A DNA stretch of 64,000 nt from Burkholderia stagnalis. Lineage in GTDB: Bacteria > Pseudomonadota > Gammaproteobacteria > Burkholderiales > Burkholderiaceae. The stretch spans positions 62,001 to 126,000 of the forward strand of contig NZ_CADESW010000018.1 in the NCBI RefSeq assembly GCF_902830275.1, read 5' to 3'. Shown piece after piece: positions 1 through 64,000 of this stretch (within the stretch, counting starts at the first letter, position 1; every line of letters begins with the position of its first letter). Position numbers and translations under genes: made by a program. The notes beneath the pieces were generated by a model. The model ran no database searches. It saw only the letters and a list, made by a program, of their open reading frames with translations, and was not told the DNA's origin.

Positions 1-972
1 TGGCAATTCAACTTCAGCCCCGAGGCGCTGTTCGCGAAAGCGGTCGAGGTGCACGAGAAGAAGACGTCGATCATGGGCCCCGGCAACTTCATCAAGGACC
101 CGATCTCGGCGATCTCGTTCGGCATCGCGCTGATGTTCGGCACGGCCGGCCTGCCGCACATCCTGATGCGCTTCTTCACGGTGCCGAATGCGAAGGAAGC
201 ACGCAAGTCGGTGTTCTGGGCGACCACCTGGATCGGTTACTTCTATATCCTCACCTTCATCATCGGCTTCGGCGCGATCGTGCTGGTGAGCACCAACCCG
301 GTGTTCAAGGACGCGGGCGGCAAGCTGCTCGGCGGCGCCAACATGGCCGCGGTGCACCTCGCGAGCGCGGTCGGCGGCAATGTGTTCCTCGGCTTCATCT
401 CGGCCGTCGCGTTCGCGACCATCCTCGCCGTGGTCGCGGGGCTCACGCTCGCCGGCGCGTCGGCGGTGTCGCACGACCTTTATGCCACCGTGTTCAAGCG
501 CGGCCAGGCATCGAGCGCGAGCGAGCTGCGCGTGTCGCGCATCACGACGGTCGTGCTCGGCATCGTCGCGGTCGTGCTCGGCATCGTGTTCGAGAAGCAG
601 AACATCGCGTTCATGGTGTCGCTCGCGTTCGCGGTGGCGGCCTCCGCCAACTTCCCGGTACTGTTCATGTCCGTGCTCTGGCGCGGCTGCACGACGCGCG
701 GCGCGACCATCGGCGGCTTCCTCGGGCTGCTGTCGGCAGTGGTGCTGACGATCCTGTCGAAGGCGGTGTGGGTCGACGTGTTCCACTACGCGCGCGCACC
801 GTTCCCGTATGCGTCGCCCGCGCTGTTCTCGATGGCGATCGGCTTCGCCTGCATCTGGCTGTTCTCGGTGACCGACCAGTCGGCCCGCGCACGCATCGAC
901 CAGGCAGGTTTCGACGCGCAGACGGTCCGTTCGGAAACCGGCATCGGCGCGTCGGAAGCGGCAAGCCACTGA
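1..972 (+). CDS. actP: Cation/acetate symporter ActP, C-terminal part
   Basis: This is the C-terminal 323 residues of a sodium:solute symporter; the reading frame is open at the first base of the window, so the start is missing. The protein would import acetate and related short acids through the inner membrane. The stretch [21 protein letters not shown] is typical of ActP, and at least six hydrophobic segments follow. The end of the gene is intact, with a short hydrophilic tail. ActP is usually preceded by a small DUF485 membrane protein, which would lie outside the window. Family assignment is confident; substrate is taken from the family. Confidence 0.9.
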
Positions 973-990
973 GCGGCAGTCCATCCGTGT

Positions 991-1017
991 GGCGGGGGCG
1001 ACGCGCTCGCCCCTGCC
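991..1017. terminator. Hairpin between converging genes
   Basis: An 11-bp stem (GGCGGGGGCGA pairing with TCGCCCCTGCC, one G-T wobble) with a 5-base loop starts 18 bases after the actP stop and is followed by GCTTTATCT. It lies between the converging actP gene and the small gene at 1033-1251, so it may stop transcription from both sides. The T-tract is short. Confidence 0.55.
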
Positions 1018-1032
1018 GCTTTATCTCCCGCC

Positions 1033-1251
1033 TCAGATCCCGAAGCCCGGCGCGGGAAATACCGCCGCCAGCCGGGCCACGACCTCCCGCCCGCGCACCG
1101 ACAGCAGCACGCGCGTGGCTTCGCTCGCGGTCGCGTCGAGCTGCACCAGCCCTCGGCTGAGCAGCGAACGGATCTCCGCCAGCTCCCGCTCAAGCCCGCC
1201 CGGTGTGCTGGCCAGCACCATCAACGTGGCGATTTCATGCGGACTCAGCAT
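1033..1251 (-). CDS. Small winged-helix-like protein
   Basis: This 72-residue protein begins MLSPHEIATLMVL and ends with GREVVARLAAVFPAPGFGI. The pattern of short helices, a GLVQL turn and a TRVLLSVRGREV hairpin suggests a compact winged-helix fold, but no family is recognised with certainty. A GAGGAG Shine-Dalgarno lies eight bases before the ATG, which supports a real gene. It is 74 bases downstream of the hydrolase gene on the same strand and probably shares its transcript. A DNA-binding or protein-binding role is only inference. Confidence 0.6.
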   Translation of the reverse strand: MLSPHEIATLMVLASTPGGLERELAEIRSLLSRGLVQLDATASEATRVLLSVRGREVVARLAAVFPAPGFGI

Positions 1252-1325
1252 CGCTTCGGCTCCTCATTCGATACCGCCGCCGGGCGACGCACATGCCGAC
1301 GCACGGAACCACGGCAGATCGCCCT

Positions 1326-2342
1326 TTACAGCAGCACGATCTGATGCTCGACCACCGGCTCCGTGTCGGCATGCCCGCGCGCGTCGCGCTCGGACACGAT
1401 CCAGCCGGGCGTCTTCGGCGCGAGCTGGCCGGTCTTCAGCCAGCCGAGCGGAATCGGCCACAGCGTCGACTCGAAGCGGCTGTGGAAGAACGCGAAATGG
1501 CCGATGCTGTCGACGCCGATCGCATCGGGGCCGATTCGCAGATGCACGACCCGGCTGCGCGTGAAATACCGCAGCAGCCGCTCGATCGCCGGAATCGTGC
1601 CGAACGGATCGTCGGTGACGCTCGCGGCGAGCACCGGCGCGCGCATCGCGGTGAAGCGCCGGACCAGCGAGCGGCGCTGCGCATCGTCGCGTTCGATCGG
1701 CGCGCGCCGGTAGGTGTCCTCGAAATCCGGCCGGCTGCGGCTCCACGACAGCGCGACGCCTTTCGGCGTGTCCTCCATCCAGCCGAGGCGCTTGGCCGGG
1801 AAATAGCCGAACAGCGCCGACAGCGCCGGCATCACGATGTGCCATTTCCACAGCATCGCGAGCCGGCTGCGCGGCGCGTAGTCGCGCCAGTGCGCATACT
1901 GCGCGCCCATCGTGAACACGCGGCGCACGAGGTGGTTCGACGGCGCGAGGCCGGCGACGAAGCCGCCGATGCTGTGCGCGACCACGTCGATCGGCTGGCC
2001 GGGGAATTCGGCCAGCGCGTAGCGCAGCACCGCCTCGAAATCGCGCTCGCCCCAGTCGAGCCAGGTCGCGTCGAGCCGGTCGAGCCGCGCGGGCCGCGAT
2101 TCGCCGATGCCGCGGTAGTCGTACACGATCGCGTCGTAGCCGTGCCGGTGCAGGTAGCCCGCAAACCGGAAGTAGTAGCGGCAGCGCACGGACGTCGCCG
2201 CGTTCACGATCACGACGGGCCGCGGCTCGTCGTCCGCTGCCCCCGCGCGGTGCCGCCAGACGAAACCCTTGATCGGATAACCGTCTGCCGCGGTCACGGC
2301 AAACGGTTCCGGCTCCGGCATGCGTGCGTCCTTCTCACTCAT
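1326..2342 (-). CDS. Alpha/beta-fold hydrolase
   Basis: This is a 338-residue alpha/beta hydrolase of the predicted-esterase type (related to COG4757). The nucleophile elbow reads VVAHSIGGF, an A-H-S-I-G version of GxSxG. An Asp in SVTDDPFGTI and a late His in DSIGHFAFF complete a plausible triad. The frame extends upstream to 2420, but GGAGAACAAACA before the ATG at 2342 makes that start better. The gene is divergent from the LysR gene at 2490, and the 147-bp gap probably holds both promoters. The substrate is unknown. Confidence 0.75.
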   Translation of the reverse strand: MSEKDARMPEPEPFAVTAADGYPIKGFVWRHRAGAADDEPRPVVIVNAATSVRCRYYFRFAGYLHRHGYDAIVYDYRGIGESRPARLDRLDATWLDWGERDFEAVLRYALAEFPGQPIDVVAHSIGGFVAGLAPSNHLVRRVFTMGAQYAHWRDYAPRSRLAMLWKWHIVMPALSALFGYFPAKRLGWMEDTPKGVALSWSRSRPDFEDTYRRAPIERDDAQRRSLVRRFTAMRAPVLAASVTDDPFGTIPAIERLLRYFTRSRVVHLRIGPDAIGVDSIGHFAFFHSRFESTLWPIPLGWLKTGQLAPKTPGWIVSERDARGHADTEPVVEHQIVLL

Positions 2343-2366
2343 TGTTTGTTCTCCACATGCTCGAGT

Positions 2367-2378
2367 GTCATGCATGAC
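2367..2378. promoter_or_regulatory. 12-bp palindrome in a divergent promoter
   Basis: GTCATGCATGAC is a perfect 12-bp palindrome in the gap between the hydrolase gene and the divergent LysR gene. Its position suits an operator for the LysR protein or another dimeric regulator. No other copy was noticed. Confidence 0.3.
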
Positions 2379-2489
2379 GCGTCCGTAAAGCCTCGGATGT
2401 CCCTTGCGGACGCGCCACACTGCCTATTTCACTTGACTGCGGGAATTCCCTCAATCAATCTTCTTGCATCACTCGCATGAGGAGCGCGC

Positions 2490-3431
2490 ATGGCAGTCCC
2501 TCTCGTCAGGCTTCCGTCGCTCGACCTGGTCCGCGGTTTCGTCGCGGTCGGCCGGCGCATGAGCATCACGCTCGCGGCGCAGGACCTGTGCCTCACCCAG
2601 TCGGCGGTCAGCCGCCAGGTCAACGCGCTCGAGGAAGCGCTCGGCGTCAAGCTGCTGAACCGCGGCTACCGCGCGATCTCGTTCACCGCCGAAGGCGAGC
2701 GGCTGTTTCGCGCGGCGGACGGCGCGGTCCAGCAGTTGCAGGAAGTCGTCGACCTGCTCACCCATCCGAAGTCGCGCCAGCCGGTCACGGTCACCGCGAG
2801 CATCGGCGTGTCGGCGCTGTGGCTGCTGCCGCGCCTCGGCAACCTGCAGCGCCTGCATCCCGACATCGACCTGCGGGTTGCCGCGACCGACCGTGTGCTC
2901 GACGCGCGCACCGAGGGCATCGACCTGTCGATCCGCTATGCGCCGACGAGCGGCGTGCCGTCGGCCGCGATCCGCCTGTTCGACGAGGTGATCGTGCCGG
3001 TCGCGCATCCGTCGCTCGGCATCGCGAAGCTCGACGCGGATACCGTCGCGCGCCACGTGCTGCTCGAATTCGACGGCGCGCGCCGCCCGCTGCTGCAGTG
3101 GTCCGATCACCTGAGCGCGCTCGGCCTCGACGCGCTGCGCCCGCGCGGCATCCTGCGCTTCAACCAGTACGACCAGGTGATCCAGGCGGCGCTCGCGGGC
3201 CGCGGGATCGCGCTCGGCCGCCGTGCGCTGGTCGAGCCGCTGCTCGCGGACGGCCGCCTGGCCGCGATCGGCGAAGCCGGCGCGGGCCGCGCGACGGGCC
3301 ACGCGTACTGGCTATGCCATGCCGACGAGACGCTGCGCGACGACGTGCGCGCGGTGGTCGACTGGATCGTCGGCGAGGCCCGCGCGTCCGCGTCCGACGA
3401 CGCGGCTGCATCGCCCGCGCCTGCTGCCTGA
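2490..3431 (+). CDS. LysR-family transcriptional regulator
   Basis: This 313-residue regulator has the standard LysR layout: a winged helix-turn-helix over residues 10-70 (LAAQDLCLTQSAVSRQVNAL) and an effector-binding domain over about 95-300. The style resembles GcvA-like members. A GAGGAG site precedes the ATG at 2490. It is divergent from the hydrolase gene, the classic arrangement for a LysR target, and is followed by the ABC importer operon on the same strand, so either could be regulated. The effector is unknown. The last 15 residues are Ala/Pro-rich and probably disordered. Confidence 0.88.
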   Translation: MAVPLVRLPSLDLVRGFVAVGRRMSITLAAQDLCLTQSAVSRQVNALEEALGVKLLNRGYRAISFTAEGERLFRAADGAVQQLQEVVDLLTHPKSRQPVTVTASIGVSALWLLPRLGNLQRLHPDIDLRVAATDRVLDARTEGIDLSIRYAPTSGVPSAAIRLFDEVIVPVAHPSLGIAKLDADTVARHVLLEFDGARRPLLQWSDHLSALGLDALRPRGILRFNQYDQVIQAALAGRGIALGRRALVEPLLADGRLAAIGEAGAGRATGHAYWLCHADETLRDDVRAVVDWIVGEARASASDDAAASPAPAA

Positions 3432-3452
3432 GCGACGCGCGCCGCCGCCCGC

Positions 3453-3472
3453 AACTACCAAAGATGGTAGTT
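3453..3472. promoter_or_regulatory. lux-box-like site before the ABC importer operon
   Basis: The 20-mer AACTACCAAAGATGGTAGTT fits the CT-N12-AG pattern of LuxR-family binding sites. The dyad extends to 3451-3474, with two 10-bp perfect arms around AAGA. It lies after the LysR stop codon and 111 bases before the importer's first ATG, so it is placed to control the importer operon. Half of it (AACTACCAAAG) recurs exactly in the site at 32538. It is not followed by a T-tract, so it is a poor terminator. Binding by the LuxR protein encoded at 32715 is inference. Confidence 0.55.
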
Positions 3473-3583
3473 GCCCCCGGCAAAAGCGGCGGGTGAAATC
3501 GACGGCGTTCCAACGACCGCAACGCGGCGTGCCTGGCCTCCTGAGCCGTGCATCCGTACGCCGCGCCTCAGGAGGAATGCCCG

Positions 3584-4831
3584 ATGAAACCCCGCAAGCC
3601 AGTGTTTGCCGCCGCCATCGCGCTTGCGATGCTCGCCGGCAATGCCACCGCAACAGCCACCGCCGCGGATCGCGTGATCCGGATCACCGGCTTTGGCGCA
3701 ACCTCGGGCGTGCTGCGCCCGTTCGGCGTCAACAGCGAGGCCGCGCTGCGCGCGGCGGCCGACGAGATCAACCGCGACGGCGGCGTGAAGCTCGGCGACG
3801 GCACCCGCGGCCGGCTCGAGATCAGCTACCTCGACGACAACTGCAAGCCGACCGAAGGCGTGGACATCGTGCGGCGCCTCGCCAGGACCGACACGCTCGC
3901 CGCGGTCGGCACGACCTGCTCGCCGGTCGTGCAGGCCGTGTTCGGCTCGCTGCAGAAAAAGGCCGGCGACGCGACCGATTCCGGCCTGCAGTTGCCCGTA
4001 TTCACCGACGTCGCGATGAAGATCGGTCTCGCCAAGACCTCCGACTGGTCGTTCCGCAACATTCCCGACGAGAACGCGATGTACGACGACGTGTTCGCAT
4101 GGGTGCGGCGCGAGCACCCGGATGCGCGCACGGTGTACGGCGGCGTCGAGCAGAACTTCGTCCACTCGAACCAGACCTGGTACCAGGTGATGAAGCCGCG
4201 CGCGCAGGAGGCCGGCTTCGAGATGCTCGGCGAGACGCGCTGGCTGCTCGACGACACGAACTTCGCCGAGCAGGTGCGCGCGATCAAGGCCGCGAACGCC
4301 GACGTGGTCGCGATCTCCGCGCATCCGTATTCGGCGTGCGGCGTGCTGAAGGAAATGCAGCGCCAGGGCGTGCGGCCGAAGGTGCTGGTCGGCCTGACGA
4401 GCAGCTCGACGCCGGAGCTGCTGAAGGTGTGCGGGCCCGCGGCCGAAGGGCTCGTGATCCCGACCAGCTTCGCGACGATCAACCCGGTCGCGCAGAAGGC
4501 CGCGGCCGAGACCGCCCGCTTCGGCGGCTACGCGGACCTGCACAGCATGGCCGCGTGGGAAATCCTCTACATGATCCGCACCGCGATCGAGACGCGCGGC
4601 GTGCTCGCGAAGCCCGACACCGTGCAGGCCGACCGCGAGAAGATCCGCGCGGGGCTCGCCGCGATGAAGACGGCCGACGGCCTGCTCGGCACCGTGCAAC
4701 GCACGCCGGAGCGCGAGTCGGTCAAGCCGTTCGTGCTCGTCGAAGCGCGCCGCAACGCGTGGGACGTCATCGAGCGGCCCGCGCCGCGCACCGAACTCGT
4801 ACACGTCGAACAACCGGCCCGCCTGCCGTGA
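3584..4831 (+). CDS. Branched-chain-amino-acid-type ABC importer, periplasmic binding protein
   Basis: This 415-residue protein starts with a Sec signal (KPVFAAAIALAMLAGNATATATA) and continues as a type-I periplasmic binding protein of the LivJ/amide-binding group (IRITGFGATSGVLRPFGVNSE near the mature start). It would capture a small ligand in the periplasm. The ATG at 3584 follows GGAGGAATGCCCG; an earlier in-frame start at 3548 lacks such a site and would bury the signal. It is the first gene of a five-gene operon and overlaps the ATPase gene by GTGA. Ligands in this family range from amino acids to amides and aromatic acids, so none is assigned. Confidence 0.85.
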   Translation: MKPRKPVFAAAIALAMLAGNATATATAADRVIRITGFGATSGVLRPFGVNSEAALRAAADEINRDGGVKLGDGTRGRLEISYLDDNCKPTEGVDIVRRLARTDTLAAVGTTCSPVVQAVFGSLQKKAGDATDSGLQLPVFTDVAMKIGLAKTSDWSFRNIPDENAMYDDVFAWVRREHPDARTVYGGVEQNFVHSNQTWYQVMKPRAQEAGFEMLGETRWLLDDTNFAEQVRAIKAANADVVAISAHPYSACGVLKEMQRQGVRPKVLVGLTSSSTPELLKVCGPAAEGLVIPTSFATINPVAQKAAAETARFGGYADLHSMAAWEILYMIRTAIETRGVLAKPDTVQADREKIRAGLAAMKTADGLLGTVQRTPERESVKPFVLVEARRNAWDVIERPAPRTELVHVEQPARLP

Positions 4832-5559
4832 CGCAGCCGCTCGTCGCGCTGCGCGGCGTCGCGTGCCGTTTCGGCGACGTGCGCGCGGTGGACGGCCTCG
4901 ACCTCGACATCGCGCCCGGCGAGACGGTCGGCCTGATCGGGCCGAACGGTTCCGGCAAGAGCACGACGCTCGGCCTCGTCGCCGGCACGCTGCGCCCGAC
5001 GGCCGGCACGGTCCGCTTCGCGGGCGCCGACGTGACGCGCATGCCCGCGTGGCGGCGCGTCGCGCTCGGCATCGCGTGGACGTCGCAGCAGCCGCGCGTG
5101 TTCGAGCGGCTGTCGGTCGGCGACAACCTCGCGGCGGCCGGGCGCGACGCCGCCGATGCGGCGCTCGCGTCCGCGGGGCTTGCGCACAAGCGGCATGTGC
5201 TGGCGGCTACGCTGACCTTCGCGGAACGCCGTCGGCTCGAGCTGGCGCGTGCGCTGGCGCAGCGCCCGCGGCTCTTGCTCGTCGACGAACCGGCGTCGGG
5301 GCTCGACGCGGATGAACTCGCGGTGCTGCAGGAACGGCTCGCCGCGCTGCGCGCGTTGGGTGTCGCGATCGTGCTCGTCGAGCATCGGATCGGCTTCGTT
5401 GCGCGTCTTGCCGAACGCATCGTCGTGCTTGAACGCGGCCGCGTGCTGGCGGATGGCACGCCCGCGCGCGTGCTTGCGGATCCGGCTGTTGGCCGCGCGT
5501 ATCTGGGTGATGATCTCGGTGACGCGGCGTCGCCGGAACCGGATCTCGCGGCGGGCTGA
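4828..5559 (+). CDS. LivG-type ABC ATPase
   Basis: This 243-residue ATP-binding subunit has Walker A GPNGSGKST at residues 38-46, Walker B LLLVDEPASGLD at about 155-168 and an H-loop His in VLVEHR. The signature motif is the loose LTFAERRRLELARAL form seen in LivG-like proteins. It starts with GTG overlapping the binding-protein stop. It would power the importer encoded around it. Liv systems usually have two ATPases, LivG and LivF; only this one is present here, so it may act as a homodimer or borrow a partner. Confidence 0.85.
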   Translation: MTQPLVALRGVACRFGDVRAVDGLDLDIAPGETVGLIGPNGSGKSTTLGLVAGTLRPTAGTVRFAGADVTRMPAWRRVALGIAWTSQQPRVFERLSVGDNLAAAGRDAADAALASAGLAHKRHVLAATLTFAERRRLELARALAQRPRLLLVDEPASGLDADELAVLQERLAALRALGVAIVLVEHRIGFVARLAERIVVLERGRVLADGTPARVLADPAVGRAYLGDDLGDAASPEPDLAAG

Positions 5560-5560
5560 C

Positions 5561-6472
5561 GTGAGCCCGCTGCCGTTCGACGCCCTCGCGCTCGGTGCGT
5601 CGTACGCGCTGCTCGCGACGGGCTTCACGCTCGTGTTCGGCGTGCTGCGGCGCGTGAACCTCGCGTATGGCGCGACCGTGATGTTCGGGCTGTATGTCGC
5701 GATCCGGCTGACCGAATCGCTGCCGCCCGTCGCCGCGTACCTCGCCGCGCCGGTGATCGCGGTCACGGCCACGCTCGTCGTCAATTTGTACGTCGAGCGC
5801 CTGTGCTTCACGCCGCATCGCGGTGGCGTGAGCGTCACTGCGATGGCGGCGAGTTTCGCGGTGTGGATGCAGATCGAGGACGCGGGCGTGCACCTGCTGC
5901 CCGCGCACGCGAATCCGTTCCCGTCGCCGTTCGCGCAGTTGCCGGCCGCGTGGCAGGCCGGCGCGTTTCGTGCCGATCATGCGATCGCGCTCGGCTGCGC
6001 GGCGCTCGCGACGCTCGGCTGCTGGATGCTGTTGCACCGCACCCGGTTCGGGCTCGCGGTGCGCGCGATCGTCGACGATGGTGCGGCCGCTGCGCTCATG
6101 GGCATCGACGTGCGCCGCATGTCGACGCGCGTGTTCGCGCTGGCGGCCGCGCTTGGTGCGCTCGGCGGGTGTCTGATCGCCGGGATGCAGGGCCAGGTGA
6201 GCGCAATGTTCGCGATGTGGGCAACGCTGAAGGGGCTCGCGGCTGCGGTGCTTGGCGGCTTTGGGTCGTTGCCGGGGGCGATTGCGGGTGGGCTTGCGCT
6301 TGGTGCGGTGGAGACCGTGCTGCAGGCGCGGGTTGGTGTCGAATACCGTGATCTCGCCGCGAATTTGCTGCTGTTTGCGGTGCTGTGTGTGCGGCCTGGT
6401 GGGCTCGCGTCGCTCGTGCCGGGGCGTCGTGGGCGTGCCGCGTTGCTCGATCGCGCGGAGGGTGGCCGGTGA
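5561..6472 (+). CDS. LivH-type ABC permease
   Basis: This 303-residue inner-membrane permease shows the LivH pattern: an early FDALALGASYALLATGFTLVFGVLRRVNLAYG segment and a late GSLPGAIAGGLALGAVE loop. The conserved cytoplasmic coupling loop (RTRFGLAVRAIVDDGAAA) contacts the ATPase. It starts with GTG at 5561, one base after the ATPase stop codon, and overlaps the next gene by GTGA. It forms the translocation path together with the LivM-type protein. Substrate unknown. Confidence 0.85.
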   Translation: MSPLPFDALALGASYALLATGFTLVFGVLRRVNLAYGATVMFGLYVAIRLTESLPPVAAYLAAPVIAVTATLVVNLYVERLCFTPHRGGVSVTAMAASFAVWMQIEDAGVHLLPAHANPFPSPFAQLPAAWQAGAFRADHAIALGCAALATLGCWMLLHRTRFGLAVRAIVDDGAAAALMGIDVRRMSTRVFALAAALGALGGCLIAGMQGQVSAMFAMWATLKGLAAAVLGGFGSLPGAIAGGLALGAVETVLQARVGVEYRDLAANLLLFAVLCVRPGGLASLVPGRRGRAALLDRAEGGR

Positions 6473-7443
6473 CGCTGATTGCGAATTTTGGGTTGCTGGC
6501 GTTTCTTGCGCTGTCTGCGTATGTGCTCGCGATCGGCGGCGATTTGTCGTTCGGGCAGCAGGCGTTGTTCGGGATCGGTGCGTATGCGGGGGCGTCGGCG
6601 ACGGTGCTTGGTGGGTGGTCGCTCGCGGCAGCACTTGTGCTTGCCGCCTTGGTCGGCATCGCGGCGGGGTTTGTATTGCGCGCGCTTACGCTGCGGCTGC
6701 GTGCGCTCGGTTTCTCGCTCGCGACGCTCGCGGCCGCCGAGACGGTGCGCCAAGCGCTGGCGGTCGTGCGTGTGCAGCGGGTCGGCGCGGATGGCGAGTT
6801 GGTTGGGCCCAACGGCGCGGAGGGTTTTGCCGGGATTCGCTATGTGTTCGAGCACGGGATGACGCCCGGCGATGTCGCGCTCGTCGTGTGGAGTGTGCTC
6901 GGGCTGGTGCTTGTCGGGCTCGTCGTGCTCGAGCGCACGCGCTTCGGCCGCGCGCTGCGGATGACCGGCGAGGATCCCGCGCTCGCCGCCGCGCTCGGCA
7001 TCGACGTGCGACGCGCGAAGCTCGTCGCGGCGGCAATCGCGGGGGGTATCGCGGCGGTCGGTGGCGCGCTTTATGCACATTGCAATACGTATATCGAACC
7101 GGACAACTTCGATCTGATGCTCGGTATTCACGGACTGTCGTATGCGTTGATCGGCGGGCTTGGTGCGCCGATTGGGCCGTTTGCGGGGGTCGCCGTGGAT
7201 CTCGGATTGATCGAGGGTAGCCGGCTGTTCCACGGCTATCGGATGATCGCGTTCGGTGGCCTTGTTGCGGCGATTCTCGTCGTGCGGCCGCGCGGGATGG
7301 TTGACGAAGCGCTCGTGGCGAAACTGCGAGGGTGGTATGCGACGCGTATTCGGCGCGTGTTGCGCGCCTTCTCTCTTTCGCCGCAGCTGCTGTCGCGTCG
7401 CTTGCGCCGTCGAGCAGCGCGGCGACAATCGGAGCAAATATGA
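6469..7443 (+). CDS. LivM-type ABC permease
   Basis: This 324-residue inner-membrane permease is of the LivM type, with the SYALIGGLGAPIGPFAGV segment and the ERTRFGRALRMTGEDPALAAALGID coupling loop expected of the family. LivM proteins often carry a C-terminal extension, but here the tail is only a short basic stretch. It starts with GTG overlapping the LivH stop, and its own stop overlaps the ATG of the FixH-like gene, so all five genes are translationally linked. Confidence 0.85.
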   Translation: MTLIANFGLLAFLALSAYVLAIGGDLSFGQQALFGIGAYAGASATVLGGWSLAAALVLAALVGIAAGFVLRALTLRLRALGFSLATLAAAETVRQALAVVRVQRVGADGELVGPNGAEGFAGIRYVFEHGMTPGDVALVVWSVLGLVLVGLVVLERTRFGRALRMTGEDPALAAALGIDVRRAKLVAAAIAGGIAAVGGALYAHCNTYIEPDNFDLMLGIHGLSYALIGGLGAPIGPFAGVAVDLGLIEGSRLFHGYRMIAFGGLVAAILVVRPRGMVDEALVAKLRGWYATRIRRVLRAFSLSPQLLSRRLRRRAARRQSEQI

Positions 7444-7856
7444 TTCTTTCGTATTCCACCGCCGCCCGGCGGTCGCTGCGCCGTGCATGTACGCTGGCGA
7501 CGCTCGTCGTGCTGGCAACCGCCCTGCCCGCCGCGCACGCCGCCGCCCCCGACGCACGGATCGCATGCAAGCCGGCCGGCACCGCATACGCATACGACTG
7601 CGCGATCGACCTCGCCGATCCGCACACGCGTGCGCCCGTCGACGGCGCGCGCTTCACGGTGACGGCCGACATGCCGTCGATGCCGATGGCGCACAACATC
7701 ACGCCGGTCGATGCGACACCCGACAGCCAGCCGGGGCGCTATCGCGCGCGGCTCGCGCTGGAGATGGATGGTGTGTGGCTCGTCAAGCTGACGTTCAGTG
7801 TGCCGGTGCGAGATCGGGTAGTAAGGCGGGTGCGGTTCCAGGGTAGTGCTGGATAG
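7440..7856 (+). CDS. FixH/YtkA-like exported protein
   Basis: This 138-residue protein has a signal peptide (LRRACTLATLVVLATALPAAHA) and a single beta-sandwich resembling FixH/YtkA domains, with TADMPSMPMAHNITPVD and a final VRRVRFQG strand. The Met- and His-containing MPSMPMAH stretch is common in this family and could bind metal. ATG at 7440 overlaps the LivM stop, with GGAG seven bases before. It is the last gene of the importer operon. Finding a FixH-like partner in a Liv operon is uncommon, and its role there is unknown. Confidence 0.65.
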   Translation: MILSYSTAARRSLRRACTLATLVVLATALPAAHAAAPDARIACKPAGTAYAYDCAIDLADPHTRAPVDGARFTVTADMPSMPMAHNITPVDATPDSQPGRYRARLALEMDGVWLVKLTFSVPVRDRVVRRVRFQGSAG

Positions 7857-7928
7857 GGACTGTTCACACTAATAAGGGGCTTGTGCTGGCAGGAAGAAGG
7901 GGCGAGCCCAATGAATGGGACACAGTGA

Positions 7929-7953
7929 ATATCGATCACGAATATATCGATCA
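7929..7953. repeat. Direct repeat ATATCGATCA
   Basis: Two copies of ATATCGATCA start 15 bases apart (7929 and 7944) in the AT-rich stretch upstream of the HEPN gene. The core ATCGAT is itself palindromic. It may be an operator or simply AT-rich sequence. Confidence 0.25.
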
Positions 7954-8067
7954 GTCTTACGCCGCTGACTGTGCTATTGACCGATCTTGCCCACCGGCCA
8001 TATCACCGTTCCCCCTATAATAAGCCTCATTCTAATTACTGCCCACACGATGGGCGAGGAAGACCAT

Positions 8068-9495
8068 ATGAACGAACTGATCTCCAAGCAGCCGATGGAC
8101 CTCATTGATCCACAAGCGCAGAGAGTTGTGGATTTCTTAAAAAACATCGGACTTCCTCATGACAATATCATCGCCGCCCAGGACCAGCGTGCGATCATTG
8201 GTCAAAACCTGCCGAACGTCATCGCTTCATTACCGCCAGAAGTTAAACAAGATGCCCGCTACTTGTCCAAGTTTGTAGTTGGTGCAGGCTTTGGATTGTT
8301 TGACTATTCTCTTAATTCAATTTGGAATGAGGTTGTTCTCAATCTGCACAAAAAGGCAACTGCCTATGGTTTGGATATTTTTTATGACGCTGCGGTTGGG
8401 GGTAAGGCTCGTGAATTTTATCAGTCGGAAGACGATCTACGCTCATTGAAGGATGCGGTGTTGCTTGATACATGCCGAAAGCTAGAGTTGATTGCGGACA
8501 CGACGCATAAAAAACTCAAGCACATTCTCGATATGAGAAATGATATTGGAATATCGCATCCGACGAACTATGTCATCAACGCATATGAACTGCTTGGGTG
8601 GTTGACCACGTGCATCCAAGACGTATTGAATGACAGCCCAACCGAAGCCGCGTTGCAGGTCCAAGCTTTTATTCAAAACTTAAGGACGTACACGCAACCG
8701 CTTGATCCGGTTAATAAGGCCGGTATTGAACAAAAGATCAAAGCACTTGCCTCTCATCATTGCGGTCATATTCTCCGAACAATGTTCGGAATTTATGTCG
8801 CGGGGGACACTGACCCTCAGGTTCGAAAGAACATTGCATTGCTGGCTGTGACTGTATGGGGCTCGAGCAACGATGAAACAAAGTATAAGCTGGGACTAAC
8901 CCTCGAAGGCTATAACAATAATTTGTATTCTGACAAGCACGTTTTGGGTGAGCAATTCTTTGCAGCTGTAGGGGGAAATGCTTTTCGCTCCAACGCAGAG
9001 AAATCAATACAGATCGATTCACTTTTAGACGAATTGCTTGAGAAGCACAACGGCTGGGACAATTTTCACCATGAAGGGCCCGTAGCGGACTCCATAGCGT
9101 CTTATATCAATAATCAGCTGGACATACTCCCAAATTTCGCAGCAAAACTGGTTAGAGTAGTTCTGATATGCCGTATTGGTCGCGGTGTGACTTACTGCGA
9201 CGGTGTCTCACCACGTGGACGTGGCTACTATGATCGCATCTTGGCACTGCTTGGCGATCAGCACGGCTGGACCGCGCTAGCAGCCCTAACGAACTATGAG
9301 ATTCAAGCGCAACTTGAGCAAACCGTTTGCAGAACTCAGGCGTGTGCCGCGCTGAATGTTATTAAGCGAGGCGTGGTTAGCGAGCGACTCCTGGAGTGTA
9401 TCGACTATCTTATCGCTAACATTCCTAATTCGGGTCGAGCAGCGTTGGACACGAAGTTCAAGACACTTTCGACAGGCTACCTTGTATGGCCATGA
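8068..9495 (+). CDS. HEPN-motif protein, candidate defence RNase
   Basis: This 475-residue soluble protein is not recognised as a named family. Residues 157-164 read RNDIGISH, matching the R-x4-6-H motif of HEPN ribonucleases, followed by a helix as in that fold. The rest is helical with few charged clusters. GAGGAA lies eight bases before the ATG at 8068; an earlier ATG at 8050 and a TTG at 7987 are less well placed. Its base composition is clearly lower in GC than its flanks, and a transposase remnant and a PIN-like gene lie just downstream, so it looks acquired. A role as an anti-phage or toxin RNase is inference from the motif and setting. Confidence 0.6.
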   Translation: MNELISKQPMDLIDPQAQRVVDFLKNIGLPHDNIIAAQDQRAIIGQNLPNVIASLPPEVKQDARYLSKFVVGAGFGLFDYSLNSIWNEVVLNLHKKATAYGLDIFYDAAVGGKAREFYQSEDDLRSLKDAVLLDTCRKLELIADTTHKKLKHILDMRNDIGISHPTNYVINAYELLGWLTTCIQDVLNDSPTEAALQVQAFIQNLRTYTQPLDPVNKAGIEQKIKALASHHCGHILRTMFGIYVAGDTDPQVRKNIALLAVTVWGSSNDETKYKLGLTLEGYNNNLYSDKHVLGEQFFAAVGGNAFRSNAEKSIQIDSLLDELLEKHNGWDNFHHEGPVADSIASYINNQLDILPNFAAKLVRVVLICRIGRGVTYCDGVSPRGRGYYDRILALLGDQHGWTALAALTNYEIQAQLEQTVCRTQACAALNVIKRGVVSERLLECIDYLIANIPNSGRAALDTKFKTLSTGYLVWP

Positions 9496-9678
9496 ATGTG
9501 CCGCAGTGAGTACTTCGGTTTGACGCGCCGATGGTCCGTCTGAGGACGTTACGCTGCGAATGTCCTCTTCATTTTGTAAAGCGTCCCGGATGTTTCAGTA
9601 TGGCGATAGACCGCTCCGAGTCGACGACGGCAGGTCCCGAAGGGTGTGAGTATAGGTCTTGGCGTAGCTTTCCGGAAA

Positions 9679-9699
9679 GCGCCTTATCAGATAAGGCGC
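9679..9699. repeat. Inverted repeat GCGCCTTAT-CAG-ATAAGGCGC
   Basis: A perfect 9-bp inverted repeat with a 3-base spacer lies between the HEPN and PIN-like genes. It is followed by AAAAA on the plus strand, so it is a poor terminator for the plus-strand HEPN gene. It may be a remnant of the mobile element whose transposase fragment begins just after it. Confidence 0.35.
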
Positions 9700-9714
9700 A
9701 AAAACCTATGCATC

Positions 9715-9836
9715 ATTGGGCGCCACGTCTGCGACCACGGGCCGGCCGCCTTATCATCCCCTGCAGGGCCGCACAAGATCTACATCTATGGCTATGCGGA
9801 CTGATCCTGACTAGTCCAGCGAAGCGCTTGGTTTAG
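9715..9836 (+). pseudogene. Degraded IS1182-type transposase fragment
   Basis: Two reading frames together spell a piece of the N-terminal domain of IS1182-family (DUF772) transposases: TTGRPPYHPLQG in one frame and HKIYIYGYAD in the next. Intact members read roughly GRPxYHP followed by a leucine-rich stretch and KIYIYGYLNRIxSSRRLE. A frameshift and stop codons break the frame, and nothing of the catalytic DDE part is present. The remnant shows that a transposon once sat between the HEPN and PIN-like genes. Confidence 0.5.
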
Positions 9837-9885
9837 GGCTGGACAATGAAGGCTGACAGACACGGCCGCTTTGCGTTCTATCACT

Positions 9886-10710
9886 TCAAATCTTCATACC
9901 CAGCAGCTTAGTAAGATCGCTGTATGCGTGCTTGACGCGCGTGTCATTGCTTACCAATCCATGAAAGCTCGTGGCGGTCAAAACATATTGTTGATCTAGA
10001 ACATCGTTCGAAACTTTTTCGGCCGGAAATCCTTCAAATCCGCCTTCCGCTATCCAGCGCATACAGTGCCAAACATTTAAAAGAATATACCTAAAAACCA
10101 GCGGGCGTCGCTTGATAAAGGAGATCGCTCTTCTCTTGTCGACACCTCTTCCTTGCAGGATCCCAACAGACAGAATTTTCGCGTGGTCGAGTATGATACT
10201 CAGCCGCTCCCCTTCACTTAATTGCTTTGAGCGAAGCAATTTTTGCTGCTCTCTAGTCACCATATTTTTTGTAACCTCAATCAGCCCCGCTAATTGACCT
10301 CTATTTGCGTCGTGACTTAAGTGATCGGAGGCGACAGCAAGTCGGTGGTCCGCGCCCTCCTTAATGCGACGAAATGCAACGGTTTCAACACCTGTGCGCA
10401 CCCAACACAGGAGGTCGCGAACGAATTCCGTCGCTTCGTGATACATCAAGTGTCCAGTTTGTGGTTGAAGTGTCTCAAGCTCCTTTTTCAACGATTCGTT
10501 CACTGAATAAGCGATATGCACCCGGACGGGAGCCTCAGCTAAAATTGCGAGTGAACCGCGAAGCGTTTCCTTCCACTTATCGTTTTTGGTTAGCTCGAGA
10601 AAAGCCAAATCCGGAAGCACGAAATGCGCTTCTTGCTGGTTTGCGAGCATATCCGACAGTTCGGCTTTCCGCAGAATGTTTTGATCAAGAACAAGGTAGC
10701 GTTTAGTCAT
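9886..10710 (-). CDS. PIN-like domain protein
   Basis: This 274-residue protein begins MTKRYLVLDQN, with an acidic residue (D9) at the end of the first strand as in PIN nucleases. E39 (LAFLELTK) and D256 (LVSNDTRVKHAY) are placed like the other PIN carboxylates; the last segment, with a SND motif near the C-terminus, is typical. The middle 200 residues are helical and unlike a minimal PIN toxin. The start at 10710 is chosen for the fold; no clear ribosome site is visible, and the frame stays open to 10980. No antitoxin gene is evident. It converges on the HEPN gene in the low-GC islet. Nuclease activity is inferred. Confidence 0.55.
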   Translation of the reverse strand: MTKRYLVLDQNILRKAELSDMLANQQEAHFVLPDLAFLELTKNDKWKETLRGSLAILAEAPVRVHIAYSVNESLKKELETLQPQTGHLMYHEATEFVRDLLCWVRTGVETVAFRRIKEGADHRLAVASDHLSHDANRGQLAGLIEVTKNMVTREQQKLLRSKQLSEGERLSIILDHAKILSVGILQGRGVDKRRAISFIKRRPLVFRYILLNVWHCMRWIAEGGFEGFPAEKVSNDVLDQQYVLTATSFHGLVSNDTRVKHAYSDLTKLLGMKI

Positions 10711-11283
10711 GGACAGCATTTTAGAATTGTCGAAATGGACAAGACGATGAATGCCGTCGATTATGCATGAGGACACACCGATGACACTTGCCCCGTGCCT
10801 CAAAGCGCAGAGGGAGTCAGCGTACTGCGTAGCCATGGTCGGCAACGCCGACAAACACTGATCAGCGACATGGCCGCTGTGCGTTTGTAACCGGCATTGA
10901 CGCGGCAATGCCGTAAACATCACGTATGGATCAACCAGCGATATCCCCAGAAATCCACGAAGAATCGACGTTTTTGTCATGGGAATGCGTCTTGCCGGTC
11001 ACATTGCGGCATCGCGCATCGCTTATTTGGCTCGGGGCAAACAGCGCTGCTTGCTTCTTGCACATACCGAAAGGAATTCCCCTTGAGGGACAAGCCGGCA
11101 AGGTGCGTTCCCAAGCCCGTCATCAGCGCGACCAAGCCCCACCCCCACCCTCACATACCCCCCACGCATGCGACCCCACCCAAAGACTCACTTGAGCCCC
11201 CACCCCGGCCGGGTCTCTAATAGGCGCACGACCACCGCACCCATGCGGCGGGCGAACGAATCCAACAGGGGAAGGAGACGACG
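10711..11283. other. Gap without a supported gene
   Basis: This 573-bp stretch lies between the divergent PIN-like and MFS genes. The minus-strand frame of the PIN-like gene remains open to 10980, but the extra residues look non-coding. The last 150 bases are C-rich on the plus strand. No RNA gene, repeat or convincing promoter was seen. Confidence 0.5.
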
Positions 11284-12513
11284 GTGATCGGACCAGAAGA
11301 GGCATGGAAGCGTCGCTGGCTGCTCGTAATAGCAGGCGGCATCGTAATGGGCGCGGCGCTCGGCGTACGCAACGTGCAGGGCCTGTTCCTGCTGCCCGTC
11401 ACGCTCGATCGCGGCTGGTCGCGCGAAGCGTTCGGCTTCGCGCTCGCGCTGCAGAACCTCCTATGGGGCGTCGCGCAGCCATTCACCGGGATGATCGCCG
11501 ACCGCTTCGGCTCGGCGCGCGTGATCTTCGCGGGCGCGGTGCTCTACGCGCTCGGCCTCGTCGTGATGGCGCACGCGGCGTCGACCGGCGTCTACACGCT
11601 CGGCACCGGCGTGATGGTCGGCGTCGCGCTGTCGGGCACCGCGTTCGGCGCTGTCTACGGCGCGCTGTCGCGCCTCTTCGCGGCCGACAAGCGCGGCTGG
11701 GCGCTCGGCATCGCCGGCACGATCGGTGGGCTCGGCCAGTTCTGCATGGTGCCGCTCGCGCAAGGCATGATCGGCGCGTTCGGCTGGGTGTCGGCGATCG
11801 TCGTGCTGGCCGTCGTGATGCTCGCCACCGCGCCGCTGGCGGGCTGGCTGCGCGATCGCCCGGTCGGCCACAGCGCCGAAGGCGGCCACGACCAGACGAT
11901 CCGCGCGGCGATCGCGGAAGCGCTGTCGCACCGCGGCTTCTGGCTGCTGAACCTCGGCTTCCTCGCCTGCGGCTTCCAGCTCGCGTTCATCGCCGCGCAC
12001 ATGCCGGCCTACCTGCTCGACAAGGGAATGACCGCGCGCGAAGCGAGCATCGCGCTCGCGACGATCGCGCTCGCGAACACCATCGGCACGTTCCTGTGCG
12101 GCTACGCGGGCGGCTTCATGCGGCGCAAGTACCTGCTGGCGGGCATCTACTTCGTCCGCTCGGCCGCGATGGCGCTGTTCGTGCTGCTGCCGCTCACGCA
12201 GGCGAGCCTGTACATCTTCTCGTTCGTGATGGGGCTGATCTGGCTCGGCACGGTGCCGCTGACGAACGGCGTGGTATCGCAGGTATTCGGCGTGCGCTAC
12301 ATCACGACGCTGTTCGGCCTCGTGTTCTTCGGCCATCAGCTCGGCAGCTTCTTCGGCGTGTGGCTCGGCGGCATCGTGTTCGACACGACCCACTCGTACG
12401 ACCTGCTGTGGTACGGCTCGATCGCGCTCGGCGTGGTCGCCGGGCTGCTGCACCTGCCGATCAACGACCAGCGCGTCGCGCGGCTCGCCGTGCCGATCGC
12501 GCAGCCCGCATGA
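11284..12513 (+). CDS. Major facilitator superfamily transporter
   Basis: This 409-residue membrane protein has twelve hydrophobic segments in two halves and the MFS loop motif GMIADRFGSARV after the second segment. It would move a small organic acid or similar solute through the inner membrane. It starts with GTG at 11284 after GGAAGGAGACGACG. Its stop overlaps the ATG of the small membrane protein, so they form an operon. The family type recalls monocarboxylate/oxalate-like carriers, but no substrate can be named. Confidence 0.82.
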   Translation: MIGPEEAWKRRWLLVIAGGIVMGAALGVRNVQGLFLLPVTLDRGWSREAFGFALALQNLLWGVAQPFTGMIADRFGSARVIFAGAVLYALGLVVMAHAASTGVYTLGTGVMVGVALSGTAFGAVYGALSRLFAADKRGWALGIAGTIGGLGQFCMVPLAQGMIGAFGWVSAIVVLAVVMLATAPLAGWLRDRPVGHSAEGGHDQTIRAAIAEALSHRGFWLLNLGFLACGFQLAFIAAHMPAYLLDKGMTAREASIALATIALANTIGTFLCGYAGGFMRRKYLLAGIYFVRSAAMALFVLLPLTQASLYIFSFVMGLIWLGTVPLTNGVVSQVFGVRYITTLFGLVFFGHQLGSFFGVWLGGIVFDTTHSYDLLWYGSIALGVVAGLLHLPINDQRVARLAVPIAQPA

Positions 12514-12704
12514 CGACCGCCCTGCACGCCACGCGCGCTGTTGGCCGCACGGCTCACAGCGACCGTCGCGCCCGCCTGGTCCGCATCGCGCGCGTGGGAT
12601 CGGTGTCGCTCGCGCTCGCCGCGCTCATCGCGTGGAGCTTCGCCGGCTACCTGACGCCCGACGCGCTGCTGTCGCTGCTGACCGGCTTCTCGCTCTGCGG
12701 GTAA
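12510..12704 (+). CDS. Small single-span membrane protein
   Basis: This 64-residue protein has a basic N-terminus and one long hydrophobic segment (VSLALAALIAWSFAGYL). Its ATG overlaps the stop of the MFS gene (ATGA), and the next gene starts four bases after its stop, which supports real translation. Function unknown; it may assist the transporter. Confidence 0.6.
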   Translation: MTTALHATRAVGRTAHSDRRARLVRIARVGSVSLALAALIAWSFAGYLTPDALLSLLTGFSLCG

Positions 12705-12708
12705 CGCG

Positions 12709-13329
12709 ATGACGCCCTCCTCGACGCGTCCGGCCAGGCTCGATGTCGCAGCGCGCACGCGCCCCGTCGACGTGCGTGCGGCGGCGTTTCCGGACGACGA
12801 GGAGCTCGTGCAGGATCTGCTGCTCGAATACGAAATGACATGGCTGCGGCATGGCGTGACGATGCCGCGCCTCGGCACGGAGCTGACCGCGCTGCCGGGC
12901 CCGTACGCGCCGCCGCATGGCGCCGTGTACATCGCGCGGCTCGACGGCGTGCCGGTGGGCTGCGCGGCCGTGGCCGCGTGCGACGGGCCGCCCGGCCGGC
13001 GCGAAATCCGCCGGCTGTACGTACGCGACGGTGCGCACGCGTCCGACGTGCTCGGCGCGCTGCTGGCCCGCGTCGCGGCGCTGGCCGAGCTGGACGGCTG
13101 CTCGGCCGTGCGCTGCGCGATCTTTGCCGATCTCGACCCGCGTGCCGCGACGTTCGCCCGCCATGGTTTCAATGTGTGCGCGCCGGACAGCCCGCCGCCT
13201 GACGGAATGCGCGTACCACCCGCGATCCGCATCGCGACGCTCGAAAAAGCCTGCGTACCGGCGCGCGCCGCGCATTGGCGCACGCTGATGCGGCGGCTGA
13301 TCGTGCGCGGCCAGCCAGGGCGCACGTAA
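12709..13329 (+). CDS. GNAT-like acetyltransferase domain protein
   Basis: This 206-residue protein resembles a GNAT acyltransferase: an N-terminal EELVQDLLLEYEMTWLRHG region, a central beta hairpin (VYIARLDGVPVGCAAVA), then EIRRLYVRDGAHASDVLGALLARV in place of the acetyl-CoA binding loop. The usual Q/R-x-x-G-x-G/A loop is only weakly kept, so activity is uncertain. It closes the three-gene MFS operon and converges on the biosynthetic cluster. Confidence 0.6.
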   Translation: MTPSSTRPARLDVAARTRPVDVRAAAFPDDEELVQDLLLEYEMTWLRHGVTMPRLGTELTALPGPYAPPHGAVYIARLDGVPVGCAAVAACDGPPGRREIRRLYVRDGAHASDVLGALLARVAALAELDGCSAVRCAIFADLDPRAATFARHGFNVCAPDSPPPDGMRVPPAIRIATLEKACVPARAAHWRTLMRRLIVRGQPGRT

Positions 13330-13381
13330 GCCGCCCCTGTCAGCCGCGCAGGCAACCCACCCTCGCTCGCCCGCCCACCGC

Positions 13382-14158
13382 TTACTTCTCGACGAACGCC
13401 CGCTCGATCACATAATCCCCCGGCTCGCCCTGATGCGGCGACACCTGCAACCCGCGCGCGTCCAGCAGCTTGCCGAGATCCGCGAGCAGCGACGGGCTGC
13501 CGCACAGCATCGCGCGATCGTCCTGCGGCGACAGCGGCGGCACCCCGATATCCTCGAACAGCTTGCCGCTCTCGATCAGGTCCGTGATGCGCCCGCGGTT
13601 GTGATACGGCTCGCGGGTGACCGTCGGGTAATAGATCAGCTTCTCGCGCAGCAAATCGCCGAGGAATTCCGTGCGCGGCAGCTCGTCGCGGATGAAATCC
13701 GAATACGCGAGCTCGCTGACGAGACGCACGCCATGCACGAGCACGACCTGCTCGAACCGCTCGTACACCTCGGGATCCTGGATCACGCTGAGAAACGGCG
13801 CGAGCCCGGTGCCGGAGCCGAACAGGTAGAGCCGGCGGCCGGGCTTCAGATCATCGAGCACGAGCGTGCCGACCGGCTTGCGCGACACCAGCAGCTTGTC
13901 GCCGGGCTGCAGGTGCTGCAGGCGCGACGTGAGCGGCCCGTCCTGCACCTTGATGCTGAAGAACTCGAGATGGTCGGCGTGCGCGGCGCTCGCGATGCTG
14001 TACGCGCGCGTGAGCGGCCGGCCGTCGACTTCGAGGCCGATCATCACGAAGTGGCCGCTCGAGAATCGCAGGCTCGGCGGGCGTTCGGTGCGCAGGCTGA
14101 ACAGCGTGTCGTTCCAGTGATGCACGTGCAGCACTGTTTGTTCTGAAAAAGCGGACAT
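13382..14158 (-). CDS. Ferredoxin-NADP reductase
   Basis: This 258-residue FAD protein matches bacterial ferredoxin/flavodoxin-NADP reductases. RAYSIASAA (about residue 53) is the FAD-binding motif, GTGLAPFLS the NADP-binding loop, and the protein ends in the typical FVEK. It would move electrons from NADPH to a ferredoxin. It is the last gene of the LuxR-headed cluster, which also encodes a ferredoxin (26587) and two non-haem iron oxygenase-like proteins, so it probably supplies their electrons. The ATG at 14158 follows GAGG. The genome probably has a separate housekeeping copy. Confidence 0.88.
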   Translation of the reverse strand: MSAFSEQTVLHVHHWNDTLFSLRTERPPSLRFSSGHFVMIGLEVDGRPLTRAYSIASAAHADHLEFFSIKVQDGPLTSRLQHLQPGDKLLVSRKPVGTLVLDDLKPGRRLYLFGSGTGLAPFLSVIQDPEVYERFEQVVLVHGVRLVSELAYSDFIRDELPRTEFLGDLLREKLIYYPTVTREPYHNRGRITDLIESGKLFEDIGVPPLSPQDDRAMLCGSPSLLADLGKLLDARGLQVSPHQGEPGDYVIERAFVEK

Positions 14159-14184
14159 GTCGGCCTCGGCGACTAAGAAAAGGA

Positions 14185-15177
14185 TTAACGGAACACGACG
14201 GTCTTGCCGCCGTTCATCAGCACGCGATGTTCGCAGTGCCACTTGACCGCACGCGCAAGCACGACGGATTCGATGTCGCGGCCGATCGCGGCCAGCTCGC
14301 GCGGGCCGGCCGCATGGTCGACCCGCTCGACGTCCTGCTCGATGATCGGGCCTTCGTCGAGATCGGTCGTCACGTAGTGCGCGGTCGCGCCGATCAGCTT
14401 CACGCCGCGGTCGAACGCCTGGTAATACGGCTGCGCGCCCTTGAAGCTCGGCAGGAAGCTGTGATGGATGTTGATCGCGCGGCCGTGCAGCAGCGCGCAC
14501 ATCTCGGGCGACAGGATCTGCATGTAGCGCGCGAGCACGACCAGCTCGACCCGCTCGCGCTCCAACAGCGCGGCGATGCGCGCCTCCTGCGCGGGCTTTC
14601 CGCCGTCGGCGTCGGACATCGGCAGGTGATGGAACGGCAGCGCGAAACGCGCGGCGAGCGCGCCGAGCTCCGCGTGGTTCGACACGATCGCGACGATGTC
14701 GATCGGCAGCTGCCCCGACATCTGCCGGAAGATCAGGTCGTTCAGGCAGTGGCCCTCGCGGCTCGCGAGGATCGCGACGCGCGGCCGCCATTGCGCGTCG
14801 TGCACCTCGACGTCCATCCCGTACGCGATGCGCAGGCCATCGAGCAGCCGCACGAGCGTGGTCGCGTCGGCGACGGCGGCGGGCGCGTCCACGTGCACGC
14901 GCATGAAGAAGCGGCCGTGCACGCGCTCGCTGCCCACGTCGCCGAACTGCTGCGCGTCGACGATGTTGCAGCCGGCCTCGAACAGCGCGCGCGACACCGC
15001 GTAGACGACGCCCCGGCTGTCGCGGCACGACAGCCGCAGCACGTACTCGCGGTTGGCGGCGGCCGCCGGCGCGGGGTCGCGCAGCCGCGCGAGCAGGCGC
15101 GCGGCCTCGGCGCCGTCCGGGGAGGATCGGCCCGCGTCCGGCGCGCCGACGTCGATCAGGGATTCGCTGGTCTTCAC
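14185..15177 (-). CDS. purU: Formyltetrahydrofolate deformylase PurU homologue
   Basis: This 330-residue protein has an N-terminal ACT-like domain (YVLRLSCRDSRGVVYAVS) and a formyl-transfer domain with INIHHSFLPSFKGA and IGATAHYVTTDLDEGPII, which hold the Asn, His and Asp of the catalytic set. PurU hydrolyses 10-formyl-THF to THF and formate. The GTG start at 15177 follows GGAG and overlaps the upstream stop. The first 40 residues are longer and more acidic than usual. Its place inside a biosynthetic cluster suggests either a formate supply or a changed role in formyl transfer to the product; the sequence cannot tell which. Confidence 0.82.
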   Translation of the reverse strand: MKTSESLIDVGAPDAGRSSPDGAEAARLLARLRDPAPAAAANREYVLRLSCRDSRGVVYAVSRALFEAGCNIVDAQQFGDVGSERVHGRFFMRVHVDAPAAVADATTLVRLLDGLRIAYGMDVEVHDAQWRPRVAILASREGHCLNDLIFRQMSGQLPIDIVAIVSNHAELGALAARFALPFHHLPMSDADGGKPAQEARIAALLERERVELVVLARYMQILSPEMCALLHGRAINIHHSFLPSFKGAQPYYQAFDRGVKLIGATAHYVTTDLDEGPIIEQDVERVDHAAGPRELAAIGRDIESVVLARAVKWHCEHRVLMNGGKTVVFR

Positions 15178-15884
15178 AAGTTGTTCTCCGCAAAACCGAT
15201 GCCGATCGGCACCACCATGCCGGCGAGCGGCAAATCGTCGCGCGCGATCCACGCGGTCAGCGCGTCCGCGACGGCCTCCGCGGACGACGGCCGGAACCGC
15301 AGCGCGAATGCTTTCAGGCCATCGCGCGCGGCGTGCCACGCTTCAGGCTCGGCGGCCTCGGCCACCGGCTGCAGGTGCGCGGCGTTCACGCGCACGCCGA
15401 AGCGCAGCATTTCCTTGCCGAGGCTCTTCAGCGCGGCGTGCCGCGCACGCACGTCGATCGGCAGCGCGCCGGGCGCGGTGTCGAGGTAGTAGCCGACGCT
15501 GTCGTCCTGCGTGAGCGCCCAGATCTGTGCGCCGTCACCGCGCCGCATGGCGACGGCGGCCGCCGCCTGCAGCGTCGCGAGGAACGCGCCGAGCCGTGCG
15601 TCGACGCCTTCCGCGAGCGCGTCGAACGGATCGTCGTCCGGTGCGGGCTCGCGCGTGTCGCGCGGCTGGCCGAACACGATCCGGTCGAACGGCCCGTACG
15701 TGTCGTTCCAGTCGTCGAGCGCGCCGGCCGGGTCTGCCGCGCGGACGACGCGCGCGGCCGGCGGCGCTGCGTCGCCGTCGCCGGCGACGTGCGCGACGAC
15801 CTGCAGCCCGGCGTCGGCGAGCGACGCGCACAGCGCATGCTCGACCGGGCCGTGCGCGTCGATCACCAGCACGCGCGCACTCAA
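15174..15884 (-). CDS. SDR-like protein lacking the catalytic Tyr
   Basis: This 236-residue protein has a Rossmann-like start (VLVIDAHGPVEHAL) and an SDR-like end, with RHAALKSLGKEMLRFGVRVNAAHLQP resembling the YxxxK helix and following strand. The Tyr of YxxxK is replaced by His and the glycine-rich TGxxxGxG is missing, so normal oxidoreductase chemistry is doubtful. A TTG at 15884 overlapping the carrier-protein stop is the likeliest start; GTG at 15872 is an alternative. It sits between the acyl carrier protein and PurU genes. It could be a structural partner or a repurposed enzyme. Confidence 0.6.
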   Translation of the reverse strand: MSARVLVIDAHGPVEHALCASLADAGLQVVAHVAGDGDAAPPAARVVRAADPAGALDDWNDTYGPFDRIVFGQPRDTREPAPDDDPFDALAEGVDARLGAFLATLQAAAAVAMRRGDGAQIWALTQDDSVGYYLDTAPGALPIDVRARHAALKSLGKEMLRFGVRVNAAHLQPVAEAAEPEAWHAARDGLKAFALRFRPSSAEAVADALTAWIARDDLPLAGMVVPIGIGFAENNL

Positions 15885-16174
15885 GTGGTGACCTGCGGCA
15901 GATGGTCGATGACGAGCTCCGCCAGGCCGTCGACGCTGTTGCGCGCGCCTTCGATCAACTGCCGGTTCAGCACCGGCAGCTTCACGCTGAAGCGGCGTTC
16001 GAGCGCGACCTGCAGGTCGAGCACGTCGAGCGAGTCGAGCGCGAGCCCGTTGTCGAGCAGCGCGGTGTCCGCACCGATCGAGCCCGGCGCTACGCCGGCC
16101 ACCGATTCGAGCGCGGGCAGCAGTTCCGTCCTGATCACGTCGATCACCTGGTCCTTCGTCCATGGCTGGCTCAT
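15881..16174 (-). CDS. Acyl carrier protein (first of three)
   Basis: This 97-residue acyl carrier protein has the phosphopantetheine attachment Ser at S48 in LALDSLDVLDL. It would hold the growing or finished acyl chain. ATG at 16174 has GGAG eight bases upstream; an ATG two codons earlier is also possible. It lies between the dehydratase and the SDR-like gene. Lacking the acidic DSLD-VELVMALE signature of fatty-acid AcpP, it is probably dedicated to this cluster. Confidence 0.85.
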   Translation of the reverse strand: MSQPWTKDQVIDVIRTELLPALESVAGVAPGSIGADTALLDNGLALDSLDVLDLQVALERRFSVKLPVLNRQLIEGARNSVDGLAELVIDHLPQVTT

Positions 16175-16218
16175 TTGCATCTCCGTTTGCGTTGAATGCC
16201 CGGCGCGCGCCGGGCGGG

Positions 16219-16683
16219 TTACTGCGTCAAATAAATGGTCACGGTGGCGCTCATGCAGCGCGCGCCGTCGCGCAGCACGGTGGCGTCGAACGTCGCGATG
16301 CCGCCCGCGCGCGGCAGCGCGCCGTCGGCGCCCGCGCGCACGTGCGCCTCGATCGCCTGGGCCGGCCGCACCGGCTGCAGGAAGCGCGCGTTGCGCACGC
16401 CCACCAGATGGCAGCGCGCCTCGCCGCCCGCGAGGTGGCCGACCAGCAGGTTGGCCGTCTGCGCGACGAATTCGATCAGCACGACGCCCGGCACCAGCGG
16501 ATCGCCGGGAAAGTGCCCGGCGAACCACGGCTCGTCGGGCTGGAACGTGCGATGGCCGACGATCGCGGCGCCGGCGGCGTCCACCTGCGCGTGATCGACG
16601 AACAGGAACGGCGCGCGGTGCGGCAGGCAGCGCAGCACGTCGGCGGCGTCGAGCCGCGTGCCGGTATCGATGGCGGCCGTCAT
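16219..16683 (-). CDS. 3-hydroxyacyl-ACP dehydratase, FabZ type
   Basis: This 154-residue hot-dog-fold protein carries CLPHRAPFLFVD and GHFPGDPLVPGVVLIEFVAQ, with the catalytic His at 57 and Glu at 71. It would remove water from 3-hydroxyacyl-ACP to form a trans-2-enoyl chain. It overlaps the thioesterase gene by ATGA. No enoyl reductase is encoded in the cluster, so double bonds might remain in the product or be handled by the acyl-CoA dehydrogenase-like protein or the host FabI. Confidence 0.85.
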   Translation of the reverse strand: MTAAIDTGTRLDAADVLRCLPHRAPFLFVDHAQVDAAGAAIVGHRTFQPDEPWFAGHFPGDPLVPGVVLIEFVAQTANLLVGHLAGGEARCHLVGVRNARFLQPVRPAQAIEAHVRAGADGALPRAGGIATFDATVLRDGARCMSATVTIYLTQ

Positions 16684-17117
16684 GCGCTTGCTCCGGCAGG
16701 CTGCGCGACATACGGCGCGAGGCAGTCGATCAGCGCGGCGGGATGCGGCACCGCGCGCCGCGTCGCGCGATCGACGGCGACCATCTCGATCGTGATCTGC
16801 GCGACCGGCGCGCCGTCGCGCGTGACGTCGGTCACCCACACCGAGCGCGACACCGTCACGCTCGCGATCCGCGCGCGCAGCGTCAGCGTGTCCTCGAGCC
16901 ACGCGCTCGCGTGGTACACGGCCTCGACGCGGCGCACGATGAACAGCGCGCCGTCCTCCGCGAGCCGCGCGAACGAATAGCCGGCCGCGCGCATCAGCCG
17001 GTTGCGCGCGCGCTCGGCCATCTCGATGTAGCGCGCGTGATAGACAATGCCGCCCGCGTCGGTGTCGGCGTATCCCACTTCGTAATGGAGCGTCGTGTCG
17101 TCTTCGTCAATCCGCAT
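16680..17117 (-). CDS. Acyl thioesterase, YbgC/4HBT type
   Basis: This 145-residue hot-dog thioesterase has the motif YADTDAGGIVYHARY, with the catalytic Asp at residue 18, as in YbgC and 4-hydroxybenzoyl-CoA thioesterases. It would release the acyl chain from a carrier protein or CoA, either as product release or as editing. Length is normal. It lies between the ketoreductase and dehydratase genes. Confidence 0.85.
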   Translation of the reverse strand: MRIDEDDTTLHYEVGYADTDAGGIVYHARYIEMAERARNRLMRAAGYSFARLAEDGALFIVRRVEAVYHASAWLEDTLTLRARIASVTVSRSVWVTDVTRDGAPVAQITIEMVAVDRATRRAVPHPAALIDCLAPYVAQPAGASA

Positions 17118-17165
17118 GGTGCGATTCCGTTGCTGTCTTGCTGAATACAGGGCCCGATGTCCGGG

Positions 17166-17906
17166 TCATCGATTGAAGCCGCCGTCGACGCGCAGCGTCG
17201 TGCCGTGCACGTAGCCGGGTTCGAGCAGGAACTGCACGGCCTGCGCGACCTCGTCCGCGCGCCCGACCCGCTTCGCCGCGCTGCCGCCGACGATGTGCGC
17301 GGTCATCGCGGGCGTGAGCGCCGCGATCATGTCGGTCTCGATGAAGCCCGGCGCGACCGCGTTGGCCGCGAGCCCGGCGTCGCCGTAGCGGCGCGCGAGC
17401 CATTGCGTGAAGCCGATCAGCCCGCCCTTGCTCGCCGCGTAGGCGACCTGCCCTTCCTTGCCGACCACGCCGCCGAGCGACGCGACGTTGACGACCGCCG
17501 GCCGCTGCGCCTTCAGCAGATGCGGCAGCGCCGCGCCCGTCACGCGGATCGCGCCGAGCAGGTTGGTGCGCAGCACGTTCGCGGTGCGTTCGCGCGCGAG
17601 CGTGACGAACGGCGCGTCGTCGACGATGCCCGCGTTGTTCACGAGCGCATCGAGCCCGCCGAAGCGCGCGGCCACGTCGGCGACGAGCGCGCGGCACGCG
17701 TGCGGCGCGGTGATGTCCGCCTGCAGCACCGCGTGCTCGACGCCCGCGCTCGCGAGCGTGTCGGCGAGCCGCGCGCCGGCCGCGGCATCGCCGCGATACG
17801 ACGCGGCCACCCGCCAGCCGGCCGCCGCGAGGCGCCGCACGATCGCGAGGCCGATGCCGCGCGTGCCGCCCGTCACGAGCACCACGCGCCCCGCCGGCGC
17901 GTTCAT
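17166..17906 (-). CDS. 3-oxoacyl-ACP reductase, FabG type
   Basis: This 246-residue SDR enzyme has VTGGTRGIG for NADP(H), NNAG after the fourth strand, and an intact catalytic set N115, S143, Y156 and K160 (VAYAASK). It would reduce 3-oxoacyl-ACP during chain growth. ATG at 17906 overlaps the acyl-CoA dehydrogenase stop. With the KS/CLF pair and dehydratase it makes a discrete, FAS-like elongation module without its own acyltransferase. Confidence 0.87.
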   Translation of the reverse strand: MNAPAGRVVLVTGGTRGIGLAIVRRLAAAGWRVAASYRGDAAAGARLADTLASAGVEHAVLQADITAPHACRALVADVAARFGGLDALVNNAGIVDDAPFVTLARERTANVLRTNLLGAIRVTGAALPHLLKAQRPAVVNVASLGGVVGKEGQVAYAASKGGLIGFTQWLARRYGDAGLAANAVAPGFIETDMIAALTPAMTAHIVGGSAAKRVGRADEVAQAVQFLLEPGYVHGTTLRVDGGFNR

Positions 17907-19072
17907 GCGCGCGGGCGCGAGACGCTGCCCGCGATCACGATCTTCTGGATTTCCGACGTGCCTTCGTAGATGCGCAGCGCGCGCACCTGCCGGTACAGCT
18001 GCTCGGGCACCGAGCCGGCGACGAGGCCGGCCGAGCCGAACAGCTGCACGGTGTCGTCGACCACCTTCGCGACGCCGTCGGTCGCGTACAGCTTCGCCAT
18101 GCTCGCGTGCGCGGCGACGTCGGTCACGCCGGTGTCGAATTCCCACGCGGCGCGCGCGACGAGCAGCGCGGCCGCATCGGCGAAGGTCGCCATGTCGGCG
18201 AGCTTGTCGATGGTGAACTGCTGCTGGATCAGCTTGCCGCCCGCGACCTGGCGCTGGCGCGTCCAGTCGAGCGACGCGGCGAGCGCACGCCGCGCGAAGC
18301 CGAGCGCGGCCGCGCCGACCGTCACGCGGTACAGGTTCAGGATCTCCATCGCGTAGCGGAAGCCCGCGCCGGACGTGCCGATCAGCGCGTCGGCCGGCAG
18401 CGCGACGCGATCGAACGTCAGGCTCGCGAACGCGCGCGGCGCGACCAGCTCGATCTCGCTCGCCGCGAGCCCGGGCGACGTGGCGGGCACCGACAGGAAG
18501 CTGAGGCCGAGCCCGCCGGGCCCGTCGCCGGTGCGCAGCAGCACCGAATGATGATCCGCGATCGTGCCGTTCGACACCCAGGTCTTGCGGCCGTTGATCG
18601 CATAGCCGTCCGCCGTGCGCTCGGCCGCGACCGTCATCGCCGCGAGGTTCGAGCCCGTCTCGGGCTCCGACAACGCGAGCGAGCCGACCGCGGTGCCGTC
18701 GCGCAGCGCGCCGAGCCACGCGGCCTGCTGCGCGGGCGCGCCATACCACGCGATCGGCGCGGCCGCGAGCCCCTGGATCGTGAATGCGAAGTCGACGAGA
18801 TCGTCGAGATACGACAGCGCCTCGCGGATCAGGCACAGGCTGCGCACGTCGGGCCGCGTGCGGCCCGGCGCCGGATCGACCGCGTAGCGCAGCCAGCCGT
18901 GTTCGCCGAGCAGGCGCGTGTACTTGCGGCCGCGCTCGGACGGGTTCAGGTGCGCGTACTCGCGCGGCAGGTACGCATGCGCGTCGACCCATGCTTCGAG
19001 GTCGGCGGCGAGCGTGCGGTGGGCCGCGTCGTAGAACGGCAGGTTCAGGATCGAGGCATCGAAAATCTTCAT
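17903..19072 (-). CDS. Acyl-CoA/acyl-ACP dehydrogenase
   Basis: This 389-residue flavoenzyme has the acyl-CoA dehydrogenase layout: a helical N-domain, LSEPETGSNL in the beta domain for FAD, and RIYEGTSEIQK near the end with the likely catalytic base E370. It would make an alpha,beta-double bond in an acyl thioester, or act as an N-hydroxylating relative; some biosynthetic members do the latter. It overlaps the ketoreductase gene and lies next to the AurF-type gene. Carrier (CoA or ACP) cannot be told from sequence. Confidence 0.85.
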   Translation of the reverse strand: MKIFDASILNLPFYDAAHRTLAADLEAWVDAHAYLPREYAHLNPSERGRKYTRLLGEHGWLRYAVDPAPGRTRPDVRSLCLIREALSYLDDLVDFAFTIQGLAAAPIAWYGAPAQQAAWLGALRDGTAVGSLALSEPETGSNLAAMTVAAERTADGYAINGRKTWVSNGTIADHHSVLLRTGDGPGGLGLSFLSVPATSPGLAASEIELVAPRAFASLTFDRVALPADALIGTSGAGFRYAMEILNLYRVTVGAAALGFARRALAASLDWTRQRQVAGGKLIQQQFTIDKLADMATFADAAALLVARAAWEFDTGVTDVAAHASMAKLYATDGVAKVVDDTVQLFGSAGLVAGSVPEQLYRQVRALRIYEGTSEIQKIVIAGSVSRPRA

Positions 19073-19109
19073 ACGGCTCCAGGCAGGGCGTGTTGGTCGA
19101 AGGCGCGCA

Positions 19110-20036
19110 TCAGGCGAACGAGAACGGCGCGGCGATGCCGAGCTCGTCGAACAGGCTGCCGAGCGTCGCGTAGTCGCGGTTCAGCCGCACGCCGCGCGTG
19201 CGCGCTTCCAGGCGCGCGAGAATGCGCTCGCGCCCCGGCACGTCGAGGAATTCGAGGATCGATTCCCACGCGCTCGCGTCGGGCGTCGTGTAGACGTCGA
19301 GCGCGGCGGCGATCTCGTCGCGGAACGTCTGCTGCCCGTCGGCGTCGAGCGCGCGGTAAACCGACGCGACGATCTCGTGGAACGCGGTGCTGTGCGCGGC
19401 TTCGTCGCGGCGGTGCATGTCGGTGTTGATGCGGTTCAGCGGCTGGATCGTCGTATCGTTCGACACCTGGTTCAGGTACGCGTTGATCGACATCTCGGCC
19501 ACCGACGCATACGCGAGCCGCACGATCGCCGCATGGTGCGCATCGCGCGCCTGCGCGAGGCGTTCGCGCTGCCCCGCGCCGACGCGCGGCTCGGGCATCG
19601 TGTAGCCGTCGAGCGCATGCCGCTCGCGCGCGCAGTGGCACACGTCGAGGCACATCAGGATGTGGAACTGCTCGTCGACCTGCACCTGCGCGAGCACCTG
19701 CTTGAGCTGCGCATCGCCCGCGCCCGGCAGGCGGCCCTTCAGCAGCAGGCTGCACAGCGGCTGGACGATCTCGTCCTCGAGGTACATCGCCTTCTCGTTG
19801 TAGGCGACCCAGGCGGCGCCGAGAAAGCGCAGCTTCTGCGCGTCGGTCAGCTTGACGAAATCCTCGTCGTCCCAGAACGGCACCATCGACACCGGGAATT
19901 CGGGAATCGTGTCGTCGCAGTACTGCGTGAGGTCGAGCCGTTCCTGGCGCACCGCGACGCGGTGGTTCCAGCTCGCGCCGAGGCGTTCGACGACCTTCTG
20001 CGTGAAGCTCGCATCGTGATTGAGCGTCGTGTACAT
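19110..20036 (-). CDS. AurF-type diiron N-oxygenase
   Basis: This 308-residue protein has a ferritin-like diiron site: acidic residues in YLEDEI (E87/E89), the ExxH pair E122-H125 (DEQFH), E181 and the ExxH pair E212-H215 (RRDEAAHSTAFH). The segment KQVLAQVQVDEQFHILMCLDVC strongly resembles AurF and CmlI, which oxidise amines to hydroxylamines or nitro groups with O2. Length is normal. Electrons could come from the cluster ferredoxin and reductase. It is the best clue that the product carries an N-O function, but the family also includes C-oxygenases. Confidence 0.8.
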   Translation of the reverse strand: MYTTLNHDASFTQKVVERLGASWNHRVAVRQERLDLTQYCDDTIPEFPVSMVPFWDDEDFVKLTDAQKLRFLGAAWVAYNEKAMYLEDEIVQPLCSLLLKGRLPGAGDAQLKQVLAQVQVDEQFHILMCLDVCHCARERHALDGYTMPEPRVGAGQRERLAQARDAHHAAIVRLAYASVAEMSINAYLNQVSNDTTIQPLNRINTDMHRRDEAAHSTAFHEIVASVYRALDADGQQTFRDEIAAALDVYTTPDASAWESILEFLDVPGRERILARLEARTRGVRLNRDYATLGSLFDELGIAAPFSFA

Positions 20037-20067
20037 GTGTGTATCGGTTGTCCGTGAATGGCGGCGC

Positions 20068-20877
20068 TCACGCGAACGCGAGCGGGCCGAACGCGCGGCG
20101 CTGCTCGGCGTCGAGCGAGCGCAGCAGGCGGCGCGCGAAATAGAAGAACGACGCGCGCGAGCGCGTGTCCTGCAGGATCCAGTCGTGCGCTTCGCGCGCG
20201 AGCGCCGGATCGATGTCGACGATCTCGCCGGCCGCCTCGGCCAGCAATTGCAGCCGCGCCGCGCGCTCGCACTGCACGGCGACCACGCAGGCCTCCTCGA
20301 CCGAGCGGCCGACCACGACGATGCCGTGGTGCGCGAGCAGCACCGCGCGCCGCTGGCCGAGCGCGCCGGCGATCAGCTCGCCCTCGCTGTTGCCGACCGG
20401 CAGCCCCGGCCATTCGGGAAGATGCGCGACGTCGTCGTACAGCATGCACGCGTCCATCTGCGACACCTTCAGCGAGCGCCCGATCATCCCGAGCGCGCAC
20501 AGGTGCGGCGGGTGCGTGTGCACGATGCACTGCGCGTCGGGCCGCGCGCGGTAGATCCACGTGTGGAAGCGGTTCGCGGGGTTCGCCATCCCGTCGCCGT
20601 CGAGCACGTTCAGATCCTCGTCGACGGTCAGCACGTTCGCATCGGTCACCTCGTCGAAGCCGAGCCCGAGGCGCTGCGTGTAAAACGTGCCGGGCGCCTC
20701 CGCGCGCGCGGTGATCTGCCCCGCGAGCCCGGAATCGTGCCCGTGCGAAAACAGGATCCCGCAGGTGAGCGCCACCTTCTGGCGCACCGTGGCGTCGAGC
20801 GAGGCGAGATGCGTGCGCATCTCGCCCTGCGCGCGGGCCACGAGCGTCGCCTTGTCCATCGTCAGCGTGTCGGCCAT
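20068..20877 (-). CDS. Class II aldolase/adducin-domain protein
   Basis: This 269-residue protein has the class II aldolase fold, with metal ligands in VHTHPPH (after CI) and in LLAHHGIVVVG further on, and an early ILFSHGHDSGLAGQITAR substrate loop. Members bind Zn or another divalent metal and carry out aldol cleavage, epimerisation or decarboxylation. GAGG precedes the ATG. It lies between the AurF-type and haem-oxygenase-like genes. It might join or cleave a C-C bond in the product, but the exact reaction is unknown. Confidence 0.78.
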   Translation of the reverse strand: MADTLTMDKATLVARAQGEMRTHLASLDATVRQKVALTCGILFSHGHDSGLAGQITARAEAPGTFYTQRLGLGFDEVTDANVLTVDEDLNVLDGDGMANPANRFHTWIYRARPDAQCIVHTHPPHLCALGMIGRSLKVSQMDACMLYDDVAHLPEWPGLPVGNSEGELIAGALGQRRAVLLAHHGIVVVGRSVEEACVVAVQCERAARLQLLAEAAGEIVDIDPALAREAHDWILQDTRSRASFFYFARRLLRSLDAEQRRAFGPLAFA

Positions 20878-20889
20878 TACGTCCTCGCG

Positions 20890-21606
20890 TTACTGGATCG
20901 TCTCGAGCTGCGCGGCCTGCGCAGCCTCGCGCTGCGCGAAACCGGCCTCGATTGAATCGAAGAACGCCAGGCGCGCGTCGACGAGCGCGTAGCCGGCGCT
21001 CAGCATCGCGGGGATCTGCTCGGGGTCGCGCTGCGCGATGTCGACCATGATGTCGCGCATCGTCTCCGCGTGGCCGTCGTCGCACTCGACGTGGATGTGG
21101 AAGAACGACAGCGCCGGCGCGGCGACGCCGTGCCGCTCGAAGCCCTTGATGATGTCCGCGTAGACGGTCGGCACCAGCGCCTCCGCGCCGAGGCACAGCG
21201 CGGCGAGGCCGCGCGACGCGTCCGGGTGGCGGCAGTGGTCGAACATCGCGTCGATCAGGCGGCGCGTGCCGATCAGCGGCTGCGCGCCTTCCGTCGTCAG
21301 CCCGAAGTGCTCGAGCATCGCGCGGTATACGAGGCTGTGCGGCGTCTCGCTGTCGTCGGTCAGGCCGAGTTCCTCGCACAGGTTGCCGGCGAGCTTCAAC
21401 ACGTCCGCGTTGTTCGGCAGGTTCGCCATCAGCGCGCACAGGTAGCGCGTGAAGTAGCTGCTGTAGAGCCCCTGCTGGACGAGAAACAGCTTCAGCTCGT
21501 CGAGCGGCACGTCGCCTTCGCGGCAGCGCGCGAGAAAGGAATGATCGCGAATCCGTTCGACCAGCTCGGCCTTCGCTTCTTCCAGCACGGTCAGATGCAT
21601 CTTCAT
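20890..21606 (-). CDS. Haem-oxygenase-like diiron oxidase (HDO)
   Basis: This 238-residue all-helical protein fits the HDO family (UndA, CADD, SznF-type domains). NLCEELG gives E79, then H90, E142 (LGAEALVP), and the last helix carries H172-x3-D176-x2-H179, the spacing seen in CADD. Such enzymes bind two irons and carry out O2-dependent decarboxylation, C-C cleavage or N-oxygenation. A GGAG site lies before the ATG at 21606, inside the end of the hydrolase gene. With the AurF-type protein it gives the cluster two unrelated diiron oxygenases. Confidence 0.75.
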   Translation of the reverse strand: MKMHLTVLEEAKAELVERIRDHSFLARCREGDVPLDELKLFLVQQGLYSSYFTRYLCALMANLPNNADVLKLAGNLCEELGLTDDSETPHSLVYRAMLEHFGLTTEGAQPLIGTRRLIDAMFDHCRHPDASRGLAALCLGAEALVPTVYADIIKGFERHGVAAPALSFFHIHVECDDGHAETMRDIMVDIAQRDPEQIPAMLSAGYALVDARLAFFDSIEAGFAQREAAQAAQLETIQ

Positions 21607-21609
21607 CGG

Positions 21610-22608
21610 TCATTGCTCCTTGTCAGATTGATCGTTCGCTTGCGGCGCGGCCCGGCCGCTACCGCCGTCGTTCAGGAAGGCCGCGACCCGGTCCTGCAGC
21701 GCGCGGCTGGTGTACACGCCGAAATGGCCGGCGTCGTCGATCGTCTCGAGCGTCGCGCCGGCAAGCGCGTCCGCCACGCCGCGCGACGTCGCGGCGTGAA
21801 TCACGTCGTCGCGCGCGCCGTGCAGCACGAGCGCGGGCAGCGCGAGGCGGGCCAGGCGCGCGGCCCAGTCCTCGCGCAGGCACGCGGCCTGCATGGCGGC
21901 GTAGCGGCAGATCGATGCGTCGTCGCCGAACGGCAGCCCGTTCAGCGTCGCGAGCTGGTAGTCGAGCGAGCCGTCGTCGACGCGCCGCGCCTGGTTCAGC
22001 AGCACCCGCACGAGCCCCGCGTACGCCGCGCCGCCGTCGGCGATGCGCTGCCACAGCGGCAGCACGGATTTCTGGTACAGCGTGCGCTCGGTGACGCCCG
22101 CGACTTCCATCGACGGGCTCACGATCACGAGCCGCCCGGCGGCCAGCAGGCGCTCGTCGAGCGCATACGCGGCGATGTTCGCGCCGGAGCAGTACGCGAC
22201 GATTGCCGCGACGTGCCCGTTCGCGCGCCCGTTCGCATGCCCATTCGCGCCGCCGAGCGCGGCGAGCACGTCGGCCGCGTCCTGCGCATGCCGGGCGAGC
22301 GACAGGTCGGCCGCCTCGCCGACGCCATCGGGCAGCCCGCGCGATTCCCACAGGATCACGCGGTGCCGCTCGGCGAGGCGCGCGGCCAGCGGCGCGACGA
22401 ATGCGGCGGACACGCCGAGCGCGTTGACGACGAGCACCGTCGGCGCGTCGGGGTCGCCCGCTTCGAACGCGGCGAGCGGCACGCCGTCGCTTGCGGTCAC
22501 GGTGTGCGCCGCGAGCGCGTCGAGCGGACGCAGCGCATCGAATGCGCGCTGCCGCGCATCGAGGTAAGGCAGCGCCGCACGCGGGCGCGCTTCGATCAGA
22601 TCGGCCAT
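21610..22608 (-). CDS. Alpha/beta hydrolase with Cys nucleophile elbow
   Basis: This 332-residue alpha/beta hydrolase has the elbow sequence AYCSGAN, putting Cys140 where most relatives have Ser, as in dienelactone hydrolases. An Asp in HGARDDVIH and a His in DDAGHFGVY complete a triad. It resembles the hydrolases that act on short polyester or lipid acyl groups. Residues 121-132 are a tandem ANGH-ANGR-ANGH repeat just before the elbow, likely a recent codon duplication. A role in releasing or transferring the acyl product is possible. Confidence 0.72.
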   Translation of the reverse strand: MADLIEARPRAALPYLDARQRAFDALRPLDALAAHTVTASDGVPLAAFEAGDPDAPTVLVVNALGVSAAFVAPLAARLAERHRVILWESRGLPDGVGEAADLSLARHAQDAADVLAALGGANGHANGRANGHVAAIVAYCSGANIAAYALDERLLAAGRLVIVSPSMEVAGVTERTLYQKSVLPLWQRIADGGAAYAGLVRVLLNQARRVDDGSLDYQLATLNGLPFGDDASICRYAAMQAACLREDWAARLARLALPALVLHGARDDVIHAATSRGVADALAGATLETIDDAGHFGVYTSRALQDRVAAFLNDGGSGRAAPQANDQSDKEQ

Positions 22609-22612
22609 CGCT

Positions 22613-23542
22613 TCACTCCGGGATCGGTTGGTTGTCGACGACCACGCACGTGGCGAGCGTGCCGAGGCCTTTTACGACCAGCGCATGCCGGCCAGGGGCC
22701 CACGCGCCGGCCAGGCCGGCCGCGAGCGCGACGGGCGCGCTGGCGGCGAGCCGGTCGATCGCGCCCGGCGCGCCGGGGCGCACGACGTGCACGGCCGGCG
22801 CGGCATCGGCTCCGTCGCCCGCCACGCCGTGCAGCGCGGCCGCGATCAGCGCCGGAAAGCCGCGCGCCTGCGCCGCGTCGAACGCGTCGTCGTCGAACGC
22901 CTGCTGCGACCAGCCGACGATCCGGCCGAGGTCGCCCTGCTGTGGCTCGCCCCCCGCGAGCCACAGCAGGCCCGCGCCGGGATGCAGCGCGCGGGCGTCG
23001 GCGAGCGGCGCGTCGGCGCGCGCGACGTAGCGGGCGCTCGGCAGGTCGAAGCCGCCCGCGCACACCGCGTCCGCGTGGCCGGCCGCGATCTGCCGGCACG
23101 CGCCGACGATCGCGTCGAGCCCGGCCTGGTAGCCGAGGAAGGTCAGGTTCGGGCCGCGCCAGTCGAACAGCGACGCGACGATCGCGGCGGTCGCGTTCGG
23201 CAGGCCGGTCGCGTACCACGACGGCGTGACCTGCGCGAAACCTTCCGCGCGCACGGTGCCGAGGCATTGCTCGGCAACGTCGATCGCACCGAACAGCGTG
23301 CCGAAGCTCACGCCGATCCGGCCGGCCGGCGTGGCGCGGTCGGTTTCGCCGAGCGCGGCGCGCAGCCGCTCGGCGGCGGCCAGCGTCATCCGCGCCTTCA
23401 CCGGCAGCGGGCCGACCTTGCGCGAGCGGCGCTCGGCGTGCAGGTGCGCATCGGTCAGCACGCCGTCGTCGGCGGGCACGATCGCGGCGGCCGCCGCGAT
23501 CCGGAACGCGCGGCGGGGCGCGCGGGGCGTCACGGCGCTCAT
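22613..23542 (-). CDS. Ketosynthase-like chain-length factor
   Basis: This 309-residue thiolase-fold protein overlaps the ketosynthase gene by ATGA. The residue at the active-site position is Gln139 (LGYQAGLDA), not Cys, exactly the change found in type II PKS chain-length factors. The His pair of active ketosynthases is also gone, and the protein is about 100 residues shorter than a normal KS. It probably forms a heterodimer with the KS and sets chain length or acts as a decarboxylase/initiation subunit. Confidence 0.78.
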   Translation of the reverse strand: MSAVTPRAPRRAFRIAAAAAIVPADDGVLTDAHLHAERRSRKVGPLPVKARMTLAAAERLRAALGETDRATPAGRIGVSFGTLFGAIDVAEQCLGTVRAEGFAQVTPSWYATGLPNATAAIVASLFDWRGPNLTFLGYQAGLDAIVGACRQIAAGHADAVCAGGFDLPSARYVARADAPLADARALHPGAGLLWLAGGEPQQGDLGRIVGWSQQAFDDDAFDAAQARGFPALIAAALHGVAGDGADAAPAVHVVRPGAPGAIDRLAASAPVALAAGLAGAWAPGRHALVVKGLGTLATCVVVDNQPIPE

Positions 23543-24759
23543 GCGCTCGCCTCCTCGTAGGCGCGTGTGGCGTCGGCGACGACCATCACGCAGTTGTTGC
23601 CGCCGAAGCCGAATGCGTCGACCAGCACGCTGTCGCCCACCAGCGGCAGGCCGTCGCCGTCCGCGATCCGCACGTCGCCGAGCGCGTCGTCGCGCACGTC
23701 GAGGTTCGCGGTGGGCGGCAGCCGCCGCCGCGCGAGCGCGAGCGCCGCCGCGACGAGCGAGAACGTGCCGGCCGCCGCCTGCGGATGGCCGAGCGTCGAC
23801 TTGATCGACGTGACGGGCGGCAGCGCGTCGTGGCCGAAGGTGTCGGCAAACGCGCGGCGCAGCGCGGCGATTTCGGCGCCGTCGTTGGTCGGCGTGCCAG
23901 TGCCGTGCGCAAACACGCCGCCGAGCGCATCGGCGCACACGCCGCTCGCCGCGAGCGCGGCGGCGATCGTGCGCGCGACGCCGTCGACGTCGGGCGCGGT
24001 CGCGTGGGCCGCGTCGCAGCCCGACGCGTAGCCGGTCACGACCGCGCGGATCGGCGCGCGGCGCGCGAGCGCCGCGTCGAGCGGTTCGAGGCACACGCAC
24101 GCGGCGCCTTCGGACAGCACCACGCCCTGCCGGTTGCCGCTGAACGGCCGGCAGCGGTCGCCGGTCGCGACGCGCAGCCCGTTGAAGCCGCAGATCGTGT
24201 ATTCGAGCAGCACGTCGACGCCGCCCGCGATCATCACGTCGGCCTCGCCGGCCAGCAGCGCGTCGATCGCGAGCGCCGGCGCGAGCAGGCCCGACGAACA
24301 GGCGGTGGACAGCACCGCGAGCGGGCCGCGCCAGCGCCCGTCGCGGCCCGGCAGCACCGCGCTCGCGTCGAGGTCGGCCGTGCGCGCGGCGTCGCCGCCG
24401 TGCGCGCCGACCAGGCGGTTCTCCGCCACTTCGACGCCGGCCGTGGTCGTGCCGAGCATGCAGCCGATCCGCAGGTCGCCGAGCGCGTCGGCCAGGCCCG
24501 CATCGGCGAGCGCGTGGCCGACCGCGTGGCGCGCCAGCGCGGCCGCGCGGTTCTCGACGCCGGACCAGGCCGGTTCGAGCCCGCGCCATGCCGCCTCGGG
24601 CACCGCGATCACGTTGTCGGCCGGATAGCCGGCGAGCGGCCGCTTCGGCCACGGCCCGTTCAGCACCGCGCGCGATTCCAGCGCGCGCCACAGCGCGTCG
24701 GGGGTCGCGCCGGCCGGCGACAGCACGCCGAAGCCGGTGATGGCGATCGGGGTCGTCAT
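23539..24759 (-). CDS. Beta-ketoacyl-ACP synthase (KS alpha)
   Basis: This 406-residue condensing enzyme of the FabF/KSalpha type has an intact active site: Cys154 (STACSSG), His285 (AHGTGTPTND) and His325 with Lys320 (KSTLGHPQAAAG). It would extend an acyl chain by two carbons from malonyl-ACP. It overlaps the second ACP gene upstream and the chain-length factor gene downstream, which is the KS/CLF arrangement of type II polyketide and aryl-polyene systems. The cluster has no acyltransferase, so host FabD probably loads malonate. Confidence 0.9.
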   Translation of the reverse strand: MTTPIAITGFGVLSPAGATPDALWRALESRAVLNGPWPKRPLAGYPADNVIAVPEAAWRGLEPAWSGVENRAAALARHAVGHALADAGLADALGDLRIGCMLGTTTAGVEVAENRLVGAHGGDAARTADLDASAVLPGRDGRWRGPLAVLSTACSSGLLAPALAIDALLAGEADVMIAGGVDVLLEYTICGFNGLRVATGDRCRPFSGNRQGVVLSEGAACVCLEPLDAALARRAPIRAVVTGYASGCDAAHATAPDVDGVARTIAAALAASGVCADALGGVFAHGTGTPTNDGAEIAALRRAFADTFGHDALPPVTSIKSTLGHPQAAAGTFSLVAAALALARRRLPPTANLDVRDDALGDVRIADGDGLPLVGDSVLVDAFGFGGNNCVMVVADATRAYEEASA

Positions 24760-25064
24760 GACGCGTCCTTCCCGGCCTCGCCGGCGGCAAGCGCCTCGAC
24801 GATGCCGTCGACCAGCGACGCGAGCGACAGCCCGACCAGCCGCTCGGGCGGAAACGCGATCGCGTGCTGCAGCTGGCAGCGCACGACCAGGTCGATCAGC
24901 TCGACCGACGTGAAACCCGCGTCGACGAGCGGCAGGCCGGCGTCGAGCGCGTCCGGCGCGACGTGCAGCGTCGCCGCGAGCGTCGCGCGCCATTCGGCGA
25001 GCAGCTGCGCGCGCAGCGGCTGCGACGCGACGGCGGGTTCGGGGATGAGCGATTGGGCGTCCAC
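24756..25064 (-). CDS. Acyl carrier protein (second of three)
   Basis: This 102-residue carrier protein has the phosphopantetheine Ser at S53 in DAGFTSVELIDL. The N-terminal 15 residues are an extension not usual for AcpP. The GTG start at 25064 has AAGGA upstream. It directly precedes the KS gene with an ATGA overlap and is the most likely partner of the KS/CLF pair. Confidence 0.85.
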   Translation of the reverse strand: MDAQSLIPEPAVASQPLRAQLLAEWRATLAATLHVAPDALDAGLPLVDAGFTSVELIDLVVRCQLQHAIAFPPERLVGLSLASLVDGIVEALAAGEAGKDAS

Positions 25065-25108
25065 GGAGCAATCCTTGTTGGTCGTCGGGTTCGTCGATAT
25101 CGGAAACA

Positions 25109-26569
25109 TCACGCGGGCTGCGCGGCCGCGGCCGGGCTGCGCACGGTGGCCAGGCGCAGCGAGCACGCGATCGCCACGAGCGCGAGCGCGCCGATCGCGA
25201 ACGTCACGTCGGCGATCGCATGCGCGGACGCCACCTTCTCGCCCGGCGCCGCGACCGCGAGATAGATCGCGCCGAGCGCGGCCACGCCGATCACGATCGA
25301 CAGCTGCACCGACGTCGTGACGAGGCCGCTCAGCGCGGGCGCGTGCTGCGGCGACGTGCGCTGCGTCATCTGGTTGACCGTGGTGCCGAACGTGAGCCCG
25401 TGGCTGGCGCCCGCGCAGAACAGCAGCGGCACCATCACCGCGGCGATCCAGCCGGCATGGCGCGCGGTCGCGCCGAACGCGAGGTTCGCGGCCACCATCG
25501 CCACCAGCGCGACGGCCGGCGTGAAGCGCAGCAGGCGCGCGGGCAGCTTCGACCAGCTCACGTTCGAGATGCCGAAGCCGAACGCATACGCGGCGAACAC
25601 GAAGCCGGAAATCATCGGCGAGTAGCCGAGGCCGGTCTGCAGGTACAGCGCGCACGCGAACAGCCAGCCGCCGTAGCCGACGAAGCCGATCGACACCACC
25701 GCGAGCCCCGGCCGGATGCCCGTCGCGAGCACCGCGTCGAGGTTCAGCAGCGGGCTGCCGCCGCGGTTCGCGAGCGCGCGCTCGAAGCGCAGGAAGGTCG
25801 CGACGCCGATCACGCCCGCTGCGAGCGAGGCCCAGACCCACGCGGCCCAGCCGACGTCGTGGCCGAACGTGAGCGGCACGACGATCAGCAGCATCGCGCC
25901 CGTCAGCAGCGCCACGCCGATCAGGTCGAGCTTGCGCCGCTCGGGCCCGGCGAGCGACGGCAGCACCGAGCGCGCGCTCGCGAGCAGCACGATGCCGATC
26001 GGCACGTTGATCAGGAAGGCGGGCCGCCACGACAGCCCGGCGAAGTCGGCGGTGATGATCACGCCGCCGAGCGCCTGGCCCGCGGTCGAGCCGAGGCCGA
26101 GGATCATCGAGTAGAAGCCGATCGCGCGGGCCCGCGCGCTGCCCTCGTAGCTGCGCTGGATCAGCGACATCACCTGCGGCACCAGCATGGCCGCGCCGAC
26201 GCCCTGCGCGATGCGCCCGACGATCAGCAGCCACGTGCTCGGCGCGACGCCGCACGCGAGCGACGACACGGTGAAGATCGCCAGCCCGATCACGAACAGG
26301 CGGCGGTAGCCGTAGTCGTCGCCGAGCCGCGCGCCGGTGATCAGGAACACCGCGTACGCGAGGATGTAGCCCGCCACGACGAGCTGCAGCAGCGCGCCCG
26401 AGATGCCGAGGTCCGCGCGCAGCGCGGGAGCGGCGACGTTCACGATCGACGTGTCCATCGCGGCCATCCCCTGCCCGATCAGCAGCAGCGGCAGCATGCG
26501 GCGGTGCGGCGCGGCGTGCGCGGGCGCCGCGTTCACGGCGCCGGCCCGGTCGATTCCAACATTCGACAT
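25109..26569 (-). CDS. MFS drug/product exporter, DHA2 (EmrB/QacA) type
   Basis: This 486-residue membrane protein has about fourteen hydrophobic segments and the motifs GARLGDDYGYRR (loop 2-3) and LIVGRIAQGVGAAMLVP (motif C region), typical of EmrB/QacA-type drug:H+ antiporters. AAGGAT precedes the ATG. Lying in the middle of the cluster, it probably exports the product and gives self-resistance. There is no adjacent membrane-fusion (EmrA) gene. Confidence 0.85.
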   Translation of the reverse strand: MSNVGIDRAGAVNAAPAHAAPHRRMLPLLLIGQGMAAMDTSIVNVAAPALRADLGISGALLQLVVAGYILAYAVFLITGARLGDDYGYRRLFVIGLAIFTVSSLACGVAPSTWLLIVGRIAQGVGAAMLVPQVMSLIQRSYEGSARARAIGFYSMILGLGSTAGQALGGVIITADFAGLSWRPAFLINVPIGIVLLASARSVLPSLAGPERRKLDLIGVALLTGAMLLIVVPLTFGHDVGWAAWVWASLAAGVIGVATFLRFERALANRGGSPLLNLDAVLATGIRPGLAVVSIGFVGYGGWLFACALYLQTGLGYSPMISGFVFAAYAFGFGISNVSWSKLPARLLRFTPAVALVAMVAANLAFGATARHAGWIAAVMVPLLFCAGASHGLTFGTTVNQMTQRTSPQHAPALSGLVTTSVQLSIVIGVAALGAIYLAVAAPGEKVASAHAIADVTFAIGALALVAIACSLRLATVRSPAAAAQPA

Positions 26570-26586
26570 AACGATCCTTTCGTGGC

Positions 26587-26922
26587 TTACGCGATCGCGT
26601 CGCGCTTCAGTTGCTCGAGCTTGCCTTCGACGTCCTTCCACGCGGCCGCGTCGGGCATCGCCGGCTTGCGGATCGTGATGGTCGGCCAGCTCTGCGCGAG
26701 CTCGCGGTTCAGGCTCGCGTACAGCGACTGGCTCGGGTCGAGCGCGACGTCCTGCAGAATCGCGCCGACCGGGCATTCCGGCTCGCACACGCCGCAATCG
26801 ATGCATTCGTCCGGATCGATGACGAGAAAATTCTCGCCCTCGTGGAAACAGTCGACGGGACACACTTCGACGCAGTCGGTGTGCTTGCAGTTGATGCAGT
26901 TCTCGGTGACGACGTAGGTCAT
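26587..26922 (-). CDS. 7Fe-type ferredoxin
   Basis: This 111-residue ferredoxin resembles FdxA. The first cysteine set is [20 protein letters not shown] and the second is [14 protein letters not shown], enough for one [3Fe-4S] and one [4Fe-4S] cluster, followed by the usual 50-residue C-terminal extension. It would pass electrons from the NADP reductase at 13382 to the diiron oxygenases. A GGAG site precedes the ATG. A separate housekeeping copy is usual in Burkholderia. Confidence 0.9.
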
Positions 26923-26968
26923 CGGGGTTCTCCGGTGGGGACGGGAATCGGTTTTAGGTTCGTGACAC

Positions 26969-28090
26969 TCAGTGCTGCGTCGCGGGCGGCGCGCCCGCCC
27001 GGCCGCGGACGTGCAGCGCACGCCGCGCGGGAAACATCGCGACCGACGCAACCGTGCATTCGCGGCGGATGTCGCCGGTCGGCACGACTTCGATCGGCGG
27101 CTCGCCGAGCAGCGCGAGGCAGGCCGCGGCGTCCGCATCGGCCGGCAGGCTTGCGAGCCCGCCAATGCATGCGTCGAGCCGCCGCTGCGACGACGTGCGC
27201 GCGAACGGGTTCAGCGCGTCGTCGGCCGCGAACGCCGGGTGCAGGAAGTGGTTCGTATGCGCGTGCTCGGCGCCTTCGATCACGATCAGCGAGTCGGGCA
27301 CGTATTCGACGGTGACGACGCGCTGCGCATCGGCGATCGTCAGCGAGCGCGAACTCGCGAGCGGCAGCCGGCGCAGCGTGTCGACGCATTCGTCGACGCT
27401 CGCGCAGGTATCGAGCAGATGGCGGATCGCGAGGTAGCCCGGAATGCCCGGCCGCCATTGGCCGCCGAGCACGAGGTTCAGGCCGATCGCGACGCCGTGG
27501 CTGTTGATCCCGAGATAGCCGAGCAGCCCGGTGAAGCTGACGAGCGCGACGTCCGCGGCGCCGCTGCCTTCGTGCGCGATCTCCAGCACGCTCAGCTCGC
27601 TCGCCATGTCGCCGTTCAGGTCGATGGTCTGCGCGATCACCGCCTGCCCGTTCGCATGCCGCGCGAACGTCGTGCAGTCGCCGCGCGCGGCCGCCGGAAT
27701 CCGCTGGAAGCCCGTCAGCTCGCGGCGCAGTTGCAGCAGGTACGCGTCCTCGACCGTGATGCCGGCGCCTTCCGCGAGCCCGTGCACTTCTTCCGCGAGA
27801 TCGGGCAGCTCGCGCTCGATCACCCGCGCGTGCCGCTCGACGAGCGGCGCCAGCTCGCGCAGCCGCGCGGCCGTGACGAGCGGCGCGAGCCGCGCGATGC
27901 GATCGGTCAGGAAGCCCTGGATCGCATCGCGCAGCGCCGCGCCATGCTGGCGGCCGATCTCGCGACGGCTGCCGGCCAGCCGCACGCGGCGGGCCGGATC
28001 GACGTCGGCGTCGATCGCGAACCGCGCGTCGCGCGACGCGTCGGCGGGCACGCCCGGCGCCGGATCAGCGAAAGCGGGTTGCACGGACAT
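26969..28090 (-). CDS. C45-family Ntn acyltransferase
   Basis: This 373-residue protein resembles acyl-CoA:6-aminopenicillanic acid acyltransferase (peptidase family C45). The expected self-cleavage point is before Cys139 in RGDCTTFA, which would become the N-terminal nucleophile. [11 protein letters not shown] and the long [18 protein letters not shown] helix region are typical of the family. Such enzymes form or hydrolyse amides using acyl thioesters, so it could attach the acyl chain to an amine. It overlaps the acetyltransferase gene by 26 bases. Confidence 0.78.
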
Positions 28091-28652
28091 CGGGCCACTC
28101 CGCTTTCAGGATGCTGTAGTAGATCGCGTCGCGGCGGCGGCCGCTCGGCATGAAGTTGAAGCTGCGCATCACGCCTTCCTCGGTCGCGCCGATCGACTTC
28201 AGGCCCGCGCGCGCGCGCGAATTCAGCACGTCGGTCTTGAATTCGACGCGCTCGCAGCCGAGCTCGCTGAACGCGTATTCGAGCAGCAGCCCCTTGGTCG
28301 CGCGGTTCACGGCGGTGCCGCGATACGGCGCGCCGAGCCACGACCAGCCGATCTCCAGCCGGCGGTCGGCCGGCGCGAGATTGCCGAACGCCGTCGTGCC
28401 CGCGAAGCGGCCGCTCGCCTTGTCGATGATCGCGAACACGACGCGCGTGCCCGCCAGCGAATCGGCGATCGCGCGCTCGAGGAACGTGACCAGGCTCGGC
28501 TCGTCGTGCACGACCGACACCATGTAGGTCCAGCTGTCCGGGTCATACGCGATCTGCGCGAAGCCTTCCTTGTCGTCGATGCCGATGCGGCGCAGCTTCA
28601 CGACGTCGTTCTCCAGCGTCGCGTTCAGGATGTTCGGGATGTTCCAGGTCAT
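28065..28652 (-). CDS. GNAT N-acetyltransferase, RimJ/RimL type
   Basis: This 195-residue GNAT protein has the RimJ/RimL form: LEIGWSWLGAPYRGTAVNRATKGLLLEYAFSELGCERVEFKTD covers the acetyl-CoA binding strand and loop (split here only for description), followed by NSRARAGLKSIGATEEGVMR. It could acylate the product, give resistance, or use an acyl-ACP donor; it sits directly between the third ACP gene and the C45 acyltransferase gene. AAGGA precedes the ATG. Confidence 0.83.
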   Translation of the reverse strand: MTWNIPNILNATLENDVVKLRRIGIDDKEGFAQIAYDPDSWTYMVSVVHDEPSLVTFLERAIADSLAGTRVVFAIIDKASGRFAGTTAFGNLAPADRRLEIGWSWLGAPYRGTAVNRATKGLLLEYAFSELGCERVEFKTDVLNSRARAGLKSIGATEEGVMRSFNFMPSGRRRDAIYYSILKAEWPDVRATRFR

Positions 28653-28661
28653 CGTGATTCC

Positions 28662-28919
28662 TTATGCAGGTACTTTGGTGGCCAGCAGGTTGACAATGTC
28701 GCGGCCGGTGCGCAGCTTCGCGAGGTCGTCCTCACCGAACTCCGTCAACGGCACGCGCGCGGCTTCGCACACGCTGCTCATCAGCACGATCAGCTCGAGC
28801 GAGGCGAGGCCGAAGTCGTACGTCAGGTCGTCGTCGAGCGGCAGGCTGGCCGCCTCCGATTCGGGGCGTCCGACCACTTCGCACAGGTGGTGCCGCACAA
28901 TGGCTTCGATGTCGCTCAC
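28662..28919 (-). CDS. Acyl carrier protein (third of three)
   Basis: This 85-residue carrier protein has the phosphopantetheine Ser at S40 in YDFGLASLELIVL. The GTG start at 28919 has GGAGGA upstream and overlaps the ligase stop by GTGA, so the two are translationally coupled. It is the likely acceptor for the acyl-adenylate made by that ligase. Confidence 0.85.
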   Translation of the reverse strand: MSDIEAIVRHHLCEVVGRPESEAASLPLDDDLTYDFGLASLELIVLMSSVCEAARVPLTEFGEDDLAKLRTGRDIVNLLATKVPA

Positions 28920-30472
28920 GCTCGTCCTCCATAAAGTCGATCGATTTCGATCTTGAATGCGTTGAAGATTTCCTTGCGCTTCGGCTTGAACTGCGACGTG
29001 ACGAAGCGCGTCTCGGTGCCGAACGGCTGCGGCGCGATGAATGCCTTCACGATCCGCTCGTGCACGGCCAGCGTCTCGTTGAGCTCGGCAACGTGCGCGT
29101 GGATCGCCGCGTGGTCGGCGCCCGCGTCCTGCGGCGAGATCACCGCGACGAGGTACTGCTGGCCCGCGCCGTACAGCACGCACTCCTCGACGCCGACGTG
29201 CGTCTTCACCTGCTCCTCGAGCTTGCGCGTATGCACGTTCTTGCCGTTCGCGAGCACGATCAGGTCGTCGGCGCGGCCGAGGATGTACAGGAAGCCGTCG
29301 TCGTCGAAGCGCGCGAGGTCGCCGGTGCGCACCTCGCCGCTCGGCAGGAAGATCCGCTCGCTCGCGCCCGGCTCGCTGTACAGGTACTGCGTGTTGACCG
29401 GCTCGTCCGCGCCGACGATCAGCACGCCTTCGTCGTCGATCCGCGCGCGCTTGCCGGGAATCAGCCGGCCGACGCTGCCCGTGCGCGCGTGACCCGGATA
29501 GTTCTTGGTCACGATGCACGTCTCGTTCATCCCGTAGCCTTCGAAGATCGGCACGCCCGCTTCCTCGAAGAAGCGCAGCGTGTCGGGGTTCGCCGGCGCG
29601 GAGCCCGTCCACATGTAGCGGATGCGCGGGCCGAGCAGCGCGTCGATCCGCTGCCGGCGCGCGTCGATGCCGGTTTCGCCGGGCGGCGTCAGGCGCTCGA
29701 TGCGCTTCTTCACGCCGTCGTAGAAACCCGGCACGCCCATCACGACCGTCGGCGGCTGCTGGCGGGTCGCCTCCAATGCGAACTCGAACGGCGCGACCGT
29801 CACGTCGTGGCCAAACGTCAGCGCCGAATAGATCCAGTAGCGCTGCTGCAGCAGCGACAGCGGCAGGAACACCAGCACGTCGTCGCCGTCGCCGTGCGCG
29901 TAGAGCTGCTGGACCGCCGCGAGCGACGCGTCGATGCTGCCGGCGCGCGCGGCGAGACCCTTCGGCTCGCCGGAGCTGCCGGACGTGAACTTGATCGTCG
30001 TGACGTCGTCGCGCGCGTACACGGCCGATTCGAACGGCGGCGCGACCGGGTCGACGCCGCTGCCGTCGCCGCAGGCCCGCACGTGCGCGTCGAGCAGTGT
30101 GCGCAGGTCGCGCGCCGGGTCGAACGACGTCGCGCCGTCCGCGTAGACGGCGTCGAGCGCGTACTTGTCGACGAGCGCCTGGTTCGGCTGGAACTTGCCG
30201 AACTCGAAGCCGGCCGTGACGATGCCCGCCTTCAGCGCGGCGAGATCGAGCAGCACCCACGCGAGCCCGTTGCGCGCGACGATGCCGATGCGCGCGCCGC
30301 GCGCCAGGCCAGCCTCGCGCAGGTCGTGCGCCAGCCGCGTGGCCTGCGCATCGAGCTGCGCGTGGGTGAGCACGACGCGGCCGCCCTGCTGGAAGAACGT
30401 GATGCGGTGCGTGTCGCGCTTGCCGCCGTTGGCGGCAACCGTGTTGACGACGCTGATCGGCGCTGCCGTCAC
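28916..30472 (-). CDS. Acyl-adenylating ligase
   Basis: This 518-residue ANL-superfamily enzyme has the AMP-binding loop TIKFTSGSSGEPKG, the EGYGMNET motif and the hinge segment GRADDLIVLANGKNVHTRKLEEQ. It activates a carboxylic acid as acyl-AMP and would load it on the adjacent carrier protein or CoA. The GTG at 30472 overlaps the previous stop. The C-terminal domain keeps the catalytic Lys region (FKPKRKEI). A long-chain fatty or aryl acid is plausible from context; the pocket does not tell. Confidence 0.85.
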   Translation of the reverse strand: MTAAPISVVNTVAANGGKRDTHRITFFQQGGRVVLTHAQLDAQATRLAHDLREAGLARGARIGIVARNGLAWVLLDLAALKAGIVTAGFEFGKFQPNQALVDKYALDAVYADGATSFDPARDLRTLLDAHVRACGDGSGVDPVAPPFESAVYARDDVTTIKFTSGSSGEPKGLAARAGSIDASLAAVQQLYAHGDGDDVLVFLPLSLLQQRYWIYSALTFGHDVTVAPFEFALEATRQQPPTVVMGVPGFYDGVKKRIERLTPPGETGIDARRQRIDALLGPRIRYMWTGSAPANPDTLRFFEEAGVPIFEGYGMNETCIVTKNYPGHARTGSVGRLIPGKRARIDDEGVLIVGADEPVNTQYLYSEPGASERIFLPSGEVRTGDLARFDDDGFLYILGRADDLIVLANGKNVHTRKLEEQVKTHVGVEECVLYGAGQQYLVAVISPQDAGADHAAIHAHVAELNETLAVHERIVKAFIAPQPFGTETRFVTSQFKPKRKEIFNAFKIEIDRLYGGRA

Positions 30473-32340
30473 AGTGCGCCCTCCGTGGCCGTGGCGCGCA
30501 GCGTGTCCGCCGCGTTCGGCAGCACGTCGCCCGCGAGGTCGAGGTAGGTGCCCGCCTCGAAGCCCTTCACGACGAGCCGCTTGGCGTCCGGCGTCATCAG
30601 GTAGTTGACGAGCGCGGTATACAGCGCCTCGAGCCACAGCGTGCGGCGGCGCACGCGCAGCATGTCCTCGGTCGAATACTCGTCGCCTTCGGCGCGCACG
30701 ATGCGCACGTCGTAGAAGCCGCGATAGCGCTGGCCCGCGATGTTCAGCGGCGGACGCGACATGTCGGGGCCCGGCACGCGGATCGAGTACTTCACGCGCG
30801 CGCGGTTGTGCGCGGCGCGGTGCATGTCCGAATGCGACGAGATGTCCGGCACGAGCGGCGGGTAGTACCAGTGGCGCGACGAGCGGATCAGCGGCCGCTC
30901 GAAGTTGCCGGGGATGAAGTGCCAGCGGTTGAACTGCATCCGCTTCTGCACCGAGCTCGCGATCATCTTGCTTTCCGCGTCGCCGTAGCGCGCGATCGTC
31001 TTGTGCGACACGTACGCGGTGAAGAAGCTCGCCGGCGTGAGCGCGTGCACCGTGTCGATCAGCGTCGGCTCGTCATAGGTGACGAGCTGGCCGATGTCGC
31101 GCAGCGAGCTCGACATCCCGTAGTCCGAACCGGTGGCGAGCACGGCGGACGCGACGGTCTTCTCGATCAGGTATTCGATCCAGCTCGTGACGGCCGCGCT
31201 GCCGGCCTCGCACGGCACGCCCGCGACGTCGCGCGCGATCGCCGCGTTCGCGAGCAGCGCCATCGCGACATACTCGGGCGGCGCGAACTCGCCGTGCGGC
31301 GACACGAACTGGCGGAAGTCGTCGCCGAATTCGCGATACCACTGGTCGTGCGCCTCGGTCGACACGGCCGAGTGCAGGATCCGTTCGGTCTTCTGGAAAT
31401 TCAGGCCGTAGATCCAGCGGTAGCGCAGCCACGGCTTGCCGATCGCGCACAGCGTTTGCTCGCGGATCTTCTGCGCGCGCTCGAACAGGTCGAGATCGAG
31501 CGGCACCGCCACCTCGCAGCCGGCGTCCGTGTAGCTCGCCGCGAGCTGGTTGAGGCGGCCGACGACGTCCTGCGCGGTCAGCAGCGCGCCGTTGAATTCC
31601 TCGAAGCGCACCGAGCGGCCCGACAGGAACAGCGCGTTCAGCGCGGCGACGATCAGCACGTCCTCCTCGCTCCATTCCGCATACGGCAGCTCGCGCAGGC
31701 GCGGCAGATGACCCTTGCCGGTCTTGCTGTCGATCAGGTTCGTGAAGCGGTCGATCAGCGCGAAGAAGCGGTCGCCGACGTAGAAGCACACCGATTCCAC
31801 GTGCTCGACGTGATCGATGACTTCCTCGAGGATGCGCGACAGGTTCCCTTCGGCCTGCGCGCGGTCCATCGCGGCACGCACCTCGGCGAAGCTGCGGCGT
31901 TCGATCGCGCGCCATGCGGCGAGCGCCGTGTCGATCTCGGCGAGCACGTCGTCGCCCACCGTCACGGTGCCGAGGTCGACCCAGCTGTCGCGCTCCTCGT
32001 AGGCGACCTTCGGTTCCGACGCCGGGCGGATGTGCAGGCGGCCGAGCGAGTTCACGTACAGCGCGAGCGTCGTGCCGCCCGCGACGTCGGCCGGCGTGTC
32101 GCCGTCGATGCGCAGTTCGCGATGGCGCTGCAGCACGTCGAGCGCCGCGCGTTCATAGGCGCCGAGTGCAAGGCGCGCCTGCCCGAGCGGATAGATGCCG
32201 CCGTGCGTGACCGCGTGCAACGCGACGTCGCAGGCCGGCTGGCCGGCGTGCGCGTCGCCGCGCAGGTACTCCGTCATGTCGAAGCCGTACAGGCTGTGCG
32301 ATTCGCGGTCTTGCGTCGGCGTATGTGCTCTGGGGTCCAT
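30469..32340 (-). CDS. Large cluster protein of unknown function
   Basis: This 623-residue soluble protein is not recognised. It is mainly helical in the centre, with an acidic/His-rich helix (EEVIDHVEHVE) that could bind metal, and a C-terminal part rich in His, Tyr and Arg (FIPGNFERPLIRSSRHWYYPP and following). No signal peptide, membrane segment or nucleotide loop is visible. GAGG precedes the ATG at 32340. It is the first gene after the lux-box-like site and overlaps the ligase gene, so it is a core member of the cluster. A new oxygenase or condensing protein is possible. Confidence 0.6.
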   Translation of the reverse strand: MDPRAHTPTQDRESHSLYGFDMTEYLRGDAHAGQPACDVALHAVTHGGIYPLGQARLALGAYERAALDVLQRHRELRIDGDTPADVAGGTTLALYVNSLGRLHIRPASEPKVAYEERDSWVDLGTVTVGDDVLAEIDTALAAWRAIERRSFAEVRAAMDRAQAEGNLSRILEEVIDHVEHVESVCFYVGDRFFALIDRFTNLIDSKTGKGHLPRLRELPYAEWSEEDVLIVAALNALFLSGRSVRFEEFNGALLTAQDVVGRLNQLAASYTDAGCEVAVPLDLDLFERAQKIREQTLCAIGKPWLRYRWIYGLNFQKTERILHSAVSTEAHDQWYREFGDDFRQFVSPHGEFAPPEYVAMALLANAAIARDVAGVPCEAGSAAVTSWIEYLIEKTVASAVLATGSDYGMSSSLRDIGQLVTYDEPTLIDTVHALTPASFFTAYVSHKTIARYGDAESKMIASSVQKRMQFNRWHFIPGNFERPLIRSSRHWYYPPLVPDISSHSDMHRAAHNRARVKYSIRVPGPDMSRPPLNIAGQRYRGFYDVRIVRAEGDEYSTEDMLRVRRRTLWLEALYTALVNYLMTPDAKRLVVKGFEAGTYLDLAGDVLPNAADTLRATATEGAL

Positions 32341-32714
32341 CGTCAACCTCTCTTCAAGCAAGGAAACTCGATCAAAAAGCGCACCTGCATCGGTTCGACC
32401 GAGCAACGCGCCTGCTGTGGGGTGTGTCGTTTCGACGGGATGAAGCGAGGCGAACGACCGATTCGCACCGGCATCGCTGCCCGGCGCACCCGACCATTCG
32501 CTGGATCGAGATTTCAGCGTGCGGCGTTGATTGCGACAACTACCAAAGTTTGGAGCTGACTCCGCTCGCGCATCGCGCGCGACGCTCGAACGGCGACACG
32601 CGCGACGCAATGCGCGACACACGCATGACACACAGGCGCGCGCCGACGCGCCGCGCATGCGCGGCGTCGGAAGATCGGATAACGAAATGAATGCGCGACG
32701 GCGCGCGCGACGCT
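32341..32714. other. Cluster promoter region
   Basis: This 374-bp gap separates the LuxR gene from the first biosynthetic gene on the same strand. It holds the lux-box-like site and about 200 bases of leader. No small gene was supported. A direct promoter -35/-10 pair could not be identified with confidence. Confidence 0.5.
32538..32557. promoter_or_regulatory. lux-box-like site before the biosynthetic cluster
   Basis: AACTACCAAAGTTTGGAGCT fits the CT-N12-AG pattern of LuxR binding sites, with 7 of 10 symmetric positions. It lies about 200 bases before the first biosynthetic ATG and just downstream of the LuxR gene. It shares AACTACCAAAG with the perfect dyad at 3453. Control by the LuxR protein is inference from pattern and place. 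Confidence 0.6.
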
Positions 32715-33428
32715 TCAGCTCAGCAGCCCGAGCATCGTCGCGCGCACGACGGCGGAGGTCTTGTTGGCGGCCTTGAGCTTCGTCACCGCGTTCTTGACGT
32801 GGAAGTTCACGGTGTCGACGGAGATCACCAGGATCGTCGAGATCTCGCTCGACGTCTTGCCGTCCGCGGCCCACTTGAGCACCTCGACCTCGCGGTCGGT
32901 CAGCCCGCGCTCGGTGTCGGGCGCGAGCTTCGGCATCAGCGTGCCGGTCATTGCCAGGTGCGTCGTGCTGACGAGCCAGCGCATCTTGAACTCGTTCTGC
33001 TCGAGCTCGGCCGGCGTGATCGGGCCGTGCGAGCGCGCGAGCGTCAGCATGCCGGCCACGCCGCAACTGTCGAACGCCGACTGCGTCCAGCCGTGGCGCA
33101 GCCCGTGCTCCTGTGCCTCGAACCACAGGTCGGGCGTATCGGCGAAGAATGCGTCGCTCCACACCACGGGCGCCTGCGAACGGCGCGCATGCTTCACGGT
33201 GGGGTCGATGTCGACATAGCGCGCCTCCTGGTAGCGCGCCTGCCACGCCGGCGGGTAGTTGTTGAGCAAATAGATCCTCGGCCGCGATACCGGCCACGGC
33301 ATGCGCAATCCGTATGCACAGTATTCGTAGCCGAGACTGCGCGCCGCCTCCTCGATACGGCCATAGATCTCCCGCTCCGAACTGGCTCGTTCCAGCCCGG
33401 CCAATAGTTCTTCAACCCAGTTTGTCAT
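32715..33428 (-). CDS. Orphan LuxR-type quorum-sensing regulator
   Basis: This 237-residue regulator has an acyl-homoserine-lactone domain in which W62, Y66, D75, P76 and W90 match the invariant TraR residues W57, Y61, D70, P71 and W85, all shifted by five. The C-terminal LuxR helix-turn-helix is intact (LTDREVEVLKWAADGKTSSEIS to the end). AGGAG precedes the ATG. No luxI is present in the window, so it is a solo that may sense AHLs made elsewhere in the genome or by neighbours. It heads the biosynthetic cluster and is the likely activator. Confidence 0.87.
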   Translation of the reverse strand: MTNWVEELLAGLERASSEREIYGRIEEAARSLGYEYCAYGLRMPWPVSRPRIYLLNNYPPAWQARYQEARYVDIDPTVKHARRSQAPVVWSDAFFADTPDLWFEAQEHGLRHGWTQSAFDSCGVAGMLTLARSHGPITPAELEQNEFKMRWLVSTTHLAMTGTLMPKLAPDTERGLTDREVEVLKWAADGKTSSEISTILVISVDTVNFHVKNAVTKLKAANKTSAVVRATMLGLLS

Positions 33429-33810
33429 CTTGGCTCCTGGTCGCGTCTCCGGTCGTGCCGGCGCGGCAAGCGTGGGCGGATGCGTCGGGCAGACGCACCC
33501 GCCCCACCGACGCGCGCTCTCCCGGACGGGATCGCCGTCCGGCCACGATCGAGAAAAGCACGCCGGGGACTCTGATTCGATGGTGGTAATGCTCGCTCAA
33601 CTACGACGACACGTATTTCGCTTCGGCCTGGCGGAAACGGACAGGTCGCTCGTTCAAGCAACGAGCGGCGACGCAGGGACGTTCCGGCACGCTTTGCGAT
33701 TTATATTTAAAAAAACCTGATTACTGTTTTGGTTTTTGCCAGCAAAAAAGGGCTTTCGTATTGAAAGCGAATCGCTTGGTCGATTCAAATGACATTTTTG
33801 CAGATTTCGC

Positions 33811-34101
33811 ATGTGTCAGGCGCATATGAATCGCTTTTTAGGGGACAGAAACGAAAATATCGCCGAGGATGGCCTAATAATCGCCGGGATTATTGCACGG
33901 ATTAAAAATATTACCGGTTGCTTACACCAGCTTGCCAGCGGCCGTCAAGATGGTTTTCTTGGTATCCAGTTTCAAACGGAGGCGAATTTAGCCCGGAATC
34001 ATATCGGCCAAGTAAATATCTTTATCAGTAAGGTAGCGTACAAGTCTGCGAAAAAAGCAAGCATCCGGATAATCCCGCACATTTCGTATGGACTTCACTA
34101 A
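33811..34101 (+). CDS. Possible small protein in AT-rich gap
   Basis: A 96-codon frame (starting at 33811 or at the ATG at 33826) with a lysine- and isoleucine-rich product (IIAGIIARIKNITG). No ribosome site, family match or partner gene was seen. The base composition matches the AT-rich gap, so the frame may be chance or the relic of an acquired gene. Confidence 0.2.
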   Translation: MCQAHMNRFLGDRNENIAEDGLIIAGIIARIKNITGCLHQLASGRQDGFLGIQFQTEANLARNHIGQVNIFISKVAYKSAKKASIRIIPHISYGLH

Positions 34102-34300
34102 TGTGTCAGTCGACCTGTTTTTACTTAGAGTAATCCGTCAATTCAAGAATCGCACCGCATAAACTGACGCAGCGCGTAAAGATCGCAGTACCGGTTCCAT
34201 TTTTTCAGGCGCGGCATTCGCTATTCGCAAATCCGCATTTGAATATGCCGACGCCACGGCAGGCCGCGAAACTAACGATCGGGAATGACGAAGACGCGAC

Positions 34301-34331
34301 GGCGCCGGCCCCCGCGGCACGGGCCGGCGCC
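34301..34331 (-). terminator. Hairpin after the AzlCD genes
   Basis: An 11-bp perfect stem (GGCGCCGGCCC with GGGCCGGCGCC) and a 9-base loop begin 22 bases after the azlD stop on the minus strand. There is no clear T-tract on that strand, so it may be a processing or pause site and not a full terminator. Confidence 0.4.
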
Positions 34332-34353
34332 CCGTCGGCGAAGGTGCTCGCCT

Positions 34354-34689
34354 TCAGATCGACGCGATCAGGTGCCCGCCGGCCCCGAAGTGCAGCATCA
34401 GGAAGTAGACCGTCGACGACAGCACGACCGACAGCAGCACGCCCACGCGCGGCAGAAACGTAATCATGCCGAGCAGCAGCGCGAACGCGGCCACGGCCTC
34501 GGCCGGGTGGGTCTTCACCTCGCTGAGGAAGCAGTACGCCACCAGGTTGACGAAGACGGCGATCGGCAGAAGCTGGCGCAGCGTCTGCTGGCGCCGGTTG
34601 TCGAACGGCAGCCGCACGATGCTCGGAATGACGCGCACCAGCACGCTGACGCCGAGCAGCAGGAGTGTTCCCAGCATCGCGTTATTCAT
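34354..34689 (-). CDS. azlD: AzlD-family small exporter subunit
   Basis: This 111-residue protein with four hydrophobic segments matches the AzlD half of the LIV-E branched-chain amino-acid exporters. It overlaps azlC by eight bases, the normal arrangement. Partner of AzlC in moving valine-like amino acids or related small molecules out of the cell. Here it is the last gene of the radical-SAM operon, which makes a peptide-derived or modified amino acid a tempting substrate. AzlCD pairs are also common on their own, so the link is inference. Confidence 0.82.
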   Translation of the reverse strand: MNNAMLGTLLLLGVSVLVRVIPSIVRLPFDNRRQQTLRQLLPIAVFVNLVAYCFLSEVKTHPAEAVAAFALLLGMITFLPRVGVLLSVVLSSTVYFLMLHFGAGGHLIASI

Positions 34690-35410
34690 GGCCGATCATC
34701 CCGTCCGTTTTCACCAGCAGCCAATAGACGACCGCGATCCCCGGAATCCAGAAATACACGGGCCCGAGCAGATACTGCAGCACGAAGACGGCCACGAAGC
34801 CGATCGCGATGGCCTTGCGCGCCGACAGCGCGGCCGGCTGCCGCGCGCGTTCCGCCCGGCGCGCGCGCACGAACGCGTAGATGTTCAGCAGCCCCAGCGC
34901 CAGCAGGATCGCGCTGACGGGATAGGTCACGCCGGCCAGCGTCGACTTGACCACCGGCGGCAGGAACGCCGCCAGCGCGACGCCGGCCGCCGTCGACAGG
35001 CACCAGAACGCCGTGATCGTCCCGCGGATCACGAAGCGGCTGGCCACCCCGTCCGACTGCTTCTCGGTGGCATAGGATTCGTCCGCCAGCCAGTGGGCCA
35101 GCGGCACCTTCCCGAGCAGGTTGATCTTCAGCGGCGCGGTGGCCGTCAGCGACATCGGCACGTAACGCAGGTTCATGCTCAGGATCACGAGAAAGGCCAG
35201 CCCCAGCGACGAGATGTCGATGCCGCGGGACGCGAACCCGAGATACGCGAACTGGCCGCTGCCGGTGAAGCCGATGAGGCTCATCAGGAACACTTCGAAC
35301 GGCGTCCAGTTCAACTGCGCGGCGAGCACGCCGAACAGCACGCCGATCGGCGTGAGGGCCAGCCCGACCGGAATGATGCGCCACAGCGCGGAGGTCACGA
35401 CGTGCTTCAC
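34682..35410 (-). CDS. azlC: AzlC-family exporter subunit
   Basis: This 242-residue membrane protein matches AzlC/YgaZ: early PVGLALTPIGVLFGVLAAQ and the signature MSLIGFTGSGQFAYLG (about residues 40-60), then NLRYVPMSLT. It starts with GTG at 35410 overlapping the radical-SAM stop (GTGA), with GGGGAGG before it. It forms the LIV-E exporter with AzlD. Direct translational coupling to a radical-SAM enzyme supports a shared pathway. Confidence 0.85.
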   Translation of the reverse strand: MKHVVTSALWRIIPVGLALTPIGVLFGVLAAQLNWTPFEVFLMSLIGFTGSGQFAYLGFASRGIDISSLGLAFLVILSMNLRYVPMSLTATAPLKINLLGKVPLAHWLADESYATEKQSDGVASRFVIRGTITAFWCLSTAAGVALAAFLPPVVKSTLAGVTYPVSAILLALGLLNIYAFVRARRAERARQPAALSARKAIAIGFVAVFVLQYLLGPVYFWIPGIAVVYWLLVKTDGMIGHE

Positions 35411-37176
35411 GACACCTCCCCGACGGAATGCATCGACGCGGCGGACAGCGCGCCGTTGTGCCCTTGCTCCGGACGGCACAGGTTCCGGGCCGAGAGCGGC
35501 TCGCCGACGAGGTCCGTCAGGAAGGTTTCGTCGAGGTAATGCTTGATGTTCAGCATCGTTTCATGGAATACGTTGTCGAGATGATCGAGGCCCTGCCGGA
35601 TGGCTTCGGCATAGGTTGCGTACTGCGTGATGAAGCCGTCCCGCGTCAGGTCATGCGCCTCCGCCTGCTCCACCAGCGCCAGGAAGAAATCGGCGGAGCG
35701 CCGCTGCACCGCGGCCTTCGCGGCAAACAGCGCGGCGACCTCGCACTGCTGGACCATGTCCCCCTCGAGCAGGTTGCCGCCGATCACCGACAGCGTGCGG
35801 GCCATGTTGATGTCGATGTCCCGCATCGTCGAATCTTCCCTGCGCAGCAGGTCGACGTCGGCCAGGTCCGTGAGCAGGTCGGCGATGCCCTGCACATGCT
35901 TGTTGACGAACGCGATGCTGTCGACCTTGTAGTGCGTATATTCGGGCGTCAGCATGCCGCTGTCGGCAAGATCCTTGTTCATCTCCAGCCCCGGATACGC
36001 ATGCACGCGGCAACTCATGTTGTAGAGCGTCGCGTGCTGGATGCGCAGCAGGAAGCTGACGTTGCGGCGCAGGTCGCGGAACGTCGTATACGGATTGAAC
36101 ATCAGGAACCCGCTCGAACTCGTCACGACGTTGTATTTCTGGAAGATCTCGACCGACGACAGGTTCTTGCTGGCGCTCGACCCTTTGTTGAGCAGCTTGA
36201 GCTGGTCGTCCGAGCCGGCCTCGATGCCCATCAGCACGGAGATGAGGCCCGACTGCCGGAGCAGGTCCACCAGTTCGTCCTGCCCGTTGAACGAATCGGT
36301 GCGGCAAAAGATCTCGTACTCGACGCTCAGCCCCTTGCGGATGATCCGCTCCGCGAATTCGCGCACGCGCGGCAGCCCGCGCTTGGGGCCCGGGAAGTTC
36401 TCGTCGCCGAAGTACACCACGGGGTAGATGTCGAGCCCCTGGTACTTGTTCAGCAGCATCTCCAGCTCGTCGACGATGTTCTCCGCCGAGCGCGGCCGCC
36501 AGCGCGCGCCGCCGCCGATGTTGAAGAATTTGTACGCATTGCAGAACGAACACTTGGCCGGGCAGCCGCGGCTGCCGAGCATCGCGATCGCGGGCCGCAG
36601 CCCCGCCTTCAGCGCGCGTTCGAGCGTGTCGCGCGCCGGGAACGGCAGCGTGTCGAGATCCTCGATCGCCGGGCGGTCCTTGTTCTGCACGGCCTTGCCC
36701 GACGCATCGCGATACGCGACGCCCAGCACGTCGGCCAGCGGCTGGCCCGAGCCGTTGAAGGTCAGCTCGCAGAGTTCCAGGAACGTGACTTCGCCTTCGC
36801 CGCGCACGATGAAGTCGATCTCGGGGTGGGTCTCGAGGATCTCGACGGTCGCATAGGTCGCATGCTCGCCGCCCAGCACGACCCGTGCGTGGGGGTGCAC
36901 GCCCTTCACGAGCCGGGCGAGCTTGATCGCCTCCTCGAAGGTGTTGTATTCGAGCGTGATGCCGATCAGGTCGGGCGCGGCCGCGCGCACCTCGTCGAAG
37001 ATCTGCTCGGTGGACAGCGCCAGCGCATAGCCGTCGATGATCTCGACGTTCGAGTAGCCGAACTTGCGCAGGTACGCCGCGAGATAGCCAAGGCCGAGGT
37101 GCTCCGTCGGGTTGTTGTGCAGATACTCCGCCGACTTCTTGTGGGCGTTGACCAGGATGATCTTGTTGGCAGGCAT
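35407..37176 (-). CDS. B12-binding-domain radical SAM enzyme
   Basis: This 589-residue enzyme has an N-terminal cobalamin-binding-type Rossmann domain (IILVNAHKKS to about residue 150) and a radical SAM domain with the CxxxCxxC motif C205-C209-C212 in SRGCPAKCSFC. The C-terminal 200 residues are helical and shared with its two paralogues here. Such enzymes methylate unreactive carbons or rearrange skeletons, with methylcobalamin and SAM. ATG at 37176 follows GGAG, 20 bases after the previous gene. The frame is open much further upstream, but that part is not coding for this protein. Confidence 0.88.
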   Translation of the reverse strand: MPANKIILVNAHKKSAEYLHNNPTEHLGLGYLAAYLRKFGYSNVEIIDGYALALSTEQIFDEVRAAAPDLIGITLEYNTFEEAIKLARLVKGVHPHARVVLGGEHATYATVEILETHPEIDFIVRGEGEVTFLELCELTFNGSGQPLADVLGVAYRDASGKAVQNKDRPAIEDLDTLPFPARDTLERALKAGLRPAIAMLGSRGCPAKCSFCNAYKFFNIGGGARWRPRSAENIVDELEMLLNKYQGLDIYPVVYFGDENFPGPKRGLPRVREFAERIIRKGLSVEYEIFCRTDSFNGQDELVDLLRQSGLISVLMGIEAGSDDQLKLLNKGSSASKNLSSVEIFQKYNVVTSSSGFLMFNPYTTFRDLRRNVSFLLRIQHATLYNMSCRVHAYPGLEMNKDLADSGMLTPEYTHYKVDSIAFVNKHVQGIADLLTDLADVDLLRREDSTMRDIDINMARTLSVIGGNLLEGDMVQQCEVAALFAAKAAVQRRSADFFLALVEQAEAHDLTRDGFITQYATYAEAIRQGLDHLDNVFHETMLNIKHYLDETFLTDLVGEPLSARNLCRPEQGHNGALSAASMHSVGEVS

Positions 37177-37196
37177 GGGGTCTCCGTCTGGCCGGT

Positions 37197-38891
37197 TCAA
37201 GCGGCATGTGCCGATTCGGCGGGCGCTTGCCCGGCCGGCGCGGCACGGCCTTCCAGCGCCGCGTTCGCGCGCGCCAGGAAGCGCGCATAGGACGATTCGA
37301 GCGCGTCGATCCGCTCGGACAGCGTGTCGAAGAACCGGTCCTTCTCCGGCCCGCGTTCGATATCGGGATCGTTGCGCTCGAAGCGCTCCATCGCGTTCAT
37401 GAAGAAGTCGAAAGCGAGGGTCTGGATGTCCTTCTGCGCGCGGTCGATCAGCGCGGACTCGTCCCAGTCGCAGGCGATGCCGATGCGCGACAGCTCGTAC
37501 GACATGTTCGCGAAGTTGAATTCCACGAACCGGCCGACGGTGTCGAGCCGCTGCACGACGTCGTTCTGCGAGATGTCCATGTAGGCCGCGAAGCGGGCCA
37601 CCCGCGCATCGCGGAACTTGTATTCGTACACGCCGTCGTATTCGTCCGCGCCGGTCAGCAGCCCCTGCTCGCGCAGGTACGGGACGAACTCGTTGCCGCC
37701 ATACACGTCCAGCCGCGTCGACAGGTTCCACACCGACGCATGGTGGATCTTGCGCAGGTAGAGCGCATTGCGGCGCAGCGACGTGAACGAGCTGTACGGC
37801 AGGAACATGATGAAGCCGCTGGAGGGCGTCGTCACGTTGTTGGTCTTCAGGTTGTCCAGCGCCTGGTCGATCTGGTGGACGGTGACGGCCTTGCGGAACA
37901 GCTTGAGCTCCTGGTCGTCGGACGCCTCGATGCCCATGAACACGCGCACCATGCCGGCCTCGCGCAGGCGGCGCACGAGTTCGTAGTCGTCGTGGAACGT
38001 GTCCGCGCGCAGGAAGGTTTCGAACATGATGCGGACGTCGCGCCGGATGATCTCGTCGGCGAGCTCGTACGCATGGCGCCGCGCCTTGTTGCCCGGGCCG
38101 ATGAACGTGTCGTCGTAGAACAGGATCACCGGGTCGGCGTCGGCCGCATAGCGGTCGACCAGCCCCTCGATCTCGTCGACCACGTTCGACGCGGAGCGGT
38201 GGCGCCACGGGCGGCCGCCCCCTTCGTTGTATACGTGGGACGCATTGCAGAACAGGCAGCGCGCGTAGCAGCCGCGGCTGCTCAGCACGGGGATGGCCGG
38301 CTGGATGCCCTTGCGAACGGCGCGCGCCAGCACCTGCCGGTCCGGGAACGGCAGCGCGTCGAGGTTCTCGATCGCGCCGGTCGCCGGAATCCTGACGACG
38401 GAGCCGTCCTGCGAGCGGTAGAGCAGCCCGCCGATCTGCAGCCGCGTGCCGACGCCATCCTTCAGGTAGCGGTAGAGGGCGATCATCGAGAATTCGCCCT
38501 CGCCGCGAATCACGAAATCGATCTCGGGGACTTTCGCGAGCACCTTTTCGCCGCAGTAGGTGAAGTGAAGCCCGCCGAGCACGGTGCGCGTGCCGGGGCA
38601 GCGGCGCTTGACCTCGCGCGCGATCTCGATCGCGTCGCCCGCGTTGCGCGACAGCGCCGTGATGCCCACGAGCACCGGATGCTCCCGTTCGCACAGCGCG
38701 GCGATCTCGCTCGCGCCGACCTTGTCGAGGTCGCAATCGACGATCAGCGTACGTGCGCCGGCCGTCGCGAGCGCGCTCGACAGGTACGCCAGCGCGAGAT
38801 TCTCGCAGGTGAACTCCGCCGATTCGGCGCTGCCGCTCGGTGGATTGCGGGGATTCACCAACAGCACATCGAAGTCGTTCGACAGGTCCAT
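37197..38891 (-). CDS. B12-binding-domain radical SAM enzyme
   Basis: This 564-residue enzyme is a paralogue of its neighbours: N-terminal cobalamin-type domain (FDVLLVNPRNPPSG), then SSRGCYARCLFC with C208, C212 and C215. The N-terminal domain is the most divergent of the three. The start at 38891 is chosen because CAGGA lies at the right distance; two upstream in-frame ATGs up to 38909 have none. It is the first gene after the hairpin that follows the peptide gene, so its expression probably depends on read-through. Confidence 0.88.
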   Translation of the reverse strand: MDLSNDFDVLLVNPRNPPSGSAESAEFTCENLALAYLSSALATAGARTLIVDCDLDKVGASEIAALCEREHPVLVGITALSRNAGDAIEIAREVKRRCPGTRTVLGGLHFTYCGEKVLAKVPEIDFVIRGEGEFSMIALYRYLKDGVGTRLQIGGLLYRSQDGSVVRIPATGAIENLDALPFPDRQVLARAVRKGIQPAIPVLSSRGCYARCLFCNASHVYNEGGGRPWRHRSASNVVDEIEGLVDRYAADADPVILFYDDTFIGPGNKARRHAYELADEIIRRDVRIMFETFLRADTFHDDYELVRRLREAGMVRVFMGIEASDDQELKLFRKAVTVHQIDQALDNLKTNNVTTPSSGFIMFLPYSSFTSLRRNALYLRKIHHASVWNLSTRLDVYGGNEFVPYLREQGLLTGADEYDGVYEYKFRDARVARFAAYMDISQNDVVQRLDTVGRFVEFNFANMSYELSRIGIACDWDESALIDRAQKDIQTLAFDFFMNAMERFERNDPDIERGPEKDRFFDTLSERIDALESSYARFLARANAALEGRAAPAGQAPAESAHAA

Positions 38892-38945
38892 ATGGCGCAT
38901 CCTGCTCATGGGAAAGGGACGCCCGAGCGCGGCCGCGCAAGGGCG

Positions 38946-38984
38946 AAAAAGAGGTTACGTCGCGGTGCACCGCGACGTAACCTC
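38946..38984 (-). terminator. Strong hairpin after the precursor peptide gene
   Basis: A perfect 15-bp stem (GAGGTTACGTCGCGG at 38951 pairing with 38970-38984) with a TGCA loop starts 11 bases after the peptide stop on the minus strand and is followed by TTTTT. It has all features of an intrinsic terminator, yet lies inside the operon 59 bases before the next gene. In RiPP operons such partial terminators keep precursor mRNA in excess over the enzymes. Confidence 0.85.
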
Positions 38985-38995
38985 AGGCAACGCGC

Positions 38996-39163
38996 TTACT
39001 CGCCGTCCTTGCGGACTTCGACGTCGCCTGCCTGGTCGGCTTGCGCGTGTTGCGCGGTTTCCTGCAGCTTGGCGGTCTTGACCTCGTTCAGCTTCTTCCA
39101 GATTTCGGTCGACAGCTTCACGTTCTGGTCATTGCCTTTGGGGGCCATGAGATTGATTGCCAT
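38996..39163 (-). CDS. Candidate RiPP precursor peptide
   Basis: This 55-residue peptide reads MAINLMAPKGNDQN at its start and ends in AGDVEVRKDGE. It is hydrophilic, rich in Lys, Gln, Glu and Asp, with no Cys and a single Trp (STEIWKKLNEV). AAGGAG lies before the ATG at 39163; the frame stays open to 39247 but that part looks like untranslated leader. It is flanked by radical SAM genes and followed by a strong hairpin. The N-terminal 35 residues could be a leader helix and the last 15-20 residues a core. No known precursor family is recognised. Confidence 0.7.
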   Translation of the reverse strand: MAINLMAPKGNDQNVKLSTEIWKKLNEVKTAKLQETAQHAQADQAGDVEVRKDGE

Positions 39164-39243
39164 GACTTCTCCTTGGTTGACGCGTTGATGAAGTGGCGCG
39201 AGCCACACGGAATTGCTCGCCAGCCGGCTTCGGCCGGACAGGT

Positions 39244-40932
39244 TCACCGCCCTTGTCCGGCTGGCGAAGCAACAGCAAGGTCGTCAGCGGAGCGTTCGCT
39301 GATCAACCAATCATGTAAGCCATGCAGCGCCGTGCTGAATTCGGTCTCGAGACTGTCCAGGGAAGCGCCCAGTTCGCCCAGGTAGGATTGCCGGTCGCCG
39401 GCGATCGCCCCGGCGTCGCTGCCGCCCTCGAAGTGCGCGATGGTCTGCAGGAAATACTCGACGTTCAGGCCGTTGATCGATTGCAGCCGCGCCATCGCCG
39501 GCGCCGCGATGCGGTTGGCCTTCGCCTCGTCCAGCCCGTGCAGTTCGACCGCGTTGAGAATGCGGTTCAGCTCGGTGGACACATGGCGCGGCAGCGCGTT
39601 GTCCCGCACGATTTCCACTTCGTCGTTGAGCTGCAGCAGGTGGTCGGACAGGCGCCCCATCATCGGTTCCTGGAAGCGGTACGAATACACCTTGTTGGAC
39701 TTGTCGTAGCCGTCCAGCAGGCCTTTGTCGCGCAGCTCGTCCACCAGCTTCACGCCGGGAAAGAGCTGCAGCCGCTGCGACAGGTTCCAGAACGACGCAT
39801 AGCCGAAGCGCGCGAGCAGCCGGGCCGTGGTGCGGATGCCCTGCACCGTGCTGTACGGGTTGAACATGATCACGCCCGCGGTCGGCCCGAGCACGCGATG
39901 GCGCCGCAGCAGGTCGAGGCCCTCGGTGAGCCGTTCGGTGGTGATGTCCTTCCCGTAGAAACCGAGATCCTGCTGGTCGAACGATTCGATGCCGATGAAG
40001 GCCGCCTCCAGCCCGGCGCGCTTCAGGTCCGTCACGACCTCGTCGTCGTCGCCCTTGAGCGAATCGCCGCGCAGGTAAACCTCGAACGGCATGGCCACGC
40101 CGCGGCGGACGATTTCGTGCGCGAGGTCGCGCGCCCATGCCTTCGAGCGATTGCTGCCGTCGATGAAGTTGGCATCGTAGAAATAGAGCTTCTCGACGTT
40201 GCCCTTGAGGAAGTAGTGCTCGTAGAGATACTCGAGCTCGTCGACCACGTTCTTGACCGTGCGCCGCCGGATGGCCGCGCCGCCGCCCAGCCGCAGGTAC
40301 TTGTTCGCATTGCAGAACGTGCACTTGAAGTTGCAGCCGCGCTGCGCGATCACGCCGATGGCGGTCTTGAGATCGCGCCTGCGGCAGTAGTCGAGCGTCG
40401 CGCGGTCGGCCAGCGGCAGCCGGTCCAGGTCTTCGATGCCGGGACGGTCAGGATTCTTGAAGAGAATGTTGGTGCGCACGTCGCGGAAATAGACGCCCGC
40501 GACGCCCAGCAGCTTGGGCGCCTTCGCCACCAGCTCCACGACGGCCTCTTCGCCCTCGCCGCGCACCACCGCCTGGATGGCCGGATGCCGGGCGAGAATT
40601 TCCTCGGCCGCATACGTGCAGTGCTCGCCGCCGACGAAAACATAGACGTCGTCGAGCACCTGGCGCGCCAGCTCGGCCACTTCCACCGCCGAGTCGAAGT
40701 TCAGGTAGTTCGCGGTCAGCCCGACGAAGTCCGGCTCGAACGCGAGAAACGCGCCCACCGCCGCGTCGTTGGACAGGTTGTGCGCGTAGCAGTCGAGAAT
40801 CCGCACGACGTGCCCGTCCTTCTTGAGCGCGGCGGACAGCAGGCCCAGCCCAAGATGCTCCATGATCGAGTAATGATCCTTCTCCCGATCGACGATCTTG
40901 ATGTTGGGGTTGATGAGAAGTACCTTAGCCAT
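39244..40932 (-). CDS. B12-binding-domain radical SAM enzyme
   Basis: This 562-residue enzyme has an N-terminal cobalamin-type domain (KVLLINPNIKIVD) and a radical SAM domain with C200, C204 and C207 in QRGCNFKCTFC. It is clearly related to the enzymes at 35407 and 37197 along the whole length, so the three arose by duplication. It overlaps the M16 peptidase gene by eight bases and precedes the peptide gene by 80. The C-terminal helical region could bind the precursor peptide. Confidence 0.88.
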   Translation of the reverse strand: MAKVLLINPNIKIVDREKDHYSIMEHLGLGLLSAALKKDGHVVRILDCYAHNLSNDAAVGAFLAFEPDFVGLTANYLNFDSAVEVAELARQVLDDVYVFVGGEHCTYAAEEILARHPAIQAVVRGEGEEAVVELVAKAPKLLGVAGVYFRDVRTNILFKNPDRPGIEDLDRLPLADRATLDYCRRRDLKTAIGVIAQRGCNFKCTFCNANKYLRLGGGAAIRRRTVKNVVDELEYLYEHYFLKGNVEKLYFYDANFIDGSNRSKAWARDLAHEIVRRGVAMPFEVYLRGDSLKGDDDEVVTDLKRAGLEAAFIGIESFDQQDLGFYGKDITTERLTEGLDLLRRHRVLGPTAGVIMFNPYSTVQGIRTTARLLARFGYASFWNLSQRLQLFPGVKLVDELRDKGLLDGYDKSNKVYSYRFQEPMMGRLSDHLLQLNDEVEIVRDNALPRHVSTELNRILNAVELHGLDEAKANRIAAPAMARLQSINGLNVEYFLQTIAHFEGGSDAGAIAGDRQSYLGELGASLDSLETEFSTALHGLHDWLISERSADDLAVASPAGQGR

Positions 40933-42199
40933 TCGCTACCCCATGGCAGATGAGCGGCGGCGACCGGAGCACCGCTTCGGTCACCTCGTGCAGGCTCTGC
41001 GGCGTCACGCCCCGGATGAAGTCCAGGTCGTCCTCGTAGTCGAAGTACGCGTCGAACCACATCTCGTGCTTGAGCAGCCGCATCAGCCGGTTGCGCGGAT
41101 CGTCGAGCCGCATCAGCAGCGTGCGCATCAGCGCCTGCCGGGCTTCGTCCTGCACGACACGGTCCTGCACGATCGCCGGCATGGCCGCCGCGAGCTCGAA
41201 CACATGGTCCATCACCCGCTCGAGCTTGTCGTACGCCACCATCCCGCGGATGATGAGATGGCCGTGATCCTTGAACAGATGGCACTCGGAATTGACCGCA
41301 TACAGCAGCGCCTTGTCGACGCGCAGCGCGTTGTAGAGCACCGAATGCTCGTCCTCGCCGAAGATCAGGCTCATCGCATAGAGCGACACGCGGCGCTCGT
41401 CGAAACGCGGGAACGCCGGGTAGCCGAGCATGAAATAGCCGACGCCCAACGACGTCGGAATCGGCGCGCGGCCCGCCGCCAGGCCGTGCGTCGGCATAGG
41501 GTCGGCCGCCGCCGCGGCCGCCGTCTCACGCGCGCGCGGCAGCACCCCGAGCGTGCGCTCGACCGAGGCCAGCAGCCCGGTCGGCTGCAGGTCGCCGACC
41601 AGCGCCACCGCGATCTTGCCGCGCCGGTTGTCGTCGGCGATCGCGCGATGCACGTTCGCGCCGGCCAGCGCCGCGACGTCGGCCACGCGCCCGCCGATGG
41701 GGCGCCACATCCGCTCGTCGCCGTAGGCAGCCTTCAGGAACTCGTCGTCGATCCGGCTGATCTCGCTGCTCTCGAGCGTCGCGACCTCCTCGACGAGCAC
41801 GGCGCGCTCCTGCTCGATCGCCGCGTCGTCGAGGGGGCGCGGATTCAGGAATGCGTCGAGCCATTCGCCGAGCACCGCGGCGTCCTGTTTCAGCGCGCAC
41901 ACGACGAAGTAGGTTTCGTTTCGCTCGGTGAAGGCCTCGACCGACAGCACCCTCGCCTTGGCGGGCCCGATCATCCGGTTGACCTGGGCCACCCGCGCGT
42001 GCTCGCAGAAATGGGCGAGGCCCGCTTCGCCGTGCGGATCGTCATAAGCGCCCCGGCCGATGCCCACGCCCATCGAGATCGCATGCAGGCCCGGCGCCGC
42101 TTCCCAGATCAACGACACGCCGTTGACGACCGAGCGCACGCCCCGGCCCTGCGGGACGACGGGATGGCGCTTCGCGTCGAGGCTCAGCACGTTTTGCAT
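40925..42199 (-). CDS. M16-family zinc peptidase
   Basis: This 424-residue protein matches M16B peptidases. The inverted zinc motif HFCEH (H63, E66, H67) is followed 76 residues after H67 by E143, the expected third ligand. The second half is the inactive-like domain. M16 proteins such as PqqF/PqqG cut or hold RiPP precursors. ATG at 42199 has no ribosome site of its own, but a 22-codon frame with a good site overlaps it, so coupling is likely. First main gene of the radical-SAM operon. Confidence 0.82.
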   Translation of the reverse strand: MQNVLSLDAKRHPVVPQGRGVRSVVNGVSLIWEAAPGLHAISMGVGIGRGAYDDPHGEAGLAHFCEHARVAQVNRMIGPAKARVLSVEAFTERNETYFVVCALKQDAAVLGEWLDAFLNPRPLDDAAIEQERAVLVEEVATLESSEISRIDDEFLKAAYGDERMWRPIGGRVADVAALAGANVHRAIADDNRRGKIAVALVGDLQPTGLLASVERTLGVLPRARETAAAAAADPMPTHGLAAGRAPIPTSLGVGYFMLGYPAFPRFDERRVSLYAMSLIFGEDEHSVLYNALRVDKALLYAVNSECHLFKDHGHLIIRGMVAYDKLERVMDHVFELAAAMPAIVQDRVVQDEARQALMRTLLMRLDDPRNRLMRLLKHEMWFDAYFDYEDDLDFIRGVTPQSLHEVTEAVLRSPPLICHGVANG

Positions 42200-42252
42200 G
42201 AGGAGAGGCGCGCTGACGATTCGGGACACGCGGCAACACGAACACGAGCCAT
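42184..42252 (-). CDS. 22-codon leader ORF overlapping the M16 gene
   Basis: ATG at 42252 follows CAGGAGACCGCC and opens a 22-codon frame (MARVRVAACPESSARLSSCK then TC) that ends 16 bases inside the M16 gene. It has the best ribosome site in the area. It may couple translation of the peptidase, encode a small peptide with three Cys, or be the true M16 start if a frameshift or sequencing error is present. Confidence 0.4.
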   Translation of the reverse strand: MARVRVAACPESSARLSSCKTC

Positions 42253-42925
42253 GGCGGTCTCCTGTCGAGTAAGTGGGAATCCCGAATGGCCTTCGGTCGG
42301 CGGACACGCGTCGCAATCGACGGCGTCAAGACGCGATCGGGAAACTCGACGCCTTGGCGCTTTCTCGTTGTTTCGCCTGACAGGGGGCCCGGGGCATGCA
42401 ACAGTCTTCTTGCTCTTTTAATGCCTGATGCGGTAATGCGCTCGGCCGCTTCCTCATTGCCGCCTGCGACTGCGCGCAGGCGCGCCAATCGCGTTCATGC
42501 CGATTCATTCATCTTCGGCAATTCGCGGAGAGGCCGACCTGGGGGGACATGCTATCCGATCTGCATCGAAAATAAAGCCATGCGTGCGAAAAAATTCATT
42601 TAGCGACGCACGATTTGATTTAGGTAAATAAATTCGAATGGAACCGATTCCGCGCCGGACCCGCATTTGAATCAATGCAGCGCGGCATCGCAATGCGCTG
42701 ATTGGCTGGCTAAATTGTTGAGCTTTATAAAACGATTGATGAAATCGTTGCCGCGTTCGCCAATTGCCGACGACGTTTTACGCCAATTCGTGCAAATACT
42801 CTAAATCCGCATTCGACGGGGCGTTCATTCCTCGACCCTGCTTTAAATCGCCCGAAATAACACGCGCGCCCTGCCTTTCGGATTCCCGCCGGGAGCGTCC
42901 ATTTGCCGTCGCGTCATAGGCAGAA
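42253..42925. other. Promoter region and AT-rich gap
   Basis: This 673-bp gap lies upstream of the radical-SAM operon and downstream of the MFS gene, both on the minus strand. GC falls from 42.5 to 42.85 kb. It should hold the operon promoter. A 16-codon frame at 42778-42828 (MNAPSNADLEYLHELA) was seen but its ribosome site (GAGGA) touches the ATG, so it is not annotated as a gene. Confidence 0.45.
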
Positions 42926-44287
42926 TCAGGCGCTTCGACCGGGCGCCGCCTCGGCGGTGCGCGCGGTGGCCGGGAAGTCGAGATGCCCGTGCCAGTCGCC
43001 GAAGTAGACCTTGCGGCCATAGCGCAGGGCCGTGACGACACCGAGCACGCCGGCGCCGAACGTGAACTGCACGCACACCCACGCGCTCGCCGGCATCAGC
43101 GCGACGAGCGCCAGCGACGCGGCGCTGGCCCAGATCGCGTAGGTCAGGTTGTACGTGAACGAAATGCCCGACACGCGCATGGCGGTCGAGAACAGCGCAA
43201 CCATGACGGACGGCACGGCCCCGACCACGCCCGACAGCAGTCCGGCAAACGCATAGGCCAGCGCGATGGCGACGCCGTGGCCGCCGCCGGCGAGGCTCGC
43301 ATAGAGCGCCGCCGTGCCGACCGGCAGCAGCGCGCTGTAGAGCGCCACGGCCTTCCACGCGCCGATGCGATCGACGACGAGGCCCGCGATCACGCAGCCG
43401 ATGTTCAGAAACACGATGCCGACGCTGCTGATCGCGAACGTCTCGCGGGCCGACAGGCCGAAGCGCTGCTGCATGAAGGTCGGCGTCACGATCACGAGCA
43501 CGACGACGGCCGACGTCAGCACGGCGGTGAGCGCGACGGCCGGCATGAACGCGCTGCGCTGCGCGCGGATCACCTCGCGCAGCGGGAACGCGACGGCTGC
43601 CGTGCGGCGGCCCTGCATCTCGAGAAAGCGCGGCGTCTCGCTGAGCCGGCGGCGCATCCAGACCCCGACGAGCCCGAACAGCCCGCCGAGAATGAACGGA
43701 ATGCGCCAGCCGTAATCGAGCATCTGGGCAGGGCTGAAGCATCGTTCGAGCACCGCGCCCGTCAGCGCGCCGAGCAGATAGCCGAGCGTGAGGCCGGCCT
43801 GCAGCATGCCGAGCACGTAGCCGCGGCGCCCGCTGCGCGCATGCTCGGCCACGAACGCCCACGCGCTCGGCACCTCGCCGCCGACGGCTGCGCCCTGCAG
43901 GATCCGCATCGCCAGCAATACGAGCGGCGCGAGATAACCGATCTGCGCGTACGTCGGCATGATGCCGATCGCGAAGCACGGCAACGCCATCAGCAGCACG
44001 GTCAGGCTGAACACGCGCTTGCGGCCGCTGCGATCGGCGAAATGCGCCATCCAGATGCCGCCGAGCGGGCGCGCGAGGTAGCCGGTGGCGAAAATGCCGA
44101 AGCTTTGCAGCAGCTTCAGCCATTGCGGCATGTCGGGGGGAAAGAACACGCGGCTCAGCGTCACCGCGAAGAAGAAAAAGATGATGAAGTCGTAGACCTC
44201 GAGCGCGCCTCCGAGCATCGACAGCACCAGCATCTTGCGGTCGTGATGCGCCGGGCGTGGCGAAGCCGGCTGCGCGTCGATCGTCAT
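42926..44287 (-). CDS. MFS transporter, metabolite:H+ symporter type
   Basis: This 453-residue membrane protein belongs to the MHS group of MFS (ProP, KgtP, ShiA-like). HFADRSGRKRV is the loop 2-3 motif, and ILQGAAVGGEVPSAWAFVAEHA the typical MHS signature after the fourth segment. It would import an organic acid or osmolyte with protons. AGGAA lies before the ATG at 44287. The C-terminus has a short hydrophilic tail. It is not clearly tied to either neighbour. Confidence 0.85.
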   Translation of the reverse strand: MTIDAQPASPRPAHHDRKMLVLSMLGGALEVYDFIIFFFFAVTLSRVFFPPDMPQWLKLLQSFGIFATGYLARPLGGIWMAHFADRSGRKRVFSLTVLLMALPCFAIGIMPTYAQIGYLAPLVLLAMRILQGAAVGGEVPSAWAFVAEHARSGRRGYVLGMLQAGLTLGYLLGALTGAVLERCFSPAQMLDYGWRIPFILGGLFGLVGVWMRRRLSETPRFLEMQGRRTAAVAFPLREVIRAQRSAFMPAVALTAVLTSAVVVLVIVTPTFMQQRFGLSARETFAISSVGIVFLNIGCVIAGLVVDRIGAWKAVALYSALLPVGTAALYASLAGGGHGVAIALAYAFAGLLSGVVGAVPSVMVALFSTAMRVSGISFTYNLTYAIWASAASLALVALMPASAWVCVQFTFGAGVLGVVTALRYGRKVYFGDWHGHLDFPATARTAEAAPGRSA

Positions 44288-44509
44288 GGGAAATTCCTGG
44301 TATGGGTTCGGAGAGCGGGATTCGGCGGCGAGGATAGCAAGAACCGTTCGATCCGGCAAAGCCGGTTGCCGATGATCGAATCGCGCGCCGTTTCACATCC
44401 CGCTCGTCGAGCGGGGTGGATCATATGTGGGCCGTGACACGAGGAAGCTTCGGAGTCCGTGGCGAATCGCCGCGCCTTCCGGCCCGGTGATGCGCATCGG
44501 GCCGACCCT

Positions 44510-45838
44510 CTACTGACGCGGCGTCTCGTTCGGCTCGCAATCGGCACGCATGCGCGGTTCGAAGCGCACGCGGGCATTCCTGGGGCGAAGGGAGAACCAG
44601 CCTTGCGGGGTCACCGGCCCGAGGATCGTCATGTCCCAGTGCTCGACCCAGTAGGCCAGCGAGACGGCCAGGTCCATCATCGCCATGCCGGTGCCCGGGC
44701 AGGCGCGATCGCCGACGCCGAACGGAAAATACGCGCCCTGCGGCCAGGTCGCGGCTTGCATGAAGCGCTCGGGCCGGAACGCATCGGGCTCCGGAAACCA
44801 GCGCGCGTCGCGATGCGTGATCCAGCTGGAGATCATCACGATATCGCCGCGCGCGAACGACGTGCCCGCCACGGTCATCGCGCGCGACAGCTGGCGCGGC
44901 ACCAGCGCATAAGCCGGCGGGTACAGGCGCAGGGTTTCCTGGATCACGGCGCGCAGCAGCGGCGCGCGACGCAGGTCCTGCAACTGCGTCACGCCGGACC
45001 AGTCGATCGTGGCGAGCTCCTTGCGCAGCGCGGCCAGCACCTCGGGATGCCGGGCCAGCAGCAGTTGCGCCCAGGACAGCGTTGCGCCGGTGGCCTGGTG
45101 CGAGGCCATCAGCAGCGTGGCGAGGTCGTCGCGATGCATGACCACCGGGCGCGCCGATTCCTTGACGACCCGCTCGATCTGCGAACGCATCACGCGCAGG
45201 GCCCAACGCTTGCGCGGGCACATCTTGCTCGGGAACCAGTGACCGAGGGGCAGCCCCGTGCTGGTTTCGAGCAACGCAACGCGCGACAGGATGCGCACGG
45301 CCTTGGCAATGGTTTCCGCGTTCGGGCCGAGATCGACGCCGAACAACGCATGGCCGGCCAGCGTGACGCTGTAGGCGGCCATTTCCAGATCCAGGTCGAC
45401 CACCTGGCCCGGCACGAGGCGCGCCGACCAGTGTCGCGCGATACGCTGGATCTCCTGCGCGGCGGGCGGCTGAATATGCGGGCGCACCACCTGGCGCTGG
45501 CGACGTGCCGCGTCGCCCTCCTTCATCATGAAACTCGGCCCGTTCCACTGCCGCATGATGCACAGGCTCGGCTCCCAGCGCCGCAGGTCGGCGCGATGGG
45601 AGACCATCAGGTCATGGACCGCCTCGGGATGAAACACGCACCAGAGCCGCTTCACGCCCATCCGCAGGCTCGCGAGATCGGGCGACGCGCGATGCATGTC
45701 GGCCAGCCACTTCAACGGGTCGCGCTGGATTTCCAGCCAATGATTCAGGCCGGCATCCGGGAAGCGCCTGGCTTGACGGCGCAAGGCCAGCCGCTTGCGG
45801 ACAGGGCAGCTCGTTATGGTTGTGGTGTCGTGGCTCAT
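44510..45838 (-). CDS. Cytochrome P450
   Basis: This 442-residue P450 has the haem loop FPFGVGDRACPG with ligand Cys380, the K-helix ETLR and an I-helix ASHQATGATLSW in which Gln and Thr occupy the usual (A/G)GxxT region. No N-terminal membrane anchor is present, so it is soluble as most bacterial P450s. No ferredoxin gene is adjacent. It is closer in style to CYP102/eukaryote-like fatty-acid P450s than to camphor types. The substrate is unknown; a role in modifying a nearby product is possible but not shown. Confidence 0.88.
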   Translation of the reverse strand: MSHDTTTITSCPVRKRLALRRQARRFPDAGLNHWLEIQRDPLKWLADMHRASPDLASLRMGVKRLWCVFHPEAVHDLMVSHRADLRRWEPSLCIMRQWNGPSFMMKEGDAARRQRQVVRPHIQPPAAQEIQRIARHWSARLVPGQVVDLDLEMAAYSVTLAGHALFGVDLGPNAETIAKAVRILSRVALLETSTGLPLGHWFPSKMCPRKRWALRVMRSQIERVVKESARPVVMHRDDLATLLMASHQATGATLSWAQLLLARHPEVLAALRKELATIDWSGVTQLQDLRRAPLLRAVIQETLRLYPPAYALVPRQLSRAMTVAGTSFARGDIVMISSWITHRDARWFPEPDAFRPERFMQAATWPQGAYFPFGVGDRACPGTGMAMMDLAVSLAYWVEHWDMTILGPVTPQGWFSLRPRNARVRFEPRMRADCEPNETPRQ

Positions 45839-45967
45839 TCGACCGGCTCAGGGGGCGCTCTCTCGGATTCGTCGGCCGCCTTGTCGGGGCGGCGGGACGG
45901 GCGCCGGCAATTCTATTACAACGGGCGCGAACCGGATGTCGCGGATGCCGGATGCCGGATGCCGTCC

Positions 45968-45973
45968 TACAAT
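45968..45973 (+). promoter_or_regulatory. Possible -10 element TACAAT
   Basis: TACAAT lies 33 bases before the ATG of the acetyltransferase gene at 46007, just after three tandem CGGATGC-like units. The -35 is not clear. Weak support. Confidence 0.3.
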
Positions 45974-46006
45974 GCCCGATCCAACGCGCACGGAGGAAAA
46001 CGACGC

Positions 46007-46564
46007 ATGGCGAATGACGATCGAACCAGGATCATTCCGGGAAGGACGCCCGAATCGGCCGCCATGCAGGCCGACATCAAGCGCGCGATGGCGCTCACCG
46101 CCCGCCTCAACCGTCTGACGTACAACGATGCGGACGAGGTGCGCGCGTTGTTCGGCGAGCTGATCGGCAAGCCGGTCGACGACAGCGTTCTGTTGATTCC
46201 ACCGTTCTATACGACCGGCGGGCCGGATATCCGCGTCGGCCGCAACGTGTTCATCAACCAGAACTGCACGTTCTACGATCTCGGCGGGCTCGACATCGGC
46301 GACGACGTGATGATCGGGCCGAACGTGAGCCTCATCACGAGCGGCCACCCGCTCGAACCGTCCCGGCGGCGCGCGTTCGTCGTCGCCAGGCCGATCAGGA
46401 TCGAACGCAACGTCTGGATCGGCGCCGGCGCGACCGTCATCGGCGGCGTGACGGTGGGCGAAAACGCAGTGGTCGGCGCGGGCGCCGTCGTCACCCGGGA
46501 CGTTCCCCCGAATACGCTCGTCGGCGGCAATCCGGCGAAGGTCATTCGTTCGATTGCCGACTGA
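46007..46564 (+). CDS. Hexapeptide-repeat O-acetyltransferase, maltose/galactoside type
   Basis: This 185-residue protein has the N-terminal mac domain helix (ALTARLNRLTYNDADEVRALF) and left-handed beta-helix repeats (INQNCTFYDLGGLDIGDDVMIG, VWIGAGATVIGGVTVGENAVVGAGAVV), with the catalytic His in SGHPLE. It acetylates a sugar hydroxyl using acetyl-CoA, as a trimer. GGAGG lies before the ATG at 46007. The gene is divergent from the P450 gene. Sugar specificity unknown. Confidence 0.88.
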   Translation: MANDDRTRIIPGRTPESAAMQADIKRAMALTARLNRLTYNDADEVRALFGELIGKPVDDSVLLIPPFYTTGGPDIRVGRNVFINQNCTFYDLGGLDIGDDVMIGPNVSLITSGHPLEPSRRRAFVVARPIRIERNVWIGAGATVIGGVTVGENAVVGAGAVVTRDVPPNTLVGGNPAKVIRSIAD

Positions 46565-46677
46565 CGGCGGGCAGGGTGTGCAGCATCGACCCGATGCTCG
46601 ACCAGGGGCAGCGATTGCCGGCGGGCCCGCCGCGACCTTGAGATACGATGGCGTTCCAACGTACTGGAGTTGTCCTC

Positions 46678-47145
46678 ATGCAAGTGCTCGTCGACGCTGA
46701 CGCCTGCCCCGCCGTCATCAAGGACATGCTGTTTCGGGCCGCGCGGCGCGCCGAAGTGCAGGTGACGCTGGTGGCCAACCAATATTTGCGCACGCCGCCG
46801 TCGCCGTTCATCAAGTCGATCCAGGTGCCGGCGGGTTTCGACGCGGCCGATGCCCGCGTCGTCGAACTCGTCGCGGCCGGCGACCTCGTGATTACCGCGG
46901 ACATTCCGCTCGCCGCCGCCGTCATCGAGCGCGGCGCGCATGCGCTCGACCCGCGCGGCAACTGGTTCACGCGTGAAAACATCAAGGAGCGCCTGACGAT
47001 GCGCGACGTGATGGACCAGCTCCGCAATGCAGGCATCGACACGGGTGGCCCGGCGCCGTTCAGCGCGCGCGACAGCAAGGCGTTTGCCGGCCAGCTCGAT
47101 CGGTTTCTCGCGCGACACGGCACGCCGCGTCGCGGCGGCGATTAG
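46678..47145 (+). CDS. YaiI/UPF0178 family protein
   Basis: This 155-residue protein matches the conserved YaiI/YqxD family: VDADACPAVIKDML at the start, DLVITADIPLAAAVIERGAHALDPRG in the middle and FAGQLDRFLAR at the end. The conserved Asp residues resemble those of PIN-like folds, but no activity is established. ATG at 46678 is chosen because the family starts at MQVLVDADA; an ATG 30 bases earlier is less likely. Single gene, converging on the TldE gene. Confidence 0.9.
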   Translation: MQVLVDADACPAVIKDMLFRAARRAEVQVTLVANQYLRTPPSPFIKSIQVPAGFDAADARVVELVAAGDLVITADIPLAAAVIERGAHALDPRGNWFTRENIKERLTMRDVMDQLRNAGIDTGGPAPFSARDSKAFAGQLDRFLARHGTPRRGGD

Positions 47146-47207
47146 TCGACCGACGCCGGCCGCTCGCGCGGTTGCCTTGCATCGCAGGGCGGCCGCGCCC
47201 TCGCCTG

Positions 47208-48575
47208 TCACAGCGTCAGTTCGAACCCGCGCACGAGCGCGCCCGGCACCTGCGCGCCGCCCGTCGCGCGCTCGCCCCAGCCGGCGTCGTTCAGCTGCAG
47301 CGCGGGCGTCGCGCCGAGCTGCTCGAGCCCCGGGCCGAACAGCCGGTAGAAGCTGTCGTCGAAGCGCATCGCGTCGACCGGCGCGACGATCTTGCCGCCC
47401 TCGACCCAGAACGTCGCGAAGCGCGTCATCCCGGTCATCCGGCAGTTCATCCGGTCGGAGAAGTTCAGGTACCAGAGATTGCCGACGTACAGCCCCGTAT
47501 CGAGCGCCGCGAGCGCGTCGTCGTCCGCGAGCGTGCCGCCCGCGATCGTCAGCGACTGCGGCGATTCGTCATCGTTCGCGCCGTTCGGCGCCAGCGCGTA
47601 TTCGCGCGCGCTGCGCGCGCTGACGAGCCGCTCGGCGCTGCGCCCCGCGACGACGAGCGGCACGCTGTCGCGGCGATAGCCGTCCGCGTTGAATGCCGGC
47701 ACGATGTCGAGCGCCAGGTTCTCGGCGATCGACACGCGCGGATCGAGCGCGACCTCGCCCGCGTGCAGCTTGTGCAGCGCGCTGCGCGCGCTCTGGTGCG
47801 CGCGCGCCGAGAAGCCGTCCCAGCCGATCAGGTAGGTCATCTCGTAGATCGCGGCCGGCGCGAAATACGTGCGATAGCGGCCGGGCGCGAGCGCCTTCGG
47901 CGCACGGCCGAGCACCGGCAACCGCGCGGCGGCCGCCTCGACCTTGCGCGCGAACACCGCGTCGTCCCAGTCGTCGCCGACATAGGCCGTCTTGATCGCG
48001 CGGCCGCCCGGCGCGTACAGCGACCAGTTGAAATCGAAGTTCTCGACTTCGTGCCAGCCGCGGCTGCCCGTCGACGACGCGAACCCGCGCGCCACCGAGC
48101 CGCCCGCATAAAAACCGACGAAATCGAGCCCGCGCGCGCATTCGGCCACCACCCGCGCGAGCGCGTCCGCGTCCGGCAGGCGGCCCGGGCGGCGCGTGTC
48201 CTGCGTCCACGTAGACGTGTCGACCAGCAGGTGCGGATCGTCTGACGCATCGCGCAGCTCGTCGCGCAGCGCACGCAGCGTCGCCGCGAGCGCCGGCAGG
48301 TCGGCGGCGGGGTCGCCCGCCAGCGTCGACGTGGCGCTCGCCTGCCGCGCGCCGTCGATCAGCCGCACGGCAAGCTTGCCCTGCACCACGCGCCCGGTCT
48401 GGCGGATCCGGCCTTCGTTGAAGCGGACGAAATCGGACGTCTCGCCGGCGAACCACAGCAGCACCATTTCGCCGGACGCCTTCAGCCGCTCGGCTTCGTC
48501 CGCGATGCGCAGGAAATGCGTGCGCCAGTCGAGCGCCGTCGTGGTGCTGGTCGTTACCGTGTCGAATCCCGTCAT
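47208..48575 (-). CDS. tldE: TldE/PmbA-family peptidase subunit
   Basis: This 455-residue protein is a TldD/PmbA-family member lacking the HExxxH zinc motif, so it is the TldE-like, non-catalytic partner. NLWYLNFSDRMNCRMTGMTRFATFWVEGGKI near the end is the family signature region. In E. coli TldD-TldE cuts unfolded peptides, matures microcin B17 and degrades CcdA. ATG overlaps the TldD stop (TGATG) after GGAGGAG, so the two are made together. Last gene of the peptide-uptake island. Confidence 0.85.
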   Translation of the reverse strand: MTGFDTVTTSTTTALDWRTHFLRIADEAERLKASGEMVLLWFAGETSDFVRFNEGRIRQTGRVVQGKLAVRLIDGARQASATSTLAGDPAADLPALAATLRALRDELRDASDDPHLLVDTSTWTQDTRRPGRLPDADALARVVAECARGLDFVGFYAGGSVARGFASSTGSRGWHEVENFDFNWSLYAPGGRAIKTAYVGDDWDDAVFARKVEAAAARLPVLGRAPKALAPGRYRTYFAPAAIYEMTYLIGWDGFSARAHQSARSALHKLHAGEVALDPRVSIAENLALDIVPAFNADGYRRDSVPLVVAGRSAERLVSARSAREYALAPNGANDDESPQSLTIAGGTLADDDALAALDTGLYVGNLWYLNFSDRMNCRMTGMTRFATFWVEGGKIVAPVDAMRFDDSFYRLFGPGLEQLGATPALQLNDAGWGERATGGAQVPGALVRGFELTL

Positions 48576-50008
48576 CACGCTCCTCCGAAAACGTCGACGT
48601 CGGCGAACACGCACGCGGGCGACGCGTGGCCGACCCGGATCACCTGCATCGGTTCGCCCTTGCCGCAGAACGGCGTGCCGTACACGCCGAAGGTGCTCGC
48701 ATCGCCCACCGCGCGCAGGCTGCGCCAGAAACTCGCGGAAATGCCGCGGTAGTTCGGCTGCTTGACGACCTGCGTCAGCTTGCCGTGCTCGATCAGCTGG
48801 CCGAACTCGCAGCCGAACTGGAATTTGTTGCGATGATCGTCGATCGACCACGACGTGTTGGTGCGCATCAGGATGCCGTGCTCGATGCCGGCGATCAGCT
48901 GGTCGAGCGTCTGGTCGCCGGGCTCGACGTTCAGGTTCGCCATCCGGTCGATCGGCGCCCGGTTCCAGCTCGACGCCCGCGCGTTCGCGACGCCCGGCAG
49001 CCCCGCGCGCTGCTGCGACAGCGCGCCGCCGAGCGGCCGCTCGAGCACGCCGTTGCGGATCAGGTGCTGCTTGTGCGCGGCGCTGCCGTCGTCGTCGAAC
49101 GCATACGAGGCCGCCTCCGACGCGAGCCCCGGATCGAACGTGACGTTCAGCAGCGGCGAGCCGTACTGGTAGCTGCCGAACATCTCCGGCTTCACGAAGC
49201 TCCAGCCCGCGAAATTGCGCTCGTCGCCGAGAATGCGGTCGAGCTCGAGCGGATGGCCGATCGATTCGTGGATCTGCAGCATCATCTGGTCGGGCATCAG
49301 CAGCAGGTCGCGGCGGCCCGACGGGCAGTTCGGCGCGGCGAGCAGCTGCAGCGCCTCGTCGGCGACGCGCGCGCCCGCGCCGTCGAAGCCGTAGCGCGCG
49401 AGCACGTCGAGGCCGCCCTGCGCAAGCGTGCCCGAATGGCCGAGCGAGCGCACCTGCGTGTCGCCGTTCGCGTGCGCGACGGCGCTCAGCTCCGGCATCA
49501 GGAAGCGGAACCGCTGGTCGATCCGCACGCCGTCGCTCGTTACGAACAGCTGGTCGGTCTGCGTGATCGTCACGGCGGCGGTGCGCTCGACGATCCGCGC
49601 GTCGATGCGCGCCGCCGCGCATTCGTGCGCGAGGCGTTCGATCCATTCGGCGCGCGACGGCAGCGGCGCGTCGACGCCCGGCGACGCGTACGCGCCGCCC
49701 GCCTGCGGGCGCGCCGCCTGCCGGTGGTCGATCAGCGACCATGCGGCGCTCGCCTTCGCGCGCGCGGTGGCCACGTCGAGCGCGGCCTGCAGCCCGCGCG
49801 GCGACAGGTCCGCGCTCGCCGCGTAGCCCGCGCCGGCCCCCGCCCACGCGATCAGCATCGCGCCGCGGTCGCGCACGCGCGACGCCGGCAACGCGACGTC
49901 GTTGCGCACCTGGTGGCCGTCGGTCGTCTCGTCGACGACGCGCAGCGCCCAGAAATCGGCCGTGCTGCGCAACCCGCGCGCGGCGTCCGCCCAGCTTTCG
50001 TCAATCAT
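48575..50008 (-). CDS. tldD: TldD-family zinc peptidase
   Basis: This 477-residue protein has the TldD zinc motif HESIGH (H247, E248, H252) in LQIHESIGHPLE, followed by ELDRILG as in the family. It forms the active subunit of a TldD-TldE peptidase that takes unfolded peptides. It overlaps yejF upstream by eight bases and tldE downstream. Genomes of this type usually have a separate housekeeping tldD, so this copy is probably dedicated to the peptides taken up by the island. Confidence 0.88.
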   Translation of the reverse strand: MIDESWADAARGLRSTADFWALRVVDETTDGHQVRNDVALPASRVRDRGAMLIAWAGAGAGYAASADLSPRGLQAALDVATARAKASAAWSLIDHRQAARPQAGGAYASPGVDAPLPSRAEWIERLAHECAAARIDARIVERTAAVTITQTDQLFVTSDGVRIDQRFRFLMPELSAVAHANGDTQVRSLGHSGTLAQGGLDVLARYGFDGAGARVADEALQLLAAPNCPSGRRDLLLMPDQMMLQIHESIGHPLELDRILGDERNFAGWSFVKPEMFGSYQYGSPLLNVTFDPGLASEAASYAFDDDGSAAHKQHLIRNGVLERPLGGALSQQRAGLPGVANARASSWNRAPIDRMANLNVEPGDQTLDQLIAGIEHGILMRTNTSWSIDDHRNKFQFGCEFGQLIEHGKLTQVVKQPNYRGISASFWRSLRAVGDASTFGVYGTPFCGKGEPMQVIRVGHASPACVFADVDVFGGA

Positions 50009-51635
50009 GTTCCCTCTCGTACGGTTCGTGCGACGGCGCCAGCATCGACGACGCCATCAGCGCCCGGGTATAAGGATGCGACGGCGCATGCAACACCTGC
50101 AGCGTATCGCCCGCCTCGACCACGCGCCCGGCCTGCATCACGATCACCCGGTGCGCCATCGCGCGCATCACGGCCAGGTCGTGCGTGATGAACAGGTAGC
50201 TGAGCCGATAGCGGGCCTGCAGGTTCGTCAGCAGCGTCAGCACCTGCTTCTGGATCGACACGTCGAGCGCGCTGGTCGGCTCGTCGAGCACGAGCAATTC
50301 GGGTTCCACCGCCAGCGCGCGCGCGATCGCGATCCGCTGCCGCTGCCCGCCGGAAAACTCGTGCGGATAGCGCGGCATCGCGTCGGCCGGCAGCCCGACT
50401 TCGTCCAGCAGCGCCGCGATCCGCTCACGGCGCGCGCCGGCCGACAGTTCCGGCCGATGCAGCGCGAGCCCCTCGCCGACGATCTGCTCGATCGTCATGC
50501 GCGGCGACAGCGAACCGAAAGGATCCTGGAACACGACCTGCATCCGTCCGTACAGCGCGCGGCGCCCGGCCTGCGTATGCAGCGCCGCGAGCGGCCGCCC
50601 GCCGATCTCGATCGTGCCGGCCGCCGGCGCCTGCAGCCCGAGCACCGCGGCCGCGAGCGTCGACTTGCCCGACCCCGATTCGCCGACGATACCGATGGTC
50701 TCGCCGCGACGCAAGCGCAGCGCCACGTCGTGCACCGCGCGGAACGCCGTTCGCCCGAACACCGCGCGCCAGCCTTGCGCGGCCGTGCGGTAGTCGACCG
50801 CGAGCGCGCGCACGTCGAGGATCGCCGGCGCGTCGTCCGCCACGGGCCCGATCGCGCGGCGCGGCGCGCTGTCGAGCAGGCGCCGCGTGTACGGGTGCCG
50901 CGGCGCGTCGAACAGCGCGCCGGTCGCGTTGGTCTCGACGAGCGCGCCGCGCTCCATCACCGCGACGCGCTGCGCGAAGCGGCGCACGAGGTTCAGGTCG
51001 TGCGTGATCAGCAGCACGGCCATCCCGCGCGCGGCCGCCTCCTGTTCCTGCAGCTCGAGCAGCAGGTCGACGATCTGTTCGCGCACCGTCACGTCGAGCG
51101 CGGTGGTCGGCTCGTCGGCGAGCAGCAGGCGCGGCCGGCACGCGAGCGCCATCGCGATCATCGCGCGCTGCCGCTGGCCGCCGGAAAGCTGGTGCGGAAA
51201 GCTGTCGATGCGCCGCTCGGGCTCCGGAATCCCGGTGCGGCGCAGCAGCGCGATGCCGCGCTCGCGCGCTTCGCCGGGCCGCAGCCCTTCGTGCAGCCGC
51301 AGGCTTTCCGCGATCTGCCGGCCGATCGTGTAGAGCGGATTGAGCGCGGTCATCGGCTCCTGGAACACCATCGCGATGTCCGCGCCGCGCAGGCCGCGCA
51401 TCTGCCGCTCGGTCTTCGTCAGCACATCCTCGCCGTCGAACACGATCCGCCCCGACAGCGTCGCGCCGCGCACGAGCCGCAGGATCGACAGCGCGGTCAC
51501 GCTCTTGCCCGAGCCCGACTCGCCGACCAGCGCGACGCGCTCGCCGCGCGCGACCGACAGGCTCAGCTCGTGCACGACGGTGCGCGCGCCGAATTGCGCG
51601 GAAAAGCGCTCGATCTCCAGCAACGGCTGCGTCAT
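50001..51635 (-). CDS. yejF: Peptide ABC importer, fused double ATPase YejF
   Basis: This 544-residue protein has two ABC ATPase domains: Walker A GESGSGKS in each, signatures LSGGQRQR and FSGGQRQR, and two Walker B/D-loop segments (DEPTTALD, DEPTSALD). This is the YejF layout, powering the YejB/YejE permeases. YejABEF imports microcin C and defensin-like peptides in other bacteria. Its stop overlaps tldD, and its ATG overlaps the yejE stop. Confidence 0.92.
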   Translation of the reverse strand: MTQPLLEIERFSAQFGARTVVHELSLSVARGERVALVGESGSGKSVTALSILRLVRGATLSGRIVFDGEDVLTKTERQMRGLRGADIAMVFQEPMTALNPLYTIGRQIAESLRLHEGLRPGEARERGIALLRRTGIPEPERRIDSFPHQLSGGQRQRAMIAMALACRPRLLLADEPTTALDVTVREQIVDLLLELQEQEAAARGMAVLLITHDLNLVRRFAQRVAVMERGALVETNATGALFDAPRHPYTRRLLDSAPRRAIGPVADDAPAILDVRALAVDYRTAAQGWRAVFGRTAFRAVHDVALRLRRGETIGIVGESGSGKSTLAAAVLGLQAPAAGTIEIGGRPLAALHTQAGRRALYGRMQVVFQDPFGSLSPRMTIEQIVGEGLALHRPELSAGARRERIAALLDEVGLPADAMPRYPHEFSGGQRQRIAIARALAVEPELLVLDEPTSALDVSIQKQVLTLLTNLQARYRLSYLFITHDLAVMRAMAHRVIVMQAGRVVEAGDTLQVLHAPSHPYTRALMASSMLAPSHEPYEREHD

Positions 51636-52741
51636 CGCGGGCCTCCGCCGAATGCGGAGCCGCGCGTGCGCGTGTCGAGCGCGTTGCGCAGCGCGTCGCC
51701 CATGAACGTCAGCAGCAGCAGCGTGACGACGAGCGCCGCGAACGCGGCCAGCGAGATCCACCATGCGTCGAGATTGTTCTTGCCCTGCTTCAGCAGCTCG
51801 CCGAGGCTCGGCGCCGGCGGCGGCACGCCGAGCCCGAGGAAGTCGAGGCTCGTCAGCGACAGGATCGCCGCGCTCATCCGGAACGGCAGGAACGTGATCA
51901 CCGGCGTCAGGCTGTTCGGCAGCACGTGCCGCCAGATGATCTGGCGATTGGTCAGCCCCATCGTGCGCGCGGCCTTCACGTAGTCGAGCCCGCGGTTGCG
52001 CAGGAATTCCGCGCGCACGTAGTCGGACAGCAGCAGCCAGCCGAACATCGACAGCAGCACGAACAGCAGCCACAGCGACGGCTCGAAGATCGACGCGAAG
52101 ATGATCAGCAGGTACAGGTCCGGCAGCGCGCTCCAGATCTCGACCAGCCGCTGGCCGACCAGGTCCGTGCGGCCGCCGTAGAAGCCCTGCACGGCGCCCG
52201 CCAGCATGCCGAGCAGCGTGCCCGACGCGGTCAGCGCGAGCGCCATCAGCACCGACAGCCGGAAGCCGTAGAGCAGCCGCGCCAGCACGTCGCGGCCGAA
52301 CTGGTCGGTGCCGAGCCAGTTGCTCGCCGACGGCGGCGCCGGATACGGGCGCGATGCGAAGTAGTCGATCGTGTCGTAGCGGTAGCGGTTCGGCGGATAG
52401 ATCGCGACGTTGCCGGGCGCGTCGAGCTTCGCGCGGATGTACGGATCGAGATAGTTGGTCCCGGCCGGGAAATCGCCGCCGAACTGCGTTTCCGGATAGT
52501 CCTTCAGGATCGGGAAGTAATAGTGGCCGTCGTAGCGCAGCGCGAGCGGCCGGTCGTTCGACAGCACGTCGGCGAACAGGCTGATCGCGAACAGCGCGAC
52601 GAAGATCACGAAGCTCCAGTAGCCGAGCGGCTGGCTGCGGAAGCGCTGCCACGTGCGCCGCCACGGCGACGCCGTGCGGCCGGGGTGCGCGGCGTCAGCG
52701 CGCCACGCGGTCGAATTGGATGCGGGGGTCGACGAGGACAT
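51632..52741 (-). CDS. yejE: Peptide ABC importer permease YejE
   Basis: This 369-residue permease has an N-terminal cytoplasmic stretch, one membrane segment, a periplasmic domain of about 90 residues (NDRPLALRYDGHYYFPILKD) typical of YejE, then the permease core with VKAARTMGLTNRQIIWRHVLPN as the EAA coupling loop. It pairs with YejB. It begins inside the end of yejB (47-bp overlap). Confidence 0.92.
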   Translation of the reverse strand: MSSSTPASNSTAWRADAAHPGRTASPWRRTWQRFRSQPLGYWSFVIFVALFAISLFADVLSNDRPLALRYDGHYYFPILKDYPETQFGGDFPAGTNYLDPYIRAKLDAPGNVAIYPPNRYRYDTIDYFASRPYPAPPSASNWLGTDQFGRDVLARLLYGFRLSVLMALALTASGTLLGMLAGAVQGFYGGRTDLVGQRLVEIWSALPDLYLLIIFASIFEPSLWLLFVLLSMFGWLLLSDYVRAEFLRNRGLDYVKAARTMGLTNRQIIWRHVLPNSLTPVITFLPFRMSAAILSLTSLDFLGLGVPPPAPSLGELLKQGKNNLDAWWISLAAFAALVVTLLLLTFMGDALRNALDTRTRGSAFGGGPR

Positions 52742-53747
52742 AGCAGACGTCAGCGATGAGTTTGGTCAGGAGGCCGATGAGCGTGAACAGGAACAGCGAA
52801 CCGAGCACGACCGGATAGTCGCGGCGGATCACCGAGTCGTATGAAAGCTGGCCCATGCCGTCGAGCGAGAACAGCGTCTCGATCAGCAGGTTGCCGTTCA
52901 GGAACGCGCCGACGAACGCGGCCGGCAGCCCGGTCAGCAGCGGAATCGCCGCGTTGCGCAGCACGTGCTTCCACAGCACGTCGCGCTCGGGCACGCCCTT
53001 CGCGCGCGCGGTCAGCACGTACTGCCGGCCGATCTCGTCGAGGAACGTGTTCTTCGTCAGGATCGTGACGATCGCGAAGTTGCCGATCACCGCGGCCGTG
53101 ACGGGCAGCGCGATATGCCACAGATAGTCGAGCGCCTGGCCGGCCAGCGTCATGTCGTCGAAGCCGTCGGACGTGAGGCCGCGCATCGGGAACAGCTGCC
53201 AGAACGTGCCGCCGCCGAACAGCATCAGCAGCAGCACGCCGAGCACGAAGCCCGGAATCGCGTAGCCGGCGAGCACGAGCACGCTCGTCGCGGTGTCGAA
53301 GCGCGAGCCGTTGCGCACCGCCTTCGCGATGCCGAGCGGCACCGACACGAGGTACGTGAGGAGCACCGTCCACAGGCCGAGCGTGATCGAGACGGGCAGC
53401 TTCGAGCGGATCACGTCCCACACGCGCGCATGCACGTAGTAGGACTCGCCGAGATCGAAGCGCGCGTAGCGCTTCAGCATCGCCGCATAGCGCACGAGCG
53501 GCGGCTGGTCGAAGCCGAACTGCCGGCGGATCTGCGCGATCTGCTGCGGGTCGATGCCCTGGCTGCCGTGGTAGCCGCCGCCACCGCCGCCCGCTTCGCC
53601 GCCGCGCGTGCCGCCGTGGCGCAATTGCGTGAGCACCTGCTCGACCGGGCCGCCGGGCACGAACTGCGTGACGACGAACGTGATCGTGACGACGCCGATC
53701 AGCGTCGGGATCATCAGCAGCAGGCGTCTGAGAACATAGGCAAGCAT
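52695..53747 (-). CDS. yejB: Peptide ABC importer permease YejB
   Basis: This 350-residue permease has the DppB/YejB layout: MLAYVLRRLLLMIPTLIGV first segment, a periplasmic loop with a Gly-rich insert (GGEAGGGGGGYHGSQG, residues about 49-64) seen in YejB, and TARAKGVPERDVLWKHVLRN as the coupling loop. It follows yejA after 19 bases. Confidence 0.92.
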   Translation of the reverse strand: MLAYVLRRLLLMIPTLIGVVTITFVVTQFVPGGPVEQVLTQLRHGGTRGGEAGGGGGGYHGSQGIDPQQIAQIRRQFGFDQPPLVRYAAMLKRYARFDLGESYYVHARVWDVIRSKLPVSITLGLWTVLLTYLVSVPLGIAKAVRNGSRFDTATSVLVLAGYAIPGFVLGVLLLMLFGGGTFWQLFPMRGLTSDGFDDMTLAGQALDYLWHIALPVTAAVIGNFAIVTILTKNTFLDEIGRQYVLTARAKGVPERDVLWKHVLRNAAIPLLTGLPAAFVGAFLNGNLLIETLFSLDGMGQLSYDSVIRRDYPVVLGSLFLFTLIGLLTKLIADVCYVLVDPRIQFDRVAR

Positions 53748-53766
53748 CGTCGTGTTCCTTGCTCCG

Positions 53767-55623
53767 TTATGTGCCGGCGTGCGGCGCGGCCTCCGCCGGC
53801 CGCTTCCGGTACCAGTAGTCGATGATCCAGTCCTCGTACTGATAGGAGGCCGGAATGACGGGCGGATGCCCGTACGTGGTCTTGTAGGCGATCCGCGCGT
53901 TCGGCAGGTAGTACTGCGGCACCAGCAGGTACAGGTTGATCAGCACGCGATCGAGCGCGCGGGTCGCGGTCTGCAGGTCCTCCAGCGTGTTGGCCGCCAG
54001 CGCCGCGCGGATCAGCGCATCGACCGCCTTCGAGCGCACGCCCGGATAGTTCTCCGAACCGGGCTCGGACGCCGCCGCGCTGCCGAAGCGGCGCACGAGC
54101 TCCGCGCCGGGAATCGTGACGACCGGATAGATGAAGGTCGTCATGTCGAACTGGAAGTTGTCCATGCGCCGCTGGTACAGCGCGCTGTCGAGCTCGTGCA
54201 GCGTCGCGCGGATGCCGAGCCTTCCCAATGCCTGGATGTACGGCAGGATCAGCCGGTCCATCCCCGGCTGGTCGTCGATGATCTCGATCGTCATCGGCGT
54301 GCCGCTCGCGTCGCGCAGCGCGCCGTCGCGATAGTTCCAGCCGGCCTGCGCGAGCAGGTCGCGCGCCTGCTTCAGGTTGTCGCGCAGCGAGCCGGGCGGC
54401 AGCGTCGACGGCTGCTTCACCATCGGGCCGAATACCTCGGGCGGCAGTTCCGCGCGATACGGCGCGAGCAGCGCGAGCTCGCCGGCGCTCGGCATGCCCT
54501 GCGCGCCGAACGGGCTCGCTTCCCAGTAGCTGTTCGTGCGGCGGTACTGCCCGTAGAACATCATCCGGTTCATCCAGTCGTAGTCGAACGCGAGCGCCAG
54601 CGCGTGGCGCACGCGCACGTCGCCGAACTGCGGCTTGCGCTGGTTGATCAGGAAGCCCTGCATCTGCGCGGGGCCGTCGGGGAAGGTCCCGCGCGCGAGC
54701 AGGCCGTTGCGGAAATTCTTGCCGACGTAGCGGCGCGCCCACTGGGTCGCGCTGAATTCCATCCGCGCGTCGATGTCGCCGGCCTTGAACGCCTCGAGCA
54801 TCGTGTACTGGTCGAGATACAGCTTGAACGACACGCGCGCGAAGCGATACATGCCGCGCCGCGACGGCAGGTTCGCCGCCCAGTAGCGCGGGTTGCGCAC
54901 GTAGACGATCTGCTTGTCGTTCCTGCGCTGCTCGATCAGGTACGCGCCGCTCGCGATCGGCGGCTCGGTCGCGATCTGGTCGAACGGCGGCCGCGTGCCG
55001 TCGGGCCGTTGGCCCCATTTCGGCGAGAACACCGGCAGATCCCCGGCGATCAGCGGCGCGGCGCGCTCGGCGCGCGCGAAGTCGAAGCGGATCGACAGCC
55101 GGTCGACCGCCACCGCGCGCCGGATCACCGAGAACTGTGCGTTGAACAGCGGCGATGCCTGCGGGCTCGTCAGCATGTCGAACGAATACTTGACGTCCGC
55201 GGCCGTGATCGGGTCGCCGTTCGAGAAGCGCGCGGCCGGGTTGATGTGGAACGTCGCCGACATCCCGTCGGGGGCGACCTGCACATCGTCGGCGATCAGC
55301 GCATACGACGACGCCAGCTCGTCCCAGCTGCGCTGCATCAGCGTATCGAACATCAGGTTGCGGATGTCCGGCGCCGCCGCGCCGCGCAGCAGGAACGGGT
55401 TCAGCGAGTCGTAGCTTTGCGCCTCGTCGTAGTTCTGGAAATTGAGCGTGCCGTCGTCGGGCGCGGCAGGGTCCGCGTAATCGAAATGCGTGAAACCGGC
55501 CGGATACTTCGGCTGGCCGAACTGCGCGATCGCGGGCGCCGCCGTCGCGGTGGCGGCGGTCGCGACATACGCGAGCAGCGCCGCGCACGCGGCGCGCCGC
55601 ATCTGCACCATCAACACTGTCAT
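53767..55623 (-). CDS. yejA: Peptide ABC importer binding protein YejA
   Basis: This 618-residue periplasmic binding protein has a Sec signal (RRAACAALLAYVATAATATAAPA) and the large two-lobed fold of oligopeptide-binding proteins. LNFQNYDEAQSYDSLNPFLLRG near the mature start is typical of YejA. It would receive peptides from the outer-membrane receptor encoded just upstream and deliver them to YejBE. The 77-base gap to the receptor gene shows no terminator. Confidence 0.9.
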   Translation of the reverse strand: MTVLMVQMRRAACAALLAYVATAATATAAPAIAQFGQPKYPAGFTHFDYADPAAPDDGTLNFQNYDEAQSYDSLNPFLLRGAAAPDIRNLMFDTLMQRSWDELASSYALIADDVQVAPDGMSATFHINPAARFSNGDPITAADVKYSFDMLTSPQASPLFNAQFSVIRRAVAVDRLSIRFDFARAERAAPLIAGDLPVFSPKWGQRPDGTRPPFDQIATEPPIASGAYLIEQRRNDKQIVYVRNPRYWAANLPSRRGMYRFARVSFKLYLDQYTMLEAFKAGDIDARMEFSATQWARRYVGKNFRNGLLARGTFPDGPAQMQGFLINQRKPQFGDVRVRHALALAFDYDWMNRMMFYGQYRRTNSYWEASPFGAQGMPSAGELALLAPYRAELPPEVFGPMVKQPSTLPPGSLRDNLKQARDLLAQAGWNYRDGALRDASGTPMTIEIIDDQPGMDRLILPYIQALGRLGIRATLHELDSALYQRRMDNFQFDMTTFIYPVVTIPGAELVRRFGSAAASEPGSENYPGVRSKAVDALIRAALAANTLEDLQTATRALDRVLINLYLLVPQYYLPNARIAYKTTYGHPPVIPASYQYEDWIIDYWYRKRPAEAAPHAGT

Positions 55624-55700
55624 CGTCGGGTTTCGTGTGGCCGCACCGGCGCGCGGCCGGTGCGAGGTCGGGTCGAATGGCGTGCGTGCACGCCGTCAGG

Positions 55701-58469
55701 TCAGAACCGGTACGTCGCGCCGGCCTGCGCGAAGCGGCCGACGTACGTATACAGCGACGTGTCGTAGCCGGTCTGGTAGGCCGCGTTCATGTACACCGGA
55801 TCGAACGGCGGCTTGCGGTTGAAGATGTTGTTGATGCCCGCATACAGCGTCCAGTGCTTGAACCCCGTATAGCTGACGGTCAGGTTGAACTGGCTGTACG
55901 ACGCGACGCTGTCCTGCATGTTCGGGTAGTTCCCGGCCGGCAGGATCGCCTGACTGTATGGCCCGACGTAGATCCAGGTCAGCGTGGAGCTCCACTTCCG
56001 GTAGTTCCAGTTCAGGTTCGTGTTGCCCTTCCAGCGCGGGAAGCTGCCGCCGAACGGCTGGTTCACCGAGCCGTTGTTGCCGGCGAAATCCGTCTCGACG
56101 CCGCCCACCGGCATCTTGAAGTGCCACACGTAGGCCCAGTCGCCCGACAGCGTGAACGTGCCGATGCCCGTCTTCACCGACTGGCGGAACGTCGTCTCGA
56201 AGCCGTCCGTGTCGAGATGCGACAGGTTCTTGTACGGCATCACCACGTATGCGATCGAGCCGTTCGGGTTGCGCACCACGCGGGACGGATCGTTCGCGTC
56301 GACCACGCCCTGCACGTCGTCGGTGCCGATCACGTTGTCGACGTGGATCTTGTACCAGTCGAAGCCGATATCGGTCGTGCGCGTCGGCGACAGCTGGAAG
56401 CCGATGTTGTAGTTCTTCGTGCGCTCGGGTTGCAGGTTCTGGTTGCCCGCCTGGATTTCCTCCGTCAGGCCGTATGCGCCCGGGTTGTTCGGGTCGTTCC
56501 GGTCGATCACGCCCTGCGTCGCGAAGGTGCGCGACGACGTGTTCTCGATCAGCGTCGGCGCGCGGAAGCCGCGCGTGTACGATGCGTAGGTCGTGAACTC
56601 GCGCACCGGCTGGAAGCGCAGCGCGAAACGCGGCGAGAACGCGCCGCCGAAATCGCTGTAGTGATCGTAGCGGCCCGACTGGCTGAAGGTGAGGTTTTTC
56701 AGGATCGGCACGTCGAGCTGGTAGTAGATCGCCGCGACGTTGCGCTGGCCGTTCACCGACTGCATCGCCGGCTGGATGAACGTGCCGTTCGCCCAGCCGA
56801 GGCCCGTGCCGATGTACTGGGTTTCATGCAGGAACTGCGTGCCGAGGCCGAGGCCGACATTGCCGGTGGGCAGCGTGAACAGGTTCGGCGTCGCGATCGT
56901 CGCGTCGACCGAGTCGAGCTTCGTGATCGCCTGCGTTTCCGTGTTGCCGTACAAACCGTCCAGGCCGTTCGGCGTCGCGGACGGGTTCGCGAAGTCGAAC
57001 CCGCCGTTCTGGATGAGATTCTCCAGCGCGGACGCGCGGATCCGGTTCGAGAAGTTGTTCGACACCGTGCTCTGCGAATGCGAGTACGCGACCGACCAAT
57101 CCCAGTCGCCCACCTTCGGCGTCGAGAAGTTGCCCTTCACGCCCGTCGCCGCCCGCCAGAAATTCGCGCTCGTGTGCACCGACTGCGTATCGCCGAACGC
57201 GTAGCGCAACTGCGTCGGCGCGCCGAACGGGTTATACGGATTGCTGCCGGGCACGACGTTCGACACCAGCTTGACGCCGCCCGTGGCCGGATCGAAGGTC
57301 TGCGTGCTCGAACCGAGCCGGCCGACGCCGGTGTTCGTGACCGTCGTATTGTTGCTTTCCCACAGGTCGGCGAACGCCTGCATCGCGTCGCTGATCTTGA
57401 AGTCGGCGTGCACCTTCGCGCTCAGGCGCTCGGTCCACGGCGAGATCGACGATGCATACGCCGTGTTGTTGCCGCATACCGTGCCGCCCGCGCCGAACGC
57501 CTGCGCGGTCGAATTCGACGCGATCGGCCGGCCGCCGTTCGGGCACGGCGACAGCGGGATGTTGGTGCCGTTGCGGCGCCAGTACGACAGCGATTCGTTG
57601 TTCAGGCCGCCGGGAAAGTTCGAGAAATCCTGGTTCTGCGACATGTCGCGATCGGACGCCAGCACGCCGTTCGACTTGTAGTAGCTGAGCGCCGCCGTCA
57701 CGTTGAAGCGGTCGGCGTTCAAGTCGCCGAAGCCGCCGAGCAGGCTGAACTGGCTGGTGCCCGCACCGCCGCCGTCCTGCGTCGCGCCGCCGTAGCTGCC
57801 GCCGAGCTCGAGGCCCTGGAAGTTCTTCTTCGTGATGATGTTCACGACGCCCGCGATCGCGTCGGAGCCGTACTGCGACACCGCGCCGGTCTTCACGATC
57901 TCGATGCGGTCGATGATGTTGATCGGCAGCGTGTTCAGGTCGAAGAACTGGTCGGTGCCGTTCACCGCGAACGCATACGGCGCCACGCGCTGCCCGTCCA
58001 CCAGCACCAGCGTGTATTTCTCGCTCAGGCCGCGCAGCGCGATGCCCGCGCCGCCCGGCGCGAAGCTGCCCTGCGCGCCGGAGCCTTCACCCCAGCTGCT
58101 CGACGAGTTCGCCGACACGCCGCGCAGGTAATCCGACACGCTGGTGTAGCCGCTGCTCTCGATATCCTTGGCCGTCACGGTCTGCACCTGGTTGAAGCCG
58201 ACCTTGTCCGCGCTGCGGATCAGCGAACCCGTGACTTCGAACCGCTTGATCTGCGCGACCTTGTTCTTTCCGGGCGCCGCCGCGTCCGGCTCGGCCGCCG
58301 CGGGCGCATCCTGCGCGGTCGCCTGCGCGACCGATGCGCCGCCGGGCGACGGCTGGCTCTGCGCAAATGCCGGCGCAGCCAGCGTGGCCGTCAGCGCCAC
58401 CTCCGCCCAGATCATCCTCTTGACCGCCAACGCCAAAGCTCTCTGCTTCATCTTGCCCCACTCGTTCAT
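55701..58469 (-). CDS. TonB-dependent outer-membrane receptor
   Basis: This 922-residue receptor has a signal peptide (ALTATLAAPAFA), an N-terminal segment with FEVTGSLIR that could serve as TonB box, a plug domain (VSDYLRGVSANSSSS ... RIEIVKTGAVSQYGSDAIAGVVNII) and a 22-strand barrel ending in a terminal Phe (AGATYRF), as outer-membrane proteins need. The GSLIR and NIITKK features are like receptors for peptides and sugars in Xanthomonas/Caulobacter and less like siderophore receptors. The start at 58469 fits the signal; 58451 is possible. Confidence 0.9.
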   Translation of the reverse strand: MNEWGKMKQRALALAVKRMIWAEVALTATLAAPAFAQSQPSPGGASVAQATAQDAPAAAEPDAAAPGKNKVAQIKRFEVTGSLIRSADKVGFNQVQTVTAKDIESSGYTSVSDYLRGVSANSSSSWGEGSGAQGSFAPGGAGIALRGLSEKYTLVLVDGQRVAPYAFAVNGTDQFFDLNTLPINIIDRIEIVKTGAVSQYGSDAIAGVVNIITKKNFQGLELGGSYGGATQDGGGAGTSQFSLLGGFGDLNADRFNVTAALSYYKSNGVLASDRDMSQNQDFSNFPGGLNNESLSYWRRNGTNIPLSPCPNGGRPIASNSTAQAFGAGGTVCGNNTAYASSISPWTERLSAKVHADFKISDAMQAFADLWESNNTTVTNTGVGRLGSSTQTFDPATGGVKLVSNVVPGSNPYNPFGAPTQLRYAFGDTQSVHTSANFWRAATGVKGNFSTPKVGDWDWSVAYSHSQSTVSNNFSNRIRASALENLIQNGGFDFANPSATPNGLDGLYGNTETQAITKLDSVDATIATPNLFTLPTGNVGLGLGTQFLHETQYIGTGLGWANGTFIQPAMQSVNGQRNVAAIYYQLDVPILKNLTFSQSGRYDHYSDFGGAFSPRFALRFQPVREFTTYASYTRGFRAPTLIENTSSRTFATQGVIDRNDPNNPGAYGLTEEIQAGNQNLQPERTKNYNIGFQLSPTRTTDIGFDWYKIHVDNVIGTDDVQGVVDANDPSRVVRNPNGSIAYVVMPYKNLSHLDTDGFETTFRQSVKTGIGTFTLSGDWAYVWHFKMPVGGVETDFAGNNGSVNQPFGGSFPRWKGNTNLNWNYRKWSSTLTWIYVGPYSQAILPAGNYPNMQDSVASYSQFNLTVSYTGFKHWTLYAGINNIFNRKPPFDPVYMNAAYQTGYDTSLYTYVGRFAQAGATYRF

Positions 58470-58655
58470 CGATTGGAATCCGCCGGTTTTGCGTCGGGAT
58501 CTCGTGAATCCCCGCCCGATCGAGGGCGTTTGCATACCGGTCCCGTTATTGCCGACCTGCTACCTGCGCTGCTGCGTTTTTCCTTCTATCCGCCACACCA
58601 TCAGTCATCCTGATCGACTTTCATGGACGGATGAATGCGTCGTCCCTGTCATTCT

Positions 58656-59276
58656 TCAGTGCCGCGGCGCCCCCACCCAAACGACCACGGCTTCTTCATG
58701 CGCGGCGTTGCTCCACGCATGCGAGACCGTCGATTCGTAATGCGCGGTCTCGCCCGCCTTCAGTACGACGGTGCGGTCGTCCAGCGTCAGCTCGACCTGG
58801 CCGTTCATCACGTACAGGAATTCTTCGCCCGTGTACGACGCAACCTCCGCCGCCGCCTCGCCGACCGGAATCCGGAACAGCATCGCGTCGAGCTTCGTGC
58901 CGTTCGTCAGATGCGACAGTTGCGCGAATGCACCCGCCAGCATGTCGGCGCCCACGCGCGGCGGCGGCTCGCACGGGCGTGCGGGCGGCGTGTCGGCGGG
59001 CGGGCCGACGAAATGGTCGATCGTGACGCCCAGCGCCTTCGCGATGCCGACGAGCGACGCGATGGACGGCGTCGCGCGGCCGCGCTCGACCTGCGACAGG
59101 AACGGCTTCGAGATCCCCGCCGCGGCTGCGGTGACGTCGAGGGTGAGCTTGAGCTGCCGCCGCAGCACGCGGATCTTGTTTCCTATTGAGGACGCGGCGA
59201 CAAGCACCGATTCGTCGGAAGGCGAAACCATGGTGGGACGGGCCTCGTAGTCGAAATCTGTTGGATGAATGTGCAT
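58656..59276 (-). CDS. XRE-family regulator with cupin domain
   Basis: This 206-residue protein has an XRE helix-turn-helix (IRVLRRQLKLTLDVTAAAAGISKPFLSQVERG, about residues 35-70; motif core is SKPFLSQVERG) and a C-terminal cupin domain (EEFLYVMNGQVELTLDD). Such proteins often sense a small amino-acid- or polyamine-like ligand. It lies between exbD and the receptor gene in the island and is the likely regulator. ATG at 59231 is an alternative start; neither has a clear ribosome site. Confidence 0.85.
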   Translation of the reverse strand: MHIHPTDFDYEARPTMVSPSDESVLVAASSIGNKIRVLRRQLKLTLDVTAAAAGISKPFLSQVERGRATPSIASLVGIAKALGVTIDHFVGPPADTPPARPCEPPPRVGADMLAGAFAQLSHLTNGTKLDAMLFRIPVGEAAAEVASYTGEEFLYVMNGQVELTLDDRTVVLKAGETAHYESTVSHAWSNAAHEEAVVVWVGAPRH

Positions 59277-59468
59277 CCCGTGCGGCGGGCATGCCGCCGG
59301 CGTTCAGCGTGACGGCACACCGATGGAAGCCGCGGTCGCGGAAGGGTTGCCTTTCACCTTGCCCCGCATGAATTTTGCACTGCGTATCAACATGGCCATT
59401 TCACGTCCTCGCCCGCCCGTTCCCCCAACCCAACCCGACCCAACCGCGACACGGCGCGCCGGCCGCCG

Positions 59469-59894
59469 TCACGGCATGTATTGCTCGTTGCCGATCAACC
59501 CGATGCGGGTCGCCCCGACACGCTGCGCGCTTGCCAGCACGCCCGCGACGGCCTTGTACGGCGCCTGCCGGTCCGGCCGCAGGCGAATCTCGGCCTGCTC
59601 CGGCTCGGCGGCCACCTGCGCGAGCTTCTGCTCGAGCGCCGCGCGGTCCGGCACCCGCGTGCCGTTCCAGGTCGTCGCGCCGGCGGCGTCGATATCGATC
59701 TGCACGGCCTGAGGCGGCTTCGCCGGCGGCGGCGGATTGCCGACCGGCAGGTCCATCCTGACCGAATGCATCTGGATCGGAATGGTGATGATCAGCATGA
59801 TCAACAACACCAGCATCACGTCGATCAGCGGCGTCGTGTTGATGTCCACCATCACGTCCGGCTCGCCGCCACCCGAAGTTACGTTCATGCCCAT
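59469..59894 (-). CDS. exbD: ExbD-type energiser subunit (first copy)
   Basis: This 141-residue protein has one N-terminal membrane segment with the essential Asp in NTTPLIDVMLVLLI, then a periplasmic domain. ExbD, with ExbB, converts proton flow into work on TonB. It follows the other exbD after nine bases. Two ExbD genes in one tonB-exbB operon are known from Xanthomonas, where the second is needed for certain uptake routes. Confidence 0.9.
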   Translation of the reverse strand: MGMNVTSGGGEPDVMVDINTTPLIDVMLVLLIMLIITIPIQMHSVRMDLPVGNPPPPAKPPQAVQIDIDAAGATTWNGTRVPDRAALEQKLAQVAAEPEQAEIRLRPDRQAPYKAVAGVLASAQRVGATRIGLIGNEQYMP

Positions 59895-59903
59895 CGTCGA
59901 CTC

Positions 59904-60326
59904 CTATCCGCCGCGCGCCGGCGGCTCAGTGATGAACGACACCTTGACGATGCCCGCCCGCTCGCAGGCCGTGACCACCCGGCCGATGAATTCGTAGCGC
60001 GTGTTCTCGTCGCCGCGCACGTGCACGTCGGGCTGCGGCGACATCTGCGACACGGCCTTCAGCTTCGCGAGCAGCGTCGGGCCGTCCACCAGCGCTTCGC
60101 CCCAGAAGAACTTCCCGTCCCGGTTCACCGCGATCTCGACGCTCTTCGGCGCGGTCTGCAGCGGCTGCACCGTCTCCTTCGGCAGCTCCAGCGGGATCGT
60201 ATGCGTCACGACCGGAATCGTGATCAGGAAGATGATCAGCAGCACCAGCATCACGTCGACGAGCGGCGTCGTGTTGATGTTGGCGATCACCTCGTCGTTG
60301 TCGTCCTGCCCGACGCTCATGGCCAT
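59904..60326 (-). CDS. exbD: ExbD-type energiser subunit (second copy)
   Basis: This 140-residue ExbD has the membrane Asp in NTTPLVDVMLVLLI and a periplasmic domain different from its neighbour (WGEALVDGPTLLAKLKAV). GAGG lies before the ATG at 60326. The 17-base gap to exbB indicates one transcript. Confidence 0.9.
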   Translation of the reverse strand: MAMSVGQDDNDEVIANINTTPLVDVMLVLLIIFLITIPVVTHTIPLELPKETVQPLQTAPKSVEIAVNRDGKFFWGEALVDGPTLLAKLKAVSQMSPQPDVHVRGDENTRYEFIGRVVTACERAGIVKVSFITEPPARGG

Positions 60327-60343
60327 CGCGCACCTCGCTCGCG

Positions 60344-61252
60344 TCAGCGGACCAGCGCCGCGGCCGGCGCGCCCACGGCGCGCACCGGGCGCCTGCCGCC
60401 GGCCAGCAGCACCGTGTGCAGCTGCGCGCCGAAGCCGCGCACGCGCTCCATCACCGATTTGTTGCGGCGAACCAGGAAGTTGTAGCCGAGCACCGCCGGC
60501 ACCGCGACGGCCAGGCCGATCGCCGTCATGATCAGCGCCTCGCCCACCGGGCCCGCGACCTTGTCGATCGACGCCTGGCCCGCGATGCCGATCGCGGTCA
60601 GCGCGTGATAGATGCCCCACACGGTGCCGAACAGGCCGACGAACGGCGCGGTCGAGCCGACCGTCGCGAGGAACGCGAGGCCGTCCTGCAGCCGGTTCGA
60701 CACGTTGGTGATCGCGCGCTCGACCGACACGTCGATCCAGGTATTGCGATCGACCGCTTCGAGCAGCGCCTCGTCGTGATGCTCGCCGGCCTCGATCGCG
60801 GTTTCGGCGATGAAGCGGAACGGCGACGCCTCGTCGAGCAGCTTCGCGCCGTCCGACAGCGACGGGGCCGACCAGAGCTGTTCGTCCGCGAGCGTCGCGC
60901 GCCGGTTCGCGCGGAACTGCTCGACGAACTTGGCGATCATGATGTACCAGCTGCCCATCGACATGATCACGAGCAGGATCAGCACGAAGCGCGCGACGAA
61001 GTCGCCGTTCTTCCACAGCGCGCCGAGGCCGTACGGGTTCTCGACCGCCCTGGCCGCCGCCGGCGCGGGCGGCGGTGCGGGCTCGGCCGCGCCGGCCTGC
61101 GGCGCGGCGGCTTGCGGCGCCGCCGCGAGCGATGCGGCGGCCACGGGCCCGCTGGCCTGCGCAAACGCCGCCTGCGGCGCGACGAGCGCATCGAGCGCTG
61201 CGCCGGAGATCAACATGCAGGCCGCCAGCGCGGCCAGTGAACGCTTTGCCAT
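60344..61252 (-). CDS. exbB: ExbB-type proton channel subunit
   Basis: This 302-residue protein has a signal-like N-terminus and an Ala/Pro-rich segment (residues 40-70), then the three ExbB membrane helices: FVLILLVIMSMGSWYIMIAK, the LATVGSTAPFVGLFGTVWG helix pair and GLAVAVPAVLGYNFLV. The family Thr residues are present. GGAG lies before the ATG. It forms the motor with both ExbD proteins. Confidence 0.9.
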   Translation of the reverse strand: MAKRSLAALAACMLISGAALDALVAPQAAFAQASGPVAAASLAAAPQAAAPQAGAAEPAPPPAPAAARAVENPYGLGALWKNGDFVARFVLILLVIMSMGSWYIMIAKFVEQFRANRRATLADEQLWSAPSLSDGAKLLDEASPFRFIAETAIEAGEHHDEALLEAVDRNTWIDVSVERAITNVSNRLQDGLAFLATVGSTAPFVGLFGTVWGIYHALTAIGIAGQASIDKVAGPVGEALIMTAIGLAVAVPAVLGYNFLVRRNKSVMERVRGFGAQLHTVLLAGGRRPVRAVGAPAAALVR

Positions 61253-61326
61253 ACCTACTCCAATTCTTTCGTTAAACTTACTAAATAGGACGCTTGATCG
61301 TCCGGTTCTTCTGCCCGCGAGCCCGC

Positions 61327-62037
61327 TCAGTTCAGGTTGAACGAGAACGGCACCTGCACCCTCACCGCCTGCCCCTGGGCCATGCACTTGAATCGCTTGA
61401 CCGTGTTGTACGCGGCGCGATCGAGGATCGGATCGGCCGACTGCGCGACCCGCTCGCCGGTGATGTTGCCTTCCGCATCGACGACGAATTCGATCGTGAC
61501 GTCGCCGGTGATGTTGTTTTCCTGCGCTTCCTTCGGATACTGCATCGCCGCGCGCATCTGGTCGGAGTTCGGGCAGACCACCCCGACTTCATGGCTGACC
61601 GGTTTCGCGGCGGGCACGGCCGGCGCCACCACCGGCGCCTGCACCGCCGGCGCGGACGGCACCGGCGCCGCCTGATGCGTGATGGTCGATTGCGACGGCG
61701 CCTGCACCGGCACCTCCGGCGGCGGCACGAACGGCGGCGGGGGCAGCGCGACCTTCGGCGGCGGCAGCTTGACCACCGGCATCGGCGGCGGGGGCGGCGG
61801 CGGTTTCACCGGCTCGATGATGCGGGTTTCGATCGGATGCTGGATCACCTGCACGACCTTGGTCGCGAGGCCGTTGACCAGCGCATAGATCAGCACCGCG
61901 TGCAGCAGCAGCACGACCGCGATCCCGCCGAACCGGCGCACCGGGTGCTGCTGCCTGGCGCCGAATTGCCGCGGACGCCCGAGCTTCGCCAGCCCGCTGC
62001 TGCCCGCGAGCACTCCATCCTCGATCTTGATGCTCAC
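61327..62037 (-). CDS. tonB: TonB energy transducer
   Basis: This 236-residue protein has one membrane segment (GIAVVLLLHAVLIYALVNGL), a long Pro-rich linker (KPPPPPPPMPVVKLPPPKV) and a C-terminal TonB domain (TGDVTIEFVVDAEGNITGERV, then AAYNTVKRFKCMAQG). It links the inner-membrane motor to the receptor. The GTG start at 62037 is favoured; a TTG at 62076 is also in frame. It is the first gene of the island. Confidence 0.88.
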   Translation of the reverse strand: MSIKIEDGVLAGSSGLAKLGRPRQFGARQQHPVRRFGGIAVVLLLHAVLIYALVNGLATKVVQVIQHPIETRIIEPVKPPPPPPPMPVVKLPPPKVALPPPPFVPPPEVPVQAPSQSTITHQAAPVPSAPAVQAPVVAPAVPAAKPVSHEVGVVCPNSDQMRAAMQYPKEAQENNITGDVTIEFVVDAEGNITGERVAQSADPILDRAAYNTVKRFKCMAQGQAVRVQVPFSFNLN

Positions 62038-62205
62038 CTTCAATCCCCCGAAGCGAATTTCGCCCACCCGTTTCAACCACGGCCTCGAATAACGACAGGT
62101 CCGGTTTCATTTTCCCGAAAATGCGAATTGCTTATTTATTGAAAATGCAATCCGCGCCCGCCGGCCTTGCTGGGCGGGCAAATCGACTATTTGCCAATCA
62201 TTATT

Positions 62206-62222
62206 CTCTTATCGAATAAGAG
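62206..62222. repeat. Inverted repeat CTCTTAT-CGA-ATAAGAG
   Basis: A 7-bp perfect inverted repeat with a 3-base spacer in the AT-rich region upstream of tonB. It might be an operator or a weak hairpin in the leader. Confidence 0.3.
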
Positions 62223-62402
62223 CGGGATATTTACCGGCTTGGGACGCGAATGGCAAATGAAAGCCAGAACACGGCCACGCAGGCCGCTCCAGGGCGATAT
62301 GCCCGGGCGGGTTAAATATTTCAAATCAAACCGTCGTTTCTTGATTGTGAAAGATATCAAGGAAAAAAAACGAGCGTCAAACTTTTTTTGATGAAATACT
62401 CA

Positions 62403-62423
62403 AAGTTTGATTGCATCAAACTT
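62403..62423. promoter_or_regulatory. Palindrome copy 1 (AAGTTTGAT-TGC-ATCAAACTT)
   Basis: A perfect 9-bp-arm palindrome with a 3-base spacer. It is the first of three copies with the core GTTTGAT-N3-ATCAAAC in 121 bases, upstream of the tonB-led island. Half-sites (ATCAAAC at 62325) lie nearby. Probably binding sites for a dimeric regulator, perhaps the XRE-cupin protein at 58656. Confidence 0.6.
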
Positions 62424-62450
62424 CACAGGAAAATTTCAAGTAAATATCGA

Positions 62451-62469
62451 AAGTTTGATGGAATCAAAC
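62451..62469. promoter_or_regulatory. Palindrome copy 2 (GTTTGAT-GGA-ATCAAAC)
   Basis: Second copy; 7-bp perfect arms with a 3-base spacer, centre 48 bases from copy 1. The preceding AA is shared with the other copies. Confidence 0.6.
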
Positions 62470-62504
62470 AAATTTCAATATCTCTCTTAAATGCATGCCA
62501 TTTA

Positions 62505-62523
62505 AAGTTTGATCACATCAAAC
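62505..62523. promoter_or_regulatory. Palindrome copy 3 (GTTTGAT-CAC-ATCAAAC)
   Basis: Third copy; 7-bp perfect arms with a 3-base spacer, centre 54 bases from copy 2. The spacer bases differ in all three copies while the arms are kept, which is the mark of a protein-binding site. Confidence 0.6.
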
Positions 62524-62625
62524 ATGATCGATTCGAATTGAATCGGCCTCTCAATTCCTGTGCAGTCCGATCATTCAGCAGCGTGAATGAATAGATTTCC
62601 TGAATGACGGGCAGGTGCACCGCCT

Positions 62626-63198
62626 TCAAACCGGCACGGGATTCGTCAGCGCAGTCAGCACGTGGTCGGCCCACACGCCGTTGATCCTCAGATACGCGCG
62701 CGCAAAACCCTCCTGCTCGAAACCGAGCCGCTTCAGAAGCCGCGCGCTGCGCGTGTTTTCGGGGCGATGATTCGCCATCACGCGATGCAGGCCGAGTTCG
62801 TCGAACACGTGGCGAATCGCAGCCTCGAGGCATTCGCGCATCAGGCCCTGCCCTTCGCGGTCGTGTGCGATCGAAAACCCGAGATAGCATGCGAGAAACG
62901 GCTCCGGCGCGATCTGGGTGAAATGGCACTCGCCGACCAATCGATCGTCATCCTTATCGAAGGCGAGCAGATGCAGCGCGCGACCGGATGCGATGCTGTC
63001 CTCCATCGCATCCAGGCGCGTCTCGATCGACGCCAGCGTGTAGAACGACTCGGGCCGCGACGGCTCCCAGGGCGCCAGATGCGCGCGGTTGGCGACGACG
63101 TATGCGTGCAGCGCCGGCGCATGCGCGCGACGGGCCGGGCGAAGCAGCAGGCGGCCCGTGTCGAGCGGCGCCGGCGCGGGCGAAGGGGTGGATTTCAT
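62626..63198 (-). CDS. GNAT N-acetyltransferase, RimJ/RimL type
   Basis: This 190-residue GNAT has LGFSIAHDREGQGLMRECLEA (acetyl-CoA loop) and HRVMANHRPENTRSARLLKRLGF near the end, the RimJ/RimL pattern. It may acetylate a protein N-terminus, an amino sugar or a drug. Single gene; unrelated to the tonB island as far as can be seen, but it lies upstream of the palindromes on the same strand. Confidence 0.85.
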   Translation of the reverse strand: MKSTPSPAPAPLDTGRLLLRPARRAHAPALHAYVVANRAHLAPWEPSRPESFYTLASIETRLDAMEDSIASGRALHLLAFDKDDDRLVGECHFTQIAPEPFLACYLGFSIAHDREGQGLMRECLEAAIRHVFDELGLHRVMANHRPENTRSARLLKRLGFEQEGFARAYLRINGVWADHVLTALTNPVPV

Positions 63199-63272
63199 CG
63201 GCAGACTGGTGGAATGGCGAAACACCGGAGCCGAGAAGATAGCGCAGGCGGTGCCTGCAGGCACCGGGTCGA

Positions 63273-64000
63273 TTACCCGCGCATCACACGCGGGCTGAAA
63301 CGGCCTTGCCGACCCGCGCGCCGCGCCGCATCGATCAGGGCCGCGCCGACGGGCGTGCCGGTTCGGGCAAAGGCGTAGAAGCGTGCAGCCGGCAACTCGG
63401 GCAAACCGTCGTCGGTGCCCAGCACGCGCAAGCCTTCGCCCCGCTGGCTGTCGGCGATGACCGTGACCGCAAAGCCCGCGCGCGCAGCCGACAGGCAGCC
63501 CGCCATGCTGCTGCTTTCGAACACCACGCGCCAGGCCTGGGCGGTCTTGCCCAGCGCCGTGATGGCCGACTCCCGGTAGATGCACGGCTCGGGAAAGACG
63601 GCCAGCGGCAGCGGCTGGCCAAGGTCCAGGGGCTGATCCGCCGCGAACGCCCAGACCAGCGGCTCTTCCCACAACAGGTCGCCGGTTTCGTCGTCGACCC
63701 GGCTGCATTGCTTGCCGAATACGAGGTCCAGGCGGCCACGTTCCTGCTGGCGCAGCAGATCGGCGGTGATGCCGACTTTCAGCTCGATCGTCGCGTCGGG
63801 GTGCCGCTGGCGAAAACGCTGCAGCACCTCGGGCAGCCAGGTGCCGGCGAAGTCTTCCGATGCGCCGACCCGCAGCCTGCCGCGCAGTGGCGTACCGCGC
63901 AGTTTCGCGCGGGCCTCGCGCTCCAGGTCCAGGATGCTGCGGCCGTAGGCGTACAGCGTATCCCCGGCCTGGGTCAGCTCCAGGCGGCGCGTCGTGCGCG
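63273..64000 (-). CDS. LysR-family regulator, N-terminus outside the window
   Basis: The frame is open to the window edge; about 242 residues are present. The visible part begins TTRRLELTQAGDTLYAYGRSILDLE, the end of the LysR helix-turn-helix and linker helix, then LRVGASEDFAGTWLPEVLQRF, the start of the effector domain. About 55 N-terminal residues with the main DNA-contact helix lie beyond base 64000. The effector is unknown. Confidence 0.82.
   Translation of the reverse strand, partial: RTTRRLELTQAGDTLYAYGRSILDLEREARAKLRGTPLRGRLRVGASEDFAGTWLPEVLQRFRQRHPDATIELKVGITADLLRQQERGRLDLVFGKQCSRVDDETGDLLWEEPLVWAFAADQPLDLGQPLPLAVFPEPCIYRESAITALGKTAQAWRVVFESSSMAGCLSAARAGFAVTVIADSQRGEGLRVLGTDDGLPELPAARFYAFARTGTPVGAALIDAARRAGRQGRFSPRVMRG

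Follow-up and report, generated by a model that had tools for sequence, protein, structure and literature searches.

Gene Content and Organization of the Locus

The locus lies on the minus strand of a 64,000-nucleotide stretch of the Burkholderia stagnalis genome (hereafter, the window), where seven genes occupy positions 34354 to 42199 in the order M16 peptidase, rs1, peptide, rs2, rs3, azlC, and azlD, with rs1 to rs3 encoding B12-binding radical SAM enzymes. Open reading frames (ORFs) and Pfam matches agree with the first-pass annotation in that the peptidase, the three enzymes, the 55-residue peptide, and the AzlCD pair are all intact and arranged as it described. That annotation had extended the locus to 42252. 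The M16 gene starts at 42199, as it does in B. stagnalis YJ-2, whereas a distinct ORF of 22 codons (positions 42184 to 42252, minus strand) begins at 42252 and overlaps the M16 start. Translation of this ORF is possibly coupled to that of M16; it has 43 codons in Burkholderia sp. SRS-46 and, being poorly conserved in sequence, is unlikely to encode a second precursor. By ORF coordinates, M16 and rs1 overlap by 8 nt, rs3 and azlC by 4 nt, and azlC and azlD by 8 nt, the last overlap disappearing if the azlD start of the YJ-2 annotation (34677 in window coordinates) is used. The same annotation starts rs2 at 38891.

The region upstream of the operon (42235 to 42793, minus strand), which presumably contains the promoter, is recognizable by its DNA identity to SRS-46: 76.9% over positions 42234 to 42793, with only 2 of the 50 bases from 42603 to 42652 mismatched (counted by eye in the alignment). 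A search for sigma-70-type promoters returned 0 hits in positions 32500 to 44500, against a mean of 1.8 in shuffled sequence. A cobalamin riboswitch or another known RNA was also considered; there were 0 Rfam matches at the gathering score in the whole window.

Peptidase and Transporters

The peptidase (40925 to 42199) matches the Pfam Peptidase_M16 domain and the M16 C-terminal domain with 41 bits each, both above the cutoffs, and its closest solved structure is 3hdi (75 bits). These two domains, the HxxEH motif, and a downstream Glu residue place it in the M16 family. The HFCEH motif reported in the first-pass annotation is present at residues 63 to 67, but E138, rather than the E143 named there, is the more probable third zinc ligand: the alignment to 3hdi pairs the segment ERAVLVEEV (residues 131 to 139), which we take to include the zinc-binding Glu, with ERKVVFEEI.

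AzlC, the large subunit of an AzlCD-type exporter (34682 to 35410; Pfam AzlC, 82.8 bits), and AzlD, the small subunit (34354 to 34689; Pfam AzlD, 28 bits), are encoded next to each other, score above the Pfam cutoffs, and belong to the Pfam branched-chain amino acid transport family, although AzlC falls far short of the narrower NCBIfam azlC equivalog (21.1 versus 332.35 bits). The known substrates of AzlCD transporters are amino acids and not peptides. An additional gene that the first-pass annotation did not mention codes for an MFS transporter of the metabolite/H+ symporter type (42926 to 44359, minus strand; Pfam MFS_1, 90.1 bits; TIGR00883, 263.8 bits with a cutoff of 443.45) and travels with the operon: at 93% identity or more, it is found only in B. 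stagnalis and SRS-46 among 65 Burkholderia genomes. At E ≤ 1e-150, the genus set holds a single further relative, 67% identical, whose genome gave no match to the operon. Its neighbors encode a methylaspartate mutase E chain, two ATP-grasp proteins, ketopantoate enzymes, and an aminotransferase, a setting that points to an amino-acid-type product at that other locus.

Radical SAM Enzymes

All three enzymes, rs1 (39244 to 40932), rs2 (37197 to 38909), and rs3 (35407 to 37176), combine B12-binding (74.5, 66.7, and 75.9 bits, respectively) and Radical_SAM (53.8, 60.1, and 65.3 bits) Pfam domains with scores above the cutoffs, and the CxxxCxxC motif, reported earlier as intact, is invariant in all three enzymes of both species. 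Their dN/dS values are 0.13, 0.13, and 0.21. Pairwise identity is only about one third, and the three form a single clade (support 98/93) in a tree of 61 rows, limited to sequences matching more than 300 profile positions and to the best 55 outside rows. They are best explained as anciently diverged paralogues. The C-terminal part of rs1 was modeled as all helix, with a mean pLDDT of only 64.5.

The solved structures closest to the enzyme profile are OxsB (E value of 2.5e-33) and one listed as “Methyltransferase TokK” (1.6e-14), both of them B12 radical SAM enzymes. The top NCBIfam model for each of rs1, rs2, and rs3 is BchE, a cyclase, with scores far under the cutoff. TIGR03975, the RiPP maturation radical SAM C-methyltransferase model, gave 54.8, 94.7, and 100.1 bits for rs1, rs2, and rs3 (cutoff 281.85), and ApyD gave 94.1, 80.5, and 108 bits (cutoff 750). 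Among the operon proteins, Pfam revealed no SPASM domain, and a RiPP recognition element was seen neither in Pfam at an E value of 0.01 nor in NCBIfam, nor in the low-confidence, all-helical model of the rs1 C terminus. The serial C-methylation proposed earlier fits what the enzyme class does, but the class also catalyzes cross-linking, as described for biphenomycin-like biosynthesis (PMC12257519), and the top-scoring model is that of a cyclase; methylation is the most likely reaction rather than an established one.

Putative Precursor Peptide and the Hairpin Behind It

The putative precursor gene (38996 to 39163, minus strand) encodes 55 residues, has AAGGAG just 5′ of its start, and is annotated in YJ-2 as the hypothetical protein WP_155628734.1. 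The translated ORF contains no Cys, as noted at first pass, and no Tyr. Its N-terminal stretch, MAINLMAP, offers I, L, M, A, A, and P and carries no charge in its eight residues; the hydrophobic moment peaks (0.33 to 0.45) in 18-residue windows starting at residues 6 to 14; further aliphatic residues (V15, L17, I21, L25, V28, L33, V48, and V50) are spread along the chain, which ends in DVEVRKDGE.

Compared with its SRS-46 counterpart, the peptide is identical at 49 of 55 residues without an indel. In these two species, residues 1 to 35 and 47 to 55 are invariant, all six substitutions falling within 36 to 46, and the first 35 codons, read from the sequences, show three synonymous and zero nonsynonymous changes. 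Could this be a chance ORF? It is short, matches no family in Pfam, NCBIfam, PHROGs, or PDB, and differs from SRS-46 at 11 of 168 DNA positions, close to the 7 of 80 in the preceding gap (13 of 86 in the following one). Against this stand the preservation of frame, length, and ribosome-binding sequence in both species, the codon changes just given, the YJ-2 annotation, and a dN/dS of 0.30, although each of the other six genes has a lower value (0.12 to 0.26). A chance ORF is very improbable, and the reading frame is conserved between the two species; a frame not conserved across species would, by the first-pass annotation, have spoken against the proposal.

Directly 3′ of the peptide gene lies a strong terminator or attenuator hairpin, absent from the first-pass annotation, with a 15-bp stem followed by T5 (38951 to 38984, minus strand). 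Its folding energies in the two species are −29.6 and −31.7 kcal/mol (z scores of −7.5 and −7.3), and 15 of 15 pairs are kept in both, two of them through changes on both sides, although with two rows this covariation does not exceed shuffling (119 of 500 shuffles as high). Because so strong an attenuator directly follows the peptide gene, the peptide would be made in excess.

Distribution and Outside Relatives

The cluster is rare in Burkholderia. Close matches to rs1, the peptide, M16, and AzlC (the last counted at E ≤ 1e-40) were each found in 2 of 65 genomes, the same two in every case, B. stagnalis and SRS-46, which differ by approximately 0.16 to 0.3 synonymous changes per site; conservation and co-occurrence thus rest on one divergence and two independent loci. 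The neighborhood check suggested at first pass turned out in favor of the proposal, with the peptide, M16, and AzlC accompanying the enzymes in these two genomes and nowhere else in the set. Loci with the enzymes and no peptide, which would have spoken against it, were not found among the close orthologues, a weak test with two independent loci compared.

Distant relatives of single enzymes, with ∼25 to 35% identity, occur in other settings. With at most three candidates scored per genome, rs1 was detected in 1 of 399 genomes of the order (its own only) and in 4 of 398 of the phylum (three at 29 to 33% identity), and rs3 in 2 of 398 of the family; a six-sequence enzyme profile found 2 of 369 genomes in the class, the second at 234 bits, and 9 of 48 in another class of the phylum, at no more than 293 bits versus ∼946 to 968 for the window's own enzymes. 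Two short patterns run against all GTDB species contigs gave 254 stretches with 137 relatives, the best 80 of which represent 79 loci and reach at most 33% identity outside Burkholderia. IMG/VR contributed 8 relatives from 62 stretches (best, 32%). Among plasmids, rs1 matched 24 records and M16 matched 28, in each case with one at 60% identity or more, that of B. stagnalis YJ-2; the peptide matched YJ-2 and one chance record (E value of 8).

In the loci gathered before those from the rs3 family, class, other-class, and IMG/VR searches were added, matches to M16, AzlC, AzlD, and the peptide at an E value of 1e-4 were confined to Burkholderia; many of the loci from elsewhere are short or truncated. 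Two annotated outside loci carry genes for a transketolase, a SPASM radical SAM protein, and a methyltransferase or sugar epimerase, and no M16 or AzlC match. Such surroundings would suit enzymes that act on a free small molecule, with the peptide serving as an accessory subunit or regulator. The co-inherited peptidase, the strong hairpin right after the peptide gene, and the absence of adenylation or carrier-protein domains from the operon and MFS proteins make this reading unlikely.

The neighboring LuxR, P450, TldD pair, and AMP-binding/C45 genes of the window were considered as pathway members and set aside: they are unmatched in the two SRS-46 stretches around the operon, with the sole exception of one AMP-binding match at 25% identity.

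Proposed Pathway and Comparison with Known Systems

A conserved encoded precursor beside modifying enzymes, seen at two independent loci only, is a general feature of RiPP pathways, and the operon is fairly probably a RiPP gene cluster. The peptide would be produced in excess through the attenuator; rs1 to rs3 would modify its side chains, with methylation of unactivated carbons the most likely reaction, judging by their class; the M16 peptidase would separate the modified part from the part used for recognition; and the small product would leave through AzlCD, the co-inherited MFS carrier, or both. The first-pass reading of a RiPP-type operon thus gains from the conserved frame, the co-occurrence in 2 of 65 genomes, and the hairpin, whereas its substrate, chemistry, and product remain inferential. 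Counting against the proposal are its reliance on a single divergence, the dN/dS and DNA divergence of the peptide, the lack of a RiPP recognition element in the searches above, the low scores with RiPP radical SAM models, the different surroundings of the two outside loci, the amino acid substrates of AzlCD transporters, and a hairpin covariation within the range of shuffling.

The locus is best read as a RiPP pathway with a bottromycin-like layout and likewise three B12 radical SAM enzymes, but with an M16 peptidase and no YcaO enzyme; the likeness is one of layout and domain content. The bottromycin pathway employs two YcaO enzymes, whereas none of the seven proteins of the operon, nor the MFS protein, matches YcaO; the M17 peptidase is likewise absent, M16 being the sole peptidase of the operon, and the shared block lacks a P450 and includes AzlCD. 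Bottromycin has three radical SAM methyltransferases making four C-methylations on one precursor (PMC5103208), comparable to the three cobalamin-class enzymes predicted here, and its radical SAM methyltransferase gene btmC is followed by the precursor gene btmD, a predicted terminator, and the rest of the operon, whereas btmA, which encodes an MFS exporter, is transcribed separately (PMC5103208, PMC7113386). The order of radical SAM gene, precursor, and terminator and the separate MFS gene recur at this locus; in bottromycin, transcription can additionally start at the precursor gene itself (PMC7113386). The N terminus of BtmD becomes the product, and the follower is thought to be removed (PMC5103208).

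By analogy, and within the RiPP proposal, MAINLMAP could tentatively be seen as holding a C-methylated core, with the amphipathic helix and tail forming a follower cut off by M16. The uncharged first eight residues, the invariance of residues 1 to 35, the position of the hydrophobic moment, and the bottromycin-like layout favor this orientation; the missing YcaO and M17 proteins, the scatter of aliphatic residues through the peptide, and the invariant DVEVRKDGE, which could just as well be a core preceded by a leader, as is usual, do not. The conservation and composition of the peptide are compatible with an N-terminal core and follower without being decisive. A bolder, somewhat doubtful extension is a YcaO-free, bottromycin-like RiPP class, in which an N-terminal aliphatic core, multiply C-methylated by three dedicated B12 radical SAM enzymes, would be freed by M16 from a helical follower and exported by the amino-acid-type exporter AzlCD. 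The product would be a linear aliphatic peptide with many C-methyl groups or even a free nonstandard branched amino acid.

The PQQ pathway also joins a small peptide and radical SAM chemistry to an M16-family peptidase, its radical SAM enzyme PqqE being of the SPASM type and its precursor contributing Glu and Tyr. PQQ chemistry as such is a poor match for this operon, which has three B12-binding enzymes, no SPASM domain, and a peptide that lacks Tyr. The peptide could still serve as a scaffold in the manner of PQQ, with M16 excising one or a few modified residues and AzlCD exporting them as a small amino-acid-like compound. The AzlC/AzlD family and the amino-acid-type surroundings of the 67% MFS relative agree with this version of the RiPP proposal; in view of the lack of SPASM and Tyr, and of how poorly a transporter family predicts its substrate, it is unlikely.

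Other RiPP systems share single elements. ApyD (a B12 radical SAM enzyme) and ApyO (a P450) of aminopyruvatide biosynthesis are among the weak NCBIfam matches, at no more than 108 of 750 and 127.1 of 525 bits, respectively, but the scanned proteins show no MNIO match and the P450 gene is missing from the SRS-46 operon stretch. In the biphenomycin-like pbs pathway, a B12 radical SAM enzyme acts on a peptide (PMC12257519), whereas this operon has no MNIO, arginase, or TldD-type protease and its peptide has no aromatic motif. Class III lanthipeptide maturation uses M16 proteases, the two-protein complex PttP1/PttP2 (PMC10885120); here, there is one M16 gene, and no operon protein matches a lanthipeptide synthetase.

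The same gene set was not found described in the open-access literature searched, most subscription papers lying outside that scope. The earlier statement that no known pathway has this set holds to that extent, with the qualification that three radical SAM methyltransferases are known from bottromycin (PMC5103208). Among the papers listed, the one that names both azlC and azlD places them in a variable region of insect-symbiont genomes, unrelated to this locus (PMC9088363). Should the peptide prove to be the substrate, a single compact operon would supply three related B12 radical SAM enzymes that presumably work at different positions of one short peptide, which would suit the study of how such enzymes choose carbon atoms. 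An M16 peptidase, together with an AzlCD exporter, would then be linked to a RiPP pathway of the B12 radical SAM kind. Being rare, and with proteins that score below the cutoffs of named RiPP enzyme models, the cluster would readily be overlooked by mining tools built on known families.

Gene order and conservation of the operon

In the 8.03-Mb genome containing the window, the operon is encoded on the minus strand and comprises, in order of transcription, genes for an M16 peptidase (window positions 42199-40925), the B12-binding radical SAM enzyme rs1 (40932-39244), a 55-residue putative precursor peptide (39163-38996), two further enzymes of the same kind, rs2 (38909-37197) and rs3 (37176-35407), and AzlC (35410-34682) and AzlD (34689-34354); a hairpin (38984-38951) lies on the same strand between the peptide gene and rs2. 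All operon proteins except the peptide reached Pfam family cutoffs. An MFS gene is located upstream in the same orientation (44359-42926). The start of the M16 gene is overlapped by a 22-codon open reading frame (42184-42252), whose similarly overlapping counterpart in Burkholderia sp. SRS-46 has 43 codons.

Three copies of the operon were identified (in the window, B. stagnalis YJ-2, and SRS-46), of which two are independent; the window matches the YJ-2 plasmid plas2 at 99.3% across 29.7 kb. DNA identity with SRS-46 is 92.5% in the operon block (34357-42235), continues at 76.9% up to position 42793, and is 93.3% in the MFS region (42944-44385). Outside these regions, neither side of the window aligned with the SRS-46 stretches fetched, which also had no match to its LuxR, P450, and TldD genes, and in SRS-46, the two conserved regions are separated by an insert of 7 to 8 kb. 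Despite this insert, the conservation of both regions amid differing flanks shows that the operon and its MFS gene behave as a single unit across two settings.

Among 65 genomes of the genus, rs1 (E ≤ 1e-60), the peptide (E ≤ 0.01), M16 (E ≤ 1e-40), and AzlC (E ≤ 1e-40) were each present in the same 2 genomes, and MFS (E ≤ 1e-150) in 3, the third copy being 67% identical and found in a genome without the operon. These thresholds select close relatives; distant M16, AzlC, and MFS family members appeared as first-look candidates in many genomes. The genome searches totaled 1,938 look-ups, many genomes being covered repeatedly, all within one phylum. Divergent clusters may be missed because the single scan of GTDB contigs used two short patterns and the best 80 of 137 relatives.

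Putative precursor peptide and hairpin

The peptide had no match among Pfam, NCBIfam, and PHROGs families or PDB sequences. Its length is the same in both species, with 49 identical residues: positions 1-35 and 47-55 are invariant between the two, and all six differences fall within 36-46. Its dN/dS of 0.30 is the highest among the seven genes (rs1, 0.13; rs2, 0.13; rs3, 0.21; M16, 0.25; AzlC, 0.26; AzlD, 0.12); DNA differences number 11/168 in the peptide gene, 7/80 in the preceding gap, and 13/86 in the following one. Residues ∼6-31 form a mildly amphipathic stretch. The peptide may consist of an uncharged N-terminal core and then a follower; in bottromycin, the precursor N terminus is described as giving rise to the product and the follower is thought to be removed (PMC5103208, PMC7113386). 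Alternatively, the N-terminal part may be the leader and the invariant C-terminal tail the core.

The hairpin 3′ of the peptide stop codon has a 4-base loop and a 15-bp stem, the longest stem among 12 terminator-like sites across 12 kb (9.0 sites in shuffled sequences), and is followed by five T residues. Its folding energy is −29.6 kcal/mol in the window and −31.7 kcal/mol in SRS-46. All 15 pairs are kept in both species, two of them through changes on both sides, and pairing falls to 40 to 57% when the partner is shifted by 1 to 3 columns; for an alignment of two sequences, however, shuffling gives an equally high covariation score in 119 of 500 cases. A predicted terminator 3′ of the bottromycin precursor gene has been proposed to damp the downstream genes, and attenuators of this sort are described there as a common RiPP strategy (PMC7113386).

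B12-binding radical SAM enzymes

The three enzymes share the CxxxCxFCNA and GGG motifs, and rs2 and rs3 are 32 to 33% identical to rs1. A 61-row tree groups them into a single clade (support, 98/93), in which they are separated by paths of about 1.9 to 2.1 changes per column; among the rows sampled, they have one origin and have long diverged. The outside rows nearest to them belong to another class of the phylum, a single genome of the class that includes the window, Armatimonadota, Bacillota, Calditrichota, and an unclassified bacterium. The annotated surroundings of two of these nearest rows (L019 and L020) both encode a transketolase and a SPASM radical SAM protein; one locus also has a methyltransferase gene, and the other has a sugar epimerase gene. 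The best NCBIfam model for all three enzymes is BchE, at 117 to 179 bits versus a cutoff of 481; therefore, the reaction is not readable from family membership. The mean pLDDT of the rs1 structure model is 64.5, a modest quality. Methylation is described as the predominant role of cobalamin-dependent radical SAM enzymes, several having other reactions (PMC13142503).

Proposed pathway and product

Most likely, the peptide would be made in excess, modified by the three radical SAM enzymes, and cut by the M16 peptidase, and the product would then be exported. Bottromycin is the nearest working model: its pathway is reported to use three such radical SAM enzymes for four C-methylations, and its order of radical SAM gene, precursor gene, and predicted terminator is as in the operon (PMC5103208, PMC7113386). 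However, the operon is distinct from that of bottromycin because it has no YcaO match and its peptidase belongs to another family.

The Pfam name of AzlD is “branched-chain amino acid transport protein.” In another Burkholderia genome (L132:1789-13244), an MFS gene 67% identical to that of the window adjoins genes for the methylaspartate mutase E chain, two ATP-grasp proteins, an aminotransferase/GntR protein, ketopantoate hydroxymethyltransferase, and ketopantoate reductase, in what looks like a small-molecule cluster. The AzlD family and these MFS neighbors hint at a small, amino-acid-like product, transporters being weak evidence.

Neighboring loci

In SRS-46, the sequence that separates the operon from the MFS gene holds a TOMM-type locus (L023:1562-7985), with no match in the window, that encodes YcaO/SagD (289.2 bits; cutoff, 219.25), SagB (139.6 bits; cutoff, 78.4), and a SagC-like protein whose TOMM leader-binding domain exceeds the cutoff; a small open reading frame with a Cys-rich C-terminal region (L023:1562-1873) looks like its precursor. 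In the window (∼47200-54900), a TldD/PmbA pair adjoins a dipeptide ABC transporter; TldD/E proteases are described as functioning in other RiPP pathways, but the fetched stretches of SRS-46 contain no match to the pair. A 92-base tRNA-Arg (gcg) predicted by ARAGORN at 30013-30104, without an Rfam report at the gathering score, is probably false. The region beyond the LuxR gene (∼25250-32340), which encodes a 623-residue protein without a Pfam match, an AMP-binding protein, an 85-residue protein, GNAT, a C45/AAT peptidase, FdxA, and MFS, is possibly a second small-molecule cluster.
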